From assembly GCF_003581645.1 (NCBI RefSeq), contig NZ_QXFK01000019.1:62001-126000 (forward strand): a stretch of 64,000 bases of DNA, read 5' to 3'. Positions 1-64,000 of the stretch are shown here, piece after piece. The DNA is from Pelagerythrobacter aerophilus. Its GTDB lineage: Bacteria > Pseudomonadota > Alphaproteobacteria > Sphingomonadales > Sphingomonadaceae. The notes under the pieces were generated by a model. It was given only the letters and a program-made list of their open reading frames with translations, did not search any database and was not told the origin of the DNA. The stretch's first letter is position 1, and every line of letters starts with the position of its first letter. The position numbers and the translations under genes were made by a program.

Positions 1-1586
1 TCCGGCCCCTCGGCATTGAGCAGCACCCCGAGCCAGTCGCGCAGGAAGGCGCGGTTCACCGCCGTGTCGGGCAGCGCGAGCGGGTTGAAGCCGGTCGGTT
101 CCCCCGCGCTGATCCGGTCGTAGCGCCCGCCGATCCCGCGCACGAACAGCTCGGCGCCGCGATCCTTGTCGAACAGGATCGTGCGCGGTTTGAACTTCTG
201 CGCCTGAGCGGCGAGGAAGTTCATCACCACCGTCTTGCCCGAACCCGAGGGACCGATGACCGAGAAGTTACCCAGGTCGCCATGGTGGAAGTTGAAGAAG
301 AACGGGGTCGAGCTGGTGGTCTGCAGCAGCGTCACCGCCTCGCCCCAGTGATTGCCCTGCGCCTGCCCCAGCGCCATGCCGTGGAGACTGCCGAAGCTCG
401 CCATATTGGCCGAGGAGATCATCGCGCGGCGCACAATATATTGCTCGTTGCCGGGGAACTGCGCCCAGAAGGCCGGTTCGAGATTGGTGTCCTCGCGCAC
501 CGCGATCGCGCCGGTGTCGGCAAGCGCGGCGGCGCAGGCGGCGGTCGCCTCGTCCAGCCGACCGAGGTTGCGCTCGCGAACGAGCACGGTCAGGTGATGA
601 TCCCCGAAGCCAACCGCGCCGTTGCCCAGTGCGTCGCGAGCGGTAAGCATGTCGGCGCGTTCGGCAGCGGCTTCCTCATCGGCGGAGCGCAAGCGGCGCA
701 GCGCCAGATCCATCCGCTCGCGCGCGGTCTGCCGCTCGGCCGGCGCGTAGCTTTCGGAAACGACCATCTCGTACGGCAGCCGCAGGAGCCCATCGAGCAG
801 GCCGGGCGAGGTCGCATCGGGATAGTCCTTGAGGCTCAGCAGCGCGGCGAAATCGGGTTCGCCAGAGCCGCGCAGTTCCATCGCATCGAGCCCGAAGCTC
901 GCACGGCGATAGGGCAGCATCTGGCCAACATCACTGTCCTCATGCGGGCGGCGCACGGGGCGCATCTCGCCGTTGTAGAGCGCGGAGAGCAGCTCCAGCA
1001 GTTCGTTGTTGGCCTTGCCCTGCGGCCCCTCGTAGTCGCCGAGAACCGCGGCGCCGTAGGACTGGAGCGCGGCGACGAGCCCGGTCACCGCCGCCTTGAG
1101 CGAACGGATGTCCTTGGGATCGGCCTCGATCTCCTTGCGGCCGCGGCGGTTCCACAAGCGCGCCGCGCGTTCGGCGAGCCCGGCCTTCCCCCTGGCTGGC
1201 CGCCGGATCAGCGTGACGAACTGGTCGTTGACGAACAGCGCGCCCGAACCGAGCCGCTCCTTCCACCGCGCATCGATATGCCGGCTCAGCGTATCGTCGA
1301 ACTCCGCCTCAAGCTCGATCTCCACCCGACGCCGGATGACGTGGTGATACATCACGAACCGTGCATCGAGCGTCGAACGCAGCATGACCTCGCGCGTGGC
1401 GGCGTGCGCGTTCAGCGCATCGCTGTCCTCGGTCTCGAACAGGAGGCCGGGCACCTGGATCGCGGCCATGACCGATCCGTCGCGCAGCAGCATCGTGTTC
1501 GCATCGATCAGACCGGCGTAGGGCAGCCGGTCGCCGGCGCGAGTTTCCCTCGCGCTCCAGGCTGCGGCTCCGATCCACTTGCTCAT
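1..1586 (-). CDS. virB4: VirB4-type T4SS ATPase (3' end outside window)
   Basis: Cytoplasmic/inner-membrane ATPase that energises pilus assembly and substrate transfer in VirB-type type IV secretion. The N-terminal ~528 residues are visible; the C-terminal part lies beyond the window edge. A Walker A motif, GPSGSGKT, falls near residue 444, close to its usual place in VirB4. It is preceded by the typical FFFNFH stretch and followed by an ILFDKDRG strand and the FNPLALP segment. The ATG at 1584-1586 lies 25 bp after the virB3 stop, and virB1-B2-B3-B4 run in one direction, so this is one operon. The order and the Walker motif make the family assignment firm. Whether the system does conjugation, effector export or DNA uptake cannot be told from this part. 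Confidence 0.9.
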   Translation of the reverse strand, partial: MSKWIGAAAWSARETRAGDRLPYAGLIDANTMLLRDGSVMAAIQVPGLLFETEDSDALNAHAATREVMLRSTLDARFVMYHHVIRRRVEIELEAEFDDTLSRHIDARWKERLGSGALFVNDQFVTLIRRPARGKAGLAERAARLWNRRGRKEIEADPKDIRSLKAAVTGLVAALQSYGAAVLGDYEGPQGKANNELLELLSALYNGEMRPVRRPHEDSDVGQMLPYRRASFGLDAMELRGSGEPDFAALLSLKDYPDATSPGLLDGLLRLPYEMVVSESYAPAERQTARERMDLALRRLRSADEEAAAERADMLTARDALGNGAVGFGDHHLTVLVRERNLGRLDEATAACAAALADTGAIAVREDTNLEPAFWAQFPGNEQYIVRRAMISSANMASFGSLHGMALGQAQGNHWGEAVTLLQTTSSTPFFFNFHHGDLGNFSVIGPSGSGKTVVMNFLAAQAQKFKPRTILFDKDRGAELFVRGIGGRYDRISAGEPTGFNPLALPDTAVNRAFLRDWLGVLLNAEGP

Positions 1587-1611
1587 AATCTCTCGACCCC
1601 TTCCAGGTCCG

Positions 1612-1896
1612 TCACGCGGCGTAGCTGTTGCAGCCCCAGCGCTTCCAGTTCTTCACCCGCGGACACTTCGAAACCTTGGTGATCCACAAGTCGAACACGC
1701 GCGGCTCGCGCAGGCACGCGAAATAGCCGATGCCGTGAATGACGAGCGCCGCGGGCAGCGCGAGGAAGCTGCCCGTGATCAGGAACAGCTCGGTCGTCAC
1801 CGCCGCGTTGATGATGAAGAAGTTGTACGTCACCCCCGCGAACATCTGCGGCCGCGTCAGCGCGCGGTGCACGGGATGGCGGACGAGCTGATCCAC
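1612..1896 (-). CDS. virB3: VirB3-family T4SS inner-membrane protein
   Basis: A 94-residue protein with one strongly hydrophobic region around residues 24-60 (the TYNFFII, LFLITGSFLALPAAL and IHGIGYFA stretches), as expected for VirB3, the small inner-membrane partner of VirB4. The N-terminus MDQLVRHPVHRALTRPQM is typical of VirB3, with a short basic cytoplasmic segment before the membrane part. It sits between virB2 (1 bp gap) and virB4, the conserved gene order. It has a cysteine-containing tail (KNWKRWGCNSYAA). Identification rests on size, topology and position more than on strong motifs. Confidence 0.85.
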   Translation of the reverse strand: MDQLVRHPVHRALTRPQMFAGVTYNFFIINAAVTTELFLITGSFLALPAALVIHGIGYFACLREPRVFDLWITKVSKCPRVKNWKRWGCNSYAA

Positions 1897-1897
1897 C

Positions 1898-2200
1898 TCA
1901 GCCCCCTGCCGCCTGCTGGATGCCCGCGACGATCGAGGCCGCGCCGAACAGGATGAAGCAGCCGATGATCACCGTCGCACCGAAGCGCCAGTTCATGCGC
2001 CCGGTCAGCATGAGGAACCCGACCGCCGCAACTGCCATGACTGCGACGGCCGTCGCGACATTGCCCAGCAGCGTTCCTTGCAGCCAGCCGAGTGCAGCGA
2101 CGATCGGGCCCGACCCCTGCGGATCGGCGACGGCCTGCGCGTAAGCGGCTGTAGGAGCGGAAAGTGCGGCCAGGGCCAAAAGACGGACGATCGAACGCAT
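1898..2200 (-). CDS. virB2: VirB2/TrbC-family pilin
   Basis: A 100-residue pilin precursor. It starts with a signal peptide (MRSIVRLLALAALSAPTAAYA, probable cleavage after AYA) and has two further hydrophobic helices (TAVAVMAVAAVGFLML and GATVIIGCFILFGAASIV) separated by a short basic loop containing TGRMNWRFG. That is the VirB2 architecture: the processed subunit inserts in the inner membrane and is pulled out to form the T4SS pilus. It lies 3 bp after virB1 and 1 bp before virB3. The loop pattern and location support VirB2 rather than a generic small membrane protein. Confidence 0.87.
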   Translation of the reverse strand: MRSIVRLLALAALSAPTAAYAQAVADPQGSGPIVAALGWLQGTLLGNVATAVAVMAVAAVGFLMLTGRMNWRFGATVIIGCFILFGAASIVAGIQQAAGG

Positions 2201-2203
2201 GTG

Positions 2204-2818
2204 TTACTGAACCTCGCGGGAATGGTTGGAAAGGCGGCCCATGATAGCCGCGACATAAGTCTTGGTCTCTCGAATCTCGGGCACGCCGCCGGCGCGCTCA
2301 ACCCGCCCCGGCCCGGCGTTATAGGCGGCGAGCGCCTTCTCCAGATCGCCGCCGAAACGGTCGAGCTGCGCGCGCAAGTAGCGTGCGCCACCCTCGAGAT
2401 TGGCAAACGGATCGGCCGGGTCGACGCCGAGCTCGCGCGCCGTGGCCGGCATGAGTTGGGCGAGGCCCCGGGCGCCCACAGGCGAGACCGCGTTCGCGCG
2501 CCAGCGGCTCTCCTGCCACACCAGCGCCTCGATCAGCGCGGGGCTGAGATCGAACCGGCGGGCGAGCTCCTGCACTTTGGCGGCATAGAGGTCGGGCACG
2601 ATGGACGCATGCTGCGAAGGCATGGCCACGGCCTGCATGGGTATGGCGTAGTTTGCAGAAAGTTCGATTACGTCGGTCTCGGCCGCTGCAGACGCCTGAG
2701 CGCCCGCGACCCAGCGCGCGCCATCAGCGCCGATTTCCATGACGTCCGCCTGCGCCGGCACTGCCATCAAGGCCATGCCCGTCGCAAGCGCTAGGCAGGG
2801 CAGCCACTTGAGAATCAT
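2204..2818 (-). CDS. virB1: VirB1-type lytic transglycosylase
   Basis: A 204-residue periplasmic muramidase that opens peptidoglycan for assembly of the secretion apparatus. It has a signal peptide ending near VPAQA and a C-terminal SLT domain from about residue 90. The domain shows the catalytic glutamate in ALVWQESRW, the GARGLAQLMP motif and the AYNAGPG motif. First gene of the virB operon on the minus strand. The ATG has a GGAGG-like site a few bases upstream. A PHO-box-like direct repeat lies 34 bp upstream of the start (2853-2870), an unusual possible control element for a T4SS. Confidence 0.9.
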   Translation of the reverse strand: MILKWLPCLALATGMALMAVPAQADVMEIGADGARWVAGAQASAAAETDVIELSANYAIPMQAVAMPSQHASIVPDLYAAKVQELARRFDLSPALIEALVWQESRWRANAVSPVGARGLAQLMPATARELGVDPADPFANLEGGARYLRAQLDRFGGDLEKALAAYNAGPGRVERAGGVPEIRETKTYVAAIMGRLSNHSREVQ

Positions 2819-2852
2819 CGAACCCTCCGTCCGACCTCCTTGCGCACACTAC

Positions 2853-2870
2853 ATGACAAGCTGGTGACAG
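2853..2870 (-). promoter_or_regulatory. PHO-box-like direct repeat upstream of virB1
   Basis: Read on the minus strand this is CTGTCAC-CAGC-TTGTCAT, two 7-mers separated by 4 bp, the spacing and sequence of a PhoB box (consensus close to CTGTCAT-N4-CTGTCAY). It points towards virB1. I see no convincing -10 at the usual distance downstream, so the binding-site call is better supported than the promoter call. The rest of the 2819-2987 intergenic region holds a GC hairpin (2967-2982) 13 bp before a run of five A (2949-2953). On the minus strand that could be a weak terminator for the 2988-3347 gene. Confidence 0.5.
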
Positions 2871-2987
2871 CAAGTTGGACGCATGGTCGGACGGGGAGAA
2901 CCGGGTCCATACCCGGCCAACGCTACCGGGATCACCCGGCGGACGGTGAAAAAGCCGCGACTACTCCGCCTCCGGAGAGGCGCCGCA

Positions 2988-3347
2988 TTAGCGCATCGTC
3001 ATCCGGCTGTGGTTCGCAAACTCTCCCCGGTCGAGCATCCGCAGCGCTCGGCGCGCGAGATCGCGTGAATCGACCCACTCGCCACCTGTGAGTTCGAGCC
3101 GCATGGCTGCATCGCTGCCGGCAACCTTGCGGAACATCTGGCGCGCCTCCTGCACCCGACCCTCGCGCGCGTGCGCGATTCCAAGGTTGATGAGGCGGGC
3201 GGGATCGTCACGGTCGAGCCGATCATTGGCTTCGATCCGCTCGATCGCAACTTCGTTGCGCTCCGCGATGAGTTCCTCCGAGGCGACGTCCAGCGCGGCC
3301 CCTCCCTGAGCCAGCATGAGCGCTACGGCTCCAGCTAGAACGTTCAT
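2988..3347 (-). CDS. small exported TPR-like protein
   Basis: A 119-residue protein. I chose the internal ATG at 3345-3347 because a strong site (GGGAGAAGAG) precedes it and it opens a signal peptide (MNVLAGAVALMLAQGGAAL). An upstream in-frame ATG would add 33 residues that spoil the signal. The mature part is charged and helical. It holds one recognisable tetratricopeptide-like helix pair (INLGIAHAREGRVQEARQMF), followed by a short tail with WVDSRDLARRALRML. Such small periplasmic TPR proteins usually act as adaptors; the partner is unknown. It is divergent from the lipoprotein/TonB-receptor pair across a 269-bp AT-rich region, so the two may share control sequences. Confidence 0.7.
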   Translation of the reverse strand: MNVLAGAVALMLAQGGAALDVASEELIAERNEVAIERIEANDRLDRDDPARLINLGIAHAREGRVQEARQMFRKVAGSDAAMRLELTGGEWVDSRDLARRALRMLDRGEFANHSRMTMR

Positions 3348-3420
3348 TTCTCTTCTCCCAATGCTTCGTAACAGTGCGAATTTCTCACACACAAATGCGA
3401 CCTGCAACATAAATGAAACA

Positions 3421-3438
3421 ATGTCACTGTTATGTAAC
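3421..3438 (+). promoter_or_regulatory. upstream PHO-box-like repeat
   Basis: ATGTCAC-TGTT-ATGTAAC: two 7-mers 4 bp apart in the same orientation as the stronger box at 3486-3503, 65 bp (about six helical turns) further upstream. The second half is a weaker match. It could be an auxiliary regulator site for the lipoprotein gene or serve the divergent small gene. The surrounding 3400-3530 stretch is notably AT-rich compared with the rest of the window. Confidence 0.35.
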
Positions 3439-3485
3439 AAATACACTTTCGAACTTTCGACACCAATGTCTTGTTTGTCTCATAT

Positions 3486-3517
3486 AGGTCATACCATTGT
3501 CATATAACTAATAGTAT
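3486..3517 (+). promoter_or_regulatory. PHO-box-like promoter of the lipoprotein/TonB-receptor pair
   Basis: AGGTCAT-ACCA-TTGTCAT (3486-3503) is a near-consensus PHO box. Nine bases further on is TAGTAT (3512-3517), a good -10 element at the distance expected for PhoB-activated promoters, where the box takes the place of the -35. Transcription would start near 3524, giving a leader of about 93 nt before the GTG start at 3617. This is the best of the three boxes found in this region. Confidence 0.6.
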
Positions 3518-3616
3518 TTTTTGCAAAGAAACTGTCACGGGCCGGTCCTACCTCGCGAGTCGCGATTTCGATTTCGCATCTGTCGATTCTTCGGTTTTTT
3601 GAGGGGACCGCTCGCT

Positions 3617-5176
3617 GTGAAAATGCTTCAACGCTCCATCATGCTCGGCTGCGGCCTGGTCATTCTGACCGGCTGCGGCGCCGACGAAATCAGCTCACCT
3701 GGCACGGGCGGCAATGTCATCGTCAACCCGCCGACGTCCCCGCCGCCACCGCCCCCACCACCCCCGCCGCCGTCCACCGTGTCGCCGGCCGCCGGTTGCC
3801 CGACGATCGCGGCCACCCCTGGCCTCATCGACGAAGGTACGATCACCGGACCAACCGGTGAATATCGCGTCTGTGCGTTGCCGGCGCGCGTCACCGCCTC
3901 ATCGACCCTGCCTTACGTCCAAGGCCTGCTCTACAGGCTCAACGGCCGTGTCGACGTGGGCACCGATGGCGGCCCCGTCCCCATCGAAGACGAGCCCAGT
4001 GTCACTCTCACCATCGAGCCAGGCGTGACGCTATACGCCAGCGGCTCGTCATTCCTGATGGTCAACCGCGGCAATCAGATCAATGCGGTCGGGACTGCTG
4101 AAATGCCGATCGTCTTCACCAGCCGCGACAACGTGCTCGGCCTGAACGACGAGAACTCCTCCGGCCAGTGGGGTGGTGTCGTCCTTGCCGGACGTGCGCC
4201 GGTCACAGATTGTGTTGCGCCCAACGCCGCGCCCGGTACGATCAATTGCGAACGCCAAGTTGAAGGTGCCGCGGACCCGGCACGTTTTGGCGGAGAAACG
4301 GACGACGACAGCTCAGGCATCATGCAGTATGTCCAAATCCGCTATTCAGGTTTCGTATTGTCGGGTAACAACGAGTTGCAGTCGCTGACGACCGGCGGCA
4401 CCGGCACCGGCACCGAGCTGAGCCACATTATGAGCTACAACAGCTCCGATGATGGCGTCGAGTTCTTCGGCGGTCATGCCAACGTCAAGAACCTCGTCGT
4501 TGTAGGCGCTGAAGACGACGCGCTCGACACCGATACCGGCGTTCAAGCAAGCCTCCAGTATGTAATCGTTGCCAGCCGTCCGAACGCGGGCGACACGATC
4601 ATCGAGGCGGACTCGACCAACACGCTGATCGGGAACCTTCCGCGCCAGAACACACGGATCTCCAACGCCACTTTCGTCTATAATGGCGCGACCCGTGAGC
4701 AGGCGATCCGTATCCGCGGCGGTGCCGACTACGCGATTGTGAATTCGATCCTTGTCGATGCAACGAACGGCACGCCGTGCCTTCGCATCGACGACGCCGA
4801 AACGATCGCGGCCACCAGCGCCAACGATGCAGGTCCGCCAGTGTTTAACTCCTTCGTCATGGACTGCGCGACCGCTTTCCGCGACGGAGGCAGCGTGACC
4901 GCGGCTCAGACGCAGGGCATCTTCGAAGCCGGCTCGAACAACAACGCCGGTTACACCAGCACGCTGACCGGGCTTTTCATCAACGGTTCGAACGAGAGCG
5001 CCATTGCGGCCTTCGATCCGACCGCGCTGTCGAGCTTCTTCGACAATGTCGAATACATCGGCGCCGTCCGCGACGCTTCGGACACCTGGTACGCGGGCTG
5101 GACCTGCAACTCGGCAACGGCCGACTTCGGCGACAACGTCGGCGATTGCACCTCGCTGCCGATCTACTCGTCGTAA
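3617..5176 (+). CDS. outer-membrane lipoprotein, predicted beta-helix, TonB-receptor partner
   Basis: A 519-residue surface or periplasmic lipoprotein. The GTG at 3617 is preferred: GAGGGG lies 10 bp upstream, and it opens a lipoprotein signal with lipobox LTGC near residue 19. After the cysteine comes a flexible linker with an eleven-proline run. The body is then rich in Gly, Asn, Asp and Ser, with repeated short strands (TIEPGVTLYASG, MPIVFTSRD, GQWGGVVLAGRAPV, YVQIRYSGF), which looks like a right-handed parallel beta-helix. Similar proteins in other phyla are often encoded beside TonB-dependent receptors. Here it directly precedes one and is preceded by a PHO-box-like promoter. Function is inferred only: capture of a ligand, perhaps a phosphorus compound, for the receptor. 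No catalytic motif was recognised. Confidence 0.72.
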   Translation: MKMLQRSIMLGCGLVILTGCGADEISSPGTGGNVIVNPPTSPPPPPPPPPPPSTVSPAAGCPTIAATPGLIDEGTITGPTGEYRVCALPARVTASSTLPYVQGLLYRLNGRVDVGTDGGPVPIEDEPSVTLTIEPGVTLYASGSSFLMVNRGNQINAVGTAEMPIVFTSRDNVLGLNDENSSGQWGGVVLAGRAPVTDCVAPNAAPGTINCERQVEGAADPARFGGETDDDSSGIMQYVQIRYSGFVLSGNNELQSLTTGGTGTGTELSHIMSYNSSDDGVEFFGGHANVKNLVVVGAEDDALDTDTGVQASLQYVIVASRPNAGDTIIEADSTNTLIGNLPRQNTRISNATFVYNGATREQAIRIRGGADYAIVNSILVDATNGTPCLRIDDAETIAATSANDAGPPVFNSFVMDCATAFRDGGSVTAAQTQGIFEAGSNNNAGYTSTLTGLFINGSNESAIAAFDPTALSSFFDNVEYIGAVRDASDTWYAGWTCNSATADFGDNVGDCTSLPIYSS

Positions 5177-5189
5177 CGAGCAATAGAGG

Positions 5190-5230
5190 GGGAGGCGACC
5201 TGCGTTTGGCAGGCCGCCTCCCACCTTTTT
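5190..5230 (+). terminator. rho-independent terminator or attenuator between lipoprotein and receptor genes
   Basis: Stem GGGAGGCG (5190-5197) pairs with CGCCTCCC (5215-5222), extended by CCTGC (5199-5203) with GCAGG (5209-5213) around the loop GTTTG, and is followed by five T at 5226-5230. It lies just after the lipoprotein stop and 60 bp before the receptor start. It may set the ratio of the two products if the receptor is made by read-through. Confidence 0.8.
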
Positions 5231-5289
5231 CAGGGCCTCGGGCTCGCAGCATTTTCTCCGATTTTTCGAGACGAAGGGGGTCTTCCACC

Positions 5290-7965
5290 ATGTCCACCGG
5301 CAAGCAGTTGGCGGGGCTGCTCCTGCTCACCACAGCGCTCACGTTTCCCGGCGCCGCATTCGCGCAGGGAACGGTCGGTACGCCAGAAACTGGCGCAGAG
5401 GGTGCCCCCTCTGATTCGCAGGACGAACAGGACACCGCGACCACCGAACAGGAAGCGGAAATCTCCATTCCGGGCGGCGGAGGCGAGATCATCGTCACCG
5501 GCCGCCGCAGGCAGGACGTCACCCGCAGTTCGACGCAGGTCGTCTCGGTTCTCACCAGCGAGCAGATCGCGCGTACGGGCGAAGGCGACATTGCCGGCGC
5601 ACTCGGCCGCGTGACGGGCCTCTCGGTTCAGGGGCAGGGCTTCGTCTATGTACGCGGCCTGGGTGATCGCTATTCGCTCGCTCTCCTCAACGGACTGCCG
5701 CTGCCCAGCCCGCAGCCGCTTAGCCGTGTGGTGCCGCTCGACATCTTTCCCACCGATGTGGTCGCCTCCAGCCTCGTGCAGAAGACCTATTCGGCGAATT
5801 TCCCGGGTGAGTTCGGCGGCGGTGTAATCAATCTCACCACCCGCGCTATCCCCGACGAAAGCTTCTTCGAGATCAGCGCCGGGATCAGCGGCGACGAACA
5901 GACGACCTTCTCGGGCGGCATCGACCACTACGGTTCGGATTTCGACTGGTTCGGCTTCGACGACGGCACGCGCGATACGCCCCCTGCCCTGCAGGAATTC
6001 TTCGACAGCGGCCTCCGGATGACCGATCTCGAGGTCGATCAGCAAAGGATCGCGAAGCAGCTCGGTAATCCGAACCTGGTCCTCACTCAGAGGATCGACT
6101 CGCTGCCGGTCAACTGGTCCGCCGGTCTGACCGCCGGCACGTCCTTCCCCGTCTTCGCCGACGGGCAGTTCGGTGTGATCGCGACGGCCGGGATCAGCAA
6201 CAAGTGGCGCAACCGCTCGATCATTTCGCAGACCGCGCGAAACGCCGATCTCGACCTGAACACCGATTTCCGCGACTTCGTCACCGACAATCGCATGCTG
6301 GTAAACGGGCTTCTGGGTTTCGGCCTGGAGGTCGGCGACCACACCTTCCGCTGGACCAACCTCTACATCCGCGACAGCCTGAAGCAGTCGCGCCTTGCGC
6401 TGGGTGAGGACTTTCAGGACGGCGACACCGAGTTCCAGCAGGACACGGCCTGGTACGAGCGCCAGCTCATCAACAGCCAGCTCGTGGCCGAGCTGGAATT
6501 CGGCAACCTCGACATCGATCTGCGCGGCGGTTACGCGCAGACGCAACGCGAGGCGCCTTACGAGTACAGCTTCACGTACGTGCGGACGAACAACCAGAAC
6601 GACCCGCTTGGGGACCTGTTCGTCAACGTGCTCGATCGCCAGCGCGGTAGCGGGTCGGTGGCCTTCTCCCAGCTCAAGGAAGACCTGTGGTACGGCGGGA
6701 TCGATGTCGGTTATCCGATCACCGACTGGCTGCGCCTGACGGCCGGCTACGCCTACACGGACACCAGCCGCTACTCGGAACGGCGCGAGTTCCTGTTCGA
6801 CGCCGACACCGGCTTCGAGGATGCCGTCGGCGCGCTGCGGCCCGACCTGCTGCTGGGCGACGCGGTGATCGATTACTATGGCATCGGCTTGATCGAAACG
6901 ACACAGTCCGACCCCGCTTTCCGGGCCGGGCTCGAGATCCAGGCGGGTTATATCCAATCGCGCATCAATCCGCTGGAAGGTGTCACCCTCGACCTCGGCG
7001 TCCGCTACGAGGATGCGAAGCAGAGTGTGGATCCGGTCGAGGTGTTCGCCACGCCGATCAACTCGGGAAGCTCGACGCTGCTGCGGAACGATTACTACCT
7101 TCCCGCGGGTACACTGACCTGGGAAGTGACCGATGCGCTGCAGGCCCGGATCAGCGCCTCGAAGACCATCGCGCGGCCACAGTTCCGCGAGCTGATCTTC
7201 CAGACCTACTACGATCCGGAAACAAATCGTCAGTACAACGGCAACCCGATGCTGATCGACAGCGAGCTGATCAACCTGGAAGGCCGGCTCGAATACTACT
7301 TCGGCAACGGCAGCCGCGCGTCGGTGGCGGGGTTCTACAAGGACATCGAGAATCCGATCGAGGTGTTCTCCGCCTTCTCCGACAATGTGCAGGTCAGCGG
7401 CTTCGCCAACGCGCCCAAGGCGCAGCTCTATGGCGCGGAAGTAGAGCTTCAGTACAATCACGACCTCGTCGGATGGGGGGGCTGGTTCGACACCAAGCGC
7501 GCGATTGCCGTGGCGAACTACACCTACACCCAGTCGGAAATCAAAGTGTCGCCGGGCGACGTGACCTGGGTGTTCCCGAGCGGCGAACGGCCGGCGACCG
7601 ACTTCTTCCGCGACGGTGTACCGCTGACCGGTCAGTCGGACCATCTGGTCAACCTGCAACTCGGCATCGAGGATCTCGACCGCCTGCAGCAGTTCACCTT
7701 CCTTCTCTCCTACGCCAGCGAGCGTGTGACGGCGCGCGGCACTTCGAGCCTGCCCGATATCGTCGAGGATCCGGGCCTTCGGGTGGACTTCGTCTATCGG
7801 CAGGAATTCGATCTGTTCCGCCGCCCGATCGAGCTGAAGCTGGAGGCGCGCAACATCTTCGGCCGCGATCACCTGGAATATCAGTCGAACGGCACCAACC
7901 GCATCGAGATCAACAGCTACCAGGTCGGACAGAGCTTCGCGCTGTCGCTCTCGACCGAATTCTGA
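5290..7965 (+). CDS. TonB-dependent receptor
   Basis: An 891-residue outer-membrane active transporter. The ATG at 5290 follows GAAGGGGG and opens a signal peptide ending in AAFAQ; the open frame extends 48 codons further upstream but without a ribosome site. A TonB box (GEIIVTGRRR) comes near residue 63. A plug domain follows, with the YVRGLGDRYSLALLNG and PQPLSRVVPLDIFP motifs and EFGGGVINLTTR. Then comes a long beta-barrel of about 680 residues that ends in an aromatic residue (LSTEF), the outer-membrane insertion signal. It is paired with the upstream lipoprotein. The substrate is unknown. The PHO-box-like promoter ahead of the pair points to a phosphate-regulated nutrient, but that is inference. 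Confidence 0.9.
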   Translation: MSTGKQLAGLLLLTTALTFPGAAFAQGTVGTPETGAEGAPSDSQDEQDTATTEQEAEISIPGGGGEIIVTGRRRQDVTRSSTQVVSVLTSEQIARTGEGDIAGALGRVTGLSVQGQGFVYVRGLGDRYSLALLNGLPLPSPQPLSRVVPLDIFPTDVVASSLVQKTYSANFPGEFGGGVINLTTRAIPDESFFEISAGISGDEQTTFSGGIDHYGSDFDWFGFDDGTRDTPPALQEFFDSGLRMTDLEVDQQRIAKQLGNPNLVLTQRIDSLPVNWSAGLTAGTSFPVFADGQFGVIATAGISNKWRNRSIISQTARNADLDLNTDFRDFVTDNRMLVNGLLGFGLEVGDHTFRWTNLYIRDSLKQSRLALGEDFQDGDTEFQQDTAWYERQLINSQLVAELEFGNLDIDLRGGYAQTQREAPYEYSFTYVRTNNQNDPLGDLFVNVLDRQRGSGSVAFSQLKEDLWYGGIDVGYPITDWLRLTAGYAYTDTSRYSERREFLFDADTGFEDAVGALRPDLLLGDAVIDYYGIGLIETTQSDPAFRAGLEIQAGYIQSRINPLEGVTLDLGVRYEDAKQSVDPVEVFATPINSGSSTLLRNDYYLPAGTLTWEVTDALQARISASKTIARPQFRELIFQTYYDPETNRQYNGNPMLIDSELINLEGRLEYYFGNGSRASVAGFYKDIENPIEVFSAFSDNVQVSGFANAPKAQLYGAEVELQYNHDLVGWGGWFDTKRAIAVANYTYTQSEIKVSPGDVTWVFPSGERPATDFFRDGVPLTGQSDHLVNLQLGIEDLDRLQQFTFLLSYASERVTARGTSSLPDIVEDPGLRVDFVYRQEFDLFRRPIELKLEARNIFGRDHLEYQSNGTNRIEINSYQVGQSFALSLSTEF

Positions 7966-7992
7966 CGGCGACTTCTCAGTCCACCCTACTGA

Positions 7993-8023
7993 CGGGCCGC
8001 CTTCGCGCGGCCCGTTTCTTTTT
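7993..8023 (+). terminator. rho-independent terminator after the TonB receptor
   Basis: CGGGCCGC (7993-8000) pairs with GCGGCCCG (8007-8014), with a 6-base loop, followed by TTTCTTTTT. It separates the receptor gene from the convergent regulator, whose stop begins at 8027. Confidence 0.88.
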
Positions 8024-8026
8024 CGA

Positions 8027-8701
8027 TCAGGGTGCGTCGAGCACGTAGCCGAGCGAGCGAACCGTGCGCAGCAGGCTGTCGGCCCCGGCGGTCTTGAGCG
8101 CCCGGCGCAGTCGACCGATCCACACGTCCACCGTGCGCTCGTCGATCGGCGGGTCCACCTTGCCAAGTCCCGCGATGAGCTCCGCGCGCGAGAGGACCTG
8201 GTTCGGGTTCTCGGCAAAGAAACGCAGCAGGCGGAGTTCATTGGGCCGCAGCGAGATCGGCTTGCCGCTCCAGCGCGCCTGTTGTGCGGCCAGGTCGATC
8301 GTCAGATCGCCCAGATCGATACGCTGCGCGTGATGCCGCTTGCGCTGATGCGAGTGGAGCGCGAGCACGCGGTCGAGCACGGACATCCGGTCGAGGGGAC
8401 CAATCATGTAATCGTCGGCCCCGGCCCGCAGCGCACGCCGGCGGTCCTCCATATCGTCGCTCTCGAGCACCATCGTGACGTGCGCGGCGGCCGTTCGGGG
8501 GTCGGCGCGCAGGCGGCGGCACATCTCGAGCCCGGCGAGATCGTCCATCACCCAGTCGACGAACGCCCAGATCGGCCCCTCGACGAGCTGTCGCGGCCCA
8601 TCTGGATATAAGCGCGCAAAGTCGAACCGTGTGCCGGCCTGCTCAAAACCTTCGAGCGTCTCGGCGAGCTCGTCGGTCAGGAAAATGTTGATCGCGTCCA
8701 C
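8027..8701 (-). CDS. PhoB/OmpR-family response regulator with atypical receiver
   Basis: A 224-residue transcription factor. The C-terminal ~100 residues form a winged helix of the OmpR/PhoB type: LSLRPNEL-like start (ISLRPNELRLLRFFAENPNQVLSR is spread over helix 1-2), recognition-helix region ERTVDVWIGRLRRAL, then TVRSLGYVL. The N-terminal half is a receiver whose phospho-acceptor region reads FVDWVMDDLAGLEMCR; the usual acidic pair near the N-terminus is poorly conserved. Two GTG starts are possible. I chose 8701 because AAGGGGA lies about 9 bp upstream; the GTG at 8722 has no ribosome site. It is convergent with the TonB receptor and has its own PHO-box-like repeat 41 bp upstream, so it may regulate itself and its neighbours. 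Confidence 0.8.
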   Translation of the reverse strand: MDAINIFLTDELAETLEGFEQAGTRFDFARLYPDGPRQLVEGPIWAFVDWVMDDLAGLEMCRRLRADPRTAAAHVTMVLESDDMEDRRRALRAGADDYMIGPLDRMSVLDRVLALHSHQRKRHHAQRIDLGDLTIDLAAQQARWSGKPISLRPNELRLLRFFAENPNQVLSRAELIAGLGKVDPPIDERTVDVWIGRLRRALKTAGADSLLRTVRSLGYVLDAP

Positions 8702-8742
8702 AGCGGCAGGTCCCCTTGTCACTGTCGGCTTGCCCCGCGCTT

Positions 8743-8760
8743 GTGACGGGTTGGTGACAG
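8743..8760 (-). promoter_or_regulatory. PHO-box-like direct repeat upstream of the OmpR-family regulator
   Basis: On the minus strand: CTGTCAC-CAAC-CCGTCAC, again 7-4-7. It lies in the 117-bp divergent region between this regulator and the Crp/Fnr gene. The region downstream is GC-rich and no good -10 is evident, so this may be an operator for autoregulation more than a complete promoter. Confidence 0.45.
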
Positions 8761-8818
8761 AGGAATGTCGAGGACGCAGCGTCGGAACCGCGCCAGTGGC
8801 GGCGCGTAGTCGTAAACA

Positions 8819-9586
8819 ATGAAAAGTGAACTTGAGCGCTATCCCCTAACCGGCCGGTTTCTGCTGGGGCGCTTGCGTCAGGCGATGTCGGATCGCGAGA
8901 AGGACGTTCTCGAGAGTTCGATCATCGACGTGCGCGAGTACGACGATGGACATCGCCTCCTGACGCGCGGCGAGGTTTGCGAACGCAGCACCATGCTGAT
9001 CGACGGCTTCATCGTGCGGGCGATTCATGAGAACGACCGGCGCTACATCGTCGGGATGCAAGTGCCGGGCGACTTCGTCGACCTTCACGCCTTCGCCCTG
9101 AAACGCCTCGATCACGACTTGGTGACGATCGGGCCTGCGAGAGTCGGCACGGTGATGCACGAGCGCCTCATCGAGCTCATGGCGACCGAACCGCATCTGT
9201 CGCGCGTGCTCTGGTTCTCCACGCTGCTCGACGCTGCCCTCCATCGGCAATGGCTGCTCAAGCTCGAGCAGCTCAAGGCCAACCGCCGCGTCGCGCATCT
9301 GCTGGCGGAAATCTGGCACCGTCTCGATATGGTTGGCCTTTCCAGGATGGACGGCTTCCGCTCCCCCCTTACCCAGACCGATCTGGCGGATATGAGCGGG
9401 ACCACTGCGGTACACATGAACCGTGCGATCGGAGAGCTACGCCGGCTCGGAGTGGCCGATTTTCGGCGCGGGACACTGACGTTCGCCGATCGCGCCAAGC
9501 TGGAAGAACACGGTGACTTCGATCCGACCTACCTCTATGGTCCAGGAGCACTGTACATCGGCAATTTGCTGGACCCGCAGGATTAG
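8819..9586 (+). CDS. Crp/Fnr-family transcriptional regulator
   Basis: A 255-residue regulator. The cyclic-nucleotide-binding-like beta-roll occupies residues ~15-130 (GHRLLTRGEVCERSTMLIDG; GMQVPGDFVDLHAF). A long dimer helix follows, then a Crp-type helix-turn-helix near residues 180-210 (LTQTDLADMSGTTAVHMNRAIGELRRLG). There is no N-terminal cysteine cluster, so it is not an iron-sulfur Fnr, and the cAMP-contacting arginine/serine pattern is not evident. It is divergent from the OmpR-family regulator. The ATG follows AACA directly and lacks a strong ribosome site. The stop is 71 bp before the RibB fusion gene, with a palindrome between them. Confidence 0.85.
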   Translation: MKSELERYPLTGRFLLGRLRQAMSDREKDVLESSIIDVREYDDGHRLLTRGEVCERSTMLIDGFIVRAIHENDRRYIVGMQVPGDFVDLHAFALKRLDHDLVTIGPARVGTVMHERLIELMATEPHLSRVLWFSTLLDAALHRQWLLKLEQLKANRRVAHLLAEIWHRLDMVGLSRMDGFRSPLTQTDLADMSGTTAVHMNRAIGELRRLGVADFRRGTLTFADRAKLEEHGDFDPTYLYGPGALYIGNLLDPQD

Positions 9587-9599
9587 ACCGAGACGGAGT

Positions 9600-9615
9600 T
9601 CACATTTTAATGTGA
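9600..9615. promoter_or_regulatory. palindromic operator candidate upstream of ribB fusion
   Basis: TCACAT-TTTA-ATGTGA is a perfect 6-bp inverted repeat with a 4-bp spacer, 42 bp before the start of the HTH-RibB fusion. TCACAT recurs at 9631-9636. The spacing fits binding by a dimeric HTH protein. Candidates are the fusion protein's own N-terminal HTH and the Crp/Fnr protein encoded just upstream. No FMN riboswitch is evident in the short leader. Confidence 0.45.
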
Positions 9616-9657
9616 TGCGCTATTGCGAAATCACATGCTGCTGTTTAAGTACGGCGT

Positions 9658-10953
9658 ATGACCGAACTCAGCACAGCAGCCATCAAGCAGAAAATCCAAG
9701 CCCTGGTCGATGCGGGCAAGATGTCGCGCGCCGGTATCGCGCGTGCGGCGGGACTACACGCCAACACCCTGCGTGAATGCAGCGACGAGGGCTGGAACCC
9801 GACGGCAGATACGCTGGCCAAGCTCGCCGCGTTCCTCAAGGAAAACGACGACCGCCCGGTACTCGCCACGATCGAGGAGATCATCGACGAGGCGCGCAAC
9901 GGGCGCATGTTCGTGCTGGTCGACGACGAGGACCGCGAGAACGAGGGTGACCTGGTGATTCCCGCCCAGATGGCCACGCCGGCTGCGATCAACTTCATGG
10001 CGACGCACGGCAAGGGCCTGATCTGCCTGTCGATGACCAAGGCGCGCTGCGACCAACTGCGCCTCGAACCGATGAGCCGCAACAATCGTACGCGGCACGA
10101 AACCGCCTTCACCACGTCGATCGAGGCGCGTGAGGGGGTCACTACCGGAATCAGCGCAGGCGACCGTGCGCGCACGATCAGCGTTGCTATCGACGCTTCG
10201 CACGGCCCCGATGACATCGTCACCCCAGGGCATGTCTTCCCGCTCGTGGCGCGCGAAGGCGGTGTGCTGGTCCGGGCAGGTCATACCGAGGCGGCGGTCG
10301 ATATCTCGCGGCTCGCAGGACTCAATCCGTCGGGCGTGATCTGCGAGATCATGAACGACGATGGGACGATGGCGCGGCTCGACGATCTAATCGCCTTCGC
10401 CCGTCGGCACGATCTGAAGGTCGGCACCATTCGCGACCTCATCGCCTATCGCCGCAAGCACGATCACATGGTCGAGAAGCGCGCCGAGACCCGCTTCGCC
10501 AGCCGCTTCGGCGGCGCGTGGAACGCGATCAGCTTCCACAACAAGGCGACCGGCGACGACACGCTGGCTCTCGTCCTCGGCCGGATCGACCCGGGCAAGC
10601 CGACGCTCGTGCGCATGCACCTGCTCAACCCGTTCGCCGACATCTTCGGCGAGGATTCGCCCCGCGGAGGCCTGCTGCAGAAGTCGATGGAGATTATCGC
10701 CGGAGAAGGCGCCGGCGTGATCGTGGTGATCAACAAGTCGGCGGGCAAGGACATGACGGCGATCACCCGCCTGCACCGCGGCGAACCGATCGAGCAGGAT
10801 ATCGAGGAATTCCGCGACTACGGCGTAGGCGCGCAGATCCTGGCCGAACTCGGCGTGCACGACATGGAGCTGCTGAGCAACTCGCACCACTCGCTGGTGG
10901 CGCTCGAAGGCTACGGCCTGTCGATCGTGGGCAATCGCCCGTTCGAAGACTGA
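9658..10953 (+). CDS. ribB: HTH-RibB-GCHII-like fusion (3,4-DHBP synthase)
   Basis: A 431-residue fusion. Residues 1-62 form a small XRE-like HTH (KMSRAGIARAAGLHANTLRE). Residues ~70-265 form 3,4-dihydroxy-2-butanone-4-phosphate synthase, which makes the four-carbon riboflavin precursor from ribulose 5-phosphate; its active-site motifs DDEDRENEGD, FTTSIEAREGVTTG, GHVFPL and RAGHTEA are intact. Residues ~270-431 resemble GTP cyclohydrolase II, but the zinc-binding cysteines normally found after the RVHSE-like strand are absent. The equivalent segment reads RMHLLNPFADIFGED, so this half is probably catalytically dead. The weak ribosome site and upstream palindrome suggest tight control. The added HTH could allow feedback regulation by the enzyme itself. 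Confidence 0.88.
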   Translation: MTELSTAAIKQKIQALVDAGKMSRAGIARAAGLHANTLRECSDEGWNPTADTLAKLAAFLKENDDRPVLATIEEIIDEARNGRMFVLVDDEDRENEGDLVIPAQMATPAAINFMATHGKGLICLSMTKARCDQLRLEPMSRNNRTRHETAFTTSIEAREGVTTGISAGDRARTISVAIDASHGPDDIVTPGHVFPLVAREGGVLVRAGHTEAAVDISRLAGLNPSGVICEIMNDDGTMARLDDLIAFARRHDLKVGTIRDLIAYRRKHDHMVEKRAETRFASRFGGAWNAISFHNKATGDDTLALVLGRIDPGKPTLVRMHLLNPFADIFGEDSPRGGLLQKSMEIIAGEGAGVIVVINKSAGKDMTAITRLHRGEPIEQDIEEFRDYGVGAQILAELGVHDMELLSNSHHSLVALEGYGLSIVGNRPFED

Positions 10954-10965
10954 CCAGCCGCCCGC

Positions 10966-12129
10966 TTACATGGAGCGGGCGATCAGCATCTTCATGATCT
11001 CGTTCGAGCCGCCGAAGATCCGCGTGACGCGGCTGTCGCGGAACATCTTCGCGATCGGGTATTCGTTGATGTAACCCCAGCCGCCGTGGAGCTGGAGGCA
11101 CTTGTCGACGACCTCCCCCTGCAGCTCCGTCAGCCAGTACTTGGCGATCGAAGCCGTGGTGACGTCGAGCTCACCCTTGAGCAGCTTGGCGATGCAGTCG
11201 TTGAGGAAGACTTTCGCCGCGGTGCCGCGCGCCTTGAGATCGGCGAGCACGAACTGGGTGTTCTGGAAATCCCAGATCGTCTGCCCGAAAGCCTTGCGCT
11301 GCTTGACGTACTCGACCGTCGTGTCGAGCGCCTTCTCGATCGTGCTCATCGCGCCGACCGCGATCACCAGCCGCTCCTGCGGCAATTCCCCCATGAGCTG
11401 ATAGAAGCCGCGCCCTTCCTGACCACCGAGCACATTCTCGGCTGGGATGAAGACATCGTCGAAGAACAGCTCGCTGGTATCGGCCGCGTCCATGCCGATC
11501 TTGTCGAGCTTCTTGCCGCGGCGGAAGCCGTCCGCTCCCTCGGTCTCCAGGCACATCAGGCTGATGCCCTTGGCCCGTTCGTTCGGATTCGTCTTGGCGA
11601 CGACGACGATGAAGTTGGCGAGTTGCCCGCTGGAGATGAAGGTCTTGGCGCCGTTGAGGCGGTAGCCGTTGCCGTCCTTCACCGCCGTCGTGGCGACGTT
11701 CTGGAGATCGGACCCGACGCCGGGCTCGGTCATCGCGATCGCAGAGATCAGCTCGCCCGAGACGAGTCGCGGCAGCCAGCGCTTCTTCTGCTCCTCGGTC
11801 CCGTGGCGGACGATGTACGGGAGGATGATGACGTTGTGGAGCGAGCTGGCGAAGCCGTCGACGCCCTTCTCCGCCTGTTGGTCGAGCACGACCAGGTCAT
11901 GCCGGAAATCGCCGCCGTGGCCGCCGTACTCGGTCGGCACGGTCATGCCGAGAAGGCCAGCCGCACCCGCTTCGGTCCAGAACTCGCGCTCGACCATGCC
12001 GTCCTCGCGCCACTTCTCGACTCGCTTTTCCGGTGCGTGCTGTTCGAAGAACTTGCCGACCGCATCCCGGAAGACGGCGATCTCCTCGTCCTGCATGAAC
12101 TCGGGGTCGGGGACATCGATAACGGGCAT
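10966..12129 (-). CDS. acyl-CoA dehydrogenase
   Basis: A 387-residue flavoenzyme that introduces an alpha,beta double bond into an acyl-CoA. N-terminal helical domain; then AMTEPGVGSDL, the FAD/substrate motif; then LNGAKTFISSG and a C-terminal helical domain with RKAFGQTIWDFQ and QLHGGWGYINEYP. Near the C-terminus the usual Y-E-G-T glutamate is replaced (RIFGGSNEI), as in long-chain and branched-chain subfamilies that keep the base elsewhere. The ATG at 12129 has GGAGAGGAA upstream. Last gene of the minus operon with the racemase and enoyl-CoA hydratase, so it probably acts on a methyl-branched or side-chain acyl-CoA. Confidence 0.9.
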   Translation of the reverse strand: MPVIDVPDPEFMQDEEIAVFRDAVGKFFEQHAPEKRVEKWREDGMVEREFWTEAGAAGLLGMTVPTEYGGHGGDFRHDLVVLDQQAEKGVDGFASSLHNVIILPYIVRHGTEEQKKRWLPRLVSGELISAIAMTEPGVGSDLQNVATTAVKDGNGYRLNGAKTFISSGQLANFIVVVAKTNPNERAKGISLMCLETEGADGFRRGKKLDKIGMDAADTSELFFDDVFIPAENVLGGQEGRGFYQLMGELPQERLVIAVGAMSTIEKALDTTVEYVKQRKAFGQTIWDFQNTQFVLADLKARGTAAKVFLNDCIAKLLKGELDVTTASIAKYWLTELQGEVVDKCLQLHGGWGYINEYPIAKMFRDSRVTRIFGGSNEIMKMLIARSM

Positions 12130-12155
12130 GAAAGCGTTCCTCTCCGGTTGTTCTG

Positions 12156-13307
12156 TCAGGCGACCGTGCCCGCTTCGCGCAGGGCGGCAATCTCGGCCTC
12201 GTCCATACCCAGCGCGGCGAGGATCGCATCGCTGTCGTCGCCGGGCATCGGGGCGGAGGCGGGAATATCGGTGGTCGTTGCCGAATAGCGGGGGGCGGGG
12301 GCGGGCTGGAGATCGTTGTCGATCTTTAGAAAGGTTGCGCGTGTGACGTTGTGGGGATGGTTTGCCGCCTCGCTCATGGTCAGGACCGGGGCGTAGCAGA
12401 CGTCGGTGTGTTCCAGCAGCGCGTCCCATTCGTCGCGGGTCCTGGTCCTGAACAGCGCGGCGAGCTTGTCCTTGAGCATGCCCCACTTCGCGCGGTCGTG
12501 CTGGGCGTCGAAGTCGCGGTCGTCCTCCAGCCCGAGGAGACGGCGCAGCTCGGCATAGAACTGCGGCTCGATGCTGCCGATCGAGACGAACTTGCCGTCG
12601 CCGGTCTCGTAGGTGTCGTAGAAGTGCGCGCCGGTATCGAGCATGTTGGCGCCGAGATCTTCCGACCAGACGCCCATGTTCTTCATGCCGTGGATCATGG
12701 CCATGAGCACCGCGGTGCCGTCGGTCATCGCGGCGTCGATCACCTGCCCTTCCCCGCCGCGGGCGACGTTGAGCAGCGCGGAGACCATGCCGAAGGCGAG
12801 CATCATCCCCCCGCCGCCGAAGTCGCCGACCATGTTGATCGGCGGGGTCGGCTTGCCGCCCGCGCGCCCGTAGTGGGCCAGCGCGCCGGCGAGCGCGATG
12901 TAGTTGATGTCGTGCCCGGCGTAGGGAGCATAGGGGCCGGTCTGCCCCCACCCGGTCATGCGGCCATAGACGAGCTTCGGATTGTCCTGCAGCAGCACCT
13001 CGGGCCCGAGCCCGAGCCGCTCCATCACACCGGGCCGGAAGCCTTCGATAATTCCGTCCGCGCTGGCACAGAGCCTGCGCGCGAGCCCCACGCCCTCAGC
13101 CGTCTTGAGGTTCAGCGCGATCGACTTGCGCCCGCGGGCCAGCACATCGCCCGTCGCCACCGGCTGGGACCCGCCGCGCCCGCCGCTCGCGCGGTCGATG
13201 CGGACCACTTCGGCGCCGTGGTCGGCAAGCATCATGCCGCAGAACGGACCCGGTCCGATCCCGGCGAATTCGACGATACGCAGTCCGGCGAGCGGCCCTC
13301 CGGCCAT
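12156..13307 (-). CDS. CaiB/BaiF CoA-transferase family, alpha-methylacyl-CoA racemase type
   Basis: A 383-residue class III CoA-transferase-fold protein. The N-terminus (PLAGLRIVEFAGIGPGPF) and the RIDRASGGRGG segment match alpha-methylacyl-CoA racemases better than true CoA-transferases. RGRKSIALNLK and HDINYIALAGAL, around the conserved aspartate, are also present. Such enzymes epimerise 2-methylacyl-CoA esters so that stereospecific dehydrogenases can act on them, for example in isoprenoid or sterol side-chain oxidation. Its ATG overlaps the enoyl-CoA hydratase stop (TAATG), so the two are translationally coupled. Confidence 0.85.
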   Translation of the reverse strand: MAGGPLAGLRIVEFAGIGPGPFCGMMLADHGAEVVRIDRASGGRGGSQPVATGDVLARGRKSIALNLKTAEGVGLARRLCASADGIIEGFRPGVMERLGLGPEVLLQDNPKLVYGRMTGWGQTGPYAPYAGHDINYIALAGALAHYGRAGGKPTPPINMVGDFGGGGMMLAFGMVSALLNVARGGEGQVIDAAMTDGTAVLMAMIHGMKNMGVWSEDLGANMLDTGAHFYDTYETGDGKFVSIGSIEPQFYAELRRLLGLEDDRDFDAQHDRAKWGMLKDKLAALFRTRTRDEWDALLEHTDVCYAPVLTMSEAANHPHNVTRATFLKIDNDLQPAPAPRYSATTTDIPASAPMPGDDSDAILAALGMDEAEIAALREAGTVA

Positions 13308-14068
13308 TACTTGCCTGTCCAGTTCGGCTTGCGCTTCTCGGCGAAGGCGGCGGCGCCCTCGCGCGCATCCTCGCTGACGAAGACCTGCCCGATCATCGGC
13401 GCCTGGCGATCGTAGCGCTCGTCCATCGGCCAGGCGCGCGATTCGCGGATGATCTGCTTGGACAGGCGCACCGCGAGCGGGCCGTTCTCCGCGATCCGGC
13501 CCGCCAGTTCGAGCGCGCCGTCGAGCGCGGAGCCTTCGACCACGCGGTTGATCAGGCCGAGCTCGTAAGCGCGCGCGGCGTCGATGAAATCGCCGGTCAG
13601 CGCCAGTTCCATCGCGATCCGTTCCGGGATCTGGTCGGGCAGCATCATCACGCCCCCCGCCCCCGCGACGAGGCCGCGCTTCACTTCGGGAATGCCGAAC
13701 TTCGACTGGCTGCTCGCCACGACCAGGTCGCAGGCGATCATCAGCTCGAGCCCGCCGGCAAGCGCATAGCCCTCGACCGCGGCGATCAGCGGCTTCTTCG
13801 GCGGCGCCTGGACCACGCCCCCGAAACCGCGCCCTTCGATCATCGGCGATTCGCCGCGCAGGAAGCCCTTGAGGTCCATCCCCGAGCAGAACGTGCCGCC
13901 CGCCCCGGTGAGGATGCCGACCCGCAGATCGTCTTCCGCGTCGAGCCGGTCCATCGCCGCCGCGATCCCCTCGGCCCCCGCCTTGTTCATGGCGTTCTTC
14001 GCTTCGGGGCGGTTGATCGTGACGATCAGCACGCCGTCGCGCACCTCTGTCAGCAGCTCCTCGCTCAT
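13307..14068 (-). CDS. enoyl-CoA hydratase/isomerase family protein
   Basis: A 253-residue crotonase-fold protein. It has the oxyanion-hole segment GAGGTFCSGMDLKGF, the second oxyanion region EGYALAGGLELMIACDL, and IPEVKRGLVAGAGG, where the catalytic Glu positions lie. I start it at 14068 (MSEELL) with GGAG upstream; an upstream in-frame codon would add a 17-residue basic leader. It is the first gene of the minus operon (hydratase, racemase, dehydrogenase) and is divergent from the thiolase operon. The substrate is probably a medium or branched enoyl-CoA; the exact one is unknown. Confidence 0.87.
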   Translation of the reverse strand: MSEELLTEVRDGVLIVTINRPEAKNAMNKAGAEGIAAAMDRLDAEDDLRVGILTGAGGTFCSGMDLKGFLRGESPMIEGRGFGGVVQAPPKKPLIAAVEGYALAGGLELMIACDLVVASSQSKFGIPEVKRGLVAGAGGVMMLPDQIPERIAMELALTGDFIDAARAYELGLINRVVEGSALDGALELAGRIAENGPLAVRLSKQIIRESRAWPMDERYDRQAPMIGQVFVSEDAREGAAAFAEKRKPNWTGK

Positions 14069-14124
14069 CCCATCCACTCCATTTCTTATCGAAACTGTTC
14101 TTGTGCCCTTGCTGGCCAAGCTTT

Positions 14125-14134
14125 ACGCATGCGT
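14125..14134. promoter_or_regulatory. palindrome in divergent beta-oxidation promoter region
   Basis: ACGCATGCGT is a perfect 10-bp palindrome extended imperfectly by TT/AA flanks (14123-14137). It sits midway in the 104-bp region between the divergent enoyl-CoA hydratase and thiolase operons. That is where a TetR- or GntR-type acyl-CoA-responsive repressor would act on both. No repressor gene is encoded nearby. Confidence 0.3.
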
Positions 14135-14172
14135 CAACTGATTTACGGAAAACGAACGGAAGGATTGCTGCA

Positions 14173-15441
14173 ATGGGCGAGGCCTACATCATCGACGCGG
14201 TGCGGACCCCGCGGGGTATCGGCAAGGTGGGCAAGGGCGCGCTCGCGCACATGCACCCGCAGCACCTCGCCGCGACGGTGCTCAAGGCCATTGCGGAGCG
14301 CAATTCGCTCGACACGAAAGACGTCGACGACGTGATCTGGTCGACCAGCACGCAGAAGGGCAAGCAGGGCGGCGACCTGGGCCGGATGGCGGCGCTCGAC
14401 GCCGGCTACGACATCACGAGTTCGGGCATGACGCTCGACCGCTTCTGCGGCGGCGGGATCACCAGCGTGAACCTCGCCGCGGCGCAGGTGATGAGCGGCA
14501 TGGCCGATCTCGTCGTCGCCGGCGGGACCGAGATGATGAGCTATACCGCCTCCTCCACGCAGGAGGAAATGCAGGCCGGCCTCATGCCGCTGGGCATGGG
14601 TTCGGGCAACGAGCGCCTGCGTCAGGTACACCCGCAGAGCCACCAGGGGGTGTGCGGCGACGCGATCGCGACGATCGAGGGCTTCACCCGCGAGGAGCTC
14701 GACGCACTCGCGCTGCGCAGCCAGAAGAACGCCGCGCGCGCGATCGAGGAAGGCCGGTTCGACAAGTCGCTCGTCCCAGTGGTGGACGATCAGGGCAATG
14801 TCGTGCTCGACCGCGAAGAATTCCCGCGTCCGCAGACGACGGAGGAAGGGCTTGCGGAGCTTCAGCCCAGCTTCGCGAAGATCGCCAACACGCCGCTCGA
14901 CGACAAGGGCACGACGTTTGCCGGGCTGGTCACGCAGAAGTACCCCGACCTCGAGATCAAGCACTTCCACCATGCAGGCAACAGCTCCGGCGTGGTCGAT
15001 GGCGCGGCGGCCGTGCTGCTGGCGAGCAAGGACTATGCGCAGAGCCACGGCCTCAAGCCGCGCGCGCGGATCGTCGCCACCGCCAATCAGGGCGACGACC
15101 CGACGCTGATGCTCAACGCCCCGGTTCCGGCGGCGAAGAAGGTGCTCGCGAAGGCCGGCCTGACCAAGGACGACATCGACCTGTGGGAGATCAACGAGGC
15201 CTTCGCCGTCGTCGCCGCGAAGTTCATCCGCGACCTCGACCTTCCCGAGGACAAGGTGAACGTGAACGGCGGCGCGATCGCACTGGGGCACCCGATCGGC
15301 GCGACCGGATCGATCCTGATCGGCACCGCGCTCGACGAGCTCGAACGCACCGGCGGGCGCTATGCGCTGGTGACGATGTGCGCGGCGGGCGGTATGGCAC
15401 CGGCGATCGTGATCGAGCGCGTCGAAGACTTCGTGGACTGA
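14173..15441 (+). CDS. acetyl-CoA acetyltransferase / 3-ketoacyl-CoA thiolase
   Basis: A 422-residue thiolase that cleaves a 3-ketoacyl-CoA, releasing acetyl- or propionyl-CoA. The nucleophilic cysteine is in LDRFCGGGITS, followed by NEAFA, GHPIGATGS with the catalytic histidine, and the second cysteine in TMCAAGG. A start at 14173 follows GGAAGG; the open frame extends upstream without support. It opens a plus-strand operon with an alpha/beta hydrolase and an acyl-CoA dehydrogenase, divergent from the racemase operon, together making a nearly complete beta-oxidation set. It differs from the FadA6-like thiolase at 60885. Confidence 0.9.
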   Translation: MGEAYIIDAVRTPRGIGKVGKGALAHMHPQHLAATVLKAIAERNSLDTKDVDDVIWSTSTQKGKQGGDLGRMAALDAGYDITSSGMTLDRFCGGGITSVNLAAAQVMSGMADLVVAGGTEMMSYTASSTQEEMQAGLMPLGMGSGNERLRQVHPQSHQGVCGDAIATIEGFTREELDALALRSQKNAARAIEEGRFDKSLVPVVDDQGNVVLDREEFPRPQTTEEGLAELQPSFAKIANTPLDDKGTTFAGLVTQKYPDLEIKHFHHAGNSSGVVDGAAAVLLASKDYAQSHGLKPRARIVATANQGDDPTLMLNAPVPAAKKVLAKAGLTKDDIDLWEINEAFAVVAAKFIRDLDLPEDKVNVNGGAIALGHPIGATGSILIGTALDELERTGGRYALVTMCAAGGMAPAIVIERVEDFVD

Positions 15442-15452
15442 GGGGGGCGCAC

Positions 15453-16322
15453 ATGGACCTGATCGGCCCCGTCTCGCGCAGCTATATCTCGCAGCGCACC
15501 AAGCTGCATTACGCCGACTGGGGCAATCCCGAGGCTCCGCCGCTGATCCTGCTCCACGGCGGGCGCGACCACTGCCGGAGCTGGGACTGGACCGCGAAGG
15601 CGCTACGCGACGACTGGCACGTGATCTGCCCCGATCTGCGCGGCCACGGCGACAGCGGATGGAGCCGCACCGGCCATTACCAGGTGATGGGCTACGTCTT
15701 CGACCTGCTGCAGTTGGTGCTGCTCAACGATCTGGCGCCCGTCACGATCGTGGCCCACTCGCTGGGCGGCAACGTCGCGCTGCGCTTCGCCGGCCTCTAT
15801 CCCGACAAAGTGCGCAAGCTCGTTGCGATCGAGGGGCTCGGTTCCTCCCCCGAACGGCAGGCGGAGCGCGAGGCGATGGGGCCGGAGAAGATCTGGGGCG
15901 ACTATTTCGAGAAGAAGCGCGAGGCGGCCGCGCGCCAGCCGCGCCGCTATGCCACGTTCGAGGATGCGTTGAGCCGCATGCACGAAGCGAACAGCTACCT
16001 TTCCGCGGAACAGGCGCTCCACCTCACCCAGCACGCGGTGATGCGCAACGAGGACGGCACGTTCAGCTGGAAGTTCGACCCGCACGTCCACGCCTGGCCG
16101 CCGGAGGACATGACCTATCGCCAGATGGAAGCGCTGTGGAACCGGATCGAGTGCCCGACGCGGCTGATCTACGGCAACGACAGCTGGGCATCGAACCCGG
16201 CGAAGGACGGCCGCCTCGCGCATTTCCGCACCGCCACCGTGACCGACTACGACAACGCCGGCCACTGGGTTCACCACGACCGTTTCGACGACTTCCTGGC
16301 GGAACTGCGCGAATTCCTCTGA
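15453..16322 (+). CDS. alpha/beta hydrolase
   Basis: A 289-residue alpha/beta-hydrolase-fold enzyme. The oxyanion region is LLHGGRDHCRSW, the nucleophile elbow is AHSLGGN, and a late catalytic histidine lies in NAGHWVHHD. The acid is probably in IYGNDSW. It starts 11 bp after the thiolase stop, with GGGGGG upstream of ATG 15453. Members act on esters, lactones or thioesters. In this operon an acyl-CoA thioesterase or ring-opening hydrolase is plausible, but the substrate is not determined by the sequence. Confidence 0.82.
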   Translation: MDLIGPVSRSYISQRTKLHYADWGNPEAPPLILLHGGRDHCRSWDWTAKALRDDWHVICPDLRGHGDSGWSRTGHYQVMGYVFDLLQLVLLNDLAPVTIVAHSLGGNVALRFAGLYPDKVRKLVAIEGLGSSPERQAEREAMGPEKIWGDYFEKKREAAARQPRRYATFEDALSRMHEANSYLSAEQALHLTQHAVMRNEDGTFSWKFDPHVHAWPPEDMTYRQMEALWNRIECPTRLIYGNDSWASNPAKDGRLAHFRTATVTDYDNAGHWVHHDRFDDFLAELREFL

Positions 16323-16335
16323 GCGGCGGAGCATC

Positions 16336-17505
16336 ATGAACCTCAGCCCTTACGACACAGAGGACTTTCCCGAGATCCGCGAAGGCGTGCGGCGGCTCTG
16401 TGCGCAGTTTCCCGGCGAATACTGGCGCAAGCTCGACGCGGCGCGCGAATATCCGACCGCGTTCGTGCGCGCGTTGACCGAGGCGGGCTATCTCTCGGTC
16501 CTGATCCCCGAGGAATACGGCGGCTCCGGCCTCGGCCTGTCCGCGGCGGCAGCGATCCTCGAGACGATCCAGGCGGAAGGATGCAACGGCGGCGCCTGCC
16601 ACGCGCAGATGTACATCATGGGCACGATCCTGCGGCACGGGTCGGAGGAACAGAAGCGCGAATACCTGCCCCGGATTGCCAGCGGCGAGCTGCGCCTCCA
16701 GGCGTTCGGCGTCACCGAGCCGACCAGCGGCACCGACACGACCGCGCTGCGCACCACGGCCGTGCGCGAGGGGGACGAATACGTCATCAATGGACAGAAG
16801 ATCTGGACAAGCCGCGCGGAGCACTCGGACCTGATGCTGCTGCTCGCGCGCACGACCCCGCGCGAGCAGGTGGCGAAGAAGACCGATGGCCTTTCCACCT
16901 TCATCGTCGACATGCGCGAGGTTGCGGGCAAGTCGCTGACGATCCGCCCGATCCGCACGATGATGAACCACGCGACGACCGAGGTGTTCTTCGACAACAT
17001 GCGCATCCCTGCGAGCGCGCTGGTGGGGGAGGAAGGCAAGGGCTTCCGCTACATCCTTTCGGGCATGAATGCGGAGCGGACGCTAATCGCCGCCGAATGC
17101 GTCGGCGATGCCAAGTGGTTCCTCGCCAGGGCGAGCGACTATGCGAAGGAACGGCAGGTCTTCGGCCGTCCGATCGGGGCGAACCAGGGCGTATCCTTCC
17201 CGATCGCCCGCGCCTACGCCAACATGCGCGCGGCCGAGCTGATGGTGCGCGAGGCGGCGCGGCTCTACGAAGCGGGCAAGCCGATGGGCGCGGAAGCGAA
17301 CATGGCCAAGATGCTCGCGGCCGACGCCTCGGTCGAGGCGGGCAATGCCTGCATCCAGACGCACGGCGGGTTCGGCTTTGCGGAAGAGTATGACGTGGAG
17401 CGCAAGTTCCGCGAGACGCGGCTCTACCAGGTGGCGCCGATCTCGACCAACCTCATCCTTTCCTACCTCGCCGAGCACGTGCTCGGCATGCCGCGCAGCT
17501 ACTGA
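16336..17505 (+). CDS. acyl-CoA dehydrogenase
   Basis: A 389-residue acyl-CoA dehydrogenase. It has GVTEPTSGTDTTALRTTA (FAD-binding loop), INGQKIWTSRAEHSD, RQVFGRPIGANQG and THGGFGFAEEYDVERKFRETR. The C-terminus (LYQVAPISTNLILSYLAEHVLG) lacks the Y-E-G-T glutamate, typical of a distinct subfamily acting on branched or terpenoid acyl-CoAs. It starts 13 bp after the hydrolase. Different in lineage from the dehydrogenase at 10966, so the two divergent operons probably oxidise different intermediates of one route. Confidence 0.88.
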   Translation: MNLSPYDTEDFPEIREGVRRLCAQFPGEYWRKLDAAREYPTAFVRALTEAGYLSVLIPEEYGGSGLGLSAAAAILETIQAEGCNGGACHAQMYIMGTILRHGSEEQKREYLPRIASGELRLQAFGVTEPTSGTDTTALRTTAVREGDEYVINGQKIWTSRAEHSDLMLLLARTTPREQVAKKTDGLSTFIVDMREVAGKSLTIRPIRTMMNHATTEVFFDNMRIPASALVGEEGKGFRYILSGMNAERTLIAAECVGDAKWFLARASDYAKERQVFGRPIGANQGVSFPIARAYANMRAAELMVREAARLYEAGKPMGAEANMAKMLAADASVEAGNACIQTHGGFGFAEEYDVERKFRETRLYQVAPISTNLILSYLAEHVLGMPRSY

Positions 17506-17523
17506 CCGGTCAGACGGCGCACG

Positions 17524-17555
17524 AAAAAGGCCGGAGCGGCACTGCCGCCCCGGCC
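17524..17555 (-). terminator. rho-independent terminator of the autotransporter gene
   Basis: On the minus strand GGCCGG pairs with CCGGCC, with an inner GCGGC/GCCGC stem, followed by TTTTT (positions 17528-17524). It lies 26 bp after the autotransporter stop and also within the space after the plus-strand dehydrogenase. Confidence 0.82.
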
Positions 17556-17580
17556 CTTCCGCCGTCCAGGGTTCAGATCG

Positions 17581-20500
17581 TCAGAAGACGAACCGGGCCG
17601 TCACCCGCGCACCGTGGCTGGTGCGGTCCGAAGCGAGCGTTCCGGAGTAGGCCGCACCGATGGTGAAGGCGCCCGAGGTGTAGTCGAAGCCCGCCTCGAC
17701 TTCGGCCGAGTCCTTGGGGATCGCCGTGCCGACGACCGAGAACACCGGCCCGCCCGCGGCGAACTGCGAGGACAGCTGCGCCGCGCGGTCGCCGAAGGCA
17801 TGGTTCCACGCCGCCGAGAAATAGGGCTGGAAGCCCTGCTGGCCGGCGTTGAAGCGGGCTTTGGCACCCAGGCTGAGGAAGGTCGTCTCCTGATCGGCCT
17901 TGGCCACTTCGAGCGCGGCACTGCCGCCGGTCTCGGCGAAGGCGTCGCTCTCGGTGCTGACGTGGGCCAGGCGGGCGAACGGCGTGATCGCGGTGGTGCC
18001 CGCCATCAGGTCGTAGCCGAGTTCGCCGAACACCTGCAGCGTGGTCGCGTCGCGATCCGAAGTCAGCGTCTGGCTCAGCGGAGCGCCGGTGACGGACCGG
18101 GTGGTCTCCACTTCGTGCCAGGCGTAGGCGATGCCGGCCGCGCCGTGGAAACCGCCCGCCGCGCCGACGGTGGCGTGGGCGGCGAGGTACTTGCTGTCGA
18201 CACTCGCCGCATCGCTGCGTCCGTCGCGGTTGAAGTCCGATCCGCCGATGCCGCCCGAGAGTGCGACCGCGAAACGCTCGCCGCCGAAGCCGACGCCGGC
18301 CACGAGGCCCTTGTGATCGGTCTCCATGCCGAAGCTGTCCGTGCTGGCGTCGAAGTCGCCCCAGCCGCCGAAGGCCGAGCCCCAGATGAAGGTGCCGGCG
18401 GCCTCGGGTGCGGCCATGCCCAGCAGGGCGCCCCGCAGGTGGCGGCTGTCGTCGGTCAGGCCGGCAAGCGTGCTGGCGTTGATCTCGCCCGACAGGTCGC
18501 CGAAGGTGGCGCTGGCGGTGGCCGCGTTCTGCATCAGCACCGCTTCGAACAGCGGGTTGTCGATACCGAGCGCCTGGACCGCGCCGGCCACGCCCACCTG
18601 GTTGGCGTTCGCCGCGACGTCCGCGAAGTCGACATCGTTGCGGTAGAGCGAGAGCGTGACTTCGTTCGCGCCGTAGCGGAGCAGCGGATCGAGGAACGCG
18701 AGGTCGGTGGTCACCGAACCGAAGGTGCCGGTGATCCCTTCCGCGCCGGTCAGGATGACGTAGTCCGTGCGCGGAGCGTAGTTACCCTCTTCGGCGAGGA
18801 CCGCGACGCCCGCCGTGCTGGCGATCGTCACCTCGCCGGTGGCATCGACCCGGTCGGCCTCGCCCGCGGCATTGACCTCGACTTCGTAGATCGAGCCGGC
18901 GGCGAAGTTCAGGTCGCCGGCGACCGTCAGCCTGCCGATCGAGTTGCCCGGCGCCAGCGTGCCCTGCCCGCCGACGGTGGTGTCGCCGACCGACCCATTG
19001 CCGCCCAGCGTGCCGCCGGCGTTGACCGTCACGTTCGAGACGATCGAGCCGTTGACCGCCAGCTTGCCGCCGTTGACTTCCGTGGGTCCGGTGTAGGTGC
19101 TGTTGCCCGTGAGGTTGAGGATCCCGTCGCCCTGCTTGACGATCCCGCCGAGGCCGCCGATCGTGCCGGCGAATTCGGTGTTCTCCTCCTGATCGACCGT
19201 GAGCGTCTGCTCGCCCAGCTCGACCGTAGCTTCGTCCTCGCCTTCGAGGCCGCCGACCGTCTGGTCGTTGCCCGTGATGTCGAGGGTGCCGCCGCTGCCG
19301 AGGTTGAAGTCGGTGCCGGGATCGATGATCCCGCCAATCCGCACCGCGCCGCCGAAGATGTTGGTGACGCCCTGGAATGCGTAGTCCCCCTCGAAGGTGA
19401 GGACCCCCGCCCCGTGCTTGTCGAGCACGCCCGAGCCGGAGAAGGCGCCGAGGAAGTCGTAATCGTCGGAGCGGTTGAACACGAACCGGCCGTCGTTGAC
19501 GATATCGCCGCTGAACGTGCCCTCCGTGCCGCCCGCGCCGAGTTCGAAGAAGCCGTCGCCCGCCGTCGTGACGTCGCCCTGCAGCGTGCCGGTGAGGACG
19601 AGGCCGCCGTTCGAGATGGTCGTGCCGCCGGTGTAGGTCAGCGTGTCGGTATCGACGGTGAACACCGCCTCGCCGATCAGCTCGAGCCCGCCGGTGCCGT
19701 CGATCGTCAGCGTGTCCAGTTCGGAGACCAGATCGTCCTCGCTGAAGTTCAGCACGAGCAGGCCAGTGGTGGTCACCGCCGAGGTGAGGATCGGTGAGCT
19801 GAAGCCGTCCTCGCCAAGGTCGACTTCGTTGACCTGCAGCGAGCCCGCCTCGCCGATCGTGACGGTGGCAAATTCGCCCACCATGCCGGTGGTCGTCCAG
19901 TAGCCGGAAGAGACCGCGAGGCTTTCGAAGCCGATGGAGGCGCCGAGCTGCTGCTCTTCGGTCAGTTCGAGAACCTCGCCGTCGAGCACCATGCTGTCGA
20001 TGCCCTCGCCGGCGTCGACCACACCCGAGATCGCGCTGCCGGTCCGCAAGGTGACGCTGTCGTCGAAGCCGCCGAGCAGGACCGCGACGCCGCTTCCGCC
20101 GCTGATCGTGCCGGCATTGTCGAGGACGACCGGACCGCTGCCGTCGCCCCAGACGCCCAGCTCGCCGCCCGAGATCGTCCCCGTGTTCGTCAACGCCGCC
20201 TTGCCCAGGTTGCCGAGGATCAGGCCATGGCTCGCGCCGGTGATGGTGCCGCTGTTGGCGACGGTCGCTTCGTCGAAGAAGCCGGCCACTGCGACGCCGA
20301 AATCGCCCGCGCCCGAGATCGTGCCGCTGTTCGTCAGCGTGGCGACCCGCGTCGCTTCGGTCGGGCTTTCGGCCGCTTCGACGACCGCACCGAACGTTGC
20401 CCCCGAGATCGTGCCGCTATTGGTGAGCGTCCCCGTGTCGGTGACCAGGATCACCGCCCCGTAGCCGCTGGTGCCGGCAATCGTGCCGCTGTTGGCGATC

Positions 20501-23500
20501 GTCCCGGTTATGCCGGTCTCGCCTTCGATGCCCTGCGGCTGGATGAGCACGCCGCCCGCGCCTTCGCCGGTGATCGTGCCGGCATTCTCGATCGTGCCGC
20601 CACCCGAAAGGATCGCGCCGAAGCGGGCGCCGTTGACCGCGCCATCCGCGGCGTTGGTCAGGACCGCTGCATAGCCGTCGGCCGACTGCCCTTCAAAGCG
20701 GAACATCGACACGCCGTCGGAAAGATCGCTGCCCTCGCCGGTGATCGTGCCGCTGTTGGCGACAGTGCCGCCGCCGATCAGGCGCACGCCGTCGTTGCTT
20801 TCGCCCAGGATCGTGCCGCTGTTGGTCACCTGTGTCCCGACGGCGGCGCCGATAAGTTCGTTGATCGCCTCATCGAAAACGTAAGCCGTGGTGATGCCCG
20901 CACCGGCGCCGGAGATCGTGCCGCTGTTCGTCACGCTCGATTCCTTGGTGGCGATCGTGATGCCCGCATCCGGCGGCGCGTCGAAGCCGTCGTAGGCGCC
21001 GTTGCCGCGGATCGTGCCGGCATTGACGACCGTCATCGTGCCTTCCGAACCGCCATAGATGCCGGAGGTCGCACCCTCGATCGTCCCGCTCGCCTCGTTG
21101 GTGATCGTGAGAGCGCCGGTCGATCCCTGCATCACGCCTTCGGCGAAGGCGCTGGTGATCGTGCCGGAGTTGGTCAGCGTCGCGGCAGCGAGATCGCTGC
21201 CGAAGCCGACACCGAAGCCGTTGGTATAGGTGCCGCCGAATTCGCCGGTGCCTTCGATCGTGCCGCTGTTGACGACGGTCGCTGTCAGGTCGCTGCGGTC
21301 TTCTTCGCTGTCGAGCGCGGTGCCCTGAAGGAAGATGCCGCCCGCAACGCCGGCGATCGTCCCGGCATTCTCCACCGACCCACCGCCGGAGAAAATCACA
21401 CCGAAGCGCTCGCCATCGACCTCGCCGCCCTCCTGATTGACGACGGCAGCGCTGAACTCCTCCTTCGCCTGATCGGCGAAGGCGTACATCGAGATACCGT
21501 CGGCGAACGGCGCGCCCTCGCCGGTGATCGTGCCGCTGTTGGTGACGGTGCCGCCGCCGATCAGGCGCACGCCATCGTTGCTTTCGCCCAGGATCGTGCC
21601 GCTGTTGGTCACCTGCGTGCCGACCGCGAGGCCGACGATATCGCCAATGTCCGCATCAAAAAGATAAGCCGTGGTGATACCCGCACCGGCGCCGGAGATC
21701 GTGCCGCTGTTCGTCACGCTCGATTCTCTGGTGGCGATGGTCACGCCCGCGTCCGGCGGCGCATCGAAGCCGTCGTAGGCGCCGTTGCCGCGGATCGTTC
21801 CGGCATTGACGACCGCCACCGTACCGTCGGAACCGCTATAGATGCCGGAAGTGGCGCCCTCGATCACGCCGCCTTCCTGGTTGGTGATCGTGAGGTCGCC
21901 GAGCGAGCCCTGGCTGACGCCCTCGGCGAAGGCGCTGGTGATCGTGCCGCTGTTGGTCAGCGTCGCCGTGTCGAGATTGCTGCCGAAGCTGACGCCGTGG
22001 CCGCCCTGGCCGGTGCCGCCGAAGTCGCCGGTGCCGCTGATCGTGCCGCTGTTGGTCAGCGTCGCGACCTGCCCTTCGCGCTCCACCCCGTCGAGCGCGT
22101 TGCCCTGGATGAACACGCCCTGCTCTTCGCCGGTGATCGTGCCCGCGTTCGTCACCGTGCCGCCGCTCGACAGCGCAGCGCCGGAGCGGACGCCCGAAAT
22201 CACGCCGCCTTCCTCGTTGATCAGCGTGCCCGAATATGTCGCGAGGTCCTGATCGTTGTGCGCGAAGATCGAGACCCCGTCGGTCCCGCCGAACGCGTTC
22301 TGCGCCAGGCCCTGGATCGTGCCGGAGTTGGTGATCGTTCCGCCACCCGCCAGGCGCACGCCGTCGTCGTTCTCGCCGGTGATCGTGCCGCTGTTGACGA
22401 TGGTGGTGTCGGCGATCGTGCCGGTCAGCGTATCGGTTTCCGGGTCGTAGACCGGATAAGTCACGACACCGAACTGCGCGCCGGAAATATCGCCGCTGTT
22501 GGTGATGGTGGCCGATGTGCCGGACACCGCCACGCCGCCGTCGGGCGCCGTGTTGACGCCGTCGCCCCGCCCTTCGCCGCGGATCGTGCCGGCATTGGTC
22601 AGCGTAAGCTGGCCGGCATCCACCTGCACGCCGGAGCCGGCACCGGTGATCAGCCCGTCGGCGGCGTTGTCGATCACGACCTCGCCCGCTTCGTAGGTAT
22701 TGGCGTAAACGCCATCGCTGCCGCCGCCCGCGACGGTGCCGCTGTTGGTCACGGCGAAGGTGTCGATGCGGCCGAACCCGATAATGCCTTCGCCCGCGTC
22801 GCTGCTGATCGTCCCGCTGTTGGCGACGGTGCCGTCGACACCGTCTTCGTCGAGTCCGTTCTGGATCAGAGCTCCAGCCCAAGTCCCGGTGATCTCCCCG
22901 GCATTGTCGATCGCTCCGCCCGACGAAAGGGCGACGCCCGACCGATCCCCGATGATCTGCCCCCCTTCGGCGTTCGTGACGCTTGCCTCGTAAGCCGCGA
23001 GGTCCTGCCCCTCGGCAGCGAACATTGAAACCCCGTCGGTGCCGCCGGCCGCTGCATTCACGCCCTGGATGACACCGCTGTTGACCACTGTTCCGCCGCC
23101 AACGAGGCGAACGGCATCGTTGTTCATGCCGATGATCGAGCCCGAATTCACCACGTCGGTACCGACGGCGCGATGCGTCGGCTCGGTCTCGCCCGGAAGC
23201 TGCGAGAGGCCCGTGACGATGCCGTGCGTGTTGCCCTGGATCGTGCCGCTATTGGATATCTGTGCATCCGGGGTCGCGATCGTGATCGCGGCATTGCCGT
23301 CGCTGCGGATCAGCCCGGCATTGTCGACCGTCAACGTTCCATTGGCCGAATTGATGGTGACGAAGCCGTTCGAAGTAATTTGGCCGCCGGCGGCGTTGTT
23401 GACCACGAGATCGCCAGCCGAGCCTCCGAATACCGCAGTCGCCCCGGCATGGATCACACCGCTGTTGTTGATCGTCGCGCTCTCGAGCGAGGCATTGGCG

Positions 23501-24336
23501 AGGACGCCGAGCAGCGCCCCCTCGACTGTGCCGCTGTTGTTCAGCGTTGCGACGCGGCCGGTCTGCGCCGAATTCGCCGTCATGACGACCGCGAAGGGGC
23601 TCTGGCCGGGGAAGTTCGGGTTCTGCCCGCCCGTGCTGCGGATCGCTCCGGCGTTGTCGATCGTACCGCCTCCGGCGACCACGATGCCGAAGAATTCGCC
23701 TTCGATCACCCCGCCCTGTGCATTGGTGACCGACCCGATACCGGTGACGTCATCGCGGGTCGCGTCGGGGAATTCGGCCAGCGCGACCCCCACGCCCTGA
23801 GCCTGCTGCTCACCACCGTTGAAGCCCTGAATGGTGCCGTTGTTGACCACCGTGCCGCCACCAACGAGCCCCACGCCGGTCCCGGCTTCACCCCGGATCA
23901 CGCCCGCGTTCGTGACCGAGGTGTTTTCGGCCAGTGACTGCGGCGGCAGAGCGTCGTCATTTTCGTCTTCGCCGAAGAACTGGCTGGTCACGACGCCGTT
24001 CGCCGCGCCGGAAATTTCACCGTTGTTGTGTACCGTCGAGTTCGGTTGCGCGATGACGATCCCGCCACTTGGCCGCGTCCCCGCGCCGCCCTGGCTCGGC
24101 CCGTTGCCGCGGATCGTACCGTCGTTCTCCACCTCGACCGGGCCGTTGTCGGCGTAGATGCCGATATCCTCGCCCTCGACGGTCTCTCCCGCTTCGACGG
24201 TCACGACCAGCTTCTCCGGCTGATCGTTATGAACCCCGAACGAATCCTGCGCCTGCGCAGAGGGCGTTAGTTGCAGCATGGCGAGACCGGCGACCGCACT
24301 GGTTGCCAGAAGGTGCGACTTGGATAATTTCGTCAT
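17581..24336 (-). CDS. giant autotransporter with repeated passenger
   Basis: A 2251-residue type Va autotransporter. The ATG at 24336 follows GGGGGAA and opens a signal peptide ending in SAQAQ. The passenger (residues ~40-1950) is built of hundreds of short beta turns of the form NSGTI-x-G or NAGTI-x-G, a predicted long beta-helix. Its distal part contains autotransporter-associated strand repeats (GVLTFEGDYAF; GILNLTGNSTYTG; LAPGNSIGRLTV). The last ~280 residues are the beta-barrel translocator (FIWGSAFGGWGDFD ... ending ARFVF with terminal Phe). The role is probably adhesion or surface coating. It is unusually acidic and has an internal duplicated module (see the repeat entry). Stand-alone gene with its own terminator. 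Confidence 0.92.
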   Translation of the reverse strand: MTKLSKSHLLATSAVAGLAMLQLTPSAQAQDSFGVHNDQPEKLVVTVEAGETVEGEDIGIYADNGPVEVENDGTIRGNGPSQGGAGTRPSGGIVIAQPNSTVHNNGEISGAANGVVTSQFFGEDENDDALPPQSLAENTSVTNAGVIRGEAGTGVGLVGGGTVVNNGTIQGFNGGEQQAQGVGVALAEFPDATRDDVTGIGSVTNAQGGVIEGEFFGIVVAGGGTIDNAGAIRSTGGQNPNFPGQSPFAVVMTANSAQTGRVATLNNSGTVEGALLGVLANASLESATINNSGVIHAGATAVFGGSAGDLVVNNAAGGQITSNGFVTINSANGTLTVDNAGLIRSDGNAAITIATPDAQISNSGTIQGNTHGIVTGLSQLPGETEPTHRAVGTDVVNSGSIIGMNNDAVRLVGGGTVVNSGVIQGVNAAAGGTDGVSMFAAEGQDLAAYEASVTNAEGGQIIGDRSGVALSSGGAIDNAGEITGTWAGALIQNGLDEDGVDGTVANSGTISSDAGEGIIGFGRIDTFAVTNSGTVAGGGSDGVYANTYEAGEVVIDNAADGLITGAGSGVQVDAGQLTLTNAGTIRGEGRGDGVNTAPDGGVAVSGTSATITNSGDISGAQFGVVTYPVYDPETDTLTGTIADTTIVNSGTITGENDDGVRLAGGGTITNSGTIQGLAQNAFGGTDGVSIFAHNDQDLATYSGTLINEEGGVISGVRSGAALSSGGTVTNAGTITGEEQGVFIQGNALDGVEREGQVATLTNSGTISGTGDFGGTGQGGHGVSFGSNLDTATLTNSGTITSAFAEGVSQGSLGDLTITNQEGGVIEGATSGIYSGSDGTVAVVNAGTIRGNGAYDGFDAPPDAGVTIATRESSVTNSGTISGAGAGITTAYLFDADIGDIVGLAVGTQVTNSGTILGESNDGVRLIGGGTVTNSGTITGEGAPFADGISMYAFADQAKEEFSAAVVNQEGGEVDGERFGVIFSGGGSVENAGTIAGVAGGIFLQGTALDSEEDRSDLTATVVNSGTIEGTGEFGGTYTNGFGVGFGSDLAAATLTNSGTITSAFAEGVMQGSTGALTITNEASGTIEGATSGIYGGSEGTMTVVNAGTIRGNGAYDGFDAPPDAGITIATKESSVTNSGTISGAGAGITTAYVFDEAINELIGAAVGTQVTNSGTILGESNDGVRLIGGGTVANSGTITGEGSDLSDGVSMFRFEGQSADGYAAVLTNAADGAVNGARFGAILSGGGTIENAGTITGEGAGGVLIQPQGIEGETGITGTIANSGTIAGTSGYGAVILVTDTGTLTNSGTISGATFGAVVEAAESPTEATRVATLTNSGTISGAGDFGVAVAGFFDEATVANSGTITGASHGLILGNLGKAALTNTGTISGGELGVWGDGSGPVVLDNAGTISGGSGVAVLLGGFDDSVTLRTGSAISGVVDAGEGIDSMVLDGEVLELTEEQQLGASIGFESLAVSSGYWTTTGMVGEFATVTIGEAGSLQVNEVDLGEDGFSSPILTSAVTTTGLLVLNFSEDDLVSELDTLTIDGTGGLELIGEAVFTVDTDTLTYTGGTTISNGGLVLTGTLQGDVTTAGDGFFELGAGGTEGTFSGDIVNDGRFVFNRSDDYDFLGAFSGSGVLDKHGAGVLTFEGDYAFQGVTNIFGGAVRIGGIIDPGTDFNLGSGGTLDITGNDQTVGGLEGEDEATVELGEQTLTVDQEENTEFAGTIGGLGGIVKQGDGILNLTGNSTYTGPTEVNGGKLAVNGSIVSNVTVNAGGTLGGNGSVGDTTVGGQGTLAPGNSIGRLTVAGDLNFAAGSIYEVEVNAAGEADRVDATGEVTIASTAGVAVLAEEGNYAPRTDYVILTGAEGITGTFGSVTTDLAFLDPLLRYGANEVTLSLYRNDVDFADVAANANQVGVAGAVQALGIDNPLFEAVLMQNAATASATFGDLSGEINASTLAGLTDDSRHLRGALLGMAAPEAAGTFIWGSAFGGWGDFDASTDSFGMETDHKGLVAGVGFGGERFAVALSGGIGGSDFNRDGRSDAASVDSKYLAAHATVGAAGGFHGAAGIAYAWHEVETTRSVTGAPLSQTLTSDRDATTLQVFGELGYDLMAGTTAITPFARLAHVSTESDAFAETGGSAALEVAKADQETTFLSLGAKARFNAGQQGFQPYFSAAWNHAFGDRAAQLSSQFAAGGPVFSVVGTAIPKDSAEVEAGFDYTSGAFTIGAAYSGTLASDRTSHGARVTARFVF
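20700..22023 (-). repeat. tandem 783-bp module duplication in the autotransporter passenger
   Basis: The stretch from about 20700 to 21240 is repeated at about 21483-22023, offset exactly 783 bp (261 codons). For example, the segment starting at 20771 recurs at 21554 and that at 20970 at 21753, with few base changes. Each copy encodes the block GAGAGITTAY ... VGTQVTNSGTILGESNDGV and NAGTIRGNGAYDGFDAPPDAG. A third, more diverged copy lies at about 22260-22800. The outer limits are approximate. High nucleotide identity suggests recent expansion by recombination. Confidence 0.75.
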
Positions 24337-24553
24337 GACAACAATTCCCCCTGAATTCACTACGCGTGCGCAGAAACGCCGTCCGAAGCGCGCTCCTGCG
24401 CGCTCCGCCATCGTGTCCGCTCTGTTCGTTGCGCCCCCGGCCGACAGACGCCGGCCCGTTAAAATTTGTCTGCGTGAGTTAATTCACCCAAACAGTTGTC
24501 GTCTACCCAATGAATTTTAGGGTGATTCGGGGGGTTCTGGGGGGAGCCACGAC
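24337..24553. other. divergent intergenic region, autotransporter / histidine kinase
   Basis: 217 bp without a gene. It carries GTGAGTTAATTCAC (24474-24487), a near-perfect inverted repeat that could be an operator. An AT-rich patch (GTTAAAATTTGTC) just before it and TGAATTTTAGGGTG downstream are possible promoter parts. The histidine kinase just to the right and the surface autotransporter to the left could share this control region. Confidence 0.4.
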
Positions 24554-26848
24554 ATGCACAATGACGAGGATCCGAAACGGGGGGCGTTTCATCCGATGAG
24601 GCTCTGGGCCGTCGCCACGGCGCTGATGCTGCTGGCCGCGCTGTGGGGGCCGGGAGTCGCGGCGCAGGAGCATCTTCCGGCGATCAATCTGCACGCCGGC
24701 GAGGATGCTCCGGCCGTGGCGCCCTACGTCCGCTACACCAGAGACGTGGGCGATATCGCCGCGGTGCCTCCGGCCCAGGTTCTCGCCGCCGCGACCCACC
24801 GGATCCAGGGGCGCGGCGTTCACTTCGGCCCACCGGGGGACCGCACCGCGGTGGCCATGAAGGTCCGCAATGCCAGCGAGGTGACCGGAAGCTGGGTCCT
24901 CACCACCGGGCGCGGGTCGCTAAGCCACTTCCACCTCTATGAAGTGAACGACGGCCAGCTCGAACTGGTGGTCGACGGCACCGACCCCGAAGCCGCGCGC
25001 GAGAACCTGCGGACCTATCAGGCCTTCAGCACCGAACTGGCGCTCGAGCCCGGACAGGAGAAGACGATCCTGATCGATTTCCTGTCCGAGAACTCGACCT
25101 ACATGCCACTGAGGATCGAGACCTACGGCACATTCTTCAAGGATCGGCGCGTGAACATCGCAATGGTGTCCGGGGTGGTCCTCGGCGTCGCCGTGCTGAT
25201 CTTCCTCAACTTCATGTTCTTCTCGATCACGGGCCACCGCGAGTTCGTCTGGCTGGCCGTCGCGGAGGTGTTCTTCGCATTCAATACGATCCACTCGGAA
25301 GGCTATTTCACGATCTTCTTCCTGCCCGACGCGCCGCTGCTGGGCATCGCGATCGAGGATTCGATCAAGTGCGCCTTCGCAGTGGCGATGGCGCAGTTCG
25401 CCCGCAGCTTCGTGCGCACGGCCGAGACGTTCCCGCGGCGCGACCTCGTCCTCAAGACCTTGATCGCGGCGGGCCTCGCGGTGATCGTGCTCCAGTCGGG
25501 CCTCGTGCTCTACGATCAGGCCTTTCGCGAGGTGCTGCACATCGGCACCTGGTTCATCACCGTCGCCGTCGCCCTGTTCCTGCCGTTCCTCGGGTTTGCC
25601 GCGATGCGCCAGATCGGACGCCAGTTGTGGCCGCTGCTGGTCGGCTGGGGCAGCCTCGCGCTGTTCATCATCTATGCCGCGATCGCCTCGATGGGCGTGT
25701 TCGCCTGGCTGCCGGTCAACTGGCACCTCGCCGGTCCCGTCGGTCTGTTCGAATCCATCATGGTCACGCTGGCGCTGGGGCTCAATCTGAAGAAGATCCG
25801 GGCGGCCCAGCAGGAGGCGGACGCGAACTACGCCCGCTCGATGGCCGAGCGGCTGGCGATCAGCGAACGCGCGAAGCAGCTGGCGGAAGAAAAGGCCTTC
25901 GCGCTCGCGACCGTGAACAGCCAGAATGCGCTGCTCCACGCCTCGGGCCACGACAGCCGGCAGGTCATCCTCGCGCTCAACAGCGCGATCGACGTGCTCA
26001 AGCGCAGCGATGAGACGGAGACCCACCGGGAGCTGGCCGAGATCCTGCAAAGCTCGTCCAACTACCTGAGCGAGATCGCCTCCACGACGATCTCCGGCGC
26101 CGCGATCGTGGGTAACGAGTCGGGCTTCATCGCGCTCAGCGCATTCAAGGGGCAGGCGTTGATCGAGCCGTTGATGATGATGTTCCGGACGCTCTTCGCG
26201 GGCAAGAGCCTGACCTTGACGGCAGAGGTGGAGGACCACGCGATCATCGTGTCCGATCGCCCTATGCTCATGCGGGCGCTCGCGAACCTGCTGAGCAACA
26301 GCTACCACTATACCGAAGCCGGCGGGGCGACGGTTTCGCTGCGGATCGATGGCGCGCGCGCGATCATCGGGATCGGCGATACCGGCGTGGGTATGACGGA
26401 CGCCATGCTCCGGCAGCTTACGGACGATACCGTTCCCCGCACACGCGAAGAAGGTGCCGGGAACGGCACCGGCTCCGGCTTCCGCTCGGCCAAGCGGCTG
26501 ATCGAGCGCCTTTCGGGCTCTCTGGAGATCGTCTCGTCGGGTCCGTCGGGCACGAGGCTCCAGATCGCCTTGCCCTGCGCGCAGGCGGCCGTCACGCCAT
26601 GCACCGCGAGCGAACTCGGCGACGCGCTACCGGGCTGGCACGTGCTCGACTTCGACCGGCGGGAGGCTTTCCGGGCCGAGCTCAAGGCAGGCGGGGTGGC
26701 CAAGGCCCGGATCGCGGCGGCAACGTACGACGATACGACCGTCACGCGCGGGCGGCTCAGCGAGACCGTCGGCATGATGCTGATCAAGCCGCTGTGCTGC
26801 GAGATGCGCGAGCACCCGGCTCTCGCGGCGGTGTCAGAGGAGGTTTAG
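24554..26848 (+). CDS. 7TMR-DISM sensor histidine kinase
   Basis: A 764-residue membrane sensor kinase. The N-terminal signal (WAVATALMLLAALWG) is followed by a periplasmic DISM-type sensor domain (~40-190), seven membrane helices (~200-400), a coiled coil, and a kinase core. The phospho-histidine is probably in ASGHDSRQVI (~470), the N box is LANLLSNSYHY, and the G1 box is GDTGVGM. The last ~100 residues (GWHVLDFDRREAF ... MLIKPL) resemble a degenerate receiver that keeps the Lys-Pro motif but lacks a clear phospho-acceptor aspartate. It overlaps the convergent LuxR-type regulator gene by 15 bp, and that regulator is its likely partner. Dism-type sensors often bind carbohydrate-like ligands. 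Confidence 0.88.
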   Translation: MHNDEDPKRGAFHPMRLWAVATALMLLAALWGPGVAAQEHLPAINLHAGEDAPAVAPYVRYTRDVGDIAAVPPAQVLAAATHRIQGRGVHFGPPGDRTAVAMKVRNASEVTGSWVLTTGRGSLSHFHLYEVNDGQLELVVDGTDPEAARENLRTYQAFSTELALEPGQEKTILIDFLSENSTYMPLRIETYGTFFKDRRVNIAMVSGVVLGVAVLIFLNFMFFSITGHREFVWLAVAEVFFAFNTIHSEGYFTIFFLPDAPLLGIAIEDSIKCAFAVAMAQFARSFVRTAETFPRRDLVLKTLIAAGLAVIVLQSGLVLYDQAFREVLHIGTWFITVAVALFLPFLGFAAMRQIGRQLWPLLVGWGSLALFIIYAAIASMGVFAWLPVNWHLAGPVGLFESIMVTLALGLNLKKIRAAQQEADANYARSMAERLAISERAKQLAEEKAFALATVNSQNALLHASGHDSRQVILALNSAIDVLKRSDETETHRELAEILQSSSNYLSEIASTTISGAAIVGNESGFIALSAFKGQALIEPLMMMFRTLFAGKSLTLTAEVEDHAIIVSDRPMLMRALANLLSNSYHYTEAGGATVSLRIDGARAIIGIGDTGVGMTDAMLRQLTDDTVPRTREEGAGNGTGSGFRSAKRLIERLSGSLEIVSSGPSGTRLQIALPCAQAAVTPCTASELGDALPGWHVLDFDRREAFRAELKAGGVAKARIAAATYDDTTVTRGRLSETVGMMLIKPLCCEMREHPALAAVSEEV

Positions 26849-27451
26849 CTCCTGCGCGCGCTCCACGATCTTGCGATTGTTGGAAACGTCGAGCTTGCGG
26901 CGCAGTTCGGCGATGTGAAACGAGACCGTCGGCTGCGCGATCGACAGCCGATAGGAGATCTCCTTGTTGCTTTCCCCTTCCGCCAGATAGTGCAGGATCG
27001 CCATCTGGCGTGAGGAGAGCGCGACCGGCGGTTCAGCCAGGCGGCTGAGCCCCTCCCGCATCTGCGGGGAGATGTAGACCTCGCCGGCGAGCGCCGCCTC
27101 GCAAGCGGCGATGATCTCCTCCGGCGGATCGGCCTTGCTCACCACCCCGCGCGCGCCGAGCTTCAGCGCATAGTCGATCTCCTGGAACTGGCTTTCGCCG
27201 GTCAGGATGATCACCGTCATGTCGCGCGAGCCGACGATCTCCGCGAGGACGTTCACCCCGCGCACGTCGGGCATGTTGAGATCGAGGATGACGATGTCGA
27301 CCGGCTGCGACTGAATGAAGGCGTTGGCAGTGGCGCCGCGGTCGAGCGCCTCGGCGATCTCGTACTTTTCGTATCGCGAGAACAGCAGGCGCAGACCACT
27401 CTGCGTGATCGGATGGTCGTCGACGATGAGAATCCTGTGCTTGGTGGTCAT
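26834..27451 (-). CDS. NarL/LuxR-family response regulator
   Basis: A 205-residue two-domain regulator. The receiver has ILIVDDHP, the phospho-acceptor aspartate in VILDLNMPD, the switch Thr/Ser in IILTGES, and the lysine in VVSKADPP. The C-terminal LuxR-type HTH reads LSSRQMAILHYLAEGESNKEIS, then RLSIAQPTVSFHIAELRRKL. The ATG at 27451 precedes the canonical MTTKHRILIVDD; a longer open frame upstream is not supported. The gene is convergent with the 7TMR-DISM kinase (15-bp overlap of the 3' ends), which suggests a cognate pair although the two are not co-transcribed. Confidence 0.9.
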   Translation of the reverse strand: MTTKHRILIVDDHPITQSGLRLLFSRYEKYEIAEALDRGATANAFIQSQPVDIVILDLNMPDVRGVNVLAEIVGSRDMTVIILTGESQFQEIDYALKLGARGVVSKADPPEEIIAACEAALAGEVYISPQMREGLSRLAEPPVALSSRQMAILHYLAEGESNKEISYRLSIAQPTVSFHIAELRRKLDVSNNRKIVERAQELNLL

Positions 27452-27655
27452 CGCGGCATCCGGTGTGAGACAAACCCAAGCGATCTGCCTCGTAAGCCGC
27501 GCGGGGCGCAAGCCCCAATAATTCTTGGGCTTTGCCCGCACCGCCTGCCGACGCTGCGATGTCGGAAACGCGTGTACGATGATGACTATAATATTTGTTA
27601 TAATTCATTGAAGTAGATCCGGCGGAGGTCGCCCAACAGTTCATCCCGCGTGCGG

Positions 27656-27680
27656 GGAACTTCATCGCCGGGTTGTCATT
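27656..27680 (+). promoter_or_regulatory. possible EcfG-type promoter for the HWE kinase operon
   Basis: GGAAC (27656-27660), 16 bp, then CATT (27677-27680). This resembles the alphaproteobacterial general stress (EcfG) promoter GGAAC-N16/17-CGTT, with one mismatch in the -10. Transcription would start almost at the ATG at 27690, consistent with the absence of a ribosome site there. A TGTCA-N7-TGACA inverted repeat (27674-27690) overlaps it. Confidence 0.25.
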
Positions 27681-27689
27681 TGTTTTGAC

Positions 27690-28931
27690 ATGACGCCGAG
27701 TGTGGAACCTGCGGACCTCGGTGCTGATCGAACGATCGAGTCGCTGAAGTGCCGCTCATCTCGGCCGCCGGACTACAGGCTGGAAGCCGAACTTCTTGCG
27801 CTGCTCGCATCGGCGCTGGCCGATCGGCCGGAGTGCATGCCGCAGGAATTGTGCGATCTGCTCGTCGGCTCGGATCTGGCCCACTCGGCAGGCGTCAGTG
27901 TCGTCGCGGAAGGCGACGGTGCGAGGGAGTTTCGTGAAATCGCGCTCGCGGGGACATGGCGCCGGATGCGTGGGGCTCCGTCGCTCGATACGCAGTCCTG
28001 CGACCGCGCGATCGTCCAGAACCGGCCGTTGCTGCTCGAACAGCCTGGCCCCTATTATTCGGAGGGCGAGGACGGCGCGTGGGTGCACCAGGCCCTGCTG
28101 ATCCCGTTCCACCATGACGCGCAGCCCGTCGGCATCGTCTGGCTGCTGTCCCACGACGAACGGCGCGCGTTCGACAACGAGGACCTGCGCCTGATGGGCT
28201 CGCTCTCCCGCTTTGCGAGCGCCGCGCACCGGCTGGATGCGATCTCCCGCGAGGAGCGGCAGCACAGCTTTGCACAGGCCGCGCGCCAGTCGATGGAACG
28301 CCAGAGAGTGCTGGTGGCCGAACTCCAGCACCGCGTGCGCAACATGCTCTCGATCGTCCGCTACGTGTTCTCGCGAACCGTGGATACGAGCGCGAACATC
28401 GAAGAAGCGTCCATGCACTTCAAGGGCCGGCTCGATGCGCTGGCGCGGACGCAGGTGATCGTCGCGCAAAGCCCGTCGGGCCTGGTCGATCTCGAGGTCA
28501 TGATCCGCGACGAACTTCTTGGCGTGGGGCAAGGCGACGGCGCCACGCTGATCATCGATGGCCCGCCGGTCCAGATCGATACCGTCGCCGCCGAGAACAT
28601 CGGCCTCGCCATTCACGAATTGACGATGAACGCCATCAAGTTCGGCGCGCTCAGAGTGCCGGGCGCGACGCTCGATATTCGTTGGTCGGTTGAGATGGAT
28701 AAACGCGCACGCCCGATCTTGAAGCTAAGTTGGATCGAAACAGGAGTACCGATCGTGCCAGTGGTGGGACAGCGAGACGGATTCGGTAAAGAACTGATCG
28801 AAAAGGCACTTCCTTACCGCCTGGGAGCCGAGACCCGGCTCGATATTCATGGCGGAGGCGTGCGATGCTTCATTTCCACGCCCATCGAGACCCGCGGGAC
28901 CGCGGCCGCCATGGAGGCGCCCGATGCGTAA
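27690..28931 (+). CDS. HWE-family sensor histidine kinase with GAF-like domain
   Basis: A 413-residue soluble kinase. An N-terminal GAF-like sensor domain (~30-200; QALLIPFHHDAQPVGIVWLL) precedes a short coiled linker and an HWE/HisKA_2 kinase domain, with the phosphorylated histidine in AELQHRVRNMLSIV and the N box in IHELTMNAIKFGAL. The characteristic Trp-x-Glu of the family appears as LSWIETG. No membrane helix is present. Its stop overlaps the next gene (a lone receiver) by 8 bp, so that receiver is the obvious first phosphotransfer partner. No ribosome site precedes the ATG, so translation may be leaderless. Confidence 0.87.
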   Translation: MTPSVEPADLGADRTIESLKCRSSRPPDYRLEAELLALLASALADRPECMPQELCDLLVGSDLAHSAGVSVVAEGDGAREFREIALAGTWRRMRGAPSLDTQSCDRAIVQNRPLLLEQPGPYYSEGEDGAWVHQALLIPFHHDAQPVGIVWLLSHDERRAFDNEDLRLMGSLSRFASAAHRLDAISREERQHSFAQAARQSMERQRVLVAELQHRVRNMLSIVRYVFSRTVDTSANIEEASMHFKGRLDALARTQVIVAQSPSGLVDLEVMIRDELLGVGQGDGATLIIDGPPVQIDTVAAENIGLAIHELTMNAIKFGALRVPGATLDIRWSVEMDKRARPILKLSWIETGVPIVPVVGQRDGFGKELIEKALPYRLGAETRLDIHGGGVRCFISTPIETRGTAAAMEAPDA

Positions 28932-29298
28932 CGGGCTCGAGGGCAAACGAATACTGGTGGTCGAGGACGACTACTTCATAGCCGCCGACCTGACGCGGGC
29001 ACTGCAGCGCGATCAGATGGTCGTGATCGGCCCGGTAGCAAGCGTGGCAGTCGCCAATGAGACACTGACGGACCAGGCGCCGGACGCAGCCATTCTCGAC
29101 ATCGAACTGGGCAGCAAGACATCCTACCGTCTGGCCGACCGTCTGCTGGAGAAGCAGGTTCCGGTGCTGTTCGTGACGGGGTACGACGGCTGGCATCTGC
29201 CCGAGCCCTACCTCTCGCAACCGCGGCTCACCAAGCCCGCGGGCGACAAGGAGCTTATCTCCGCGCTTCACGCCATGATCCGGAGCGTCCCATGCTGA
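28924..29298 (+). CDS. single-domain response regulator
   Basis: A 124-residue lone receiver domain: acidic pair in LVVEDDYF, phospho-acceptor aspartate in AAILDIELG, switch residue in LFVTGYD, and lysine in RLTKPAG. It has no output domain, so it probably relays or absorbs phosphoryl groups from the HWE kinase encoded just upstream (8-bp overlap). Its own stop overlaps the start of the Crp/Fnr gene (ATGCTGA), so the three proteins are made in a fixed ratio and likely form one pathway. Confidence 0.9.
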   Translation: MRNGLEGKRILVVEDDYFIAADLTRALQRDQMVVIGPVASVAVANETLTDQAPDAAILDIELGSKTSYRLADRLLEKQVPVLFVTGYDGWHLPEPYLSQPRLTKPAGDKELISALHAMIRSVPC

Positions 29299-30020
29299 GC
29301 CGATCCTACGCCATCTCGCAGCCGGAACAGGCGGCCGTGCGCCACCTCGGCGCGCTTGCCCGGCTGACCGAAACGGACTTGCGCAAGATCGCGGACGCTG
29401 CGTCCGAGACACGCTATTTCCCTGCACGGACCGAGATCGTTCGCGAAGGCGCCGAACCGGCCAAGCCGACCTTGCTGCTGCGCGGCTGGGTTGCGCACCA
29501 GCGCATCCTGCCCGACGGCCGCCGGCAGATCGTGGGCTTCACCCTGGCAGGCGAACTCTTCGGCCGGAGCTTGAGTTGTCAGGACCGTGCGCTGACCTCG
29601 CAGGTCGCGCTGGACAACGTCGTCCTGTGCACGGCGCCGGAAGCCGAGCCCGGCTCCAGCCTCTCGCTGGCATACGAGAAGGAACGATTGGCACACCGCC
29701 TGCAGTTGATCGACAACGTCACCCGGCTCGGGCGCATGGATGCACGCGAGCGTGTGTGCGACCTGCTGCTCGAGCTTCTCGAACGGCTCCAGCGGTCGGG
29801 CGAGGCGGAGGGCAACACGTTTGCGATGCCGCTGACGCAGGAGTGCTTCGCCGATGCGCTGGGGCTCACGCCGGTTCACCTGAACCGCACGCTGCAGGCC
29901 TGCCGCAAGAGCGGCGATCTTTCATGGCGCAGCGGCCGCGTGACGCTGCACGATCCCGCCGGACTGGCCCGGAGTCTGGGCCGCAGGCGTAATCGTCTCC
30001 AACGAGAGGATGGAGGCTGA
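29292..30020 (+). CDS. Crp/Fnr-family transcriptional regulator
   Basis: A 242-residue regulator with a cyclic-nucleotide-type sensing domain (EIVREGAEPAKPTLLLRGWV; IVGFTLAGELFG), a dimerisation helix, and a Crp HTH near residues 180-205 (LTQECFADALGLTPVHLNRTLQ). It has one cysteine in the sensing domain (SLSCQD) and no Fnr-type cluster. It is translationally coupled to the lone receiver upstream, which makes it the probable transcriptional output of that signalling operon. Its sequence is clearly different from the Crp/Fnr protein at 8819. Confidence 0.88.
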   Translation: MLSRSYAISQPEQAAVRHLGALARLTETDLRKIADAASETRYFPARTEIVREGAEPAKPTLLLRGWVAHQRILPDGRRQIVGFTLAGELFGRSLSCQDRALTSQVALDNVVLCTAPEAEPGSSLSLAYEKERLAHRLQLIDNVTRLGRMDARERVCDLLLELLERLQRSGEAEGNTFAMPLTQECFADALGLTPVHLNRTLQACRKSGDLSWRSGRVTLHDPAGLARSLGRRRNRLQREDGG

Positions 30021-30186
30021 AGGTCACAGGCCGGGAGGCCGATGCCTTAACTCATGTTATAATTTACGCATAATATTCAATAGTTTAGACAGAGCGTTCT
30101 CAGCACGGGACGAAACCGGCCCAAGTGCGAGATACGAAACCCGCTGCGCCCGTTGATGCCCCAGAGAAACAGCGGGAATCCAGGCG

Positions 30187-30843
30187 ATGACTTCACACGG
30201 ACGAACCCACGGCGCGCTTGCCGCCGGCATTGCGCTCGCGGCAGGAGCGATCGCTCTCGCGGCCAAGCAGCAGAACAGGCGGCGGCATCGGGACCATCCG
30301 GCCGACGACGCCCCCGGCTTCACCGCCCGGCGCGACTTCGGCCGTTACGAGGTCGTCGGCCGAAGCGTGACGATCGCCCGCCCCCGCGCCGAGCTTTTCG
30401 CGTATTGGCGAGACTTCACCAATCTCGCACGGTTCATGGAGAACCTGGTCGACGTCTCGCCCGCTGGTGCGGAGGGGCATTCGGTCTGGACCATTCGCGC
30501 CCCTGCAGGCCAGTCGGTCGAGGTCGAGACCCGTATTGCGCGGGAAGTGGACGGCGAGCTCATCGCGTGGCGCTCGGTCGAAGGGTCCGACATCGACACC
30601 GAGGGCCGGGTGACGTTCGAGGATGCGCCTGGCGAGCGCGGCACGCGGGTCGGCCTGATCATCGCCTATGTCCCTCCGATGGGAGAGGCAGGGCGCGCGG
30701 CCGCCAAGCTGTTCCGGCGCGAGCCCGAGGTGCAGGCGCGGCACGATCTCAAGCGTTTCAAGATGCTGATGGAAACCGGCGAAATCGCCACCTCGGCGCG
30801 CCGTAAGGACGCGGCGCGTGCGGCTCAGATGGAGAATGCCTGA
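30187..30843 (+). CDS. SRPBCC-fold (polyketide cyclase/dehydrase-like) protein with membrane anchor
   Basis: A 218-residue protein. The N-terminus has one hydrophobic segment (AAGIALAAGAIALAAK) followed by a basic stretch, then a START/SRPBCC helix-grip domain from ~50 to 190 (VTIARPRAELFAYWRDFTNLARFM; VGLIIAYVPPMG). Such anchored SRPBCC proteins are common in alphaproteobacterial stress regions and may bind lipids; the reaction is unknown. Its stop overlaps the start of the zinc alcohol dehydrogenase (TGATG), so the pair is coupled. The 166-bp region upstream is AT-rich and ends without a clear sigma motif. Confidence 0.78.
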   Translation: MTSHGRTHGALAAGIALAAGAIALAAKQQNRRRHRDHPADDAPGFTARRDFGRYEVVGRSVTIARPRAELFAYWRDFTNLARFMENLVDVSPAGAEGHSVWTIRAPAGQSVEVETRIAREVDGELIAWRSVEGSDIDTEGRVTFEDAPGERGTRVGLIIAYVPPMGEAGRAAAKLFRREPEVQARHDLKRFKMLMETGEIATSARRKDAARAAQMENA

Positions 30844-32030
30844 TGCGAGCGCTGACATGGCACGGCACCAAGGACGTGCGGGTGGAGACGGTCGATGATC
30901 CCGAGATCGTCAATCCGCGCGATGCGATCATCAAGGTGTCGAGCACGGCAATCTGCGGTTCGGACCTCCACCTCTACGACGGTGTGATTCCCGGCATGAT
31001 GGCGGGCGATATCCTGGGCCATGAGTTCATGGGCGAAGTCGTCGAGACGGGCCCCGCAAGCACCTTGCAGAAAGGGCAGCGCGTGGTGGTGCCGTTCACG
31101 ATTAGCTGCGGCGGCTGCTTCCACTGCCGGATCGAGCAGTATTCGGCGTGCGAGAACTCCAACCCGGTCGAAAAACAGGACGCCTCGGCCATGCTCTACG
31201 GCCATCCGATGGCGGGCCTGTTCGGATACTCGCACATGACCGGAGGTTACTCGGGCGGGCAGGCCGAATACGTCCGCGTGCCGTTCTCCGACGTCGGCCC
31301 GATCGTGGTTCCCGACCATCTCGAGGACGACAAGGTCCTGTTCCTCTCCGACATCCTTCCCACCGGGTGGATGGCGGCGGAGAATGCGGAAATCCAGCCG
31401 GACGATACCGTCGCCGTATGGGGCTGCGGCCCGGTGGGCCTGTTCGCGGTCCGGTCCGCGCTGGCGATGGGCGCCGCGCGGGTCATCGCCATCGATCACT
31501 ATCCGCACCGTCTGGAGCTTGCACACAAGCTCGGTGCGGAAACCATCAACTTCCGCGAAACGCACGTGCGCGAGGCGCTGCTCGAAATGACCGGCGGCAT
31601 CGGGGTCGATGCTGCGATCGACGCGGTCGGCATGGAAGCCCACGGGTTCGCGATCGACAACATGCTCGACGTGGTGAAGCAGAAGGTCGGCATCGGCGCC
31701 GACCGGGCGAGCGTGTTCAAGCAGGCGCTGCTCGCGGTCCGCCCCGGCGGACGCCTTTCGGTACCCGGCGTCTATGGCGGGATGACCGACAAGTTCCCGC
31801 TCGGCGCGCTGATGGAGAAGGGCATCACGGTCCGCGCCGGTCAGACGCATGTGCAGCGCTACACCGATCGGCTGCTCGCGATGATCGAGGAAGGGGTGCT
31901 CGATACCACGTTCCTCATCAGCTACAGGCTTCCCCTCGAGGAAGCGCCGCGTGGCTATCGCTGCTTTCGCGAGGAGCAGAACACCTGGACCAAGGTCGTG
32001 CTGAAACCGGGCATAGAAACACAGCAGTGA
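30843..32030 (+). CDS. zinc-dependent alcohol dehydrogenase
   Basis: A 395-residue medium-chain dehydrogenase. The catalytic zinc ligands are in AICGSDLH and GHEFMGEV. The structural zinc site is a four-cysteine lobe (SCGGCFHC ... YSAC). The Rossmann motif reads VWGCGPVGLFA. The extra loop and length resemble glutathione-independent formaldehyde dehydrogenase-like enzymes, which oxidise small alcohols or aldehydes with NAD(P). It is coupled to the SRPBCC gene. The role may be detoxification of aldehydes under stress; the substrate is not resolved. Confidence 0.87.
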   Translation: MRALTWHGTKDVRVETVDDPEIVNPRDAIIKVSSTAICGSDLHLYDGVIPGMMAGDILGHEFMGEVVETGPASTLQKGQRVVVPFTISCGGCFHCRIEQYSACENSNPVEKQDASAMLYGHPMAGLFGYSHMTGGYSGGQAEYVRVPFSDVGPIVVPDHLEDDKVLFLSDILPTGWMAAENAEIQPDDTVAVWGCGPVGLFAVRSALAMGAARVIAIDHYPHRLELAHKLGAETINFRETHVREALLEMTGGIGVDAAIDAVGMEAHGFAIDNMLDVVKQKVGIGADRASVFKQALLAVRPGGRLSVPGVYGGMTDKFPLGALMEKGITVRAGQTHVQRYTDRLLAMIEEGVLDTTFLISYRLPLEEAPRGYRCFREEQNTWTKVVLKPGIETQQ

Positions 32031-32219
32031 GCGCGAGGTCGACAGACTCGAAGGTCTGGTGGTTGAGCGAGATCGGCCTCGACGTGGCAAAGTACCGTCC
32101 ATACGGGCGATCCATCGTTCACCAGGCACCCCTCGTCGGATTTCTTCCGTTAACTTGAGGCAGTTTAGTGCAAGGTTTTTGCCGGAGTTTCAAATACCTC
32201 CTCGAAAGAGGAGCATCCG

Positions 32220-32636
32220 ATGAGACCTTACCCGGCCGCGGCGCAGGGCGTGCCCTGCCTCAGACATCTCGACACGCTGGAGGCGGCCGCCCGGATGATG
32301 CGGGATACCGGCGCCAGAGTCCTTCCCGTAACGCAGGACGGCAGGTTCGTCGGCACCATCAGTGATCGCGACATCGTGATCCGCATGGTTGCGGAGGGTC
32401 TGGACGGATGGCTGACCCGCGTCCGCGAATTCATGACCGCCCCCGCGCTGTTCTGCCGCGTGGACGACGATCCCGAGAGCATCCTGCTGGCGATGGTCGA
32501 TGCAAAACTCGACACGATCCCGCTGCTCGACGCCCAGGACCGGGTCGTCGGCATGATCACCGCCGATCAGATCCGCCGCGCGCACTCCGCCTGCGCCGAG
32601 GAAATCGGCGGCCACATCGAGGTTATCGCGGCCTGA
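32220..32636 (+). CDS. CBS-domain pair protein
   Basis: A 138-residue protein made almost entirely of two CBS motifs (RVLPVTQDGRFVGTISDRDI and TIPLLDAQDRVVGMITADQIRRA), a Bateman module that binds adenosine nucleotides. The ATG at 32220 follows AAAGAGGAG. Stand-alone CBS proteins modulate other enzymes or report energy state. It stands as a single gene between the alcohol dehydrogenase and glucose dehydrogenase. The 189-bp gap before it (32031-32219) shows no clear gene. Confidence 0.85.
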   Translation: MRPYPAAAQGVPCLRHLDTLEAAARMMRDTGARVLPVTQDGRFVGTISDRDIVIRMVAEGLDGWLTRVREFMTAPALFCRVDDDPESILLAMVDAKLDTIPLLDAQDRVVGMITADQIRRAHSACAEEIGGHIEVIAA

Positions 32637-32705
32637 CGCCGGCCCGGCGCTGATCCGAAAAGGCAGTCGAACTAACATATATCAGGAGATTTTATCCCCG
32701 CGCGG

Positions 32706-32731
32706 GGAACTCTGCCTCGGTCGAAGCCATT
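32706..32731 (+). promoter_or_regulatory. possible EcfG-type promoter of gcd
   Basis: GGAAC (32706-32710), 17 bp, CATT (32728-32731), 60 bp before the glucose dehydrogenase start. It shares the CGGGGAAC context and the same CATT variant with the motif at 27656. The -10 is not the CGTT consensus, so this is tentative. Confidence 0.25.
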
Positions 32732-32791
32732 TTCACCGCGGGTGCTCTCCGGAAATCCGGGCACACCGCGACGCTGGCCGGGGGAAGATCC

Positions 32792-35197
32792 ATGGATGCG
32801 AACGAGAACATTTCCACTGAGCGGCGCGGAGGGTGGGCGGCGCTCGTACTCGGCATCGTGCTCGCCCTTATCGGCTTGGTGCTGGCTGCAGGCGGCATCT
32901 GGCTCGTCTCTCTGGGCGGTTCGCCGTATTACCTGATCGCAGGCATCGCCCTCATCGCCAGCGGCGCCCTGATCGGCCTGCGCAATGTCCTGGGCGTGTG
33001 GCTCTACGCCTTGCTTTTCGTCGGGACGGTAATCTGGGCCTTCTGGGAATCCGGTTCGGATATCTGGGCGCTCGTGCCCCGCGTGGTGGGGCCTGCGGTG
33101 TTGATGGTTCTCGTCCTTCTCGTCGCTCCATTGATGCGCAGGCGCCCCCTGGGCTGGCCGGGGGCGCTCGGAGTGGCCGCCGCGTTCATCGCGGTCATGG
33201 CCGTGGGCACATACCTCGTCGCGCAGAACGGGCCCTCCTCCCCCGTCCAGGAGCTGCCTGCCGCGAACTACGCCGCGGGCGGCACCTTCACTGCGCCCGG
33301 CGGCGACTGGACCGCCTATGGCGGGACGCAGGGCGCCCAGCGCTATTCGCGGTTGGCCCAGATCACGCCGGACAACGTCGGCCAGCTCGAGCGGGCGTGG
33401 GTCGCGCATACGCGGGACCTCCCGGACGACATGAAGGACAACAGCTACGGCGCCGAGACCACCCCGCTCAAGATCGGCGACACGCTCTACCTCTGCTCCG
33501 CCAAGAACATTCTGATCGCACTCGACCCGGCAACCGGGGACGAGCGGTGGCGCTACGATCCGCAAGTATCGGACGAGTGGATTCCCTACACCGCCGCCTG
33601 CCGCGGCGTGGCCTACCACGAAGTTGCCGCCGCAGACGCCGACGCCCCCTGCGCACGGCGGATCATCGAAGGCACGCTCGACGCGCGCCTGATCGCCGTG
33701 GATGCGGAGACCGGACGGCCCTGCCGGGATTTCGGCACCAACGGTTCGGTCAGCATTACCGAGGGCATGGGCCCGGTGGTGCCGGGCATGGTCTCGATCA
33801 CCTCCCCGCCGGTGGTCGTTCGCGGCAATATCGTCACCGGGCATCAGGTGCTCGACGGGCAGAAGCTCGACGCCCCGTCGGGCGTGATCCAGGCCTTCGA
33901 TGCCGTGACCGGCGAACTCGCCTGGGCGTGGGACATGACCGCACCGGACCGCCAGGGCGGCCCCGAGGACGGAGAAACCTACACCCGCGGGACGCCGAAC
34001 ATGTGGACCATGGCCGCTGCCGACGAGGAATTGGGGCTGGTCTACCTGCCGATGGGCAACTCCGCAGGCGACTACTGGAGCAGCGACCGTCTGCCCGCCG
34101 AGAACGAATACGCGACCTCGCTGGTGGCGCTCGACGCCGAAACAGGCCGTCCCGCCTGGCACTTCCAGACCGTGCACAAGGACGTGTGGGACTACGATCT
34201 CGGCTCGCAGCCGACGCTGATCGACCTGCCCGGGGGCGTCCCCGCAGTGGTCCTGGCAAGCAAGCAGGGCGACATCTATGTCCTCGACCGCCGCAACGGC
34301 AATCTGCTGACGGCTGTGGAGGAACGCCCGGTGCCGCAGGGCGGGGTCGAGCCGGAACAGAGGTCGCCGACCCAGCCCTATTCGCTGTTCCACACGCTTG
34401 CGCGGCCGGAACTCGACGAGCGCGACATGTGGGGCATGTCGCCGATCGACCAGATGGTCTGCCGCATCCAGTTCCGGCGCGCGTCGTACAAGGGCATGTA
34501 CACCCCGCCGACCGCCGATCAGCGCTGGGTCCAGTACCCCGGCTACAATGGCGGTTCCGACTGGGGCGGGATTGCGATCGACCCCAGCAGGGGCGTGATC
34601 GTGGCCAACTACAACGATATGCCGAACTATAACCGCCTCGTCCCGCGCGAGGAGGCAAACGAGAAAGGCTGGGCGCCCCGCGGTGCAGCGCGCGGCGGGG
34701 ACATGGGTGGCGGCTCCGAAGGTGCCGGCGATCCGCAAATGGGCGCGCCCTACGCGATCGACGTCAACGCCGGCTGGCGTCTGCCGTTCACGGGCCTGCT
34801 GTGCAAGGAGCCGCCCTACGGCGGCATCCGCGCGATCGATCTGCGCACCGGCGAGACGATCTGGGATCGCCCGCTAGGTTCGGCGCGCCGCAACGGGCCG
34901 TTCGGCATCCCCTCTATGATGCCGTTCGAGATCGGCACGCCGAACAACGGCGGCAGCGTGGTCACGGCCGGCGGCCTGATCTTCATCGCCGCGACGACCG
35001 ACAACCTATTCCGCGCGATCGACATGCGCACCGGAGAGACGCTGTGGCAGGACGTGTTGCCTGCCGGCGGCCAGGCGACGCCGATCACCTACGAAGCGAA
35101 CGGGCGGCAATATGTCGTCGTCATGGCGGGCGGCCACCACTTCATGGAGACGCCGATCGGCGACGAACTGATCGCCTACGCCCTGCCGGCCGAGTAA
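32792..35197 (+). CDS. gcd: membrane-bound PQQ-dependent glucose dehydrogenase
   Basis: An 801-residue quinoprotein. Five N-terminal membrane helices (~15-150) anchor it; the periplasmic eight-bladed propeller follows. Recognisable parts are DWTAYGGTQGAQRYSRL at the start of the propeller, GTPNMWTMAA, WDYDLGSQPTLID with the catalytic aspartate region, and RRNGPFGIPSMMPFEIGTPNNGG near the end. It oxidises glucose or other aldoses to lactones in the periplasm and passes electrons to ubiquinone, and so to the oxidases encoded nearby. No PQQ synthesis genes are seen in this window. The ATG follows GGGGGAAGATCC. Confidence 0.93.
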   Translation: MDANENISTERRGGWAALVLGIVLALIGLVLAAGGIWLVSLGGSPYYLIAGIALIASGALIGLRNVLGVWLYALLFVGTVIWAFWESGSDIWALVPRVVGPAVLMVLVLLVAPLMRRRPLGWPGALGVAAAFIAVMAVGTYLVAQNGPSSPVQELPAANYAAGGTFTAPGGDWTAYGGTQGAQRYSRLAQITPDNVGQLERAWVAHTRDLPDDMKDNSYGAETTPLKIGDTLYLCSAKNILIALDPATGDERWRYDPQVSDEWIPYTAACRGVAYHEVAAADADAPCARRIIEGTLDARLIAVDAETGRPCRDFGTNGSVSITEGMGPVVPGMVSITSPPVVVRGNIVTGHQVLDGQKLDAPSGVIQAFDAVTGELAWAWDMTAPDRQGGPEDGETYTRGTPNMWTMAAADEELGLVYLPMGNSAGDYWSSDRLPAENEYATSLVALDAETGRPAWHFQTVHKDVWDYDLGSQPTLIDLPGGVPAVVLASKQGDIYVLDRRNGNLLTAVEERPVPQGGVEPEQRSPTQPYSLFHTLARPELDERDMWGMSPIDQMVCRIQFRRASYKGMYTPPTADQRWVQYPGYNGGSDWGGIAIDPSRGVIVANYNDMPNYNRLVPREEANEKGWAPRGAARGGDMGGGSEGAGDPQMGAPYAIDVNAGWRLPFTGLLCKEPPYGGIRAIDLRTGETIWDRPLGSARRNGPFGIPSMMPFEIGTPNNGGSVVTAGGLIFIAATTDNLFRAIDMRTGETLWQDVLPAGGQATPITYEANGRQYVVVMAGGHHFMETPIGDELIAYALPAE

Positions 35198-35406
35198 GAG
35201 TGCCTGCCTGCTGACCGGTATGGGCGGAGCATCCTTTGCCCTGTTTTTCGTCGGCTCGCGAACCGCGAACCATCTTCAGCCGTGATCTTGCGCCGGGAGA
35301 GCGTACCCGCGGTCGCCCCATCGGCCAGCGCGCTTTGATGTGGGTTTATTCCGCCCACGAATGGTCGCGCGGAAGCCACGCTTCGCAGCCTCGTCAATTT
35401 TCGGGA

Positions 35407-35432
35407 GGAACGACGAGCCGTGCACGAACGTC
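35407..35432 (+). promoter_or_regulatory. possible EcfG-type promoter of the hemerythrin-like gene
   Basis: GGAAC (35407-35411), 17 bp, CGTC (35429-35432), a one-mismatch match to the general stress promoter. The ATG at 35454 and its GAGGAG site lie at a suitable distance. This is the best of the three GGAAC motifs seen. The rest of the 35198-35453 gap shows no gene. Confidence 0.4.
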
Positions 35433-35453
35433 TGCGTGCCGAGGAGCACAAAC

Positions 35454-35951
35454 ATGGCCACCAAAACCGATACCGACGCAACCCACATCCTGCAGGCAGA
35501 TCACCGCGAGGTGGAGGGCCTGTTTTCGAAATACGAGAAATCCTCCGGCATCGATCGCAAGAGGGAAATCGCGCAGACGATCTGCAACGAGCTGAAGATC
35601 CACACGATGATCGAGGAGGAAATCTTCTATCCCGCCCTCAAGGGCAAGATCGAGGAGAGCCTGCTCAAGGAAGCCTATGTCGAGCATGACGACGCCAAGG
35701 TGCTCGTCAACGAGATCGCCGAAGGCAGCCCGAACGAGGACTTCTACGACGCCAAGGTTTCGGTGCTGAAAGAGCAGATCGAGCATCACGTGCGCGAAGA
35801 AGAGAAAATGCAGGACAACATGTTCCAGCAGGCGCGCGCCGCCGACGTGGATCTCAATGCCCTCGGAGAGCAGTTGCTGGCCCGCAAGAAGGAACTCAAG
35901 GCCCAGGCGGAGACGAGCGGCCTGCCTCCGGCCAAAGCCACCACTTTCTAG
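35454..35951 (+). CDS. hemerythrin-like HHE-domain protein
   Basis: A 165-residue four-helix protein with hemerythrin-type metal-ligand motifs: ILQADHREVEG, LKIHTMIEEEIFYP, VEHDDAK and IEHHVREEEKMQ. These supply the His and Glu/Asp ligands for a di-iron site. Such cytoplasmic proteins in alphaproteobacteria are general-stress members that bind oxygen or protect iron. The start at 35454 follows GAGGAG; an upstream frame of 38 codons is not supported. The tail is lysine/glutamate-rich. A possible EcfG promoter precedes it. Confidence 0.88.
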   Translation: MATKTDTDATHILQADHREVEGLFSKYEKSSGIDRKREIAQTICNELKIHTMIEEEIFYPALKGKIEESLLKEAYVEHDDAKVLVNEIAEGSPNEDFYDAKVSVLKEQIEHHVREEEKMQDNMFQQARAADVDLNALGEQLLARKKELKAQAETSGLPPAKATTF

Positions 35952-35977
35952 GCCTCGGCTGCCTCGGGAGGCGGGAG

Positions 35978-36478
35978 ATGAGTTCCACATCCTCCATCGA
36001 CATTGACGTCGACCGCAGGCTTCAGGAACGGCATTGGTTTATCAGCCGCATCTTGTGGGTGATCATGCTGGCGCTGGTGCTCGTCGCGCTGCTCGGCCTG
36101 ACCGGCAGCGGAGGGGCATTGTCGCGCCAGCATGTTGCGGCAGGAGCGGCAGAGCTGGATATCCCGCGGGTCGGCCGCTGGTCGGCGACGGATCACCTGG
36201 CCGTCAAGGTCGATCAGCCGGCACCGAACGGACTGGAAATTCTCCTCCCTGCGAAGTTCGCCGAGATCTTCGCCGTCGAAGCGGTAAGCCCGCGCCCGTC
36301 TTCGGTCACGGCGACGGCGGAGGGCCATCGATATACTTTCGATTCCTCGGCCGAGCCGGGCCAGCGTAGCATCGTCTTTTCCATTCGCCCGAGCCGGATC
36401 CTGCTTTCCTCGCACATGGGCCGTTTCGAAGTGAACGGTGCCCGGACTGCCGATCTGCCCATTGCGGTCCTGCCTTAG
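35978..36478 (+). CDS. single-pass membrane protein, unknown function
   Basis: A 166-residue protein. One membrane helix near residues 25-45 (ILWVIMLALVLVALLGL) follows a short polar N-terminus containing QERHWF. The rest is a predicted beta-rich extracytoplasmic domain with no cysteine or catalytic motif recognised. It starts 26 bp after the hemerythrin-like gene and ends 9 bp before the DUF421 gene, so it is probably in one operon with them. That pairing suggests the two membrane proteins work together, but no function can be assigned. Confidence 0.7.
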   Translation: MSSTSSIDIDVDRRLQERHWFISRILWVIMLALVLVALLGLTGSGGALSRQHVAAGAAELDIPRVGRWSATDHLAVKVDQPAPNGLEILLPAKFAEIFAVEAVSPRPSSVTATAEGHRYTFDSSAEPGQRSIVFSIRPSRILLSSHMGRFEVNGARTADLPIAVLP

Positions 36479-36487
36479 GAGAGGTGC

Positions 36488-36937
36488 ATGGACAGCGTAA
36501 TCAGAGGCGTTGCGATCTATCTGCTGCTGGTGGTTATCATCCGGGCAACGGGGCGCCGCACCATGGCTCAGGCGACGCCGTTCGACTTCGTGCTTCTGCT
36601 GATCGTCGCGGAGACGACCCAGCAGGCCCTGCTCGGAGACGATTTCTCGATCACCAACGCCGTGATCCTGATCGTCACGCTGTTCATGCTGGACGTCGGC
36701 CTCTCATATCTCAAGCGGTGGTCGCCTTCGGTTTCCAGGCTGATCGACGGCCGGCCGACGTTCCTGATCCACGACGGTCAGATCGACGAACGCGCGTTGA
36801 AGAAGACCCGCATGGATACCTCGGACGTCATGGTGGCCGCGCGTGCGCAGCATGGACTGGAACGGCTCGACCAGATCAAGCACGCCGTGCTCGAGAACGA
36901 CGCGGGCATTACGATCATCCCCCGCCCCGGCGCCTGA
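36488..36937 (+). CDS. DUF421 (YetF-like) membrane protein
   Basis: A 149-residue protein with three N-terminal membrane segments (GVAIYLLLVVIIR; FDFVLLLIVAETTQQAL; AVILIVTLFMLDVGLSYL) and a soluble C-terminal beta domain (GRPTFLIHDGQIDERALKKTRM) typical of DUF421. The signature RxTGRRTMAQATPFDFVLL is present. The family is common in stress regulons; its biochemical role is not established. It is the last gene of the hemerythrin/membrane-protein cluster. Confidence 0.85.
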   Translation: MDSVIRGVAIYLLLVVIIRATGRRTMAQATPFDFVLLLIVAETTQQALLGDDFSITNAVILIVTLFMLDVGLSYLKRWSPSVSRLIDGRPTFLIHDGQIDERALKKTRMDTSDVMVAARAQHGLERLDQIKHAVLENDAGITIIPRPGA

Positions 36938-36982
36938 TCGGACGCGCTCGGGACTGCGGTCTTTCAGGAACGAGCGCTCCGA

Positions 36983-37031
36983 AGCCTCGTTTCGGAAGCC
37001 GAGGCTGCGCCTCGATCGAAAGGGCGCAGCC
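36983..37031 (+). repeat. two mutually exclusive hairpins
   Basis: AGCCTCG (36983-36989) can pair with CGAGGCT (37000-37006). Alternatively GGCTGCGCC (37003-37011) pairs perfectly with GGCGCAGCC (37023-37031). The two stems share bases 37003-37006 and cannot form together. There is no T tract. It lies between the DUF421 gene and the SDR remnant and could be a relic leader structure or a REP-like element. Confidence 0.45.
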
Positions 37032-37072
37032 CGCTCTCGCTGTCCGGCAGAAGTCGATCGAGGACCTTGTCC

Positions 37073-37249
37073 ATGAACCAGACCGCACCGCCCGAAACCG
37101 TCATGCCTCCGCTGCCGGCTCACCAGCAGGACATCCCCTCGACGATGCCGGTCGAGCAGGTGAAGACCTTCGGTGAGGACGCGCTTCCGGGCCGAGCCGG
37201 ACAACCCGCGGAACTGGTCGGGGTCACCGGCGGGAAACCCATTCTCTAA
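37073..37249 (+). pseudogene. SDR oxidoreductase remnant, internally deleted
   Basis: A 58-codon open frame that keeps pieces of a general-stress SDR (YghA/GsiB-neighbour type, normally ~280-300 residues). The proline/glutamine-rich N-terminus (ends HQQD) is joined to the segment IPSTMPVEQVKTFG with GRAGQPAELV, which in intact enzymes comes near residue 240. That is joined to the C-terminal GVTGGKPIL. The Rossmann motif, catalytic Ser-Tyr-Lys and the strand between PAELV and GVTGG are all missing. Two in-frame deletions would explain it. The ATG at 37073 retains AGGA upstream, so a short peptide might still be made, but enzymatic function is excluded. Confidence 0.75.
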
Positions 37250-37287
37250 GGGGGCGCCGCTCCGGCGGCCGGTTCCCTTCGCATGCG

Positions 37288-38322
37288 ATGCCGCTGACAG
37301 ACGCCGTCTCCAACCCGCCCTGGGCCAACGCCGCGATATTCGTCACGGCCGGAATCGTCGTCTGGTTCGCCGGAGTCCGGCTGACTCGCAATCTCGAGAC
37401 TCTCGCCGCGCGGCTGCGGATCGACCGGGTCTTCGTCGGGATGCTGCTGCTCGGTGGCATCACCTCGCTGCCCGAAGTGGCGAATGTCGCGACCGCCTCC
37501 GTGATGGGGAACCCGGCGCTCGCCGCGAACAACCTTCTCGGCAGCGCGGCGATCAACGTGGTTCTTCTCGCGGTTGCGGACGCATGGCTCGGCCGCCCCG
37601 CCGTGACCGGCATAGTCGCCCGGCCCTCGACGATGATGATGGCGACCTTGTGCATGCTCGTGCTGATCGCGGTCGCGCTCGCGATCACGATCGGCGACCT
37701 CGAGGTTTTCGGGGTAGGTGTGGGCGCGCTGGCGATCTGCGCATTGAGCATCGGCTGCTTCCGGCTGGCGACCGGTTACGATGCACGCTCCCCGTGGAGG
37801 ATCGAGACGGACGAGATCGAGCGCGGGACGAAAGACGCGGAAGATACCCCGGTCGCTACACCCGCGCTGTGGCTGCGGGTCGCCATCGACGGCAGCCTGA
37901 TCTTCGCCGCAGGTTACGCCCTGTCGCAGACGGGAGATGCGATCGCCGAACAGACCGGCATCGCGAGCGCGCTGGTCGGCTTCGCCTTGATCGGGCTCGC
38001 GACATCAACCCCCGAACTGGCGACCATTCTCACCGCCCTGCGGCTCCATCGGCCCGAGATGGCGTTTGGTCAGGTGCTCGGCACCAACTTCGTCAACCTG
38101 TCGCTGATCCTGCTCGGCGATGCATTGTTCGCCGGTGGGCCGATTATCAACGAACTAGGCGCGTTCGAGGTCGTCTCGGCGCTGCTCGGTGCCGCGCTGA
38201 TCGGCATCTTCCTGGTCGGCCTGCTCGAACATCGCGACCGCACGGTGCTGAAGATGGGTTACGATTCCGCGGCGGTGATCCTGCTGTTCGCCCTGGGCCT
38301 GGGGTTGCTCTCCACCCTTTAG
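37288..38322 (+). CDS. sodium/calcium exchanger-family membrane protein
   Basis: A 344-residue CaCA-superfamily antiporter with about ten membrane helices in two halves. Each half carries an alpha-repeat with the ion-binding acidic residue: GGITSLPEVANVATAS and GLATSTPELATILTAL. The matching second helices read NNLLGSAAINVVL and GQVLGTNFVNLSL. The loop between halves is acidic (TDEIERGTKDAEDTP). It moves a cation, probably Ca2+ or a related ion, against Na+ or H+. It overlaps the convergent 38319-38597 gene by 4 bp. Confidence 0.88.
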   Translation: MPLTDAVSNPPWANAAIFVTAGIVVWFAGVRLTRNLETLAARLRIDRVFVGMLLLGGITSLPEVANVATASVMGNPALAANNLLGSAAINVVLLAVADAWLGRPAVTGIVARPSTMMMATLCMLVLIAVALAITIGDLEVFGVGVGALAICALSIGCFRLATGYDARSPWRIETDEIERGTKDAEDTPVATPALWLRVAIDGSLIFAAGYALSQTGDAIAEQTGIASALVGFALIGLATSTPELATILTALRLHRPEMAFGQVLGTNFVNLSLILLGDALFAGGPIINELGAFEVVSALLGAALIGIFLVGLLEHRDRTVLKMGYDSAAVILLFALGLGLLSTL

Positions 38323-38597
38323 CCGAACAGCGGCGGGAGGGTGTCGAACACGGTGGCCAGGGCGGCGATGGCGATCGCCAGCCCCGCCGTCGTCCACAAG
38401 GAGCGGACCTTGCGCACGCGCCACAGCCAGGCAAGTGCGGCCAGGCCCGCGAGCGAAAACAGCAGTCCGATCACACGGCCGGGCGCAGCATCGGGGAAGA
38501 TCACGCTGGCGGCCCATTTCGCCATGAACTGCCCGGTCCAGATCACCAGCGCGGCGACGACGGCGATCCAGTCGGTGCGGTTGTCGAACTCGCTCAT
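38319..38597 (-). CDS. small membrane protein of the oxidase operon
   Basis: A 92-residue protein with three predicted membrane segments (WIAVVAALVIWTGQFMA; VIGLLFSLAGLAALAWL; AGLAIAIAALATVF). Its ATG overlaps the stop of the cytochrome oxidase subunit I+III gene (ATGA), so it is the last, coupled gene of that operon. Small hydrophobic proteins at this place can be subunit IV-like or assembly factors. No family could be recognised, so the role is inferred only from position. Confidence 0.7.
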   Translation of the reverse strand: MSEFDNRTDWIAVVAALVIWTGQFMAKWAASVIFPDAAPGRVIGLLFSLAGLAALAWLWRVRKVRSLWTTAGLAIAIAALATVFDTLPPLFG

Positions 38598-41140
38598 CCC
38601 GCCAGCCCCGGTGCCAGCCGTGTGAGGACGGCAAAGCCCAAACCCTGCAGCGCGGCGAAGGCAAGGAAGCGGGAGACGATGTCCATCGTCGTGTTGACCG
38701 GTGGCCTCAGCAGGCCGCGCCCGCTCCGCAGGCCGAGATAGAGGGCCATGATCGCGCCAACGAAGATCACGCCGCCCTGAAGCGCTATCATCGCGAATAC
38801 GGTCGCACCCTGCCCGCTATTCGTGGGCGCGAGGCCGGCGGCGTTCCATGTCTCGATGTCGAGCCAGCAGGCCGCACCCGCAAGCAGTGCACTGGCGCCG
38901 GCCAGCAGCCAGGGCATCTGGCCGGCGAACGTGCCCTCCTCATGCCGGGCCAGCACGTGCCGTCCGCCCCATGCGGCGGCCAGTGCCAGCAGAAGCAGGG
39001 CGACGATCGCCCCGGTGGTCGCCAGCGATGGCGGGGCGATCCACACGTCGGGGTGAATGCCGTAGAGGTAGAGATAGGCGAAGCTCGCCATCAGCGCGAT
39101 CATCCCGATCACCGCCATGAGCGAATTCAGCGCCCACCAGCCATGGCTCTTCGGGCCCGGGATCTGGATCGGCACTTCGATGCCGGCGCCGATATCGGCC
39201 ATCCGCTTTCGCACCGGACGGTCGGTTTCCCACAGCCAGCGCAGCGTCGCGAAGACGGCGACGGCACCGCAGGCAAAGCCGAACGCATAGGCCTGCACGG
39301 TCAGCGACAGGAAGAAGCCCGCGGTAAACGCCGCCGAGGCGACCGGCCAGGGCGACGGCCCCGGCATGATCTGGAGGTATTCGGGCTCGGCATTGGCGGG
39401 CGAGGTAATGATCGTCTCCCGCAGACCGGTCGCGGTGCCGGGAAGGAAGTAGCGCCCCTCCTCCACGTCGCGGCAGATCTCCGGATTGTCCCACAGCGGT
39501 TCGCGGGTGCGGATCACCGGGATCGACCGGACCGAGTAGAGGCCCGTCGGCAGCCAGTCGATCGTGCCGGCATCGTAGACGTTGCCGGCATCCTTATCGA
39601 CCGTGAAGCGGAAGCGGCGCGCGAGATCGAAGACGAACAGCGCGACGCCTGCGGCCATCACGAAGGCGCCGACGGTCGAAATAAGGTTCAGCACGTCGAA
39701 CCCGCGGTCCGGCAGATAGGTGTAGACGCGCCGCGGCATCCCCATCAGGCCGGTCAGGTGCATCGGCAGGAACGCGATGTGAATGCCCGCGAACATCAAG
39801 CCGAAGACCCACTTCCCGACCCGCTCCGAAAGCGCGTTCCGGCTCGTCAGCCCGGCCCAGTGATAGAAGGCGGCGAACATCGGAAACACCATCCCGCCTA
39901 TCAGCACGTAATGGAGATGCGCGACGATGAAGTAGGTGTCGTGCGCCTGCCAGTCGAACGGAACCATCGCCACCATCACGCCGGTCAGCCCGCCCATGGT
40001 GAAGACGAGCACGCTGCCGATCACGAATAGCGAGACGGTGTTCCAGCGGATGCGTCCGCTCGCAAGCGTGGCGATCCAGCAGAACACCTGGATGCCCGCC
40101 GGCAGGCTGACCGCCATCGAGGCCGCGGAGAAATACCCGGTCGCGACCCGCGGCATGCCGGTCGCGAACATGTGGTGCGCCCATACGCCGAAGCTGATGA
40201 AACCCGTCGCCACCAGCGCCAGCGCGTTGAGCCGGTAGCCGACGAGACTCTTCCGCACGACGGTGGTCGCCATCATGCTCATCAGCCCGGCGGCGGGCAG
40301 GAAGATGATGTAGACCTCCGGGTGGCCGAAGAACCAGAACAGGTGCTGCCACAGCAGCGGATCGCCGCCCCGCGTGGGATCGAAGAACGGCCAGTTGAAC
40401 GCCCGCTCCAGCTCGAGCAGCAGAGTGCACAGGATCACCGACGGGAACGCGAGGATGATCATGAAGGCGAAAACCAGCATGGCCCAGGCGAACATCGGCA
40501 TGCGGTCGAGCGTCATCCCGGGCGCGCGGGTGCGCAGCACGCCGACGATGATCTCGATCGCGCCGGCGATGGCCGAAATCTCGATGAAGCCGATCCCGAG
40601 CAGCCAGAAGTCGGCGTTGATACCTGGGGAGAATGCGATCGAGGTCAGCGGCGGGTACATGAACCAGCCGCCGTCGGGCGCGAGGCCGACGAACAGCGAG
40701 AGGAAGAACGAGATCCCGCCGATCGCATAGGCCCAGAAGGCGAAGGCGGACAGGCGCGGGAACGGCAAGTCGCGAGCGCCCAGCATCTGCGGCAGCAGCA
40801 GCACGCCGATGGCCTCCACCATCGGCACCGCAAAGAGGAACATCATCACCGTGCCGTGCATGGTGAAGACCTGGTTGTAGGTCTCCATCGGCACGATGTC
40901 CTGCAGCGGCGCGGCGAGTTGCACGCGCATGATCAGCGCGAGAATCCCGGCGAGGACGAAGAACAGGAACGCGACCGAGACGTACCAGAAGCCGACGTAG
41001 TTGTTGTTGACCTCAGTCAGCAGGCCCCACCCCGGCGGAACGCGCCAGGCTTTCTCCAGCTTTTCCAGTTCCCCCTCCGGCCGCGGACCGGAGGTGGGAA
41101 AGCGGTCGTAGAGCGCGTGGTCGAAGCCGGTTTCGCTCAC
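38594..41140 (-). CDS. ctaD: cytochrome c oxidase subunit I+III fusion (caa3-type)
   Basis: An 848-residue fused core. Residues 1-~570 are subunit I: haem and copper histidines are visible in FTMHGTVMMFLF, FGHPEVYI, GVWAHHMF and IVAHLHYVLIGG. The HPEVY glutamate (proton entry to the active site) is present. Residues ~650-848 form a subunit III-like helical domain. The GTG at 41140 overlaps the subunit II stop (GTGA) and gives VSETGFDH. In the D-channel entrance the motif is ARDLPFPRLSAF: the aspartate is kept, but the two asparagines usual six to eight residues later are Ser-Ala. It reduces oxygen with electrons from cytochrome c and may pump fewer protons. Confidence 0.92.
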   Translation of the reverse strand: MSETGFDHALYDRFPTSGPRPEGELEKLEKAWRVPPGWGLLTEVNNNYVGFWYVSVAFLFFVLAGILALIMRVQLAAPLQDIVPMETYNQVFTMHGTVMMFLFAVPMVEAIGVLLLPQMLGARDLPFPRLSAFAFWAYAIGGISFFLSLFVGLAPDGGWFMYPPLTSIAFSPGINADFWLLGIGFIEISAIAGAIEIIVGVLRTRAPGMTLDRMPMFAWAMLVFAFMIILAFPSVILCTLLLELERAFNWPFFDPTRGGDPLLWQHLFWFFGHPEVYIIFLPAAGLMSMMATTVVRKSLVGYRLNALALVATGFISFGVWAHHMFATGMPRVATGYFSAASMAVSLPAGIQVFCWIATLASGRIRWNTVSLFVIGSVLVFTMGGLTGVMVAMVPFDWQAHDTYFIVAHLHYVLIGGMVFPMFAAFYHWAGLTSRNALSERVGKWVFGLMFAGIHIAFLPMHLTGLMGMPRRVYTYLPDRGFDVLNLISTVGAFVMAAGVALFVFDLARRFRFTVDKDAGNVYDAGTIDWLPTGLYSVRSIPVIRTREPLWDNPEICRDVEEGRYFLPGTATGLRETIITSPANAEPEYLQIMPGPSPWPVASAAFTAGFFLSLTVQAYAFGFACGAVAVFATLRWLWETDRPVRKRMADIGAGIEVPIQIPGPKSHGWWALNSLMAVIGMIALMASFAYLYLYGIHPDVWIAPPSLATTGAIVALLLLALAAAWGGRHVLARHEEGTFAGQMPWLLAGASALLAGAACWLDIETWNAAGLAPTNSGQGATVFAMIALQGGVIFVGAIMALYLGLRSGRGLLRPPVNTTMDIVSRFLAFAALQGLGFAVLTRLAPGLAG

Positions 41141-42171
41141 TTCTGCGCTTCCAGGAAAGCGGCGATATGGCCGAGTTCCTCGGCGGAGAGCCGGTCGTAG
41201 CTCGGCATGCGGTTGCCGGGTTTGATCGATTGGCTGTCGGCAATCCACCCGATCATCGTACCGCGATGATTGGGTAGGATGCCGGCGCCCAGGCTCAGCC
41301 GGCTGCCGACGTGGGTGAGGTCGGGGCCGGCGAGGCCGTTCGCCTCGGTGCCGGCGATGCGGTGGCAGGCGGCGCAGCCGGTATCGCGGAACAGCCTCCA
41401 CCCCTGGGCGGGGTCGTAGCGCTGGGGCGCGGCGGGGTCGCGCGGGACATCGGCCGGTGCTCCCGGCACCATGCCGGGCGAGACCGATTCCGCCTGCCGC
41501 GCCGCGTGGGCCGCCAGCCAGCGATCATAGTCCGCTGCTTCATGGACCTGGGTTACGAACCCCATCAGCGCGTGGGGTCCGCCGCAATATTCCGCGCAGA
41601 CGCCGCCGAACCTGCCGGTCCGGCTCGCTTCGACCCGCAGTTGATTGATCCGCCCCGGCACCATGTCCATCTTGCCCGAAAGATGCGGTATCCAGAGGCT
41701 GTGAACCACGTCCGCCGAGCGCAGTTCGAGCACCACGGGCCGATCCAGCGGCAGATGCAACTCGTTTGCGTCGCGCACGATCACGCGGCCTGCGGGGTCG
41801 AGATACTCTACGCGGAACCACCATAGCTCGCCCGTGACCCGCACGCGGGCTTCGCGGCCGGTGATCGGCTCGGTCAGCGATGCGGTGAGCGCCAGCCCCC
41901 AGATCAGCAGGCCGGTGAGGACCACGGCCGGAAAGGCGATCCCGCCGATCCACACGGCCTTCTCGCCACCCAGTTTCTCCCGCCAGCGCTCCGGCCCCTT
42001 GATCGCGACGTAGAGCGCGGCGATCACGATCCCGGTGACCAGCACCCCCATGGCGAACAGCGCCCAGGCCAGCGTCGTGATACTGCTCGCATAGGGCCCC
42101 GCCGGGTCGAGCACGGGCGGCGGCCAGCCCCACAGCGCCTCCATGATGCCGGACGCTGCGCCCTTATTCAT
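41137..42171 (-). CDS. ctaC: cytochrome c oxidase subunit II with haem c domain
   Basis: A 344-residue subunit. Two N-terminal membrane helices; then a cupredoxin domain with the CuA site (VVHSLWIPH for the first His; CAEYCGGPHALM for the two Cys, His and Met). A C-terminal cytochrome c domain follows, with CAACH and a distal methionine in NRMPSYDRLS. This is the caa3 layout, where the extra haem takes electrons directly. No lipobox is apparent. Coupled by GTGA overlap to subunit I and overlapping the upstream cytochrome gene by 8 bp. Confidence 0.93.
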   Translation of the reverse strand: MNKGAASGIMEALWGWPPPVLDPAGPYASSITTLAWALFAMGVLVTGIVIAALYVAIKGPERWREKLGGEKAVWIGGIAFPAVVLTGLLIWGLALTASLTEPITGREARVRVTGELWWFRVEYLDPAGRVIVRDANELHLPLDRPVVLELRSADVVHSLWIPHLSGKMDMVPGRINQLRVEASRTGRFGGVCAEYCGGPHALMGFVTQVHEAADYDRWLAAHAARQAESVSPGMVPGAPADVPRDPAAPQRYDPAQGWRLFRDTGCAACHRIAGTEANGLAGPDLTHVGSRLSLGAGILPNHRGTMIGWIADSQSIKPGNRMPSYDRLSAEELGHIAAFLEAQK

Positions 42172-42565
42172 CGTTCATTCCATAGAGATAGGCCGCAACA
42201 TCCTGTGCCTCGGCGGCCGTGATCGGCATCGCCGGCATGGTCGAGCCCGGCTTCGCGGCCGGCGCATCGCGGACGAAGGCCGCCAGATTGCCGGGCGTGT
42301 TGGGCAGTGCGCCGGCGATCAGACCGACATCGTCGAATCCCTCCAGCGAAGGCCCGGCACGCCCTTGCGGCCAGTCGATGCCGGGCATCACGTGGCAGGA
42401 CCCGCACGAGACGCGCTCGATCACCGCCCTGCCGCGTTCGGCGGCGTCGGCGGACAGCGACGTTCGGTCATCGGGCGGCGGCTTGCACGCGACCACCGTC
42501 AGCAAAGTCGCCACTGCGATTTGCCATACTCGACGAGATCCGATCGTTGCATCGCGCTCCCCCAT
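42164..42565 (-). CDS. small lipoprotein c-type cytochrome
   Basis: A 133-residue monohaem cytochrome. A signal with a lipobox-like VVAC near residue 27 suggests a lipid anchor in the periplasm. The haem site is SCGSCH, with an axial methionine in GSTMPAMPIT and the C-terminal helix AAEAQDVAAYLYG. It is the first gene of the oxidase operon and overlaps ctaC by 8 bp, so it is the likely local electron donor to the caa3 oxidase. The start at 42565 has no clear ribosome site and is the less certain part of the call. Confidence 0.83.
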   Translation of the reverse strand: MGERDATIGSRRVWQIAVATLLTVVACKPPPDDRTSLSADAAERGRAVIERVSCGSCHVMPGIDWPQGRAGPSLEGFDDVGLIAGALPNTPGNLAAFVRDAPAAKPGSTMPAMPITAAEAQDVAAYLYGMNDE

Positions 42566-42609
42566 CAGACTGGGGAACCGTTCACGCCCGGCGCCGGTTC
42601 CTGCCCACG

Positions 42610-43335
42610 ATGGGGAGAGTGAAGAACACGACCTTCGCAATGGCCGCGACAATGCTCTCCACGGGCTGCACCGACACGGCGCCCGTCGCCAATCCTTTCG
42701 AGCAGAGCGGCGAACTGATCGCCCTGTCCGGCGGCGATGCCGGCGCCGCCAACGCCTGCATCGTCTGCCACGGAATGGAAGGAGAAGGCGACGGCGAGCT
42801 GACGCCTCAGCTGGCCGGGCTCGACCCGGGCTATTTCGTCCGCCAACTCGAGCTCTACGAGGCAGGCCAGCGCCGGCACCCGGAAATGGAGGCAATCGCC
42901 GCACGCCTTTCGTGGGATGCGCGCAATGCCGTCGCGAGCTATTATGCCGAAATGGAGCCGCCGCCCGGCGCTGCCGCGAACAGGCAAGCCTGCACTGCCG
43001 CTGCGCGGCAACTCGTCTTCTCGGGCGATCCCTCCCGCGACCTGCCGGCCTGCACCGCGTGCCACGGCCGCGATCTCGCAGGCGCGGGTGCTGCCGGGCC
43101 GCCGCTCGCCTGGCAAACGGCGGCCTATAACGAGAGCCAGTTGCGCGCCTGGCGCAGCGGCCGTCGCTACGGCGATCCCCAGGGAGCGATGGGCGAGGTC
43201 AGTCGCCTTTTGCACGAACGGGAACTTCGAGCTGTGGCGGCGTGTGCTGCGCGCCTGCCGGATGCGACGCATCGTCGGGAACCTCGGGCAGCATCCCTTC
43301 TAGAACATCGTCACGATCCCAGAAATGGTGCTTGA
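42610..43335 (+). CDS. dihaem cytochrome c (c4-like), probable lipoprotein
   Basis: A 241-residue periplasmic cytochrome with two haem sites, CIVCH (~55) and CTACH (~155), arranged like cytochrome c4. A lipobox-like LSTGC near residue 20 suggests a lipid anchor. It is divergent from the oxidase operon with only 44 bp between starts, so the promoters must overlap. After the expected end of the second domain (LRAVAACAARLP) the frame runs on for ~25 arginine-rich residues over the 3' end of the convergent cytochrome b gene (137-bp overlap). That tail may be an artefact of losing an earlier stop. Probably an electron carrier to the caa3 oxidase. Confidence 0.8.
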   Translation: MGRVKNTTFAMAATMLSTGCTDTAPVANPFEQSGELIALSGGDAGAANACIVCHGMEGEGDGELTPQLAGLDPGYFVRQLELYEAGQRRHPEMEAIAARLSWDARNAVASYYAEMEPPPGAAANRQACTAAARQLVFSGDPSRDLPACTACHGRDLAGAGAAGPPLAWQTAAYNESQLRAWRSGRRYGDPQGAMGEVSRLLHERELRAVAACAARLPDATHRREPRAASLLEHRHDPRNGA

Positions 43336-43870
43336 CCGCCGCGACCGCGTGCACCGGGATCAGCAACGTCAGCAGGATCACACCGGCCGCATGGGCGTCC
43401 TCCGACCAGTCGAGCAGCCATAGGCGCCATTCGGGCGTCAGGTCCGCAAAGGGCATCGGCGGCACCTCGACCAGCCCGGCCAGCCTGAGCGGCATCGGCG
43501 GATCGATCGACGACCACATGATCCATCCGGTCAGCGGCAGGATCACGAACAAGGCGTAGAAGATGATGTGCAGGGCGTGGGCCATCGAGGTCTTCCAGCC
43601 CATCTTGTCGGCTGCATTGATCGGGCCCGGCACCATGAGCCGCCAGAGAAGCCGCAGCGCGCCCAGCAACAGCAGCGTCAGCCCGATCTCGCTGTGCAGC
43701 CGGTAAGCCTCGATCTTGTCGGCGCCGACCGGATAGCGCTGCATCATCCAGCCGGAGACGAGCTGGAATATGACCACCGCCGCCATGACCCAGTGGAAGG
43801 CGACTCCGACGGGCGTGTAGCGGCCGCGGCCGCGATAGTCCTCCGCCCACTCGGCGATGGTCTCCCTCAC
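43199..43870 (-). CDS. cytochrome b561-family membrane protein
   Basis: A 223-residue four-helix b-type cytochrome. Haem-ligating histidines are seen in GVAFHWVMAAVV, YRLHSEIGLTLLL, AHALHIIFYALFVILPLTG and VHAVAAVKHHFWD. GTG 43870 overlaps the CtaG stop (GTGA), giving VRETIAEW. The C-terminus after KHHFWDRDD is a polar tail that overlaps the convergent cytochrome c4-like gene. The family moves electrons between quinol or superoxide and periplasmic carriers. Its place suggests a role beside the caa3 oxidase. Confidence 0.86.
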   Translation of the reverse strand: MRETIAEWAEDYRGRGRYTPVGVAFHWVMAAVVIFQLVSGWMMQRYPVGADKIEAYRLHSEIGLTLLLLGALRLLWRLMVPGPINAADKMGWKTSMAHALHIIFYALFVILPLTGWIMWSSIDPPMPLRLAGLVEVPPMPFADLTPEWRLWLLDWSEDAHAAGVILLTLLIPVHAVAAVKHHFWDRDDVLEGMLPEVPDDASHPAGAQHTPPQLEVPVRAKGD

Positions 43871-44616
43871 CGAAGGGACTCCACAGTGGGCATGCGAAAC
43901 AGCCTGCGGAACAGGATCGCCATCGCCGCCAGCAGGTAGATCAGCGATCCCGGGGCCCACATCACCACACCTCCGATCTGCTGGTCCTCCAGCGAGGTGA
44001 AGCCCCAGGGCTGCGTGGTCAGGAGGTGCGGTTCGTAGATAGGCCGCGGCACGAACGTCAGCAGCGCGCCGAGCAGCCCCATCAGGACCATTGCCACCAG
44101 CAGGCTGGCGACCGCACCGGCGGCGGGCGCCCGCATCAGCTTGGCCCACCAGACGGCCGAGGAGAGGGTGATCGAGAGCTGCATCGCCCAGAACAGGCCA
44201 TCATGCGAAAGCGCCCCGGCGTAGAGCGCAGGCGCATGCCACGCCCAAAACACCAGCGCCTGAATGGCCGTCCAGATAGCCAACGATCCCGACAAGCGCA
44301 GCAAGGTTCCGCCCCACAGGATCACGACCAGGGGCGCGGCCACGAACACGAGCGCCAGATGATGCACTACCCGCGCGGTAAACAGCGCCGCGCTCAGCGC
44401 GCAGAACGGCGAAACGAAAAGCACAAGAACCGCTAGTACGAGACCGGCGAAGGCCGCGTCCCGGGTCCGGTCTCGCGGGGTGAGCAGGGTGTGCGCCGCC
44501 GCGGCAATCGCTATCGCGGCAAGCAGCCACGGGTCCCAGTTCCAGCGCGAGGCGAGTTCGGCAGGTTCCGGCGCGGAGCCGCACCAGGTGAGCCAGATCT
44601 GCGCCCTGCCAGCCAT
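43867..44616 (-). CDS. ctaG: caa3-type cytochrome c oxidase assembly factor CtaG
   Basis: A 249-residue protein with about seven membrane helices and the signature histidines of CtaG_Caa3 (VVHHLALVFVAAPLVV; FWAWHAPALYAGAL). It is needed for assembling caa3-type oxidases, probably in copper delivery. The ATG at 44616 is preferred over a TTG three bases earlier. It is followed by the cytochrome b561-like gene with GTGA overlap. Found next to, but not in the same transcript as, the oxidase structural genes. Confidence 0.87.
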   Translation of the reverse strand: MAGRAQIWLTWCGSAPEPAELASRWNWDPWLLAAIAIAAAAHTLLTPRDRTRDAAFAGLVLAVLVLFVSPFCALSAALFTARVVHHLALVFVAAPLVVILWGGTLLRLSGSLAIWTAIQALVFWAWHAPALYAGALSHDGLFWAMQLSITLSSAVWWAKLMRAPAAGAVASLLVAMVLMGLLGALLTFVPRPIYEPHLLTTQPWGFTSLEDQQIGGVVMWAPGSLIYLLAAMAILFRRLFRMPTVESLR

Positions 44617-44695
44617 CAAGGATCAACCGCCGCCCTCATACGTCTCCCAACGCCGGGCACGGCACCTGGTTTCGCGAAACATCCCGATGGCAGCG

Positions 44696-44727
44696 CCGGG
44701 CCCGGCCCCTCGCGAGGCCGAGCCCGG
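44696..44727 (-). terminator. GC hairpin after the MFS gene
   Basis: CCGGGC (44696-44701) pairs with GCCCGG (44722-44727), with inner GGCC pairing and a CTCGCGAG palindromic loop. It lies 21 bp past the stop of the minus-strand MFS gene. No T run follows, so termination is uncertain. Confidence 0.35.
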
Positions 44728-44748
44728 TCGAAGTCCGTCATCGGGCGG

Positions 44749-46098
44749 TCAGCTCGCGAGCTGCTCCACCGCGCGGCGGTAGTGCGGCAGCGCCGCAACC
44801 AGCATGATCAGGATCAGCGGCAGCGTGACGGCGCCGGTGATCGCGATCGAGTAGCGCAGCGCGCCCTGGTCGCCGAAGCCGAAGTCGGTGATCGCCGCGA
44901 TGACGCTCGCGCCCAGACCCATGCCGAGCAGGTTGACCGCCAGCAGCGCAATCGCCGTGACCTGCCCGCGAAGCTGGTTCGGCGTCACGTCCTGGATCGC
45001 GGCCAGCATCACTCCTTGCGAGGCCTGTCCGATCAGCGTTCCCAGCGCCATCATCGCCAGCGCGAGCGTTGCGCTCGGCATCAGCGGCGCCAGGATCAGG
45101 GGAAAGCCCTTCAGAAGCGTCGAGAACAGGACGATGCGCATGTTCGCGTCGGCCCGTCCCGAATGCATCAATCGCCCGGAGAGCCACCCGCCGAACAGCG
45201 TGCCCACAGTGCCGAACACCAGCATGACTCCGCCGTAGTAGATACCCACGTCGCCGGGGCTCATGCTGTAAGTGCGGATGAGGAACGTCGGGAACCACAG
45301 CGCTGTACCGATGGCAAGCAGCGCGATCAGTCCGAGCGAGCCGATCAACGAGCCGAACAGCACCTTGCGCTGCATCACGTAGTCGAACCCCTCGCGCAGC
45401 GTGCTCTGTTGCGCCAGCTCCTTCGCCAGTTCCTGGCGTGGCGGCTCGCGGATCAGGAGCATTGCCGCCGCGATCAGCACGCCCGGCGCGGCGACGCAGA
45501 GGAACACTGCTTGCCACGGCTCGAAATCGCCGAGCAGAGGCAGGATGAGCCCGCCCTGATCGGTAAAGTGGGTGATCAGCCAGCCGCCGATCAGCAGCGC
45601 GAGCCCTCCACCGATCGGATAGCCGATTGCATAGAAGCTGATCGCCAGCGCCCGCCGCTTGCGTTCGAAATAATCGCTGATCAGCGAATAGGCGGTCGGG
45701 CTCAGCGTCGCCTCGCCCACGCCCACGCCGACGCGGGCGATGAACAGGCCGACGAAGCTGCTCGCAAAGCCGCACATCGCGGTCATCAGCGACCAGAACA
45801 GCACACCCCAGAAGATCAGCATCGAACGGCGCTTCGCACGATCGACGTAGCGGCCGATGGGGAGCGCGGCCATGGAATAGAGGATCGAGAAGGCGAAGCC
45901 CTGCAGCAGCCCCATCTCGAAGTCGGACAGGCCGAGATCTCTCTGGATCGGCTCGACCATCAGCGTCAGCACGCGCGCGTCGATCGCGCTGAAGCAATAG
46001 CCGACGAACAGGATCGCGACCACCAGCCAGCGGAAAGCGCCGCCCCGATGCGGAGCGGCGCCATCCCCTGCCGATAGCGTTGGTGACGCGGCTACCAT
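44749..46098 (-). CDS. MFS transporter
   Basis: A 449-residue permease with twelve predicted membrane helices. The first helix pair carries the family loop GRYVDRAKRRSMLIFWG. GVGVGEATLSPTAYSLISDYF is typical of the spinster/hexuronate-like group found in sphingomonad catabolic clusters, where members often import aromatic or steroid-like acids. It is the last gene of a minus operon: its ATG overlaps the SDR stop. The likely substrate is an intermediate or starting compound of the neighbouring pathway; the direction (import or export) is not known. Confidence 0.88.
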   Translation of the reverse strand: MVAASPTLSAGDGAAPHRGGAFRWLVVAILFVGYCFSAIDARVLTLMVEPIQRDLGLSDFEMGLLQGFAFSILYSMAALPIGRYVDRAKRRSMLIFWGVLFWSLMTAMCGFASSFVGLFIARVGVGVGEATLSPTAYSLISDYFERKRRALAISFYAIGYPIGGGLALLIGGWLITHFTDQGGLILPLLGDFEPWQAVFLCVAAPGVLIAAAMLLIREPPRQELAKELAQQSTLREGFDYVMQRKVLFGSLIGSLGLIALLAIGTALWFPTFLIRTYSMSPGDVGIYYGGVMLVFGTVGTLFGGWLSGRLMHSGRADANMRIVLFSTLLKGFPLILAPLMPSATLALAMMALGTLIGQASQGVMLAAIQDVTPNQLRGQVTAIALLAVNLLGMGLGASVIAAITDFGFGDQGALRYSIAITGAVTLPLILIMLVAALPHYRRAVEQLAS

Positions 46099-46961
46099 GC
46101 GGAAGGCGGGTCCTGCCGAGCAAGGATCTGCTCGGTCCGGACGGCGATCATCTTGTCGCCGTCCGGATTGTCCGGGATCAGCCAGAAGCGTCCCGACCGG
46201 ACGCCAGCGAGGGCGAATTCGGCAACTTCCTCCGGCTCGGTCAGCTTCATCTGCAGACCGGTCGTTTTCAGCAAATCGTCCATCGTGCGGTAGGCGACCT
46301 TCTTCTGATCTTCATTGTCGACATACTGCGCCGGTCGCACTTCGCCAGACGCAAGAATTCCGGTGTTCACCGTATGCGGTCCCGGGAACAAGATCGCGGC
46401 CCGCAGCTTGCCGCCTTCGCGCAGCAATTGCTGGTGCAGCACTTCGGAAATGCTCGTCACCGCCGCCTTGGTCGCCGCGTAGATCGGTGTGTTGGGCAGC
46501 GAACGGAGCCCGCCGTTGGTGGACGAGGTGTTGATCACCACCCCTTCCTCTCCGGCGGCGAGCATCCGCGGCACGAAGGCGGCGATCCCGTGGACCACGC
46601 CGAGGACATTGACGTCGAGTCCCCAGCGCCAGTCGCTCATGGGAATGTCCCACATCTTCTTGGCCGCCTCGCCCAGACCGACTCCTGCGTTGTTGAACAG
46701 CAGGTGGACGGTCGGAAACTCCGCGAAGACCTTTTCCGCCAGCGCGCGCACGTCCTCCTCGCGGGTCACGTCGCAGGCCATGCCGAGCACGCGGCCGCTG
46801 CCGGCACCCTCGATCGCGCTGCGCGTCGCCTCGATCCGCCCGGGATCGATGTCGACGATCACGACATGCGCGCCCTGCTCAGCAAGCTGCGTGCAGAGGC
46901 ACTTGCCGACGCCGCTGGCTCCGCCGGTAACGACCGCGACGCGGCCCGAGAAATCCTGCAT
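46092..46961 (-). CDS. SDR-family oxidoreductase
   Basis: A 289-residue short-chain dehydrogenase. The cofactor motif is VVTGGASGVGK, with NNAGVGLGEA, the catalytic serine in INTSSTNGG, and Tyr-Lys in YAATKAAV. The C-terminus is longer than usual (LTEPEEVAEFALAGVRSGRFWLIPD). DIDPGRIEATR after strand two has an aspartate, which favours NAD+. Start 46961 overlaps the ADC-family stop (TGATG). It is in the operon with the ADC-family protein and MFS transporter; a hydroxyl or ketone on the cluster's substrate is the presumed target. Confidence 0.88.
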   Translation of the reverse strand: MQDFSGRVAVVTGGASGVGKCLCTQLAEQGAHVVIVDIDPGRIEATRSAIEGAGSGRVLGMACDVTREEDVRALAEKVFAEFPTVHLLFNNAGVGLGEAAKKMWDIPMSDWRWGLDVNVLGVVHGIAAFVPRMLAAGEEGVVINTSSTNGGLRSLPNTPIYAATKAAVTSISEVLHQQLLREGGKLRAAILFPGPHTVNTGILASGEVRPAQYVDNEDQKKVAYRTMDDLLKTTGLQMKLTEPEEVAEFALAGVRSGRFWLIPDNPDGDKMIAVRTEQILARQDPPSAW

Positions 46962-47761
46962 CAGGCCGCCTTTCGCTGGCCGAGTTCGATGCCGGCGTTG
47001 CGCGGATCGTCCATCCGGCCGACCCAGTGCGGCGCGATCCACTCGCCCGGCACCGTGCGCAAGAGCTGACCGCCGGTGGCCGTGCCGCCTTCGACGTACT
47101 GCATGTCGAGGAGCTTGCGGACCGGAATGTCGGCGAGCGGATCCCACGGCGACTCGCGCAGGGTGATCGTGCCGTTCATCGCGCGGCGGTCGGTGTATTT
47201 GCGCTGCCAGTTCAGGCGCGTGAGGAACACGTCGCCGTCGAACTCGTCCGGCGTGCTGATCGAGGGCAGCCCCTTGTAGCAGAAGATGTGCTCCTCGAAC
47301 TCGAGCGGCTCGTCGATCTTGTCGCCGATCGCGCCCTCGATCTCGAAATAGGGGATGCCGTGGCGCGTGCAGGTCGCGCGGATGCGGTCGCCGTCGCGCT
47401 CGAAATGGGTCTCGGCGATCTTCTTCGGCTCGCCGTAGCGTTCGCGGCCCGAAGTGACGACGCTTTCGCCCTCCATCGCCATGTGGAAGCAGTAGGCGCC
47501 CGGAGCGCCCTCGTGCGTGCAGGGAACGGTCGCGGTGAGCGCACCGATCTCGATCGTCTCGTCCTCGCTCCGGTGCATCGCGACGTGGACCATCTGCAGC
47601 CAGATCTCCGGTCGCTCGAGCGCTTCGAGCGGGCGCGGCAGCAGGGCGTCGATCACCTCGCGGTCGGTCTCGTAGGTCGCGCGGACGCCGTAGACAGTGT
47701 TGCGCAGCATGCCCGCCCCACGGTTATCGCTCGGACCCTCGACATAGCGGAGCCTGGACAT
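46961..47761 (-). CDS. acetoacetate decarboxylase-family protein
   Basis: A 266-residue protein with the ADC fold. The segment RERYGEPKKIAETHFERDGD contains the lysine pair where Schiff-base chemistry occurs in acetoacetate decarboxylase, and LLPRPLEALERPEIWLQM is the typical N-terminal part. Family members also include hydratase-aldolases, so true decarboxylation is not assured. It lies between the KshA-like oxygenase and an SDR, in the same direction with a 62-bp gap from the former. Such ADC-like proteins recur in sphingomonad clusters for polycyclic compounds. Confidence 0.8.
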   Translation of the reverse strand: MSRLRYVEGPSDNRGAGMLRNTVYGVRATYETDREVIDALLPRPLEALERPEIWLQMVHVAMHRSEDETIEIGALTATVPCTHEGAPGAYCFHMAMEGESVVTSGRERYGEPKKIAETHFERDGDRIRATCTRHGIPYFEIEGAIGDKIDEPLEFEEHIFCYKGLPSISTPDEFDGDVFLTRLNWQRKYTDRRAMNGTITLRESPWDPLADIPVRKLLDMQYVEGGTATGGQLLRTVPGEWIAPHWVGRMDDPRNAGIELGQRKAA

Positions 47762-47823
47762 AAGACTTCTCCTCTCTCGTTCGTTCTGTTCGAAATTTCT
47801 GGCCGCACCCGGCCGCGCCGTGC

Positions 47824-48834
47824 CTATTCGGCAGCGACGCTCAGCCGGCCGCCTTCCGGACCCTCGGCATAGAACTGCTCGAAGTACCGGCGGAAACGCA
47901 GGATCGGGCCGTCGCCGTCGCACAGGTAGGGCTGCGCGCGGTGGATCTTGTGCTCCCAGATCGGAATGTCGCCTTCGACGCCCTTCTGGCCGCAGGTGTT
48001 GGCGATCGCTTCCTGCACCACCTTCTCCTCCATCGAGCCGGGCTCGACTTTGGGGTGCGTGAAGCAGAAGCGCAGTTCGACGTCGTCGGCCTCGACCGGG
48101 GTGGCGAGAACCAGCAGGCTCAACTCAACCAGGCCCTTGAGGCGGGTGAACTTCTGCCCTGCGCCGTTCTGCACGGTCTCCACCGAGTACGGCACTTCCT
48201 TGACCTCGCCCGAAGGCAACGGGATCGTGCGGTGGCCGTGCACGAACGAATGGCGGCGCACGCCTTCGTACTTGGTTTCGCCCTCGGGCACCGCGTCCAT
48301 CGAGTGAACGTAGGCGAAGTGGGCGACATCGACGCCGTTCTCGGCGATCTCCTGCGGATTGCTGGCGAAGCGCCATTCGCGCTTGGTCGGCGCGGCCCAT
48401 TCCGGGTCCACGAATTCGGGATAGTCGAGCACGTCGAACTCGGGTGCGACGTCGTCGGGGTGGTACCACGCCCAGATCACACCGGAATTTTCGGTGACGG
48501 GATAGGATTGCGCCAGCGGCTCACGCTTCGCGCGCGGCGGGAAGGCTTTGGCATAGGGAATCTTCGAACAGAATCCGTCGGGCCGGAACTGCCAGGCATG
48601 GAACGGGCAGCGGATGGAATCGCCTTCGACCCGCCCGCCATAACCGAGATGCGCGCCGAGGTGCGGACAGTAGGCGTCGAGCAGGCCGGCCTCGCCCTGC
48701 TCGTTGCGGAACAGCACCAGATCGCGGCCGAAATAACGGAGCGGCTTCACGTCGCCTACGGCAAGGTCCGACGAATAGCCCACGCAGAACCAGCCGAACG
48801 GGATGGGCATGGGGAAACGTTCCACCTGGGGCAC
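47824..48834 (-). CDS. Rieske oxygenase, KshA-like
   Basis: A 336-residue oxygenase component. The Rieske 2Fe-2S ligands are in CPHLGAHLG and CPFHAW. The mononuclear iron site is in ENGVDVAHFAYVHS (Asp-x2-His-x4-His). The C-terminus (PIWEHKIHRAQPYLCDGDGP then RRYFEQFY) parallels 3-ketosteroid 9alpha-hydroxylase KshA, which opens ring B of steroids. I start at GTG 48834, 8 bp after AGAGAGG; the frame continues upstream without support. No reductase is encoded in the window. The substrate is inferred as steroid-like from similarity and from the HIP-type genes that follow. Confidence 0.82.
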   Translation of the reverse strand: MPQVERFPMPIPFGWFCVGYSSDLAVGDVKPLRYFGRDLVLFRNEQGEAGLLDAYCPHLGAHLGYGGRVEGDSIRCPFHAWQFRPDGFCSKIPYAKAFPPRAKREPLAQSYPVTENSGVIWAWYHPDDVAPEFDVLDYPEFVDPEWAAPTKREWRFASNPQEIAENGVDVAHFAYVHSMDAVPEGETKYEGVRRHSFVHGHRTIPLPSGEVKEVPYSVETVQNGAGQKFTRLKGLVELSLLVLATPVEADDVELRFCFTHPKVEPGSMEEKVVQEAIANTCGQKGVEGDIPIWEHKIHRAQPYLCDGDGPILRFRRYFEQFYAEGPEGGRLSVAAE

Positions 48835-48982
48835 GATCACTATCCTCTCTTCTCCGGCGTTGCTCGCCCGCCCGGCGAACACACCTGTCTGTTCGTTGGA
48901 TGGCAGAATAACCGCTGGGGTCCGGTGCGGAAGGCTTCGGTCGCGCACTCTTCGTGCATGTGAGCGGACAATCGCGAACCGC

Positions 48983-49888
48983 TTAGTAACGCGCCGCCAG
49001 CTTGGCCGCGAGCGACGGGCGGACCTTCTCGCGGTTCACGTAACGCACGAGGAAATCGATGAAGGCGCGGGTCGAGGCGGCCATGATCCCTGGCGAGTAA
49101 ACGACCCAACACTCGCGATCGAAATAGGCCCAATCCTCCTCCAGCGCGAGCACCGTCCCGTCGGCCAGGCCTTGCCGCATGATCGAGATCGGCAGGCTGG
49201 CTATGCCGATGCCCTGCCGCACCGCGCTGCGCAGCGAGATCCCGCTGTTGCTGCGCCAGCGCGGCGAGACCTTGACCTCGACATCGTCGTTGAACCGCAT
49301 GGTGGCGGTGAGGTCGGTCAGGCAGTCGTGATTGCGCAGATCGGCCGGTTTGGAGGGCCAGCCCTTGCGCTCGACATAGTCGGGCGAGGCGCAGAGGCAG
49401 TATGACAAGTACCCGAACATGCGGGCGCGCAGGCTCGAGCTGGGCAGATTGCCGTAGCGGATGACGACGTCGTACTGCTCCTGCGAGATCTCGTTCTCGT
49501 CGAGATAGGCGATCGCCTCGATCACGACGGCCGGGTTCTCGCGGCTGAACTCGGCGAGCATCATCGACATGAAGTCGGAGCCGAAGATGTCGCTCAGCCC
49601 TACCCGCAGGCGCCCGACCGGCTCGGAACTGTAGCGAGCGACCCGGCGCTCCACCTGTTCGAGCCGGTCCTGCAGCTCAGAGCATTCGGCGTAGAAGCTC
49701 TTGCCCGCGCCCGTCAGCGACAACCGCCGGGTGGTGCGCACGAGAAGCTGCACGCCCAGGCGTTGCTCCAGTTCCTGCACGGTCTTGCTGACGAAGGACT
49801 TGGAGACGCCCAGCTTCTCGCCGGCAGCAGTGAAGCTGCCGTGGCGTACGACCGCCAGAAATTCTTCGATGCCGCGCCAGTTGGACAT
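48983..49888 (-). CDS. LysR-family transcriptional regulator
   Basis: A 301-residue regulator. The N-terminal winged HTH reads FLAVVRHGSFTAAGEKLGVS and KSFVSKTVQELEQRLG. The effector-binding domain begins GRLRVGLSDIFGSDFMSMML. It stands between the amidohydrolase and the KshA-like gene, all on the minus strand. It is the only transcription factor in the 44749-64000 island, and so the best candidate for inducing it. It belongs to the CrgA-like branch (SLTGAGKSFYAEC). The 148-bp gap before the Rieske gene probably holds the target promoter. Confidence 0.9.
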   Translation of the reverse strand: MSNWRGIEEFLAVVRHGSFTAAGEKLGVSKSFVSKTVQELEQRLGVQLLVRTTRRLSLTGAGKSFYAECSELQDRLEQVERRVARYSSEPVGRLRVGLSDIFGSDFMSMMLAEFSRENPAVVIEAIAYLDENEISQEQYDVVIRYGNLPSSSLRARMFGYLSYCLCASPDYVERKGWPSKPADLRNHDCLTDLTATMRFNDDVEVKVSPRWRSNSGISLRSAVRQGIGIASLPISIMRQGLADGTVLALEEDWAYFDRECWVVYSPGIMAASTRAFIDFLVRYVNREKVRPSLAAKLAARY

Positions 49889-49963
49889 GCGTTCTCCCGT
49901 GCGGCGACGCTTAGCATCGCCGCCCGGGAAAACAATCGGTCCGGACTTGGTGGCCAGCTTGGC

Positions 49964-51157
49964 TTACTCGGCCGCTTCCTTGATGAACGACTCGCGCCGG
50001 GGCCCGATCTTCGCGGCGATGTCCCACAGCGCCTTCTCGTCGAGATCGTAGACCTCGAGCGCGTTGGTCCCGAGCATCTTCTGGATATGGTCGTCGGGCA
50101 GGCCGCCGAGGCTGGCGAACATCTTTTCCGCAGTGTTCGGCCAGGTGCCTTCAGGATGCGGATAGTCGGTGCCCCAGAGGATCCGGTCGATGCCGATGTC
50201 GTAGTACGACTGCGTCGTTTCCTCGTCCGGCAGCGCCGAGCAGCCAACCCACACGTTGCGCGCGAAGTACTCGCTCGGCTTCATGCTCATGTTGGCATAG
50301 TAGTCGCCGAGTTTGCCGCTCGTGTGCTTGGCCGAGGCGCGGATATCCATGAGCTGCATGATCCACGGGAACCAGAATTCGCCGCCGGCCTCGGTGAAGC
50401 AGACCTTGAGCTTCGGATACTCCTCGAACACCCCGCCAAAGGTCATGCCCCAGAGCGGGCGGGTCATCCAGAAGGCGAATTCGCACAGGTAGGTGCCGAT
50501 CCAGCCCGGCTGGGTGGTGTCGTAGCCCGGCGCCGCGCCCGAGTGGAAATGCAGCGGGAGGCTCATCTCCTCCAGCATCGCCCACACCTTGTGGTACTTG
50601 GTGTGGTTGTACATGTCGAAGCCTTCGGTGAAGGCGGGGAAGAACACGCCCTTCAGCCCGTTGTCGGCCGCCCAGCGGATCTCCTTCATCGTCTCGTCGA
50701 GATCGTAGAGCGCGGGGATGACCGCCAGGCCGATGCGGCGGTGGGGATCGTCCTGGCAGAATTCGGCGAGCCAGCGATTGTGCGCACGCGCGCCCGCCCA
50801 CTGGAGCTCCGCCCGGTCGGCGCTGGGGCGCAGGCCGATGTCGGCGCCGAACGGCGGGGCGTTGCGCTCCGTGATGCCATCGGGAAACAGAACTTCGGCC
50901 GCGACGCCGTCGCCGTCGAGGATGCGGTTGCGGATCGTGCCGTCCCACGCGCCTTCGAGGCCGTCGCCGACCTTGGCGCGCCATTTGTTGTTGAAGTCGT
51001 CGATCAGGAAGCGCTTCTCGTGTTCCTCGCGGGCCTTGATCTCCTTCTGCACCGTCTCGTCGAACAGCGCGTGATACTTGCTGTCGAGATATTCGCGGTA
51101 GCGTTCCGGCGGCAGACCCACGTGTCCATCGGAGGAAATTACCAGGTAGCGATCCAT
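49964..51157 (-). CDS. amidohydrolase 2-family metal-dependent hydrolase
   Basis: A 397-residue TIM-barrel hydrolase of the ACMSD-like group. The N-terminal strand VISSDGHVG carries one metal histidine, LPLHFHSGAAPG another, and WGTDYPHPEGTWP the conserved aspartate and histidine near the end. ACMSD-type members catalyse decarboxylation or C-C hydrolysis of ring-fission products. In a steroid-type cluster it could act on a meta-cleavage or retro-aldol product. The start MDRYLVISSDG is typical. The substrate is not determined. Confidence 0.84.
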   Translation of the reverse strand: MDRYLVISSDGHVGLPPERYREYLDSKYHALFDETVQKEIKAREEHEKRFLIDDFNNKWRAKVGDGLEGAWDGTIRNRILDGDGVAAEVLFPDGITERNAPPFGADIGLRPSADRAELQWAGARAHNRWLAEFCQDDPHRRIGLAVIPALYDLDETMKEIRWAADNGLKGVFFPAFTEGFDMYNHTKYHKVWAMLEEMSLPLHFHSGAAPGYDTTQPGWIGTYLCEFAFWMTRPLWGMTFGGVFEEYPKLKVCFTEAGGEFWFPWIMQLMDIRASAKHTSGKLGDYYANMSMKPSEYFARNVWVGCSALPDEETTQSYYDIGIDRILWGTDYPHPEGTWPNTAEKMFASLGGLPDDHIQKMLGTNALEVYDLDEKALWDIAAKIGPRRESFIKEAAE

Positions 51158-51274
51158 TGATCCGTCTCCACAATCCGTGCCGCGCCTCGGCGGGCGCGCG
51201 CATTCATCTTCGAAATCAGGCAGAGAGGATAAGGCCGCCCCGGGCCCGCGATAAAGCGCCCCGCAGCAAACTGT

Positions 51275-52507
51275 TTATCGCTCGCGAAAGACAATAGACC
51301 CTGCTGCGAGCACGCCGAGGCCCAGCACCAGCAAGCCGATCGCCAGCGCGAACGGTGCCCCAGCCCAGCCCTCGTAGGCGGCCGCGGCGACCACCGGCGG
51401 GAGCATGATCGAGGCCCCTGCAATGAACGATGTCGCCGAGGCGATCGCGACCTGCTCCGCATCGGTGCCGCCCAGCGAGGCCGCGGCGCTGAACCCCGGC
51501 CGTGCCTGGCCATAGCCGAAGCAGGCGACGACGAACCCGGTCGAAGCCGCCAGTTCGCTCGGATCGAGAAGCGCGATCAGGTTGCCCACGAGCGACAATG
51601 CGGTCCCGATCAGCATCATCCGCATCGGCACCGGCCGCATGATCCGCGGCAGGCCCCATTGCGCCACCAGCGCCATCGCCGCGCCCAGGGTCATGGTCAT
51701 GCCGATGCTGTCCTGCGCCGCAAGCGGGCCGCCCCGCACGCGATCGAGCAGGACGAAGCCGATCGTGTAGAGGTTGATCGCCTGCGCGCTGCAAAGCAGC
51801 AGCCCGAAGCTGAGCGCCGGCCCGCTTCCCCGCCCGCGCCAGACAGAGAGGATCGAGTTGTCCGAACCCGTGCGCGCCGCCGAAGGCGCCGCGGCGTCCG
51901 CTCCGCTCGGAAGGAAGACATAGGTCCCCGCCAGCGCCAGGGCGCCGAGCGCGGCGAACAGCACCATGGGTCCGGTGAGGCCTAAAGGCTCCACGATCGC
52001 GAACGGCGCCACCGCAGGCCCGACGATCGTGCCGAGGCTCAGCGCCCCGGCCAGCCCGGTGAGCACGCGGGTGCGCTGCTCCCCGGCGGTCGCATGCGCG
52101 ATCAACGACTGGGTCGCGATCGCCGAGGCGGAGCCAAGAAAGCCGAACACCGCGCGCAGCACGAAGAAGCCGAGAAAGCAGGCGAACGGCGTGATCAGTC
52201 CGGCAAGCCCGAATGCGACCGCACCGCCGCAGCCTGCCATCGACAGCAGAAAGCCGACCAGCCCCGCGCGAATGTAGCGGTTCGGCCCCGCGCCCGCGAC
52301 GTGCCGGGTCCAGAATGGCGAGCTGACCGCCCAGGTCAGCGCAGACAGCGAGAACACGCTCGCAACGAGATAGTCGGGCATGCCCACCGCCCGCCCGATC
52401 GTGGGCATGACGGACACCAGCCCGATATTCCCGATCGCCGTCAGGAACGTGACGACGCCGAGGAAGGCGAAGACGTGCCGCCCACGCGTGAACGACACGT
52501 CTTCCAA
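51275..52507 (-). CDS. MFS transporter
   Basis: A 410-residue permease with about twelve hydrophobic helices (FAFLGVVTFLTAIGNIGLVS; YLVASVFSLSALTWAVSSPFW). The conserved loop after helix two is degenerate (TRHVAGAGPNRYIR). It resembles drug/metabolite exporters in layout. It lies between the TonB-dependent receptor (19 bp downstream of that gene's stop in transcription order) and the amidohydrolase, so it may carry the receptor's cargo across the inner membrane. Not closely related to the MFS at 44749. Confidence 0.85.
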   Translation of the reverse strand: MEDVSFTRGRHVFAFLGVVTFLTAIGNIGLVSVMPTIGRAVGMPDYLVASVFSLSALTWAVSSPFWTRHVAGAGPNRYIRAGLVGFLLSMAGCGGAVAFGLAGLITPFACFLGFFVLRAVFGFLGSASAIATQSLIAHATAGEQRTRVLTGLAGALSLGTIVGPAVAPFAIVEPLGLTGPMVLFAALGALALAGTYVFLPSGADAAAPSAARTGSDNSILSVWRGRGSGPALSFGLLLCSAQAINLYTIGFVLLDRVRGGPLAAQDSIGMTMTLGAAMALVAQWGLPRIMRPVPMRMMLIGTALSLVGNLIALLDPSELAASTGFVVACFGYGQARPGFSAAASLGGTDAEQVAIASATSFIAGASIMLPPVVAAAAYEGWAGAPFALAIGLLVLGLGVLAAGSIVFRER

Positions 52508-52526
52508 GGTCAGCTCCTTTGCCGGA

Positions 52527-54857
52527 TCAGAACTTGACGCGTGCTTCGACGCCGGCCGAACGTGGCTCGCCGAACTGCCCCACCGTCAGGACCGACAGGT
52601 TGATCGCGCTGACGAGATATTCCTTGTCGGTCAGGTTCTTGCCCCAGGCCGCCAGTTCCAGCGTCGAGCCGTCGCCGAGCTCGATGTCGGTCAGCGCGAT
52701 GCGGGCATTCAGCAGTCCGTAGGAGGGCATCTTGGACAAGGGATCGGCGACGATGCTGGCATACTGTGACGAGCGCCACGAGTAGTTCGCACTCGTTTCC
52801 AGCGTCGCGAAGCCGACGTCGGCCCGATGGACCGCACCGAGCTGCCAGTTCCACTTGGGCACCCGCGATAGCACGTATTCATCGGTCACGTCGGTCCCGT
52901 CGGGCAGGACGAAGTCGGTGTACCGCGCATCGACATAGCCGCCGCCGAAGTTGATCGTCAGCGAGTCGGTCGGACGCAGCGCACCGTCGATCTCGAAGCC
53001 CGTGAACTGGGCTTCGCCCGCGTTGATGATGTTCGTGGTGACCAGCGTCGGCACGAACACGCCGGCCTGGAAGTCCTTGTAGATCGAGTGATAGACTGCC
53101 GCGTTGAGCTGCACGCGGCCGTTCCACCCGGCATACTTGAGACCGGCTTCGTACGACGTCAGGTTTTCCGGGTCGTAGGGCGTCAGGAACGCCGCATTGG
53201 TCGCCGCGGTATCGTTGATGCCGCCGCTCTTGAAGCCCGTGGCATAGCGCGCATAGACCGAGAAGCTCGGCTGTATCTTGTACAGGATGTTGAATTCAGG
53301 CGTGAACTTCTTCCACGTCCCGCTGTTGGTCAGCGGAATGAGGTCGGTGTAGCCGAGGCCGCCGGCCCCCGGCCGTGCGCCCGCCGCAGGCTGGCCGCTG
53401 CGGGTGACCGGATTGCCGTTTTCGTCGCGCACGAAGACACCCGAGCTCGGGCTCGCCGGATTGGCCGCATAAGCGGAATTCGCCAGCAGCAGTTCGTAGG
53501 CCGACTTCTCCTCGTGGCTGTAGCGCGCGCCGGCCGACACCGTCAGCCGCCCGTCGAGCGCCGACGGAGTCCAGGCAAGCTGGCCGTAGCCGGCATAGGA
53601 CGTGCTCTCGCCACCCCGCTCGGAAATGTCGAACACCTCGTTGCCACCGAACTGGAAATTCCAGCGCGGGTTGTACACGTCGTAGTTATCGTCGAGGTAG
53701 AAGAACCCGAGCGTGTACTTGAAGTCGCCGACGGTCCCGAGCGCCTGCACTTCCTGCGTGAACTGCTCGTAATCGTTGTTCAGCGTGAAGCGCAGCAGAT
53801 CGATCGGCGTGCCGTCGAAGTCGCTCATCGAGCGGGTCTTGGCCGTGCGGCGCGCGGTGATCGACTTCAGCGTGAGATCGCCCAGCCCAGGCTCCCACTG
53901 GAGCGTGAGCGCGTGGCCGGTGGTCTCGAAGTCGCTCTGCAGCGCGCTGTTGGAGCCGGTCGTGCGGGTTCGCCCATCGACCACGTACGGCGCCAAGAGG
54001 CCATTGATGAAGGCAACGGGTCCAGCGCCCGTCACCGCCAGCAGGGCGAGCTGGCTCGGCGTGCCCTTGCTGTTGGAAATGTCGTAGCTGTAGAGCGCGC
54101 TGAAGCTGTCCGCCGGCTGCCATTGCAGGTCGACCCGGCCGGCCCACAGATCCTGCTCGCCGAAATTGTCGCCAGTCGCAGAGTTGCGGTAGTATCCGCC
54201 GTACTGCTTGGTCACACCGCTCAGCTTGAGGCTGAAACCGGCGACCTCGGGCAGGTCGACCACCATCTTGCCCACGAAATTGTCGTAGGTTCCGTAACTG
54301 GCCGACACCTGCCCGCCGAACTCGCCGCTCGGCTTCTGGGTGATGAGGTTCACCGCGCCGCCGATGGTGTTCTTGCCGTAGAGCGTCCCCTGCGGGCCGC
54401 GCAGGACCTCGACCCGTTCGAGATCGACGATGTCGAACGCTGCGCCGGTCGACTTCCCGATCGGCACGCCGTCGATGTAGAGACCCACGGGCTGGTCGCG
54501 CGCGAGGCTGGTGTCTGCAGACGGCGAGAGGCCGCGGATCGTGATCAGCGGGCCGTAGGTGTTGCCGATCGTCTCGTTGATCTGGATGTTCGGCACGACA
54601 GTCGCGATGTCGCTGACCGTGCGGACCTGCGCGCGGTCGAGCGCCGCCTGATTGACCGCACTGACCGAGATCGGAACGTCGACCAGCCGCTCCTCGCGGC
54701 GCTGCGCGGTGACCACGATCTCGTCGCCGCCGGCTGCAGGCGCGCTGGCGGTTTCCGCTTCTTCCGGCGTGGCTGCCGTGTCCTGGGCCGCCGCAAGCGC
54801 GGGTGAGCAAGCGAGTGCCGATGCCGCAAGCATCAGCGCCGTCTTCGTGCGTTTCAT
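52527..54857 (-). CDS. TonB-dependent receptor
   Basis: A 776-residue outer-membrane transporter. ATG 54857 follows GGGAGAGG and opens a signal peptide (MKRTKTALMLAASALAC ... ALAAAQ). A TonB box (DEIVVTAQRREE) precedes the plug (VPISVSAVNQAAL; VEVLRGPQGTLYGKNTIGGAVN). The barrel ends in EARVKF with terminal Phe. It belongs to the large sphingomonad group used for hydrophobic aromatic and steroid substrates more than to siderophore receptors; no STN signalling domain is present. First in an apparent unit with the MFS gene. A uptake role for the island's substrate is inferred. Confidence 0.92.
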   Translation of the reverse strand: MKRTKTALMLAASALACSPALAAAQDTAATPEEAETASAPAAGGDEIVVTAQRREERLVDVPISVSAVNQAALDRAQVRTVSDIATVVPNIQINETIGNTYGPLITIRGLSPSADTSLARDQPVGLYIDGVPIGKSTGAAFDIVDLERVEVLRGPQGTLYGKNTIGGAVNLITQKPSGEFGGQVSASYGTYDNFVGKMVVDLPEVAGFSLKLSGVTKQYGGYYRNSATGDNFGEQDLWAGRVDLQWQPADSFSALYSYDISNSKGTPSQLALLAVTGAGPVAFINGLLAPYVVDGRTRTTGSNSALQSDFETTGHALTLQWEPGLGDLTLKSITARRTAKTRSMSDFDGTPIDLLRFTLNNDYEQFTQEVQALGTVGDFKYTLGFFYLDDNYDVYNPRWNFQFGGNEVFDISERGGESTSYAGYGQLAWTPSALDGRLTVSAGARYSHEEKSAYELLLANSAYAANPASPSSGVFVRDENGNPVTRSGQPAAGARPGAGGLGYTDLIPLTNSGTWKKFTPEFNILYKIQPSFSVYARYATGFKSGGINDTAATNAAFLTPYDPENLTSYEAGLKYAGWNGRVQLNAAVYHSIYKDFQAGVFVPTLVTTNIINAGEAQFTGFEIDGALRPTDSLTINFGGGYVDARYTDFVLPDGTDVTDEYVLSRVPKWNWQLGAVHRADVGFATLETSANYSWRSSQYASIVADPLSKMPSYGLLNARIALTDIELGDGSTLELAAWGKNLTDKEYLVSAINLSVLTVGQFGEPRSAGVEARVKF

Positions 54858-55001
54858 GAAAACCTCTCCCTTATCGTGCACGCGTTCGCGCACAGCTTTG
54901 TCGATGACGATAGTCGGCCACACGCAATGGATAAGACGGACAGCGTGGCCACACTGTCCTTGAAGGTGGCGAATGCCTGGATCGGTGAGCGCGGGAGGAA
55001 G

Positions 55002-56540
55002 CTAGGCATCGCGCAGCGCCTCCTTCGTCACTTTGCCGGAGGCGTTGTGCGGCAGGCTCTCGACGAAGGCGAAGGCCCGCGGAACCTTGTAGTTCGCCAT
55101 GCACCCGCGCGCCCACTCGGCCAGTTCATGTTCCGCCAGTGCCTGGCCCGGACGGAGCACGACGAAGGCCTTGCCGACCTCGCCCATGCGCTCGTCGGGA
55201 ACGCCGATCACCGCGGCCTGCGCGATCGCCGGGTGTTCGGCGAGCAGGTGCTCCACTTCGGCCGGATAGACGTTGAACCCGCCCGAGATGAACATGTCCT
55301 TCTTGCGGTCGGTGATCCGCAGATACCCTTCCGGGCCGAGCCAGCCGATGTCGCCGGTGGAGAGCCAGCCGTCCGGATCGATCGCTTCGGCGGTCGCCTG
55401 CGGGTCGTCGAGATAGCCGAGCATCACACCGTAGCCGCGCACCTGGACCTCGCCGGCGTCGCCCTGTGCGACCGGGTTCCCCTCCTCGTCGGCGATGCGC
55501 AGTTCCAGCCCGGGCAACGGACGACCGCAGCTTTCCGCGATCAGCGCCGCATCGTCGCCGCGGCGGCACGAGGTGATCGTGGCGCACTCGGTCATGCCAT
55601 AGGCGGTGACGGTGTCGGCCAGGCCGAGCTCGCTGCGCATCCGGCGGACCAGTTCGGGCGGCACGCTGGCCGCGCCGGTCGCTGCGCCGCGCAGCGAGGA
55701 AGTGTCGAAATCCCTCTTCGCCTTCGCCGCCAGCAGCGACTGATAGATCGTCGGCGGGCCGGGCAGGAACGAGATGCGCTCCCGCTCGATCAGTTCGATC
55801 ACCCGCGGAATGTCGAACGTCGCCAGCGGATAGATCGGTGCGCCGGCGATCAGCGCCGCGACCCAGCCCGCCTTGAAGCCGAAGCTATGGAAGAAGGGAT
55901 TGATGATGAGGTAGCGGTCGTCGCTGGTCAGCCCCATCTGCCGGCCCCAGTCGGCGAACATCGGCACGATCCGGTCGTGGGTCGAGACCACACCCTTCGG
56001 CGCGCCGGTGGTCCCGCTGGTGAACATGATGTCGGAGACATGTGCTGCGGTCAGGCGGCTCAGTGCCTCGTCGATCGACGGATCCTCTGCGCCTTTCCCC
56101 TCAGCGACGAACGCCTGCCAGTCGGAATCGAGCAGCACCGTTCGCTCCAGTGCGGGAAGGTCCTCCTCCGCCAGCAGTGCCGGATAGTCGGTGCCGAGAA
56201 AGTTCCCGCAGGTGACGAGCACTTTGGCCGAGGTGCGCCGAAGCATCTCCCCCGCCTCGCGTCCCTTGAGGCGGGTGTTGAGTGGCACGATCGCCGCGCC
56301 GGTCGTCATCGCCCCGACCGCGGCGACGATCCAGTTGCGGCCATTGGACGCCCAGATCGCGACCCGGTCGCCCTCGCCCACGCCGCTTGCGAGCATGGCC
56401 GAGGCCGCGGTGCGGCATTCACGATCGAGGTCCGCGAACGACCAGCGCACCTCCCCTTCGACGAGCGCAGTGCGCGAGCCCCAGGTCCGGGCGGCCGCGG
56501 CAACGAGATGCGGAACGGTCGGAGGCAGCGGGTCGATCAT
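55002..56540 (-). CDS. fadD3: FadD3-like acyl-CoA ligase (HIP-CoA synthetase candidate)
   Basis: A 512-residue AMP-forming ligase. P-loop IMFTSGTTGAPKGV, adenine motif TAYGMTECATI, hinge ITDRKKDMFISGGFNVYPAE, catalytic lysine in NASGKVTKEAL. Beyond the general family it shares FadD3 segments: TSDDRYLIINPFFHSFGFKAG-like (~residues 220-240), FLPGPPTIYQSLL, and FDTSSLRGAATGAA. In mycobacteria FadD3 loads CoA onto HIP, the C/D-ring remnant of steroids. Last gene of the minus operon whose upstream members are IpdF-, FadE30- and FadA6-like. Its start overlaps the MaoC stop by 4 bp. The FadD3 call is from recalled similarity and should be checked by alignment. Confidence 0.85.
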   Translation of the reverse strand: MIDPLPPTVPHLVAAAARTWGSRTALVEGEVRWSFADLDRECRTAASAMLASGVGEGDRVAIWASNGRNWIVAAVGAMTTGAAIVPLNTRLKGREAGEMLRRTSAKVLVTCGNFLGTDYPALLAEEDLPALERTVLLDSDWQAFVAEGKGAEDPSIDEALSRLTAAHVSDIMFTSGTTGAPKGVVSTHDRIVPMFADWGRQMGLTSDDRYLIINPFFHSFGFKAGWVAALIAGAPIYPLATFDIPRVIELIERERISFLPGPPTIYQSLLAAKAKRDFDTSSLRGAATGAASVPPELVRRMRSELGLADTVTAYGMTECATITSCRRGDDAALIAESCGRPLPGLELRIADEEGNPVAQGDAGEVQVRGYGVMLGYLDDPQATAEAIDPDGWLSTGDIGWLGPEGYLRITDRKKDMFISGGFNVYPAEVEHLLAEHPAIAQAAVIGVPDERMGEVGKAFVVLRPGQALAEHELAEWARGCMANYKVPRAFAFVESLPHNASGKVTKEALRDA

Positions 56541-57016
56541 CCGGCGCCCCCTTCTTCGGGATAGTAGCGGCTGATCGTGTCGATCATGCAGGCGGGCCGG
56601 TCGCCGCCTTCGATCTCCACCGTCACGCGCACGGTCGACTGGATGGCGCCCTTGATCTCCTCGACCTTCAGGATCTCGCCGGTCGCCCGAATGCGGCTGC
56701 CGACCCGCACCGGGGCGAGATAGCGCAGCCTGTCGGCCCCGACATTCACCGCATGGGCGAACCCGCGCACCTCGATCAACTCGGGCAGGAAGTGGTTGAC
56801 CAGCGACACGGTCAGGTAACCGTGCGCGATCGTCCCGCCGAAAGGGCCCGCTTTCGCGCGCTCGACATCGACGTGGATCCATTGGTGATCACCGGTCACC
56901 TCGGCGAAAGCATCGACCCGGTCCTGCTCGATCGCGAGCCATGCGGTTGGGCCCAGCCGAGTGCCTTCGCTGCCGAGAAGGTCGGCGGGGCGGGCGAAGA
57001 TCCGCGGCCCGCTCAT
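56537..57016 (-). CDS. MaoC-like enoyl-CoA hydratase
   Basis: A 159-residue hot-dog-fold hydratase. The catalytic Asp-His pair lies in the family signature EVTGDHQWIHVDVERAK with GPFGGTIAHGYL, as in (R)-specific hydratases. It adds water to an enoyl-CoA, here presumably an intermediate of ring C/D opening. Both of its ends overlap neighbours by 4 bp (ATGA), placing it firmly between the ligase and the IpdF-like dehydrogenase in one transcript. The exact step is unknown. Confidence 0.9.
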   Translation of the reverse strand: MSGPRIFARPADLLGSEGTRLGPTAWLAIEQDRVDAFAEVTGDHQWIHVDVERAKAGPFGGTIAHGYLTVSLVNHFLPELIEVRGFAHAVNVGADRLRYLAPVRVGSRIRATGEILKVEEIKGAIQSTVRVTVEIEGGDRPACMIDTISRYYPEEGGAG

Positions 57017-57795
57017 GCGCGCTGGCTCGACACGGGGACGACTTCGCCGGTCATGTAGCTGGCGAGATCGGAGGCGAGGAACAGCATGACGTTGGCGACT
57101 TCCCACACTTCCGCCGGACGCCCGAAAGCCTCGCGCGCGGACAGTTCTGCGAGCAGTTCGTCGCTGGTCACTTTGGCGAGAAAGGCGTGCATCGCGATCG
57201 ACGGCGCGACGGCGTTGATCCGCACGCCGTGCTCGGCCGCCTCGAGCGCGGAGCAGCGCGTGAAAGCCATGACCCCCGCCTTCGCCGCCGCGTAGTGCGC
57301 CTGCCCCTTCTGCGCCCGCCAGCCGAGGACCGAGGCATTGTTGACGATCGCCCCCGCCTTGCGCGCGTACATTCCAGGGAGGAACGCGCGCGTCATGCGG
57401 AAGACCGAATTGAGCGTGACGTCGAGCACGCGCTGCCACTCGTCATCCGTCATGTCGACGACCGGCGTTTCACCGCCGAGGCCCGCGTTGTTGATCAGCA
57501 CGTCGACCGCGCCCAGCTCGGCCTCGGCCGCATCGCGCAACGCGTCGACCTGCGCCTGATCGGACACGTCGCAGACGAACGTCGCCGGCCGCTCGCTTCC
57601 CGTCTCCTCGGCGATCCGCGTCGCCGCTTCGCCGAGGCGCCGCTCGTGCCAGTCGCTGATCATCACCCGAGCGCCTTCCTCGACCGCGCGTTTCGCGACC
57701 GCGTAGCCGATGCCCGTGCCAGCGGCGGCGGTGACGAGCACGGTCTTGCCGGCAAGCAGGTTGCGCCCGGGCGGATAGGTCGGCGCCAGGCTCAT
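57013..57795 (-). CDS. ipdF: IpdF-like SDR dehydrogenase
   Basis: A 260-residue SDR. The cofactor loop is VTAAAGTGIG, an unusual alanine-rich form shared with mycobacterial IpdF. Other shared segments are SDWHERRLGE, NNAGLGGETPVVDMTDDEW, IVNNASVLGWRAQ with the catalytic Ser, and HYAAAKAGVM with Tyr-Lys. IpdF oxidises the 5-hydroxyl of the HIP-derived CoA thioester during steroid C/D-ring breakdown. Neighbours (FadE30-like upstream, FadD3-like downstream) are the same set as in actinobacterial HIP clusters, which strengthens the call. Confidence 0.87.
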   Translation of the reverse strand: MSLAPTYPPGRNLLAGKTVLVTAAAGTGIGYAVAKRAVEEGARVMISDWHERRLGEAATRIAEETGSERPATFVCDVSDQAQVDALRDAAEAELGAVDVLINNAGLGGETPVVDMTDDEWQRVLDVTLNSVFRMTRAFLPGMYARKAGAIVNNASVLGWRAQKGQAHYAAAKAGVMAFTRCSALEAAEHGVRINAVAPSIAMHAFLAKVTSDELLAELSAREAFGRPAEVWEVANVMLFLASDLASYMTGEVVPVSSQRA

Positions 57796-58970
57796 GCGTT
57801 CCCCCTCGGCTCGCGCGGCAGGCCCAGCCCGCGCTCGGCGATCAGGTTGCGCTGGATCTGGTTGGTGCCGCCGTAGATCGTGTCGGCGCGCGAATAGAGA
57901 TAGAGGTTGGCGAGCAGCGGCCATGCCTCGGCATCGACGGGCGCGACCTCGCCTTCCTGCCCGAGCACGTCCATCGCCAGCTCGCCGAGCGCGCGGCGCC
58001 AGCTCGCCCACTGGATCTTGTAGGTCAGCGCCGCGCCCGCGAGCGCGCCGCCCTTTCCGTCGGCCAGCATGCGAAGCGCGCCGTAGCGCATCAGCCGCAG
58101 GCCGATCTCGGCCTCGGCAAGCCGCTGGCGGAACACCGGGTCGGCCGCCTTGCCGTTGCGCTTGGCGGCGGCGATCACCGCGTCGAGTTCGTTGCGGAAC
58201 TGCATCTGCTGGCCGAGGGTCGAGATGCCCCGTTCGAACGAGAGCAGCGTGGTGGAGACCGTCCATCCCTCTCCCTCGGCGCCGACCATGTTCGCCACCG
58301 GGCAGCGCGCGCCGTCGAAGAACACTTCGTTGAATTCGGCCTCCCCATTGATCTGGCGGATCGGGCGGATTTCGATGCCGGGCTGGTCGAGATCGACGAG
58401 GAGGAAGCTCAGCCCCTCGCGCCCGCTGGTCCCATCCTCGGTCCTGGCGAGCACGAAGATCATGTCGGCGAACTGGGCCAGGCTGGTCCAGATCTTCTGC
58501 CCCTCGACGACCCACTCGTCGCCGTCACGCCGCGCGCGGGTGCGGATGGCGGCGAGGTCGGAGCCGGCGCCGGGTTCGGAATAGCCCTGACACCAGATCG
58601 CCGTGCCCTCGGCGATCGCGGGCAGGAAGCGCGCCTTCTGCTCCGAACTGCCCAGCGCCAGCAACGTCGGTCCGAGCAGCTCGACGCCCATGTGGTTGAG
58701 CCGGTTCGGCGCGCCGGCGCGGGCATATTCCTCGGCGAAGATGACCTGCTCGTTGAGCGTGGCGTCGCGCCCGCCCCAGGCGATCGGCCAGCCGATGCAC
58801 GAATAGCGATGCTCGGCCAGCCGCCGCTCCCACGCCTTGCGGCGCTCGGGCTTGTCGACGAGATTGGCGATCCCGCGGATGTCGGCGAACTCGCCGGCCA
58901 TCTGGTCTTCGAACCAGCTCGCGCACTCGCGGCGGAAGGCCTCTTCCATGTCGGAGAACCCCAGCTTCAT
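57792..58970 (-). CDS. fadE30: FadE30-like acyl-CoA dehydrogenase
   Basis: A 392-residue dehydrogenase. WCQGYSEPGAGSDLA (FAD motif), EGQKIWTSLAQFAD, AEFNEVFFDGAR and FERGISTLGQQMQF are followed by ADTIYGGTNQIQRNLIAERG at the end, with Gly in place of the Y-E-G-T glutamate. These segments parallel mycobacterial FadE30, which desaturates 5-oxo/5-hydroxy HIP-type CoA thioesters. Coupled by 4-bp overlaps to the IpdF-like gene and to the shorter dehydrogenase upstream, with which it may form a heteromer. Confidence 0.86.
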   Translation of the reverse strand: MKLGFSDMEEAFRRECASWFEDQMAGEFADIRGIANLVDKPERRKAWERRLAEHRYSCIGWPIAWGGRDATLNEQVIFAEEYARAGAPNRLNHMGVELLGPTLLALGSSEQKARFLPAIAEGTAIWCQGYSEPGAGSDLAAIRTRARRDGDEWVVEGQKIWTSLAQFADMIFVLARTEDGTSGREGLSFLLVDLDQPGIEIRPIRQINGEAEFNEVFFDGARCPVANMVGAEGEGWTVSTTLLSFERGISTLGQQMQFRNELDAVIAAAKRNGKAADPVFRQRLAEAEIGLRLMRYGALRMLADGKGGALAGAALTYKIQWASWRRALGELAMDVLGQEGEVAPVDAEAWPLLANLYLYSRADTIYGGTNQIQRNLIAERGLGLPREPRGNA

Positions 58971-59977
58971 GCCGCTTCATCCAGCATGATACGTGCAACA
59001 CGCTCGCGGTGATGCGGCCCGTCGCCGAGCATGTTCGCAATGGCGCGCGCGCGCTTGAAGAACAGGTGCGCATCGTGCTCCCAGGTGAAACCGATGCCGC
59101 CGTGGAGCTGGATCATGTCGCCCGCGACGCGCAGGTAGGTATCGGCGCAGAAGCTTTTGGCGGCATGCAGCGCGAGCGCGCGGGTTTCGTGCCCCTCATC
59201 GAGCGCGCAGGCCGCCCACCATACGGCGGAACGCGCCTGCTCGATCTCGACCGCGCGGTCCGCGAGGCGGTGCTTGTAGGCCTGGAACGAGCCCACCGGC
59301 CGACCGAACTGCTCGCGCTCGTGCGCAAAGGCGACGGTGCGGTCGAGCGCCTCCTGCGCGCCGCCGAGGGCTTCGGCCGCAAGGCACAGGACACCGGTCG
59401 CGCGGGCGGCCTCACACAGCGCCGCTCCACCGGGGAGCGGATCGCCGGCGAGCGCGAGGACCCGCGCTAGCGGACGGGTCTCATCGAGCGACTTCAGCGG
59501 CTCGACCGTCGCCGCGCTCGCATCGATCAGGTGCGAACCGCCTTCGCAGAGCAGGAGGAGTAGATCGCACTGTGCCGCGTGCGGCACGAGCATGCCCTCG
59601 CCCCCTCGCTCGCCCGCCGCGACGATCCGGTCCCCCGCCATCATCGCCGGAAGGTGCACATCGATCGCCGCCCGATCACCGCTCGCGAGCAAGGCGGCGG
59701 TCGCCATCGCGTGCCCCAGCAGCGGGATCGCCGCCAAGGTGCGGCCCGCCTGCTCGGCGACGATCGCCAGCTCCACATGGCCGAGCCCCGCGCCGCCGAG
59801 ATCTTCGGGCACCATGAGGCCGCCAAAGCCGAGTTCGCGGCAATAACCGCGCCAGAGATCGCGATCGATGCCGTTCGCCATCGCCGCGCGGGTGCGCTCA
59901 CTGGTCGCATTCTCCGCGAAGAACGCCGCCGCCGTCTCGGCGATCATCTGCTGCTGCTCGTCGAGCGCGAATGCCAT
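58967..59977 (-). CDS. acyl-CoA dehydrogenase, short partner subunit
   Basis: A 336-residue acyl-CoA dehydrogenase-like protein, shorter than the usual ~380-400. N-terminal domain intact (PEDLGGAGLGHVELAIVAEQ); the middle beta domain is reduced; the C-terminal domain has REQFGRPVGSFQAYKHRLAD and HGGIGFTWEHDAHLFFKRA. The C-terminus (HRERVARIML) has no Y-E-G-T motif. In steroid pathways such short proteins pair with a full-length neighbour to form alpha2beta2 enzymes. Here the neighbour would be the FadE30-like gene (4-bp overlap). It starts 1 bp after the SDR stop. Confidence 0.86.
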   Translation of the reverse strand: MAFALDEQQQMIAETAAAFFAENATSERTRAAMANGIDRDLWRGYCRELGFGGLMVPEDLGGAGLGHVELAIVAEQAGRTLAAIPLLGHAMATAALLASGDRAAIDVHLPAMMAGDRIVAAGERGGEGMLVPHAAQCDLLLLLCEGGSHLIDASAATVEPLKSLDETRPLARVLALAGDPLPGGAALCEAARATGVLCLAAEALGGAQEALDRTVAFAHEREQFGRPVGSFQAYKHRLADRAVEIEQARSAVWWAACALDEGHETRALALHAAKSFCADTYLRVAGDMIQLHGGIGFTWEHDAHLFFKRARAIANMLGDGPHHRERVARIMLDEAA

Positions 59978-59978
59978 C

Positions 59979-60881
59979 TCAGGTGCCCCAGACCTTGCGG
60001 GGCGGCACGCGTTCGGCGAGCAGCCGGTCGACCGCCTCACCGACGTCGTCCGGCACCCACCGCGTCCCTTTGTCGACGAATGGCCCTTCGCGCCAGCCGT
60101 CTTCGAGCATGATCTTCCCGCCCTCGAGCTCGAACACGCAGCCCGTCACCTTCGCGCTGTGCGCGCTGCCGAGCCAGACGACGGCGGGTGCGACGTTCGC
60201 CGGGTCCATGGTGTCGAAGGCATCGCCCTCGGTCGCCATCTTCTCCGCGAAGGCCTGCTCGGTCATCCGCGTGCGTGCGGCCGGGGCGAGCGCATTGGCG
60301 GTAATGCCGTAGCGGCCGAGCTCGGCCGCCTGAACCAGCGTGAGCGTGGCGATCCCGCCCTTGGCCGTCGAATAGGCGGCCTGCGCGATGGAGCCCTGCA
60401 GCCCCGCGCCGCTGGTCGTGTTGATGATCCGCGCGTCAGGCGCTTCGCCCGCCTTCGCCTTGGCCCTCCAGTAGTCGACCGCGTGACGGCTGACGCAGAA
60501 GTGCCCGCGCAGATGCACGTGCATCGTCGCGTCCCATTCGTCGAGCGTGGCGGAGACGAACATCCGGTCGCGCACGATCCCGGCGTTGTTGACCACCACG
60601 TGGAGGTCGCCGAATTCGCTCACCGCAGCCTCGACGATCCGCCTGGCCGCATCCCAGTCGGTCACGTCGTCGTAGTTGGCGACGGCTTTCCCGCCGGCCG
60701 CGCGGATTTCCTCGACCACGGCGTCTGCGGCCGACGTGTCACGCCCTTCGCCGCCCAGCGAGGCGCCGATGTCGTTGACGAGGACATTGGCCCCCTCGGC
60801 GGCGAAGGCCAGCGCATAGGCGCGGCCCAGCCCGCGCGCCGCGCCGGTGATGATCACAGTCCTGCCGTCGCAGATCCCCAT
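59979..60881 (-). CDS. SDR-family dehydrogenase, MFE2/Rv3548c-like
   Basis: A 300-residue SDR resembling the dehydrogenase half of multifunctional enzyme type 2. The cofactor motif is IITGAARGLGRAYALAF, with VNDIGASLGG (an extended insertion), VVNNAGIVRDRM, the catalytic Ser in INTTSGAGLQGS, and Tyr-Lys in YSTAKGGIATLTL. It oxidises a 3-hydroxyacyl-CoA. Similar SDRs lie in the cholesterol regulon of mycobacteria. Spacing to neighbours is 1-3 bp. Its step in this cluster is not settled. Confidence 0.86.
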   Translation of the reverse strand: MGICDGRTVIITGAARGLGRAYALAFAAEGANVLVNDIGASLGGEGRDTSAADAVVEEIRAAGGKAVANYDDVTDWDAARRIVEAAVSEFGDLHVVVNNAGIVRDRMFVSATLDEWDATMHVHLRGHFCVSRHAVDYWRAKAKAGEAPDARIINTTSGAGLQGSIAQAAYSTAKGGIATLTLVQAAELGRYGITANALAPAARTRMTEQAFAEKMATEGDAFDTMDPANVAPAVVWLGSAHSAKVTGCVFELEGGKIMLEDGWREGPFVDKGTRWVPDDVGEAVDRLLAERVPPRKVWGT

Positions 60882-60884
60882 TCG

Positions 60885-62036
60885 TCAAAGCCTCTCGATA
60901 ATCGTGACGTTGGCCTGGCCGCCGCCCTCGCACATGGTCTGCAGGCCGTAGCGGCCGCCGGTGCGCTCCAGCGCGCCGAGCAGTGTGGTCATCAGCCGTG
61001 CGCCCGTGGCGCCCAGCGGATGGCCGAGTGCGATCGCGCCGCCCTGGACGTTGACCTTCTCGTGCGGAATGCCGAGTTCCTGCATCCAGGCCATCGGGAT
61101 GCTGGCGAAGGCCTCGTTGCATTCGAACAGGTCGATGTCCGCGACCGTCATTCCCGCCTTCTGCAAAGCGTGCCTGGTCGCCGGGATCGGTGCAGTGAGC
61201 ATCCACACCGGATCGTCCGCCCGCACCGAAATGTGATGGATGCGGGCGCGCGGCGTGAGGCCGTGGTCCTTCACCGCCCGTTCGGAGGCGATCAGCAGCG
61301 CGGCTGCGCCGTCGCAGTTCTGGCTCGCGACCCCTGCGGTGACGCGCCCGCCTTCCTGTACCGGATTGAGCGCGGCGAGCCCTTCCAGCGTCGTGTTCGG
61401 GCGGATCGTCTCGTCGCGTCCGAGCCCCTCCAGCGGCGCCACCTCGGCATCGAACCAGCTGTTGTCCCATGCCGCCTGCGCACGCTCGTGGCTGGCGAGC
61501 GCGAACCGCTCCATCGCCTCGCGCGAGATGTTCCACTTCTCGGCGATCATCTCGGCCGAGTTGATCTGGTTGAGAACGCCGTCGCCGTAGCGCTCGACCC
61601 AGCCGCGCGCGGTGTTGAACGGATTGTCGAAGCCGTACGGCTGCCCGGCGAACATCGCGGCGGAGATCGGGATCGCGTTCATCGCCTGGCTTCCGCCCGC
61701 CACGACGAGATCCTGCGTGCCACTCATCACGCCCTGCGCAGCGAAATGCACTGCTTGCTGACTGGAGCCGCACTGGCGGTCCACCGTCGTGCCCGGCACG
61801 TGCTGGGGCAGGCCGGCGACGAGCCACGCCGTGCGGCCGATGTCCCCGGCCTGCGGGCCGATCGTGTCGCAGCAGCCCCACACGCAGTCGTCGACCGCGT
61901 TCGCGTCGATGCCCGTCCGCTCGACCAGCGCGCGCAGCGGGTGCGCGGCGAGATCGGCCGGATGCACTTGCGCCAGCGAACCCTTCTTGCGCCCGATGGG
62001 GGTACGGACTGCGTCGATGATATAGGCTTCGGCCAT
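60885..62036 (-). CDS. fadA6: FadA6-like 3-ketoacyl-CoA thiolase
   Basis: A 383-residue thiolase. Nucleophilic cysteine in TVDRQCGSSQQAVHF, catalytic His in GHPLGATGAR, second Cys in QTMCEGGGQANVTIIERL, and NEAFA in between. The wording around these sites (for example AEKWNISREAMERFAL and RARIHHISVRADDPVWML) closely follows mycobacterial FadA6, the thiolase of steroid C/D-ring degradation. The ATG at 62036 is 8 bp after the next gene's stop. Distinct from the thiolase at 14173. Confidence 0.88.
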   Translation of the reverse strand: MAEAYIIDAVRTPIGRKKGSLAQVHPADLAAHPLRALVERTGIDANAVDDCVWGCCDTIGPQAGDIGRTAWLVAGLPQHVPGTTVDRQCGSSQQAVHFAAQGVMSGTQDLVVAGGSQAMNAIPISAAMFAGQPYGFDNPFNTARGWVERYGDGVLNQINSAEMIAEKWNISREAMERFALASHERAQAAWDNSWFDAEVAPLEGLGRDETIRPNTTLEGLAALNPVQEGGRVTAGVASQNCDGAAALLIASERAVKDHGLTPRARIHHISVRADDPVWMLTAPIPATRHALQKAGMTVADIDLFECNEAFASIPMAWMQELGIPHEKVNVQGGAIALGHPLGATGARLMTTLLGALERTGGRYGLQTMCEGGGQANVTIIERL

Positions 62037-62044
62037 CAGGCTCC

Positions 62045-62977
62045 TCAGGCGAACGTGTGCTGCGGGCCGAGGGAGTGCACGCCGCCGAGCGCGGCGTCCT
62101 CGATCCTGTGATAGTGGAAATTGCGGTCGCCCCAGGCGCCGGCGAGCGCCCATGCGCGCTTCATCCAGAAGTGGAGATCGACCTCGTAGGTATAGCCCAT
62201 CGCGCCGTGCACCTGGATCGCGCTTTCGGCAGCGAGGTAGGCGGCATCGGTCGCGGCATATTTGGCGTGGCTGACGTGCAGCGGCGCGCTCGCCAGCCCG
62301 TCGTCCATCGCCCGCGCCGCGCGCCAGAGCACTGGGCGCACGAACTCGAGCGCTACGGCGACGTCGGCCAGCTTGTGCTTGATCGCCTGGAACCCGCCGA
62401 TCGCATGGCCGAACTGCTCGCGCACCTGCGCATAGGCAACCGCCTGATCGAGCATGGCCTCCGCCAACCCGACGAGCTGCGCCGCGCTCATCAGCGCGCC
62501 GAGATCGAGCAACAGAGGATCGTCGCTGGCGTCCTCGGGCGCGGCGACGAGGTTGCGCAGGGGGTCGACACTGGCAAGCTCGTCCCCCTCCCCGTCGGCG
62601 ATCCACGGGTTCACCGCGTGCGGCAGGGCGACGAGCTTCTCGCCCGCCGCGATTGCCGCGAGGTCACCGGTCTCCCCGCGCGCGATCAGCCACGGCACTG
62701 CGACCAGCGCGGTGTCGACCAGCGGCTCGGCCAGGCACGCTCGGCCGCATTCGCGGGCGATCAGGGCGCCGCCCAGCAGCGTCATGCCCAACCCGCCCTC
62801 GCTCTCGGGCACGAGCAGTCCGGTCAGGCCCATTTCGACGAGGCCCTGCCAGATGCGCAGATCGCGGTTACCGCCGGCGTCGAGCTGCCGCAGCACGTCC
62901 GGCCCGTGCGTGCCGGCAAGGTACGCGCGCACGGCCTCCGCCAGTTCGACGCTTTCCGGTGGAAGCCTGAAATCCAT
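62045..62977 (-). CDS. acyl-CoA dehydrogenase, short partner subunit
   Basis: A 310-residue acyl-CoA dehydrogenase-like protein. N-terminal domain PESEGGLGMTLLGGALIARE; C-terminal domain REQFGHAIGGFQAIKHKLAD and HGAMGYTYEVDLHFWMKRAW. The central beta domain is much reduced and the C-terminal Y-E-G-T motif is absent. Its ATG overlaps the stop of the full-length dehydrogenase upstream (TGATG), so the two probably make a heteromeric enzyme. It resembles the second ACAD pair of HIP clusters (FadE31-33 region). Confidence 0.86.
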   Translation of the reverse strand: MDFRLPPESVELAEAVRAYLAGTHGPDVLRQLDAGGNRDLRIWQGLVEMGLTGLLVPESEGGLGMTLLGGALIARECGRACLAEPLVDTALVAVPWLIARGETGDLAAIAAGEKLVALPHAVNPWIADGEGDELASVDPLRNLVAAPEDASDDPLLLDLGALMSAAQLVGLAEAMLDQAVAYAQVREQFGHAIGGFQAIKHKLADVAVALEFVRPVLWRAARAMDDGLASAPLHVSHAKYAATDAAYLAAESAIQVHGAMGYTYEVDLHFWMKRAWALAGAWGDRNFHYHRIEDAALGGVHSLGPQHTFA

Positions 62978-64000
62978 CAGCCCGCTCCCACGCGCGGCAG
63001 GCCGAGCAGGCGCTCGGCGGTGATATTGCGCTGGATTTCGTTCGAGCCGGCGTAGATCGGGCCGGAGAGCGAGAAGATGTAGCCCTCGAGCCATTCGTTC
63101 GCGCGGCCATCGGGCAGGGTCTGCAGTTCGGCGGCGGGGCCCAGCAGGTGCATCGCCGCGCGGTGCATCGCGCGGTCGAGTTCGGACCAGAAGATCTTGT
63201 TCAGGCTCGCCTCGGCGCCTATCGAGCCGCCGGCCATAATCCGCGCCGCGACCTGATAGGTGTTGTAGGCGTAGGCCTGCGCGCCCATCCACAGCCGCAC
63301 GACCTCCTCCCGCAGCCCCGGCGAGGCATTGTCCCCCGCCTCACGCAGCAGCGCCACGAGCCGCGCGGCGGTCGCCTGGAAACGGCCGGGCGAGCGCAGC
63401 ATCAGCCCGCGTTCGAAGCCCGCGGTCGCCATCGCCACCTTCCAGCCCTCGCCTTCGCCCGCGATGCGGTTCCCTACGGGCACGCGAACGTCGTCGAAGA
63501 ACAGCTCGGCAAAGCCCGGGTCGCCGTGAAGCTGGCGGATCGGGCGGCGGGTGATGCCCGGCGCGTTCAGGTCGAACAGCAGGAACGAGAGGCCCTTGTG
63601 CCGCTGGCTCCCTTCCTCGGTGCGGAACAGGCCGAAACCCCAGTCGGCAAAGCTCGCGCGGCTCGACCAGGTCTTCTGCCCGTTGATGACGTAATGATCG
63701 CCGTCTCGCCGCGCGGTGGTCTTGATCGCCGCCATGTCGCTGCCGGCGCCAGGCTCCGACCAGGCCTGCGCCCAGATCACCTCGCCCCTGGCCATCGGCG
63801 GCAGAAAGCGCGTCTTCTGCTCGTCCGAACCGAATTCCATGATCGTCGGGCCGAGCAGGAAGATGCCGTTCTGGTTCGCCCGCAGCGGCGCGCCGGCGGC
63901 CCAGTATTCCTCCTCGAAGATCAGCCACTCGATCAGGTCAAGCCCGCGCCCGCCGTATTCTGTGGGCCAGGTGACCATGCCCCAGTTGCCGCTCGCGAGT
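62977..64000 (-). CDS. acyl-CoA dehydrogenase (5' end outside window)
   Basis: At least 340 residues are visible; the frame is open to the window edge, and the segment ASGNWGMVTWPTEYGG shows that the first ~50 residues lie beyond it. ATG 63978 is internal and not the start. It has AWSEPGAGSDMAAIKTTA (FAD loop), INGQKTWSSRASFAD, PGFAELFFDDVRVPVGN and a C-terminal IYAGSNEIQRNITAERLLGLP. Paired with the short dehydrogenase downstream (1-bp overlap). The operon continues to the right of the window, where the remaining HIP genes may lie. Confidence 0.9.
   Translation of the reverse strand, partial: LASGNWGMVTWPTEYGGRGLDLIEWLIFEEEYWAAGAPLRANQNGIFLLGPTIMEFGSDEQKTRFLPPMARGEVIWAQAWSEPGAGSDMAAIKTTARRDGDHYVINGQKTWSSRASFADWGFGLFRTEEGSQRHKGLSFLLFDLNAPGITRRPIRQLHGDPGFAELFFDDVRVPVGNRIAGEGEGWKVAMATAGFERGLMLRSPGRFQATAARLVALLREAGDNASPGLREEVVRLWMGAQAYAYNTYQVAARIMAGGSIGAEASLNKIFWSELDRAMHRAAMHLLGPAAELQTLPDGRANEWLEGYIFSLSGPIYAGSNEIQRNITAERLLGLPRVGAG

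Follow-up and report, generated by a model that had tools for sequence, protein, structure and literature searches.

Does the tight run of minus-strand genes at the right-hand end of this stretch belong to a bacterium that degrades steroids completely, or to one that uses only what is left of them? HIP is the two-ring (C/D-ring) fragment left when bacteria break steroids. In the 64,000-nucleotide stretch that was analysed (the window), nine genes, as read from the open reading frames, fill positions 55002-64000, the ninth being cut by the window end, and neighbouring genes overlap by 1-4 bp or are separated by 1-8 bp. The initial annotation had described a tight minus-strand operon of eight genes, and while its layout holds, its count falls one short. 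The whole operon has 14 genes and extends from window position 55002 to about 68564 (contig C6:117002-130564), 4.6 kb beyond the window, where EchA20-like, IpdC-like, ScdN-like, IpdB and IpdA genes complete it (Table 1). It was to the right of 64000 that the annotation had pointed for ipdA, ipdB, ipdC and echA20; all four types lie there, and therefore the absence of ipdAB and ipdC homologs, which it held to count against a HIP operon, is not seen. The reading frames are full-length, with gene starts that are approximate, coming from a custom gene-calling script. A promoter and terminator scan found sites no more frequent than in shuffles and is uninformative. Judged by its predicted products, the 14-gene operon is a complete HIP (steroid C/D-ring) gene set.

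Table 1. Genes of the operon, its right-hand neighbours and the module downstream of fadD3 (window positions, or contig positions where prefixed C6).
Feature	Coordinates	Strand or location	Basis
FadD3/ScdA-like HIP-CoA ligase, 512 aa, operon's last gene	55002..56540	-	NF005801
MaoC-family hydratase, ScdD-like, 159 aa	56537..57016	-	Pfam PF01575
IpdF/ScdG-like SDR, 260 aa	57013..57795	-	NF005880
FadE30-like acyl-CoA dehydrogenase, 392 aa, ScdC-type pair member	57792..58970	-	Nocardia farcinica L116 match
Short ACAD partner, FadE33/IpdE2-like, 336 aa	58967..59977	-	NF050027 best family, below cut-off
ScdE/Rv3548c-like SDR, 300 aa	59979..60881	-	NF005861
FadA6/ScdF-like thiolase, 383 aa	60885..62036	-	NF005865
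Short ACAD, FadE32-like, 310 aa, ScdM-type pair member	62045..62977	-	L116 match
FadE31-like ACAD, 387 aa	62977..64140 (C6:126140); window ends 64000	-	L116 match
EchA20-like	C6:126140-126889	operon, right of window	NF005925
IpdC-like	C6:126889-127977	operon, right of window	PF03060
ScdN-like	C6:127981-128892	operon, right of window	
IpdB	C6:128889-129680	operon, right of window	best solved structure IpdAB
IpdA	C6:129680-130564	operon, right of window	best solved structure IpdAB
Divergent SDR	starts C6:130702	beyond ipdA	
LuxR-type regulator	starts C6:131454	beyond divergent SDR	
TonB-dependent receptor, 776 aa, candidate importer	52527..54857	-	Pfam PF07715/PF00593
MFS transporter, 407 aa	51275..52498	-	PF07690; synteny
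Amidohydrolase-2 family enzyme, 397 aa	49964..51157	-	PF04909
LysR-type regulator, 301 aa	48983..49888	-	PF00126/PF03466; synteny
KshA-like Rieske oxygenase, up to 338 aa	47824..48840	-	PF19298 KshA_C, PF00355
Acetoacetate-decarboxylase-like (ADC-like) protein, 266 aa	46961..47761	-	PF06314; synteny
SDR, 289 aa	46092..46961	-	PF00106; synteny
MFS transporter, 424 aa, module end	44749..46023	-	PF07690; synteny

Four of the nine proteins in 55002-64000 pass curated NCBIfam cut-offs: the FadD3-like ligase (NF005801, the FadD3 family, 695.8 bits against a cut-off of 657), the IpdF-like SDR (NF005880, which we take to be the IpdF model, 452.7 against 336), the ScdE/Rv3548c-like SDR (NF005861, 457.5 against 373) and the FadA6-like thiolase (NF005865, 652.8 against 591). 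The EchA20-like protein is also above the cut-off of its family (NF005925, presumably the EchA20 model). The VTAAAGTGIG loop that had been singled out as unusual in the IpdF-like SDR is present in the sequence. IpdA and IpdB are above the cut-off of no NCBIfam family; their best solved structures are IpdAB (6co6 and 6con, E 3e-80 and 5e-54). The Glu of the conserved DEGM motif in IpdA is presumably catalytic, but it plays no part in the identification. The best match of the IpdC-like protein, at 47%, is to a gene beside ipdAB in a Tsukamurella plasmid stretch (L115). Its best NCBIfam family is FabK, below the FabK cut-off, as expected because IpdC resembles FabK in the available excerpt of PMC5380842.

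The initial annotation had matched the genes to the actinobacterial set. Sixteen proteins were compared (those of the 14 operon genes, the divergent SDR and luxR), and 14 of them have their best match with reciprocal support in L115 or in an unannotated Nocardia farcinica stretch (L116); the reverse search was run against those 16 proteins only, a weak form of reciprocity under which six own-genome paralogs and three further L115/L097 matches, not used here, also count. MaoC and luxR have no reciprocal counterpart in the two stretches. Identity to L116 is 48% for the fadD3-like protein, 65% for the IpdF-like SDR, 54% for the FadE30-like protein and 61% for the thiolase, and identity to L115 is 59% for the ScdE/Rv3548c-like SDR and 40% for the EchA20-like protein. 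Both long acyl-CoA dehydrogenases (ACADs) and MaoC are above no NCBIfam cut-off. The short ACADs at 58967..59977 and 62045..62977 are 37% and 38% identical to L116, and both ACAD pairs have their best L116 matches in the expected positions, yet the best family of the short members, IpdE2 (NF050027), gives 205 and 112 bits, respectively, below its cut-off of 450. In a PDB comparison of the first pair, the FadE30-like protein is closest to Tcur3483 (6wy9/6wy8) and its short partner to Tcur3481 (6wy8_A).

Gene order is not specifically the actinobacterial one. The operon is colinear with known sphingomonad clusters and, as judged by that order, is one more such cluster. The order from ipdA to fadD3 is the same on Novosphingobium aromaticivorans pNL2 and on plasmid p3 of Novosphingobium sp. 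ES2-1, save extra genes: on pNL2, a VOC dioxygenase (tesB-type) gene adjoins ipdA, and NTF2, steroid-isomerase and second-thiolase genes lie inside the cluster; on p3, an NTF2-type gene and a second thiolase precede fadD3. The present operon lacks all of these. The operon proteins are 39-86% identical to those of pNL2 (fadD3-like 62%, MaoC 86%). IpdA is 95% identical to that of Pelagerythrobacter rhizovicinus (Erythrobacteraceae), which agrees with the initial annotation's placing of a HIP-type C/D-ring operon in a sphingomonad.

As described in the available text of PMC6895838, the SD cluster of Caenibius (Novosphingobium) tardaugens is likewise a compact sphingomonad cluster with C/D-ring genes up to fadD3, and it too leaves kstD, kshA and kshB outside. 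It differs in that tesD is in the cluster, with kstD, kshA and further tesD homologs elsewhere in the strain, which grows on testosterone, whereas the genome studied here yielded no ortholog of the HsaC, HsaA or KstD type. Comamonas has the same gene order by the locus numbers of a published table, but with fadD3 elsewhere (PMC5380842, as excerpted). For Comamonas testosteroni TA441, the accessible part of PMC13101464 gives equivalent functions for ScdA, C1C2, D (of the MaoC family), E, F, G, K, Y, N, L1L2 and M1M2, but there the scd genes are part of a steroid region of 120 kb that also holds tesB and A-ring genes, and scdA is in the A/B-ring cluster. The mycobacterial/rhodococcal regulon of the TetR repressor KstR2, in the excerpt of PMC5380842, has counterparts FadD3, IpdA, IpdB, IpdC, IpdF, EchA20, FadA6, Rv3548c and Rv3549c and, as probable counterparts of the ACAD pairs, FadE30-33; the present set differs in being a single operon that includes a MaoC hydratase and has a LuxR-type regulator beside it.

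By homology to these systems, FadD3 would make HIP-CoA, whose propionate side chain would be shortened by one ACAD pair, the MaoC hydratase, the ScdE-like SDR and the thiolase. IpdF and IpdC would oxidise the ring, the EchA20-like protein and IpdAB would open both rings, and the last steps would fall to the second ACAD pair, the ScdN-like crotonase and the thiolase.

Where would the HIP come from? The initial annotation supposed that the organism completes steroid degradation, a claim left unsupported here: queries of the HsaC/TesB, HsaA and KstD types found no ortholog in the genome, with positive genomes in the same searches. As these types were what the search covered, the claim is not disproved, and an A/B-ring route replaced by other enzymes may have gone undetected. 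As queries for HsaC, HsaA and KstD, N. aromaticivorans homologs were used that are uncharacterised and score under the NCBIfam cut-offs for the respective names. The pNL2 VOC query, which reaches 226.8 bits with the HsaC model against a cut-off of 450, gave no HsaC/TesB-type match in this genome or in four genus mates. We relied on this query because BphC_D1 (PF22632), which gave nothing in this genome, matched no genome in its search above cut-off. A motif search for HsaD in 80 loci found none and is uninformative.

IpdA was found in 41 of 298 family genomes, an even sample of a larger group, with five carriers in the genus and 36 outside. HsaC-type proteins are present in 35 of the 36 outside carriers versus none of the five inside, and HsaA-type proteins in all 36 (one weak) versus none (Fisher p 8e-6 and 1.3e-6, respectively, shared ancestry ignored); the 36 include G026, whose IpdA match is only 52%, and without it HsaC stands at 35/35. 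In the five genus carriers the HsaC-type query finds nothing at E <= 1e-5, and it finds weaker paralogs in many other genomes. The best HsaA family score is 29.8 bits in this genome versus 338-365 in ten other carriers, the cut-off of 450 being reached by none. KstD was tested in 15 genomes, four of them genus members: the best E value is 2e-4 in this genome, three of the four members give no better than 1e-4, and G008 and G009, both with HsaC and HsaA, give only about 1e-29. The genus sample is of seven members, two of them without IpdA, read from a list with the genus first and 237 negatives omitted; G223, G174 and G296 were taken, from equal coordinates, as the genomes of L017, L019 and L018. 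In the sampled genus, then, the operon occurs uncoupled from HsaC and HsaA, and from KstD where that was tested, and steroid breakdown by the known 9,10-seco route is therefore probably not the source of HIP there. This genome and the sampled genus mates appear to be without the genes known to produce HIP from steroids. The association of the operon with a missing front end rests on one clade and may represent one event.

We therefore consider it fairly likely that bacteria of this genus use imported HIP-type compounds, or make them by an uncharacterised Rieske route, and do not use the known 9,10-seco pathway; the genus probably lives on HIP-like compounds from others or from another route. 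Downstream of fadD3 lies a module of eight genes for a TonB receptor, two MFS transporters, an amidohydrolase, a LysR regulator, a KshA-like Rieske oxygenase, an ADC-like protein and an SDR. The TonB gene follows fadD3 on the same strand after 144 bp, and is directly behind fadD3 also in L106, L107, L108, L109, L110 and L111. Within the genus it occurs in 5/5 IpdA-positive versus 0/2 IpdA-negative genomes; of 49 searched genomes, almost all being IpdA carriers, 24 show no match at E <= 1e-150. The module stands directly after fadD3 in four genus genomes, this one included, and in G006, G008 and G009, with amidohydrolases 86-97% identical among the modules compared. It also occurs in genomes that have HsaC and HsaA (G008, G009, G012, which is a MAG, and G013), so it could serve ordinary steroid degraders, and G309 has a partial block that is about 0.8 Mb away from ipdA. 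The best PDB match of the Rieske oxygenase is KshA (4qdf, E 1.5e-39), and its plasmid matches, all below 60% identity, indicate no function.

From position and family, outside HIP-type compounds would enter through the TonB receptor and the MFS transporters, and the Rieske oxygenase, SDR, ADC-like protein and amidohydrolase may modify the incoming compound so that it joins the pathway at HIP or HIP-CoA. Gene identity, order, completeness and low dN/dS are what can be read from the DNA itself, while uptake and modification are what we infer from them. It is tempting to go further, though with not quite the confidence needed to call it likely, and to regard this Pelagerythrobacter-type genus as specialists on HIP-type compounds without the steroid front end, in which the co-inherited TonB/MFS and Rieske-SDR-ADC-amidohydrolase module would import or make HIP-like acids, an uncharacterised C/D-ring entry and a candidate sink for carboxylated alicyclic steroid leftovers.

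A related but rather doubtful proposal is that the Rieske module itself forms a new upper pathway: instead of helping to bring in ready-made HIP, it would turn one particular substrate, which may be a seco-steroid or a different hydrindane compound, into a HIP-type acid within the cell. The KshA-like oxygenase, SDR, ADC-like and amidohydrolase block is kept in several lineages, in the positions given above, and has its own LysR regulator. Yet the block is also found together with HsaC and HsaA and, in G309, incomplete and distant from ipdA, as described above.

Unlikely, in our judgement, is that the organism is an ordinary complete steroid degrader whose A/B-ring genes were overlooked, sit on a plasmid absent from the assembly or gave way to unrelated enzymes. 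The N. aromaticivorans and ES2-1 clusters do sit on plasmids; among 11 carriers without tesB near ipdA, tesB is elsewhere in the genome in seven; and this genome encodes a KshA-like Rieske protein that carries PF19298, with one partial match just over cut-off, the scope of the search being that stated above. Nevertheless, HsaC- and HsaA-type proteins are absent from five genus genomes, two of which are assembled in 2 and 3 contigs, and the HsaC-type query, which picks up weaker paralogs in many other genomes, finds none in these five at E <= 1e-5.

Decay of the operon, as a relic of an ability to degrade steroids that has since been lost, was rejected as very improbable: the missing front end and the two genus members without IpdA would fit it, but dN/dS against two genus mates, for the divergent SDR and luxR as well as for the 14 operon genes, is 0.015-0.136, within or below the 0.092-0.140 of two flanking control genes, and in full-length frames. 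From this low dN/dS, the operon is selectively maintained in the genus. Least probable of all, and rejected on the best-match comparison, is a fatty-acid or terpenoid beta-oxidation operon that merely resembles the HIP set, many of whose enzyme families are common to ordinary beta-oxidation, given IpdA/IpdB, FadD3, the colinear set and best own-genome paralogs of only 24-43% identity (44 kb of window and 100 kb of stretches compared).

If the genus keeps only the back half of the pathway, the question of who consumes released HIP would become testable. Cross-feeding work, in the available part of PMC8399759, concerns intermediates exchanged among bacteria that themselves degrade bile acids, and in the literature as far as its texts were available we found no HIP operon described as lacking the A/B-ring genes. 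According to the excerpt of PMC10100752, HIP meets the criteria for carboxyl-rich alicyclic molecules, a proxy class for recalcitrant dissolved organic matter, and the TonB receptor and Rieske module are a concrete candidate for the uptake of HIP-like acids. As a caution, C/D-ring genes alone are not evidence of full steroid degradation.

One further identity for the Rieske module, the bile-salt side-chain cluster bsd I of C. tardaugens, was rejected. Both have an amidohydrolase and an oxygenase, but bsd I, compared second-hand through the part of its description in C. tardaugens that was available, also has an ACAD pair, a CoA ligase and a MaoC protein, which the module does not have. At the other end of the operon, the adjoining regulator is, by domain match, of the LuxR type.

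The window covers C6:62001-126000 of the genome. At its right-hand end lie nine tightly packed genes, whose Pfam assignments match the description in the initial annotation and four of whose nine products pass curated NCBIfam cut-offs. They had been read there as an eight-gene operon for HIP (steroid C/D-ring) degradation; the operon stands and the count does not, the annotation's own list summing to nine. The ipdA, ipdB and ipdC homologs that it proposed to look for to the right of position 64000 are all present in the adjoining stretch (L009), so their absence cannot be held against the reading, and the closest solved structures for IpdA and IpdB are those of IpdAB. We regard the operon observation as confirmed, the HIP operon itself being of an already known type. 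Gene order is the same on plasmids pNL2 of Novosphingobium aromaticivorans and p3 of Novosphingobium sp. ES2-1, which both carry a few extra genes, and it matches the locus-number order for Comamonas CNB-2 in PMC5380842, except that fadD3 is placed elsewhere in CNB-2. HIP degradation in sphingomonads is described in PMC6895838 and PMC12882949. The G+C content of window positions 56001-64000 is about 69.7%, against 62.6-68.1% in the window's other 4-kb bins.

Features of the window, of the adjoining stretch L009 and of the rest of the genome (G000)
Feature	Position	Strand	Content
Operon, part in window	window 55002-64000	minus	nine genes
Operon, right of window	L009	minus	in order: EchA20-like crotonase, IpdC-like NMO-family flavoprotein, ScdN-like second crotonase, IpdB, IpdA
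Beyond IpdA	L009		divergent SDR, then LuxR-type regulator
Neighbor module	window 44749-54857	minus, as fadD3	TonB receptor, MFS, amidohydrolase-2, LysR, KshA-like Rieske oxygenase, ADC-like, SDR, MFS
Long reading frame	window 17581-24279	minus	single, 2232 aa, autotransporter-like by eye
SDR match, near C6 end	G000:C6:783170-783898		score identical to next
SDR match	G000:C14:17179-17907		score identical to previous

Taking step names from homology and from PMC5380842 and PMC13101464, FadD3/ScdA would provide CoA activation; ScdC1C2, the MaoC protein ScdD, ScdE and ScdF would carry out side-chain β-oxidation; IpdF/ScdG and IpdC/ScdK would act in ring oxidation, and EchA20/ScdY and IpdAB/ScdL1L2 in ring opening. 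ScdN, ScdM1M2 and the thiolase would perform the final β-oxidation, ScdM1M2 presumably acting at this point. Of the 16 proteins compared, eight have a counterpart, at 37-65% identity, in an unannotated stretch of Nocardia farcinica, and six have one, at 40-59%, in a stretch of a Tsukamurella plasmid; the reverse search was limited to these 16. Neither stretch has a partner for MaoC or for the LuxR regulator. Across loci L017-L096, the ScdN-like crotonase is either 60-68% or 81-99% identical to ours, L056 being the one outlier from these two groups. By eye, these groups do not track the neighboring genes (in L028 and L030 it is 90% identical beside genes at 55-90%), which suggests that this gene alone has been exchanged between operons.

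The initial annotation also inferred complete steroid degradation by this organism, and this is unsupported. Its own genome comprises 3.65 Mb in 19 contigs and is rated 99.97% complete with 4.71% contamination. There the HsaC/TesB-type query finds nothing, the best HsaA-family score is 29.8 bits versus 338-365 in ten other carriers, and the best KstD-type match has an E of 2e-4. The two identically scoring SDR matches possibly reflect contig ends that overlap or are duplicated, and this may be relevant to the contamination value. Each of the three queries is a homolog from N. aromaticivorans that scores below the curated cut-offs for its name, and none of 15 genomes searched passes the HsaA cut-off; they should therefore be read as sphingomonad homologs, not as tested enzymes.

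IpdA shares 95% identity with that of Pelagerythrobacter rhizovicinus (Erythrobacteraceae, Sphingomonadales) and 94% with two Altererythrobacter records. It occurs (E <= 1e-60) in 41 of 298 genomes evenly sampled from the family; of the seven listed genomes that belong to the genus, five carry it. HsaC (E <= 1e-5) is found in 35 of 36 IpdA carriers outside the genus versus none of five inside, the sole outside exception (G026) having an IpdA of only 52% identity; for HsaA (E <= 1e-20) the counts are 36 of 36, with G026 weak (29%), versus none of five. KstD is mixed, with strong matches in eight of ten genomes outside the genus, about 1e-29 in the other two (G008, G009), and a weak match (9e-24) in the genus mate G003. 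Among the best 80 of 178 IpdA relatives from named genomes, a tesB-type gene lies within the fetched flank at 67 loci and is absent from it at 13, two of which (L024, L072) are on contigs ending near ipdA. Whole-genome searches behind the other 11 gave clear matches elsewhere in seven, a weak partial one (31%) for L030, and none for L017, L018 and L019.

Since the five genus carriers form one clade, the missing front end may reflect one event, and Fisher values do not represent independent trials. Front-end genes may also have been on a plasmid lost in culture. Poor assembly is unlikely as a common cause, because two of the five genomes consist of 2 and 3 contigs. An HIP operon uncoupled from its front end, with a linked module, would be a new and moderately surprising variation; we found no report of a clade keeping the operon without A/B-ring genes, most subscription journals lying outside that search.

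The eight-gene module also lies directly behind fadD3 in three genus mates (G001, G003, G112) and in G006, G008 and G009. It is complete on the opposite side of the operon in Sphingopyxis sp. H115 (G013), complete in an unclassified MAG (G012) with no operon gene within the 20-kb stretch fetched, and partial, lacking the first MFS gene, in G309 (from 12.7 kb, with ipdA at 816 kb on the same contig). Of the genomes with the module, G008, G009, G012 and G013 carry HsaC- and HsaA-type genes as well, whereas G006 has no clear gene of these types. Within the genus, the TonB ortholog is present in 5/5 IpdA-positive genomes (split over two contigs in G296) versus 0/2 IpdA-negative ones. At E <= 1e-150 it is matched in 25 of 49 genomes searched (14 at at least 72% identity, 11 at 55-64%), so HIP-operon carriers do not all need the module. 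Between fadD3 and the probable TonB start lie 144 bp, and co-transcription is therefore possible. In the genomes to which L057 (Sphingosinithalassobacter) and L068 (a Sphingomonas MAG) belong, the module (L109, L110) is followed by an aldehyde-dehydrogenase-like gene, assigned by eye, and a second amidohydrolase copy, L110 also having a second LysR gene. Strain ES2-1 has two ipdAB-type loci, on p1 and p3 (L098, L099); the copy on p3, a plasmid typed as conjugative, is a nearly full HIP operon adjoined by a TonB receptor, MFS and amidohydrolase, none close to our versions.

HIP might be made by others and imported, or it might be formed from another substrate by the Rieske module; we hold HIP-type compounds as the substrate more confidently than either route. 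PMC8399759 discusses how bile-acid degraders cross-feed one another with intermediates, and HIP meets the carboxyl-rich alicyclic molecule criteria according to PMC10100752. Growth of C. tardaugens on testosterone was unimpaired by fadD3 and tesD knock-outs, which PMC6895838 attributes to gene redundancy.

The operon looks maintained, to judge from substitution rates. In comparison with two genus mates, the 14 operon genes, divergent SDR and luxR have dN/dS values of 0.015-0.136; the eight module genes lie at 0.005-0.095, and two flanking control genes, respiratory-type by eye, at 0.092-0.140. Against the more distant G006, dN/dS is 0.096-0.441, with dS 0.47-0.98.
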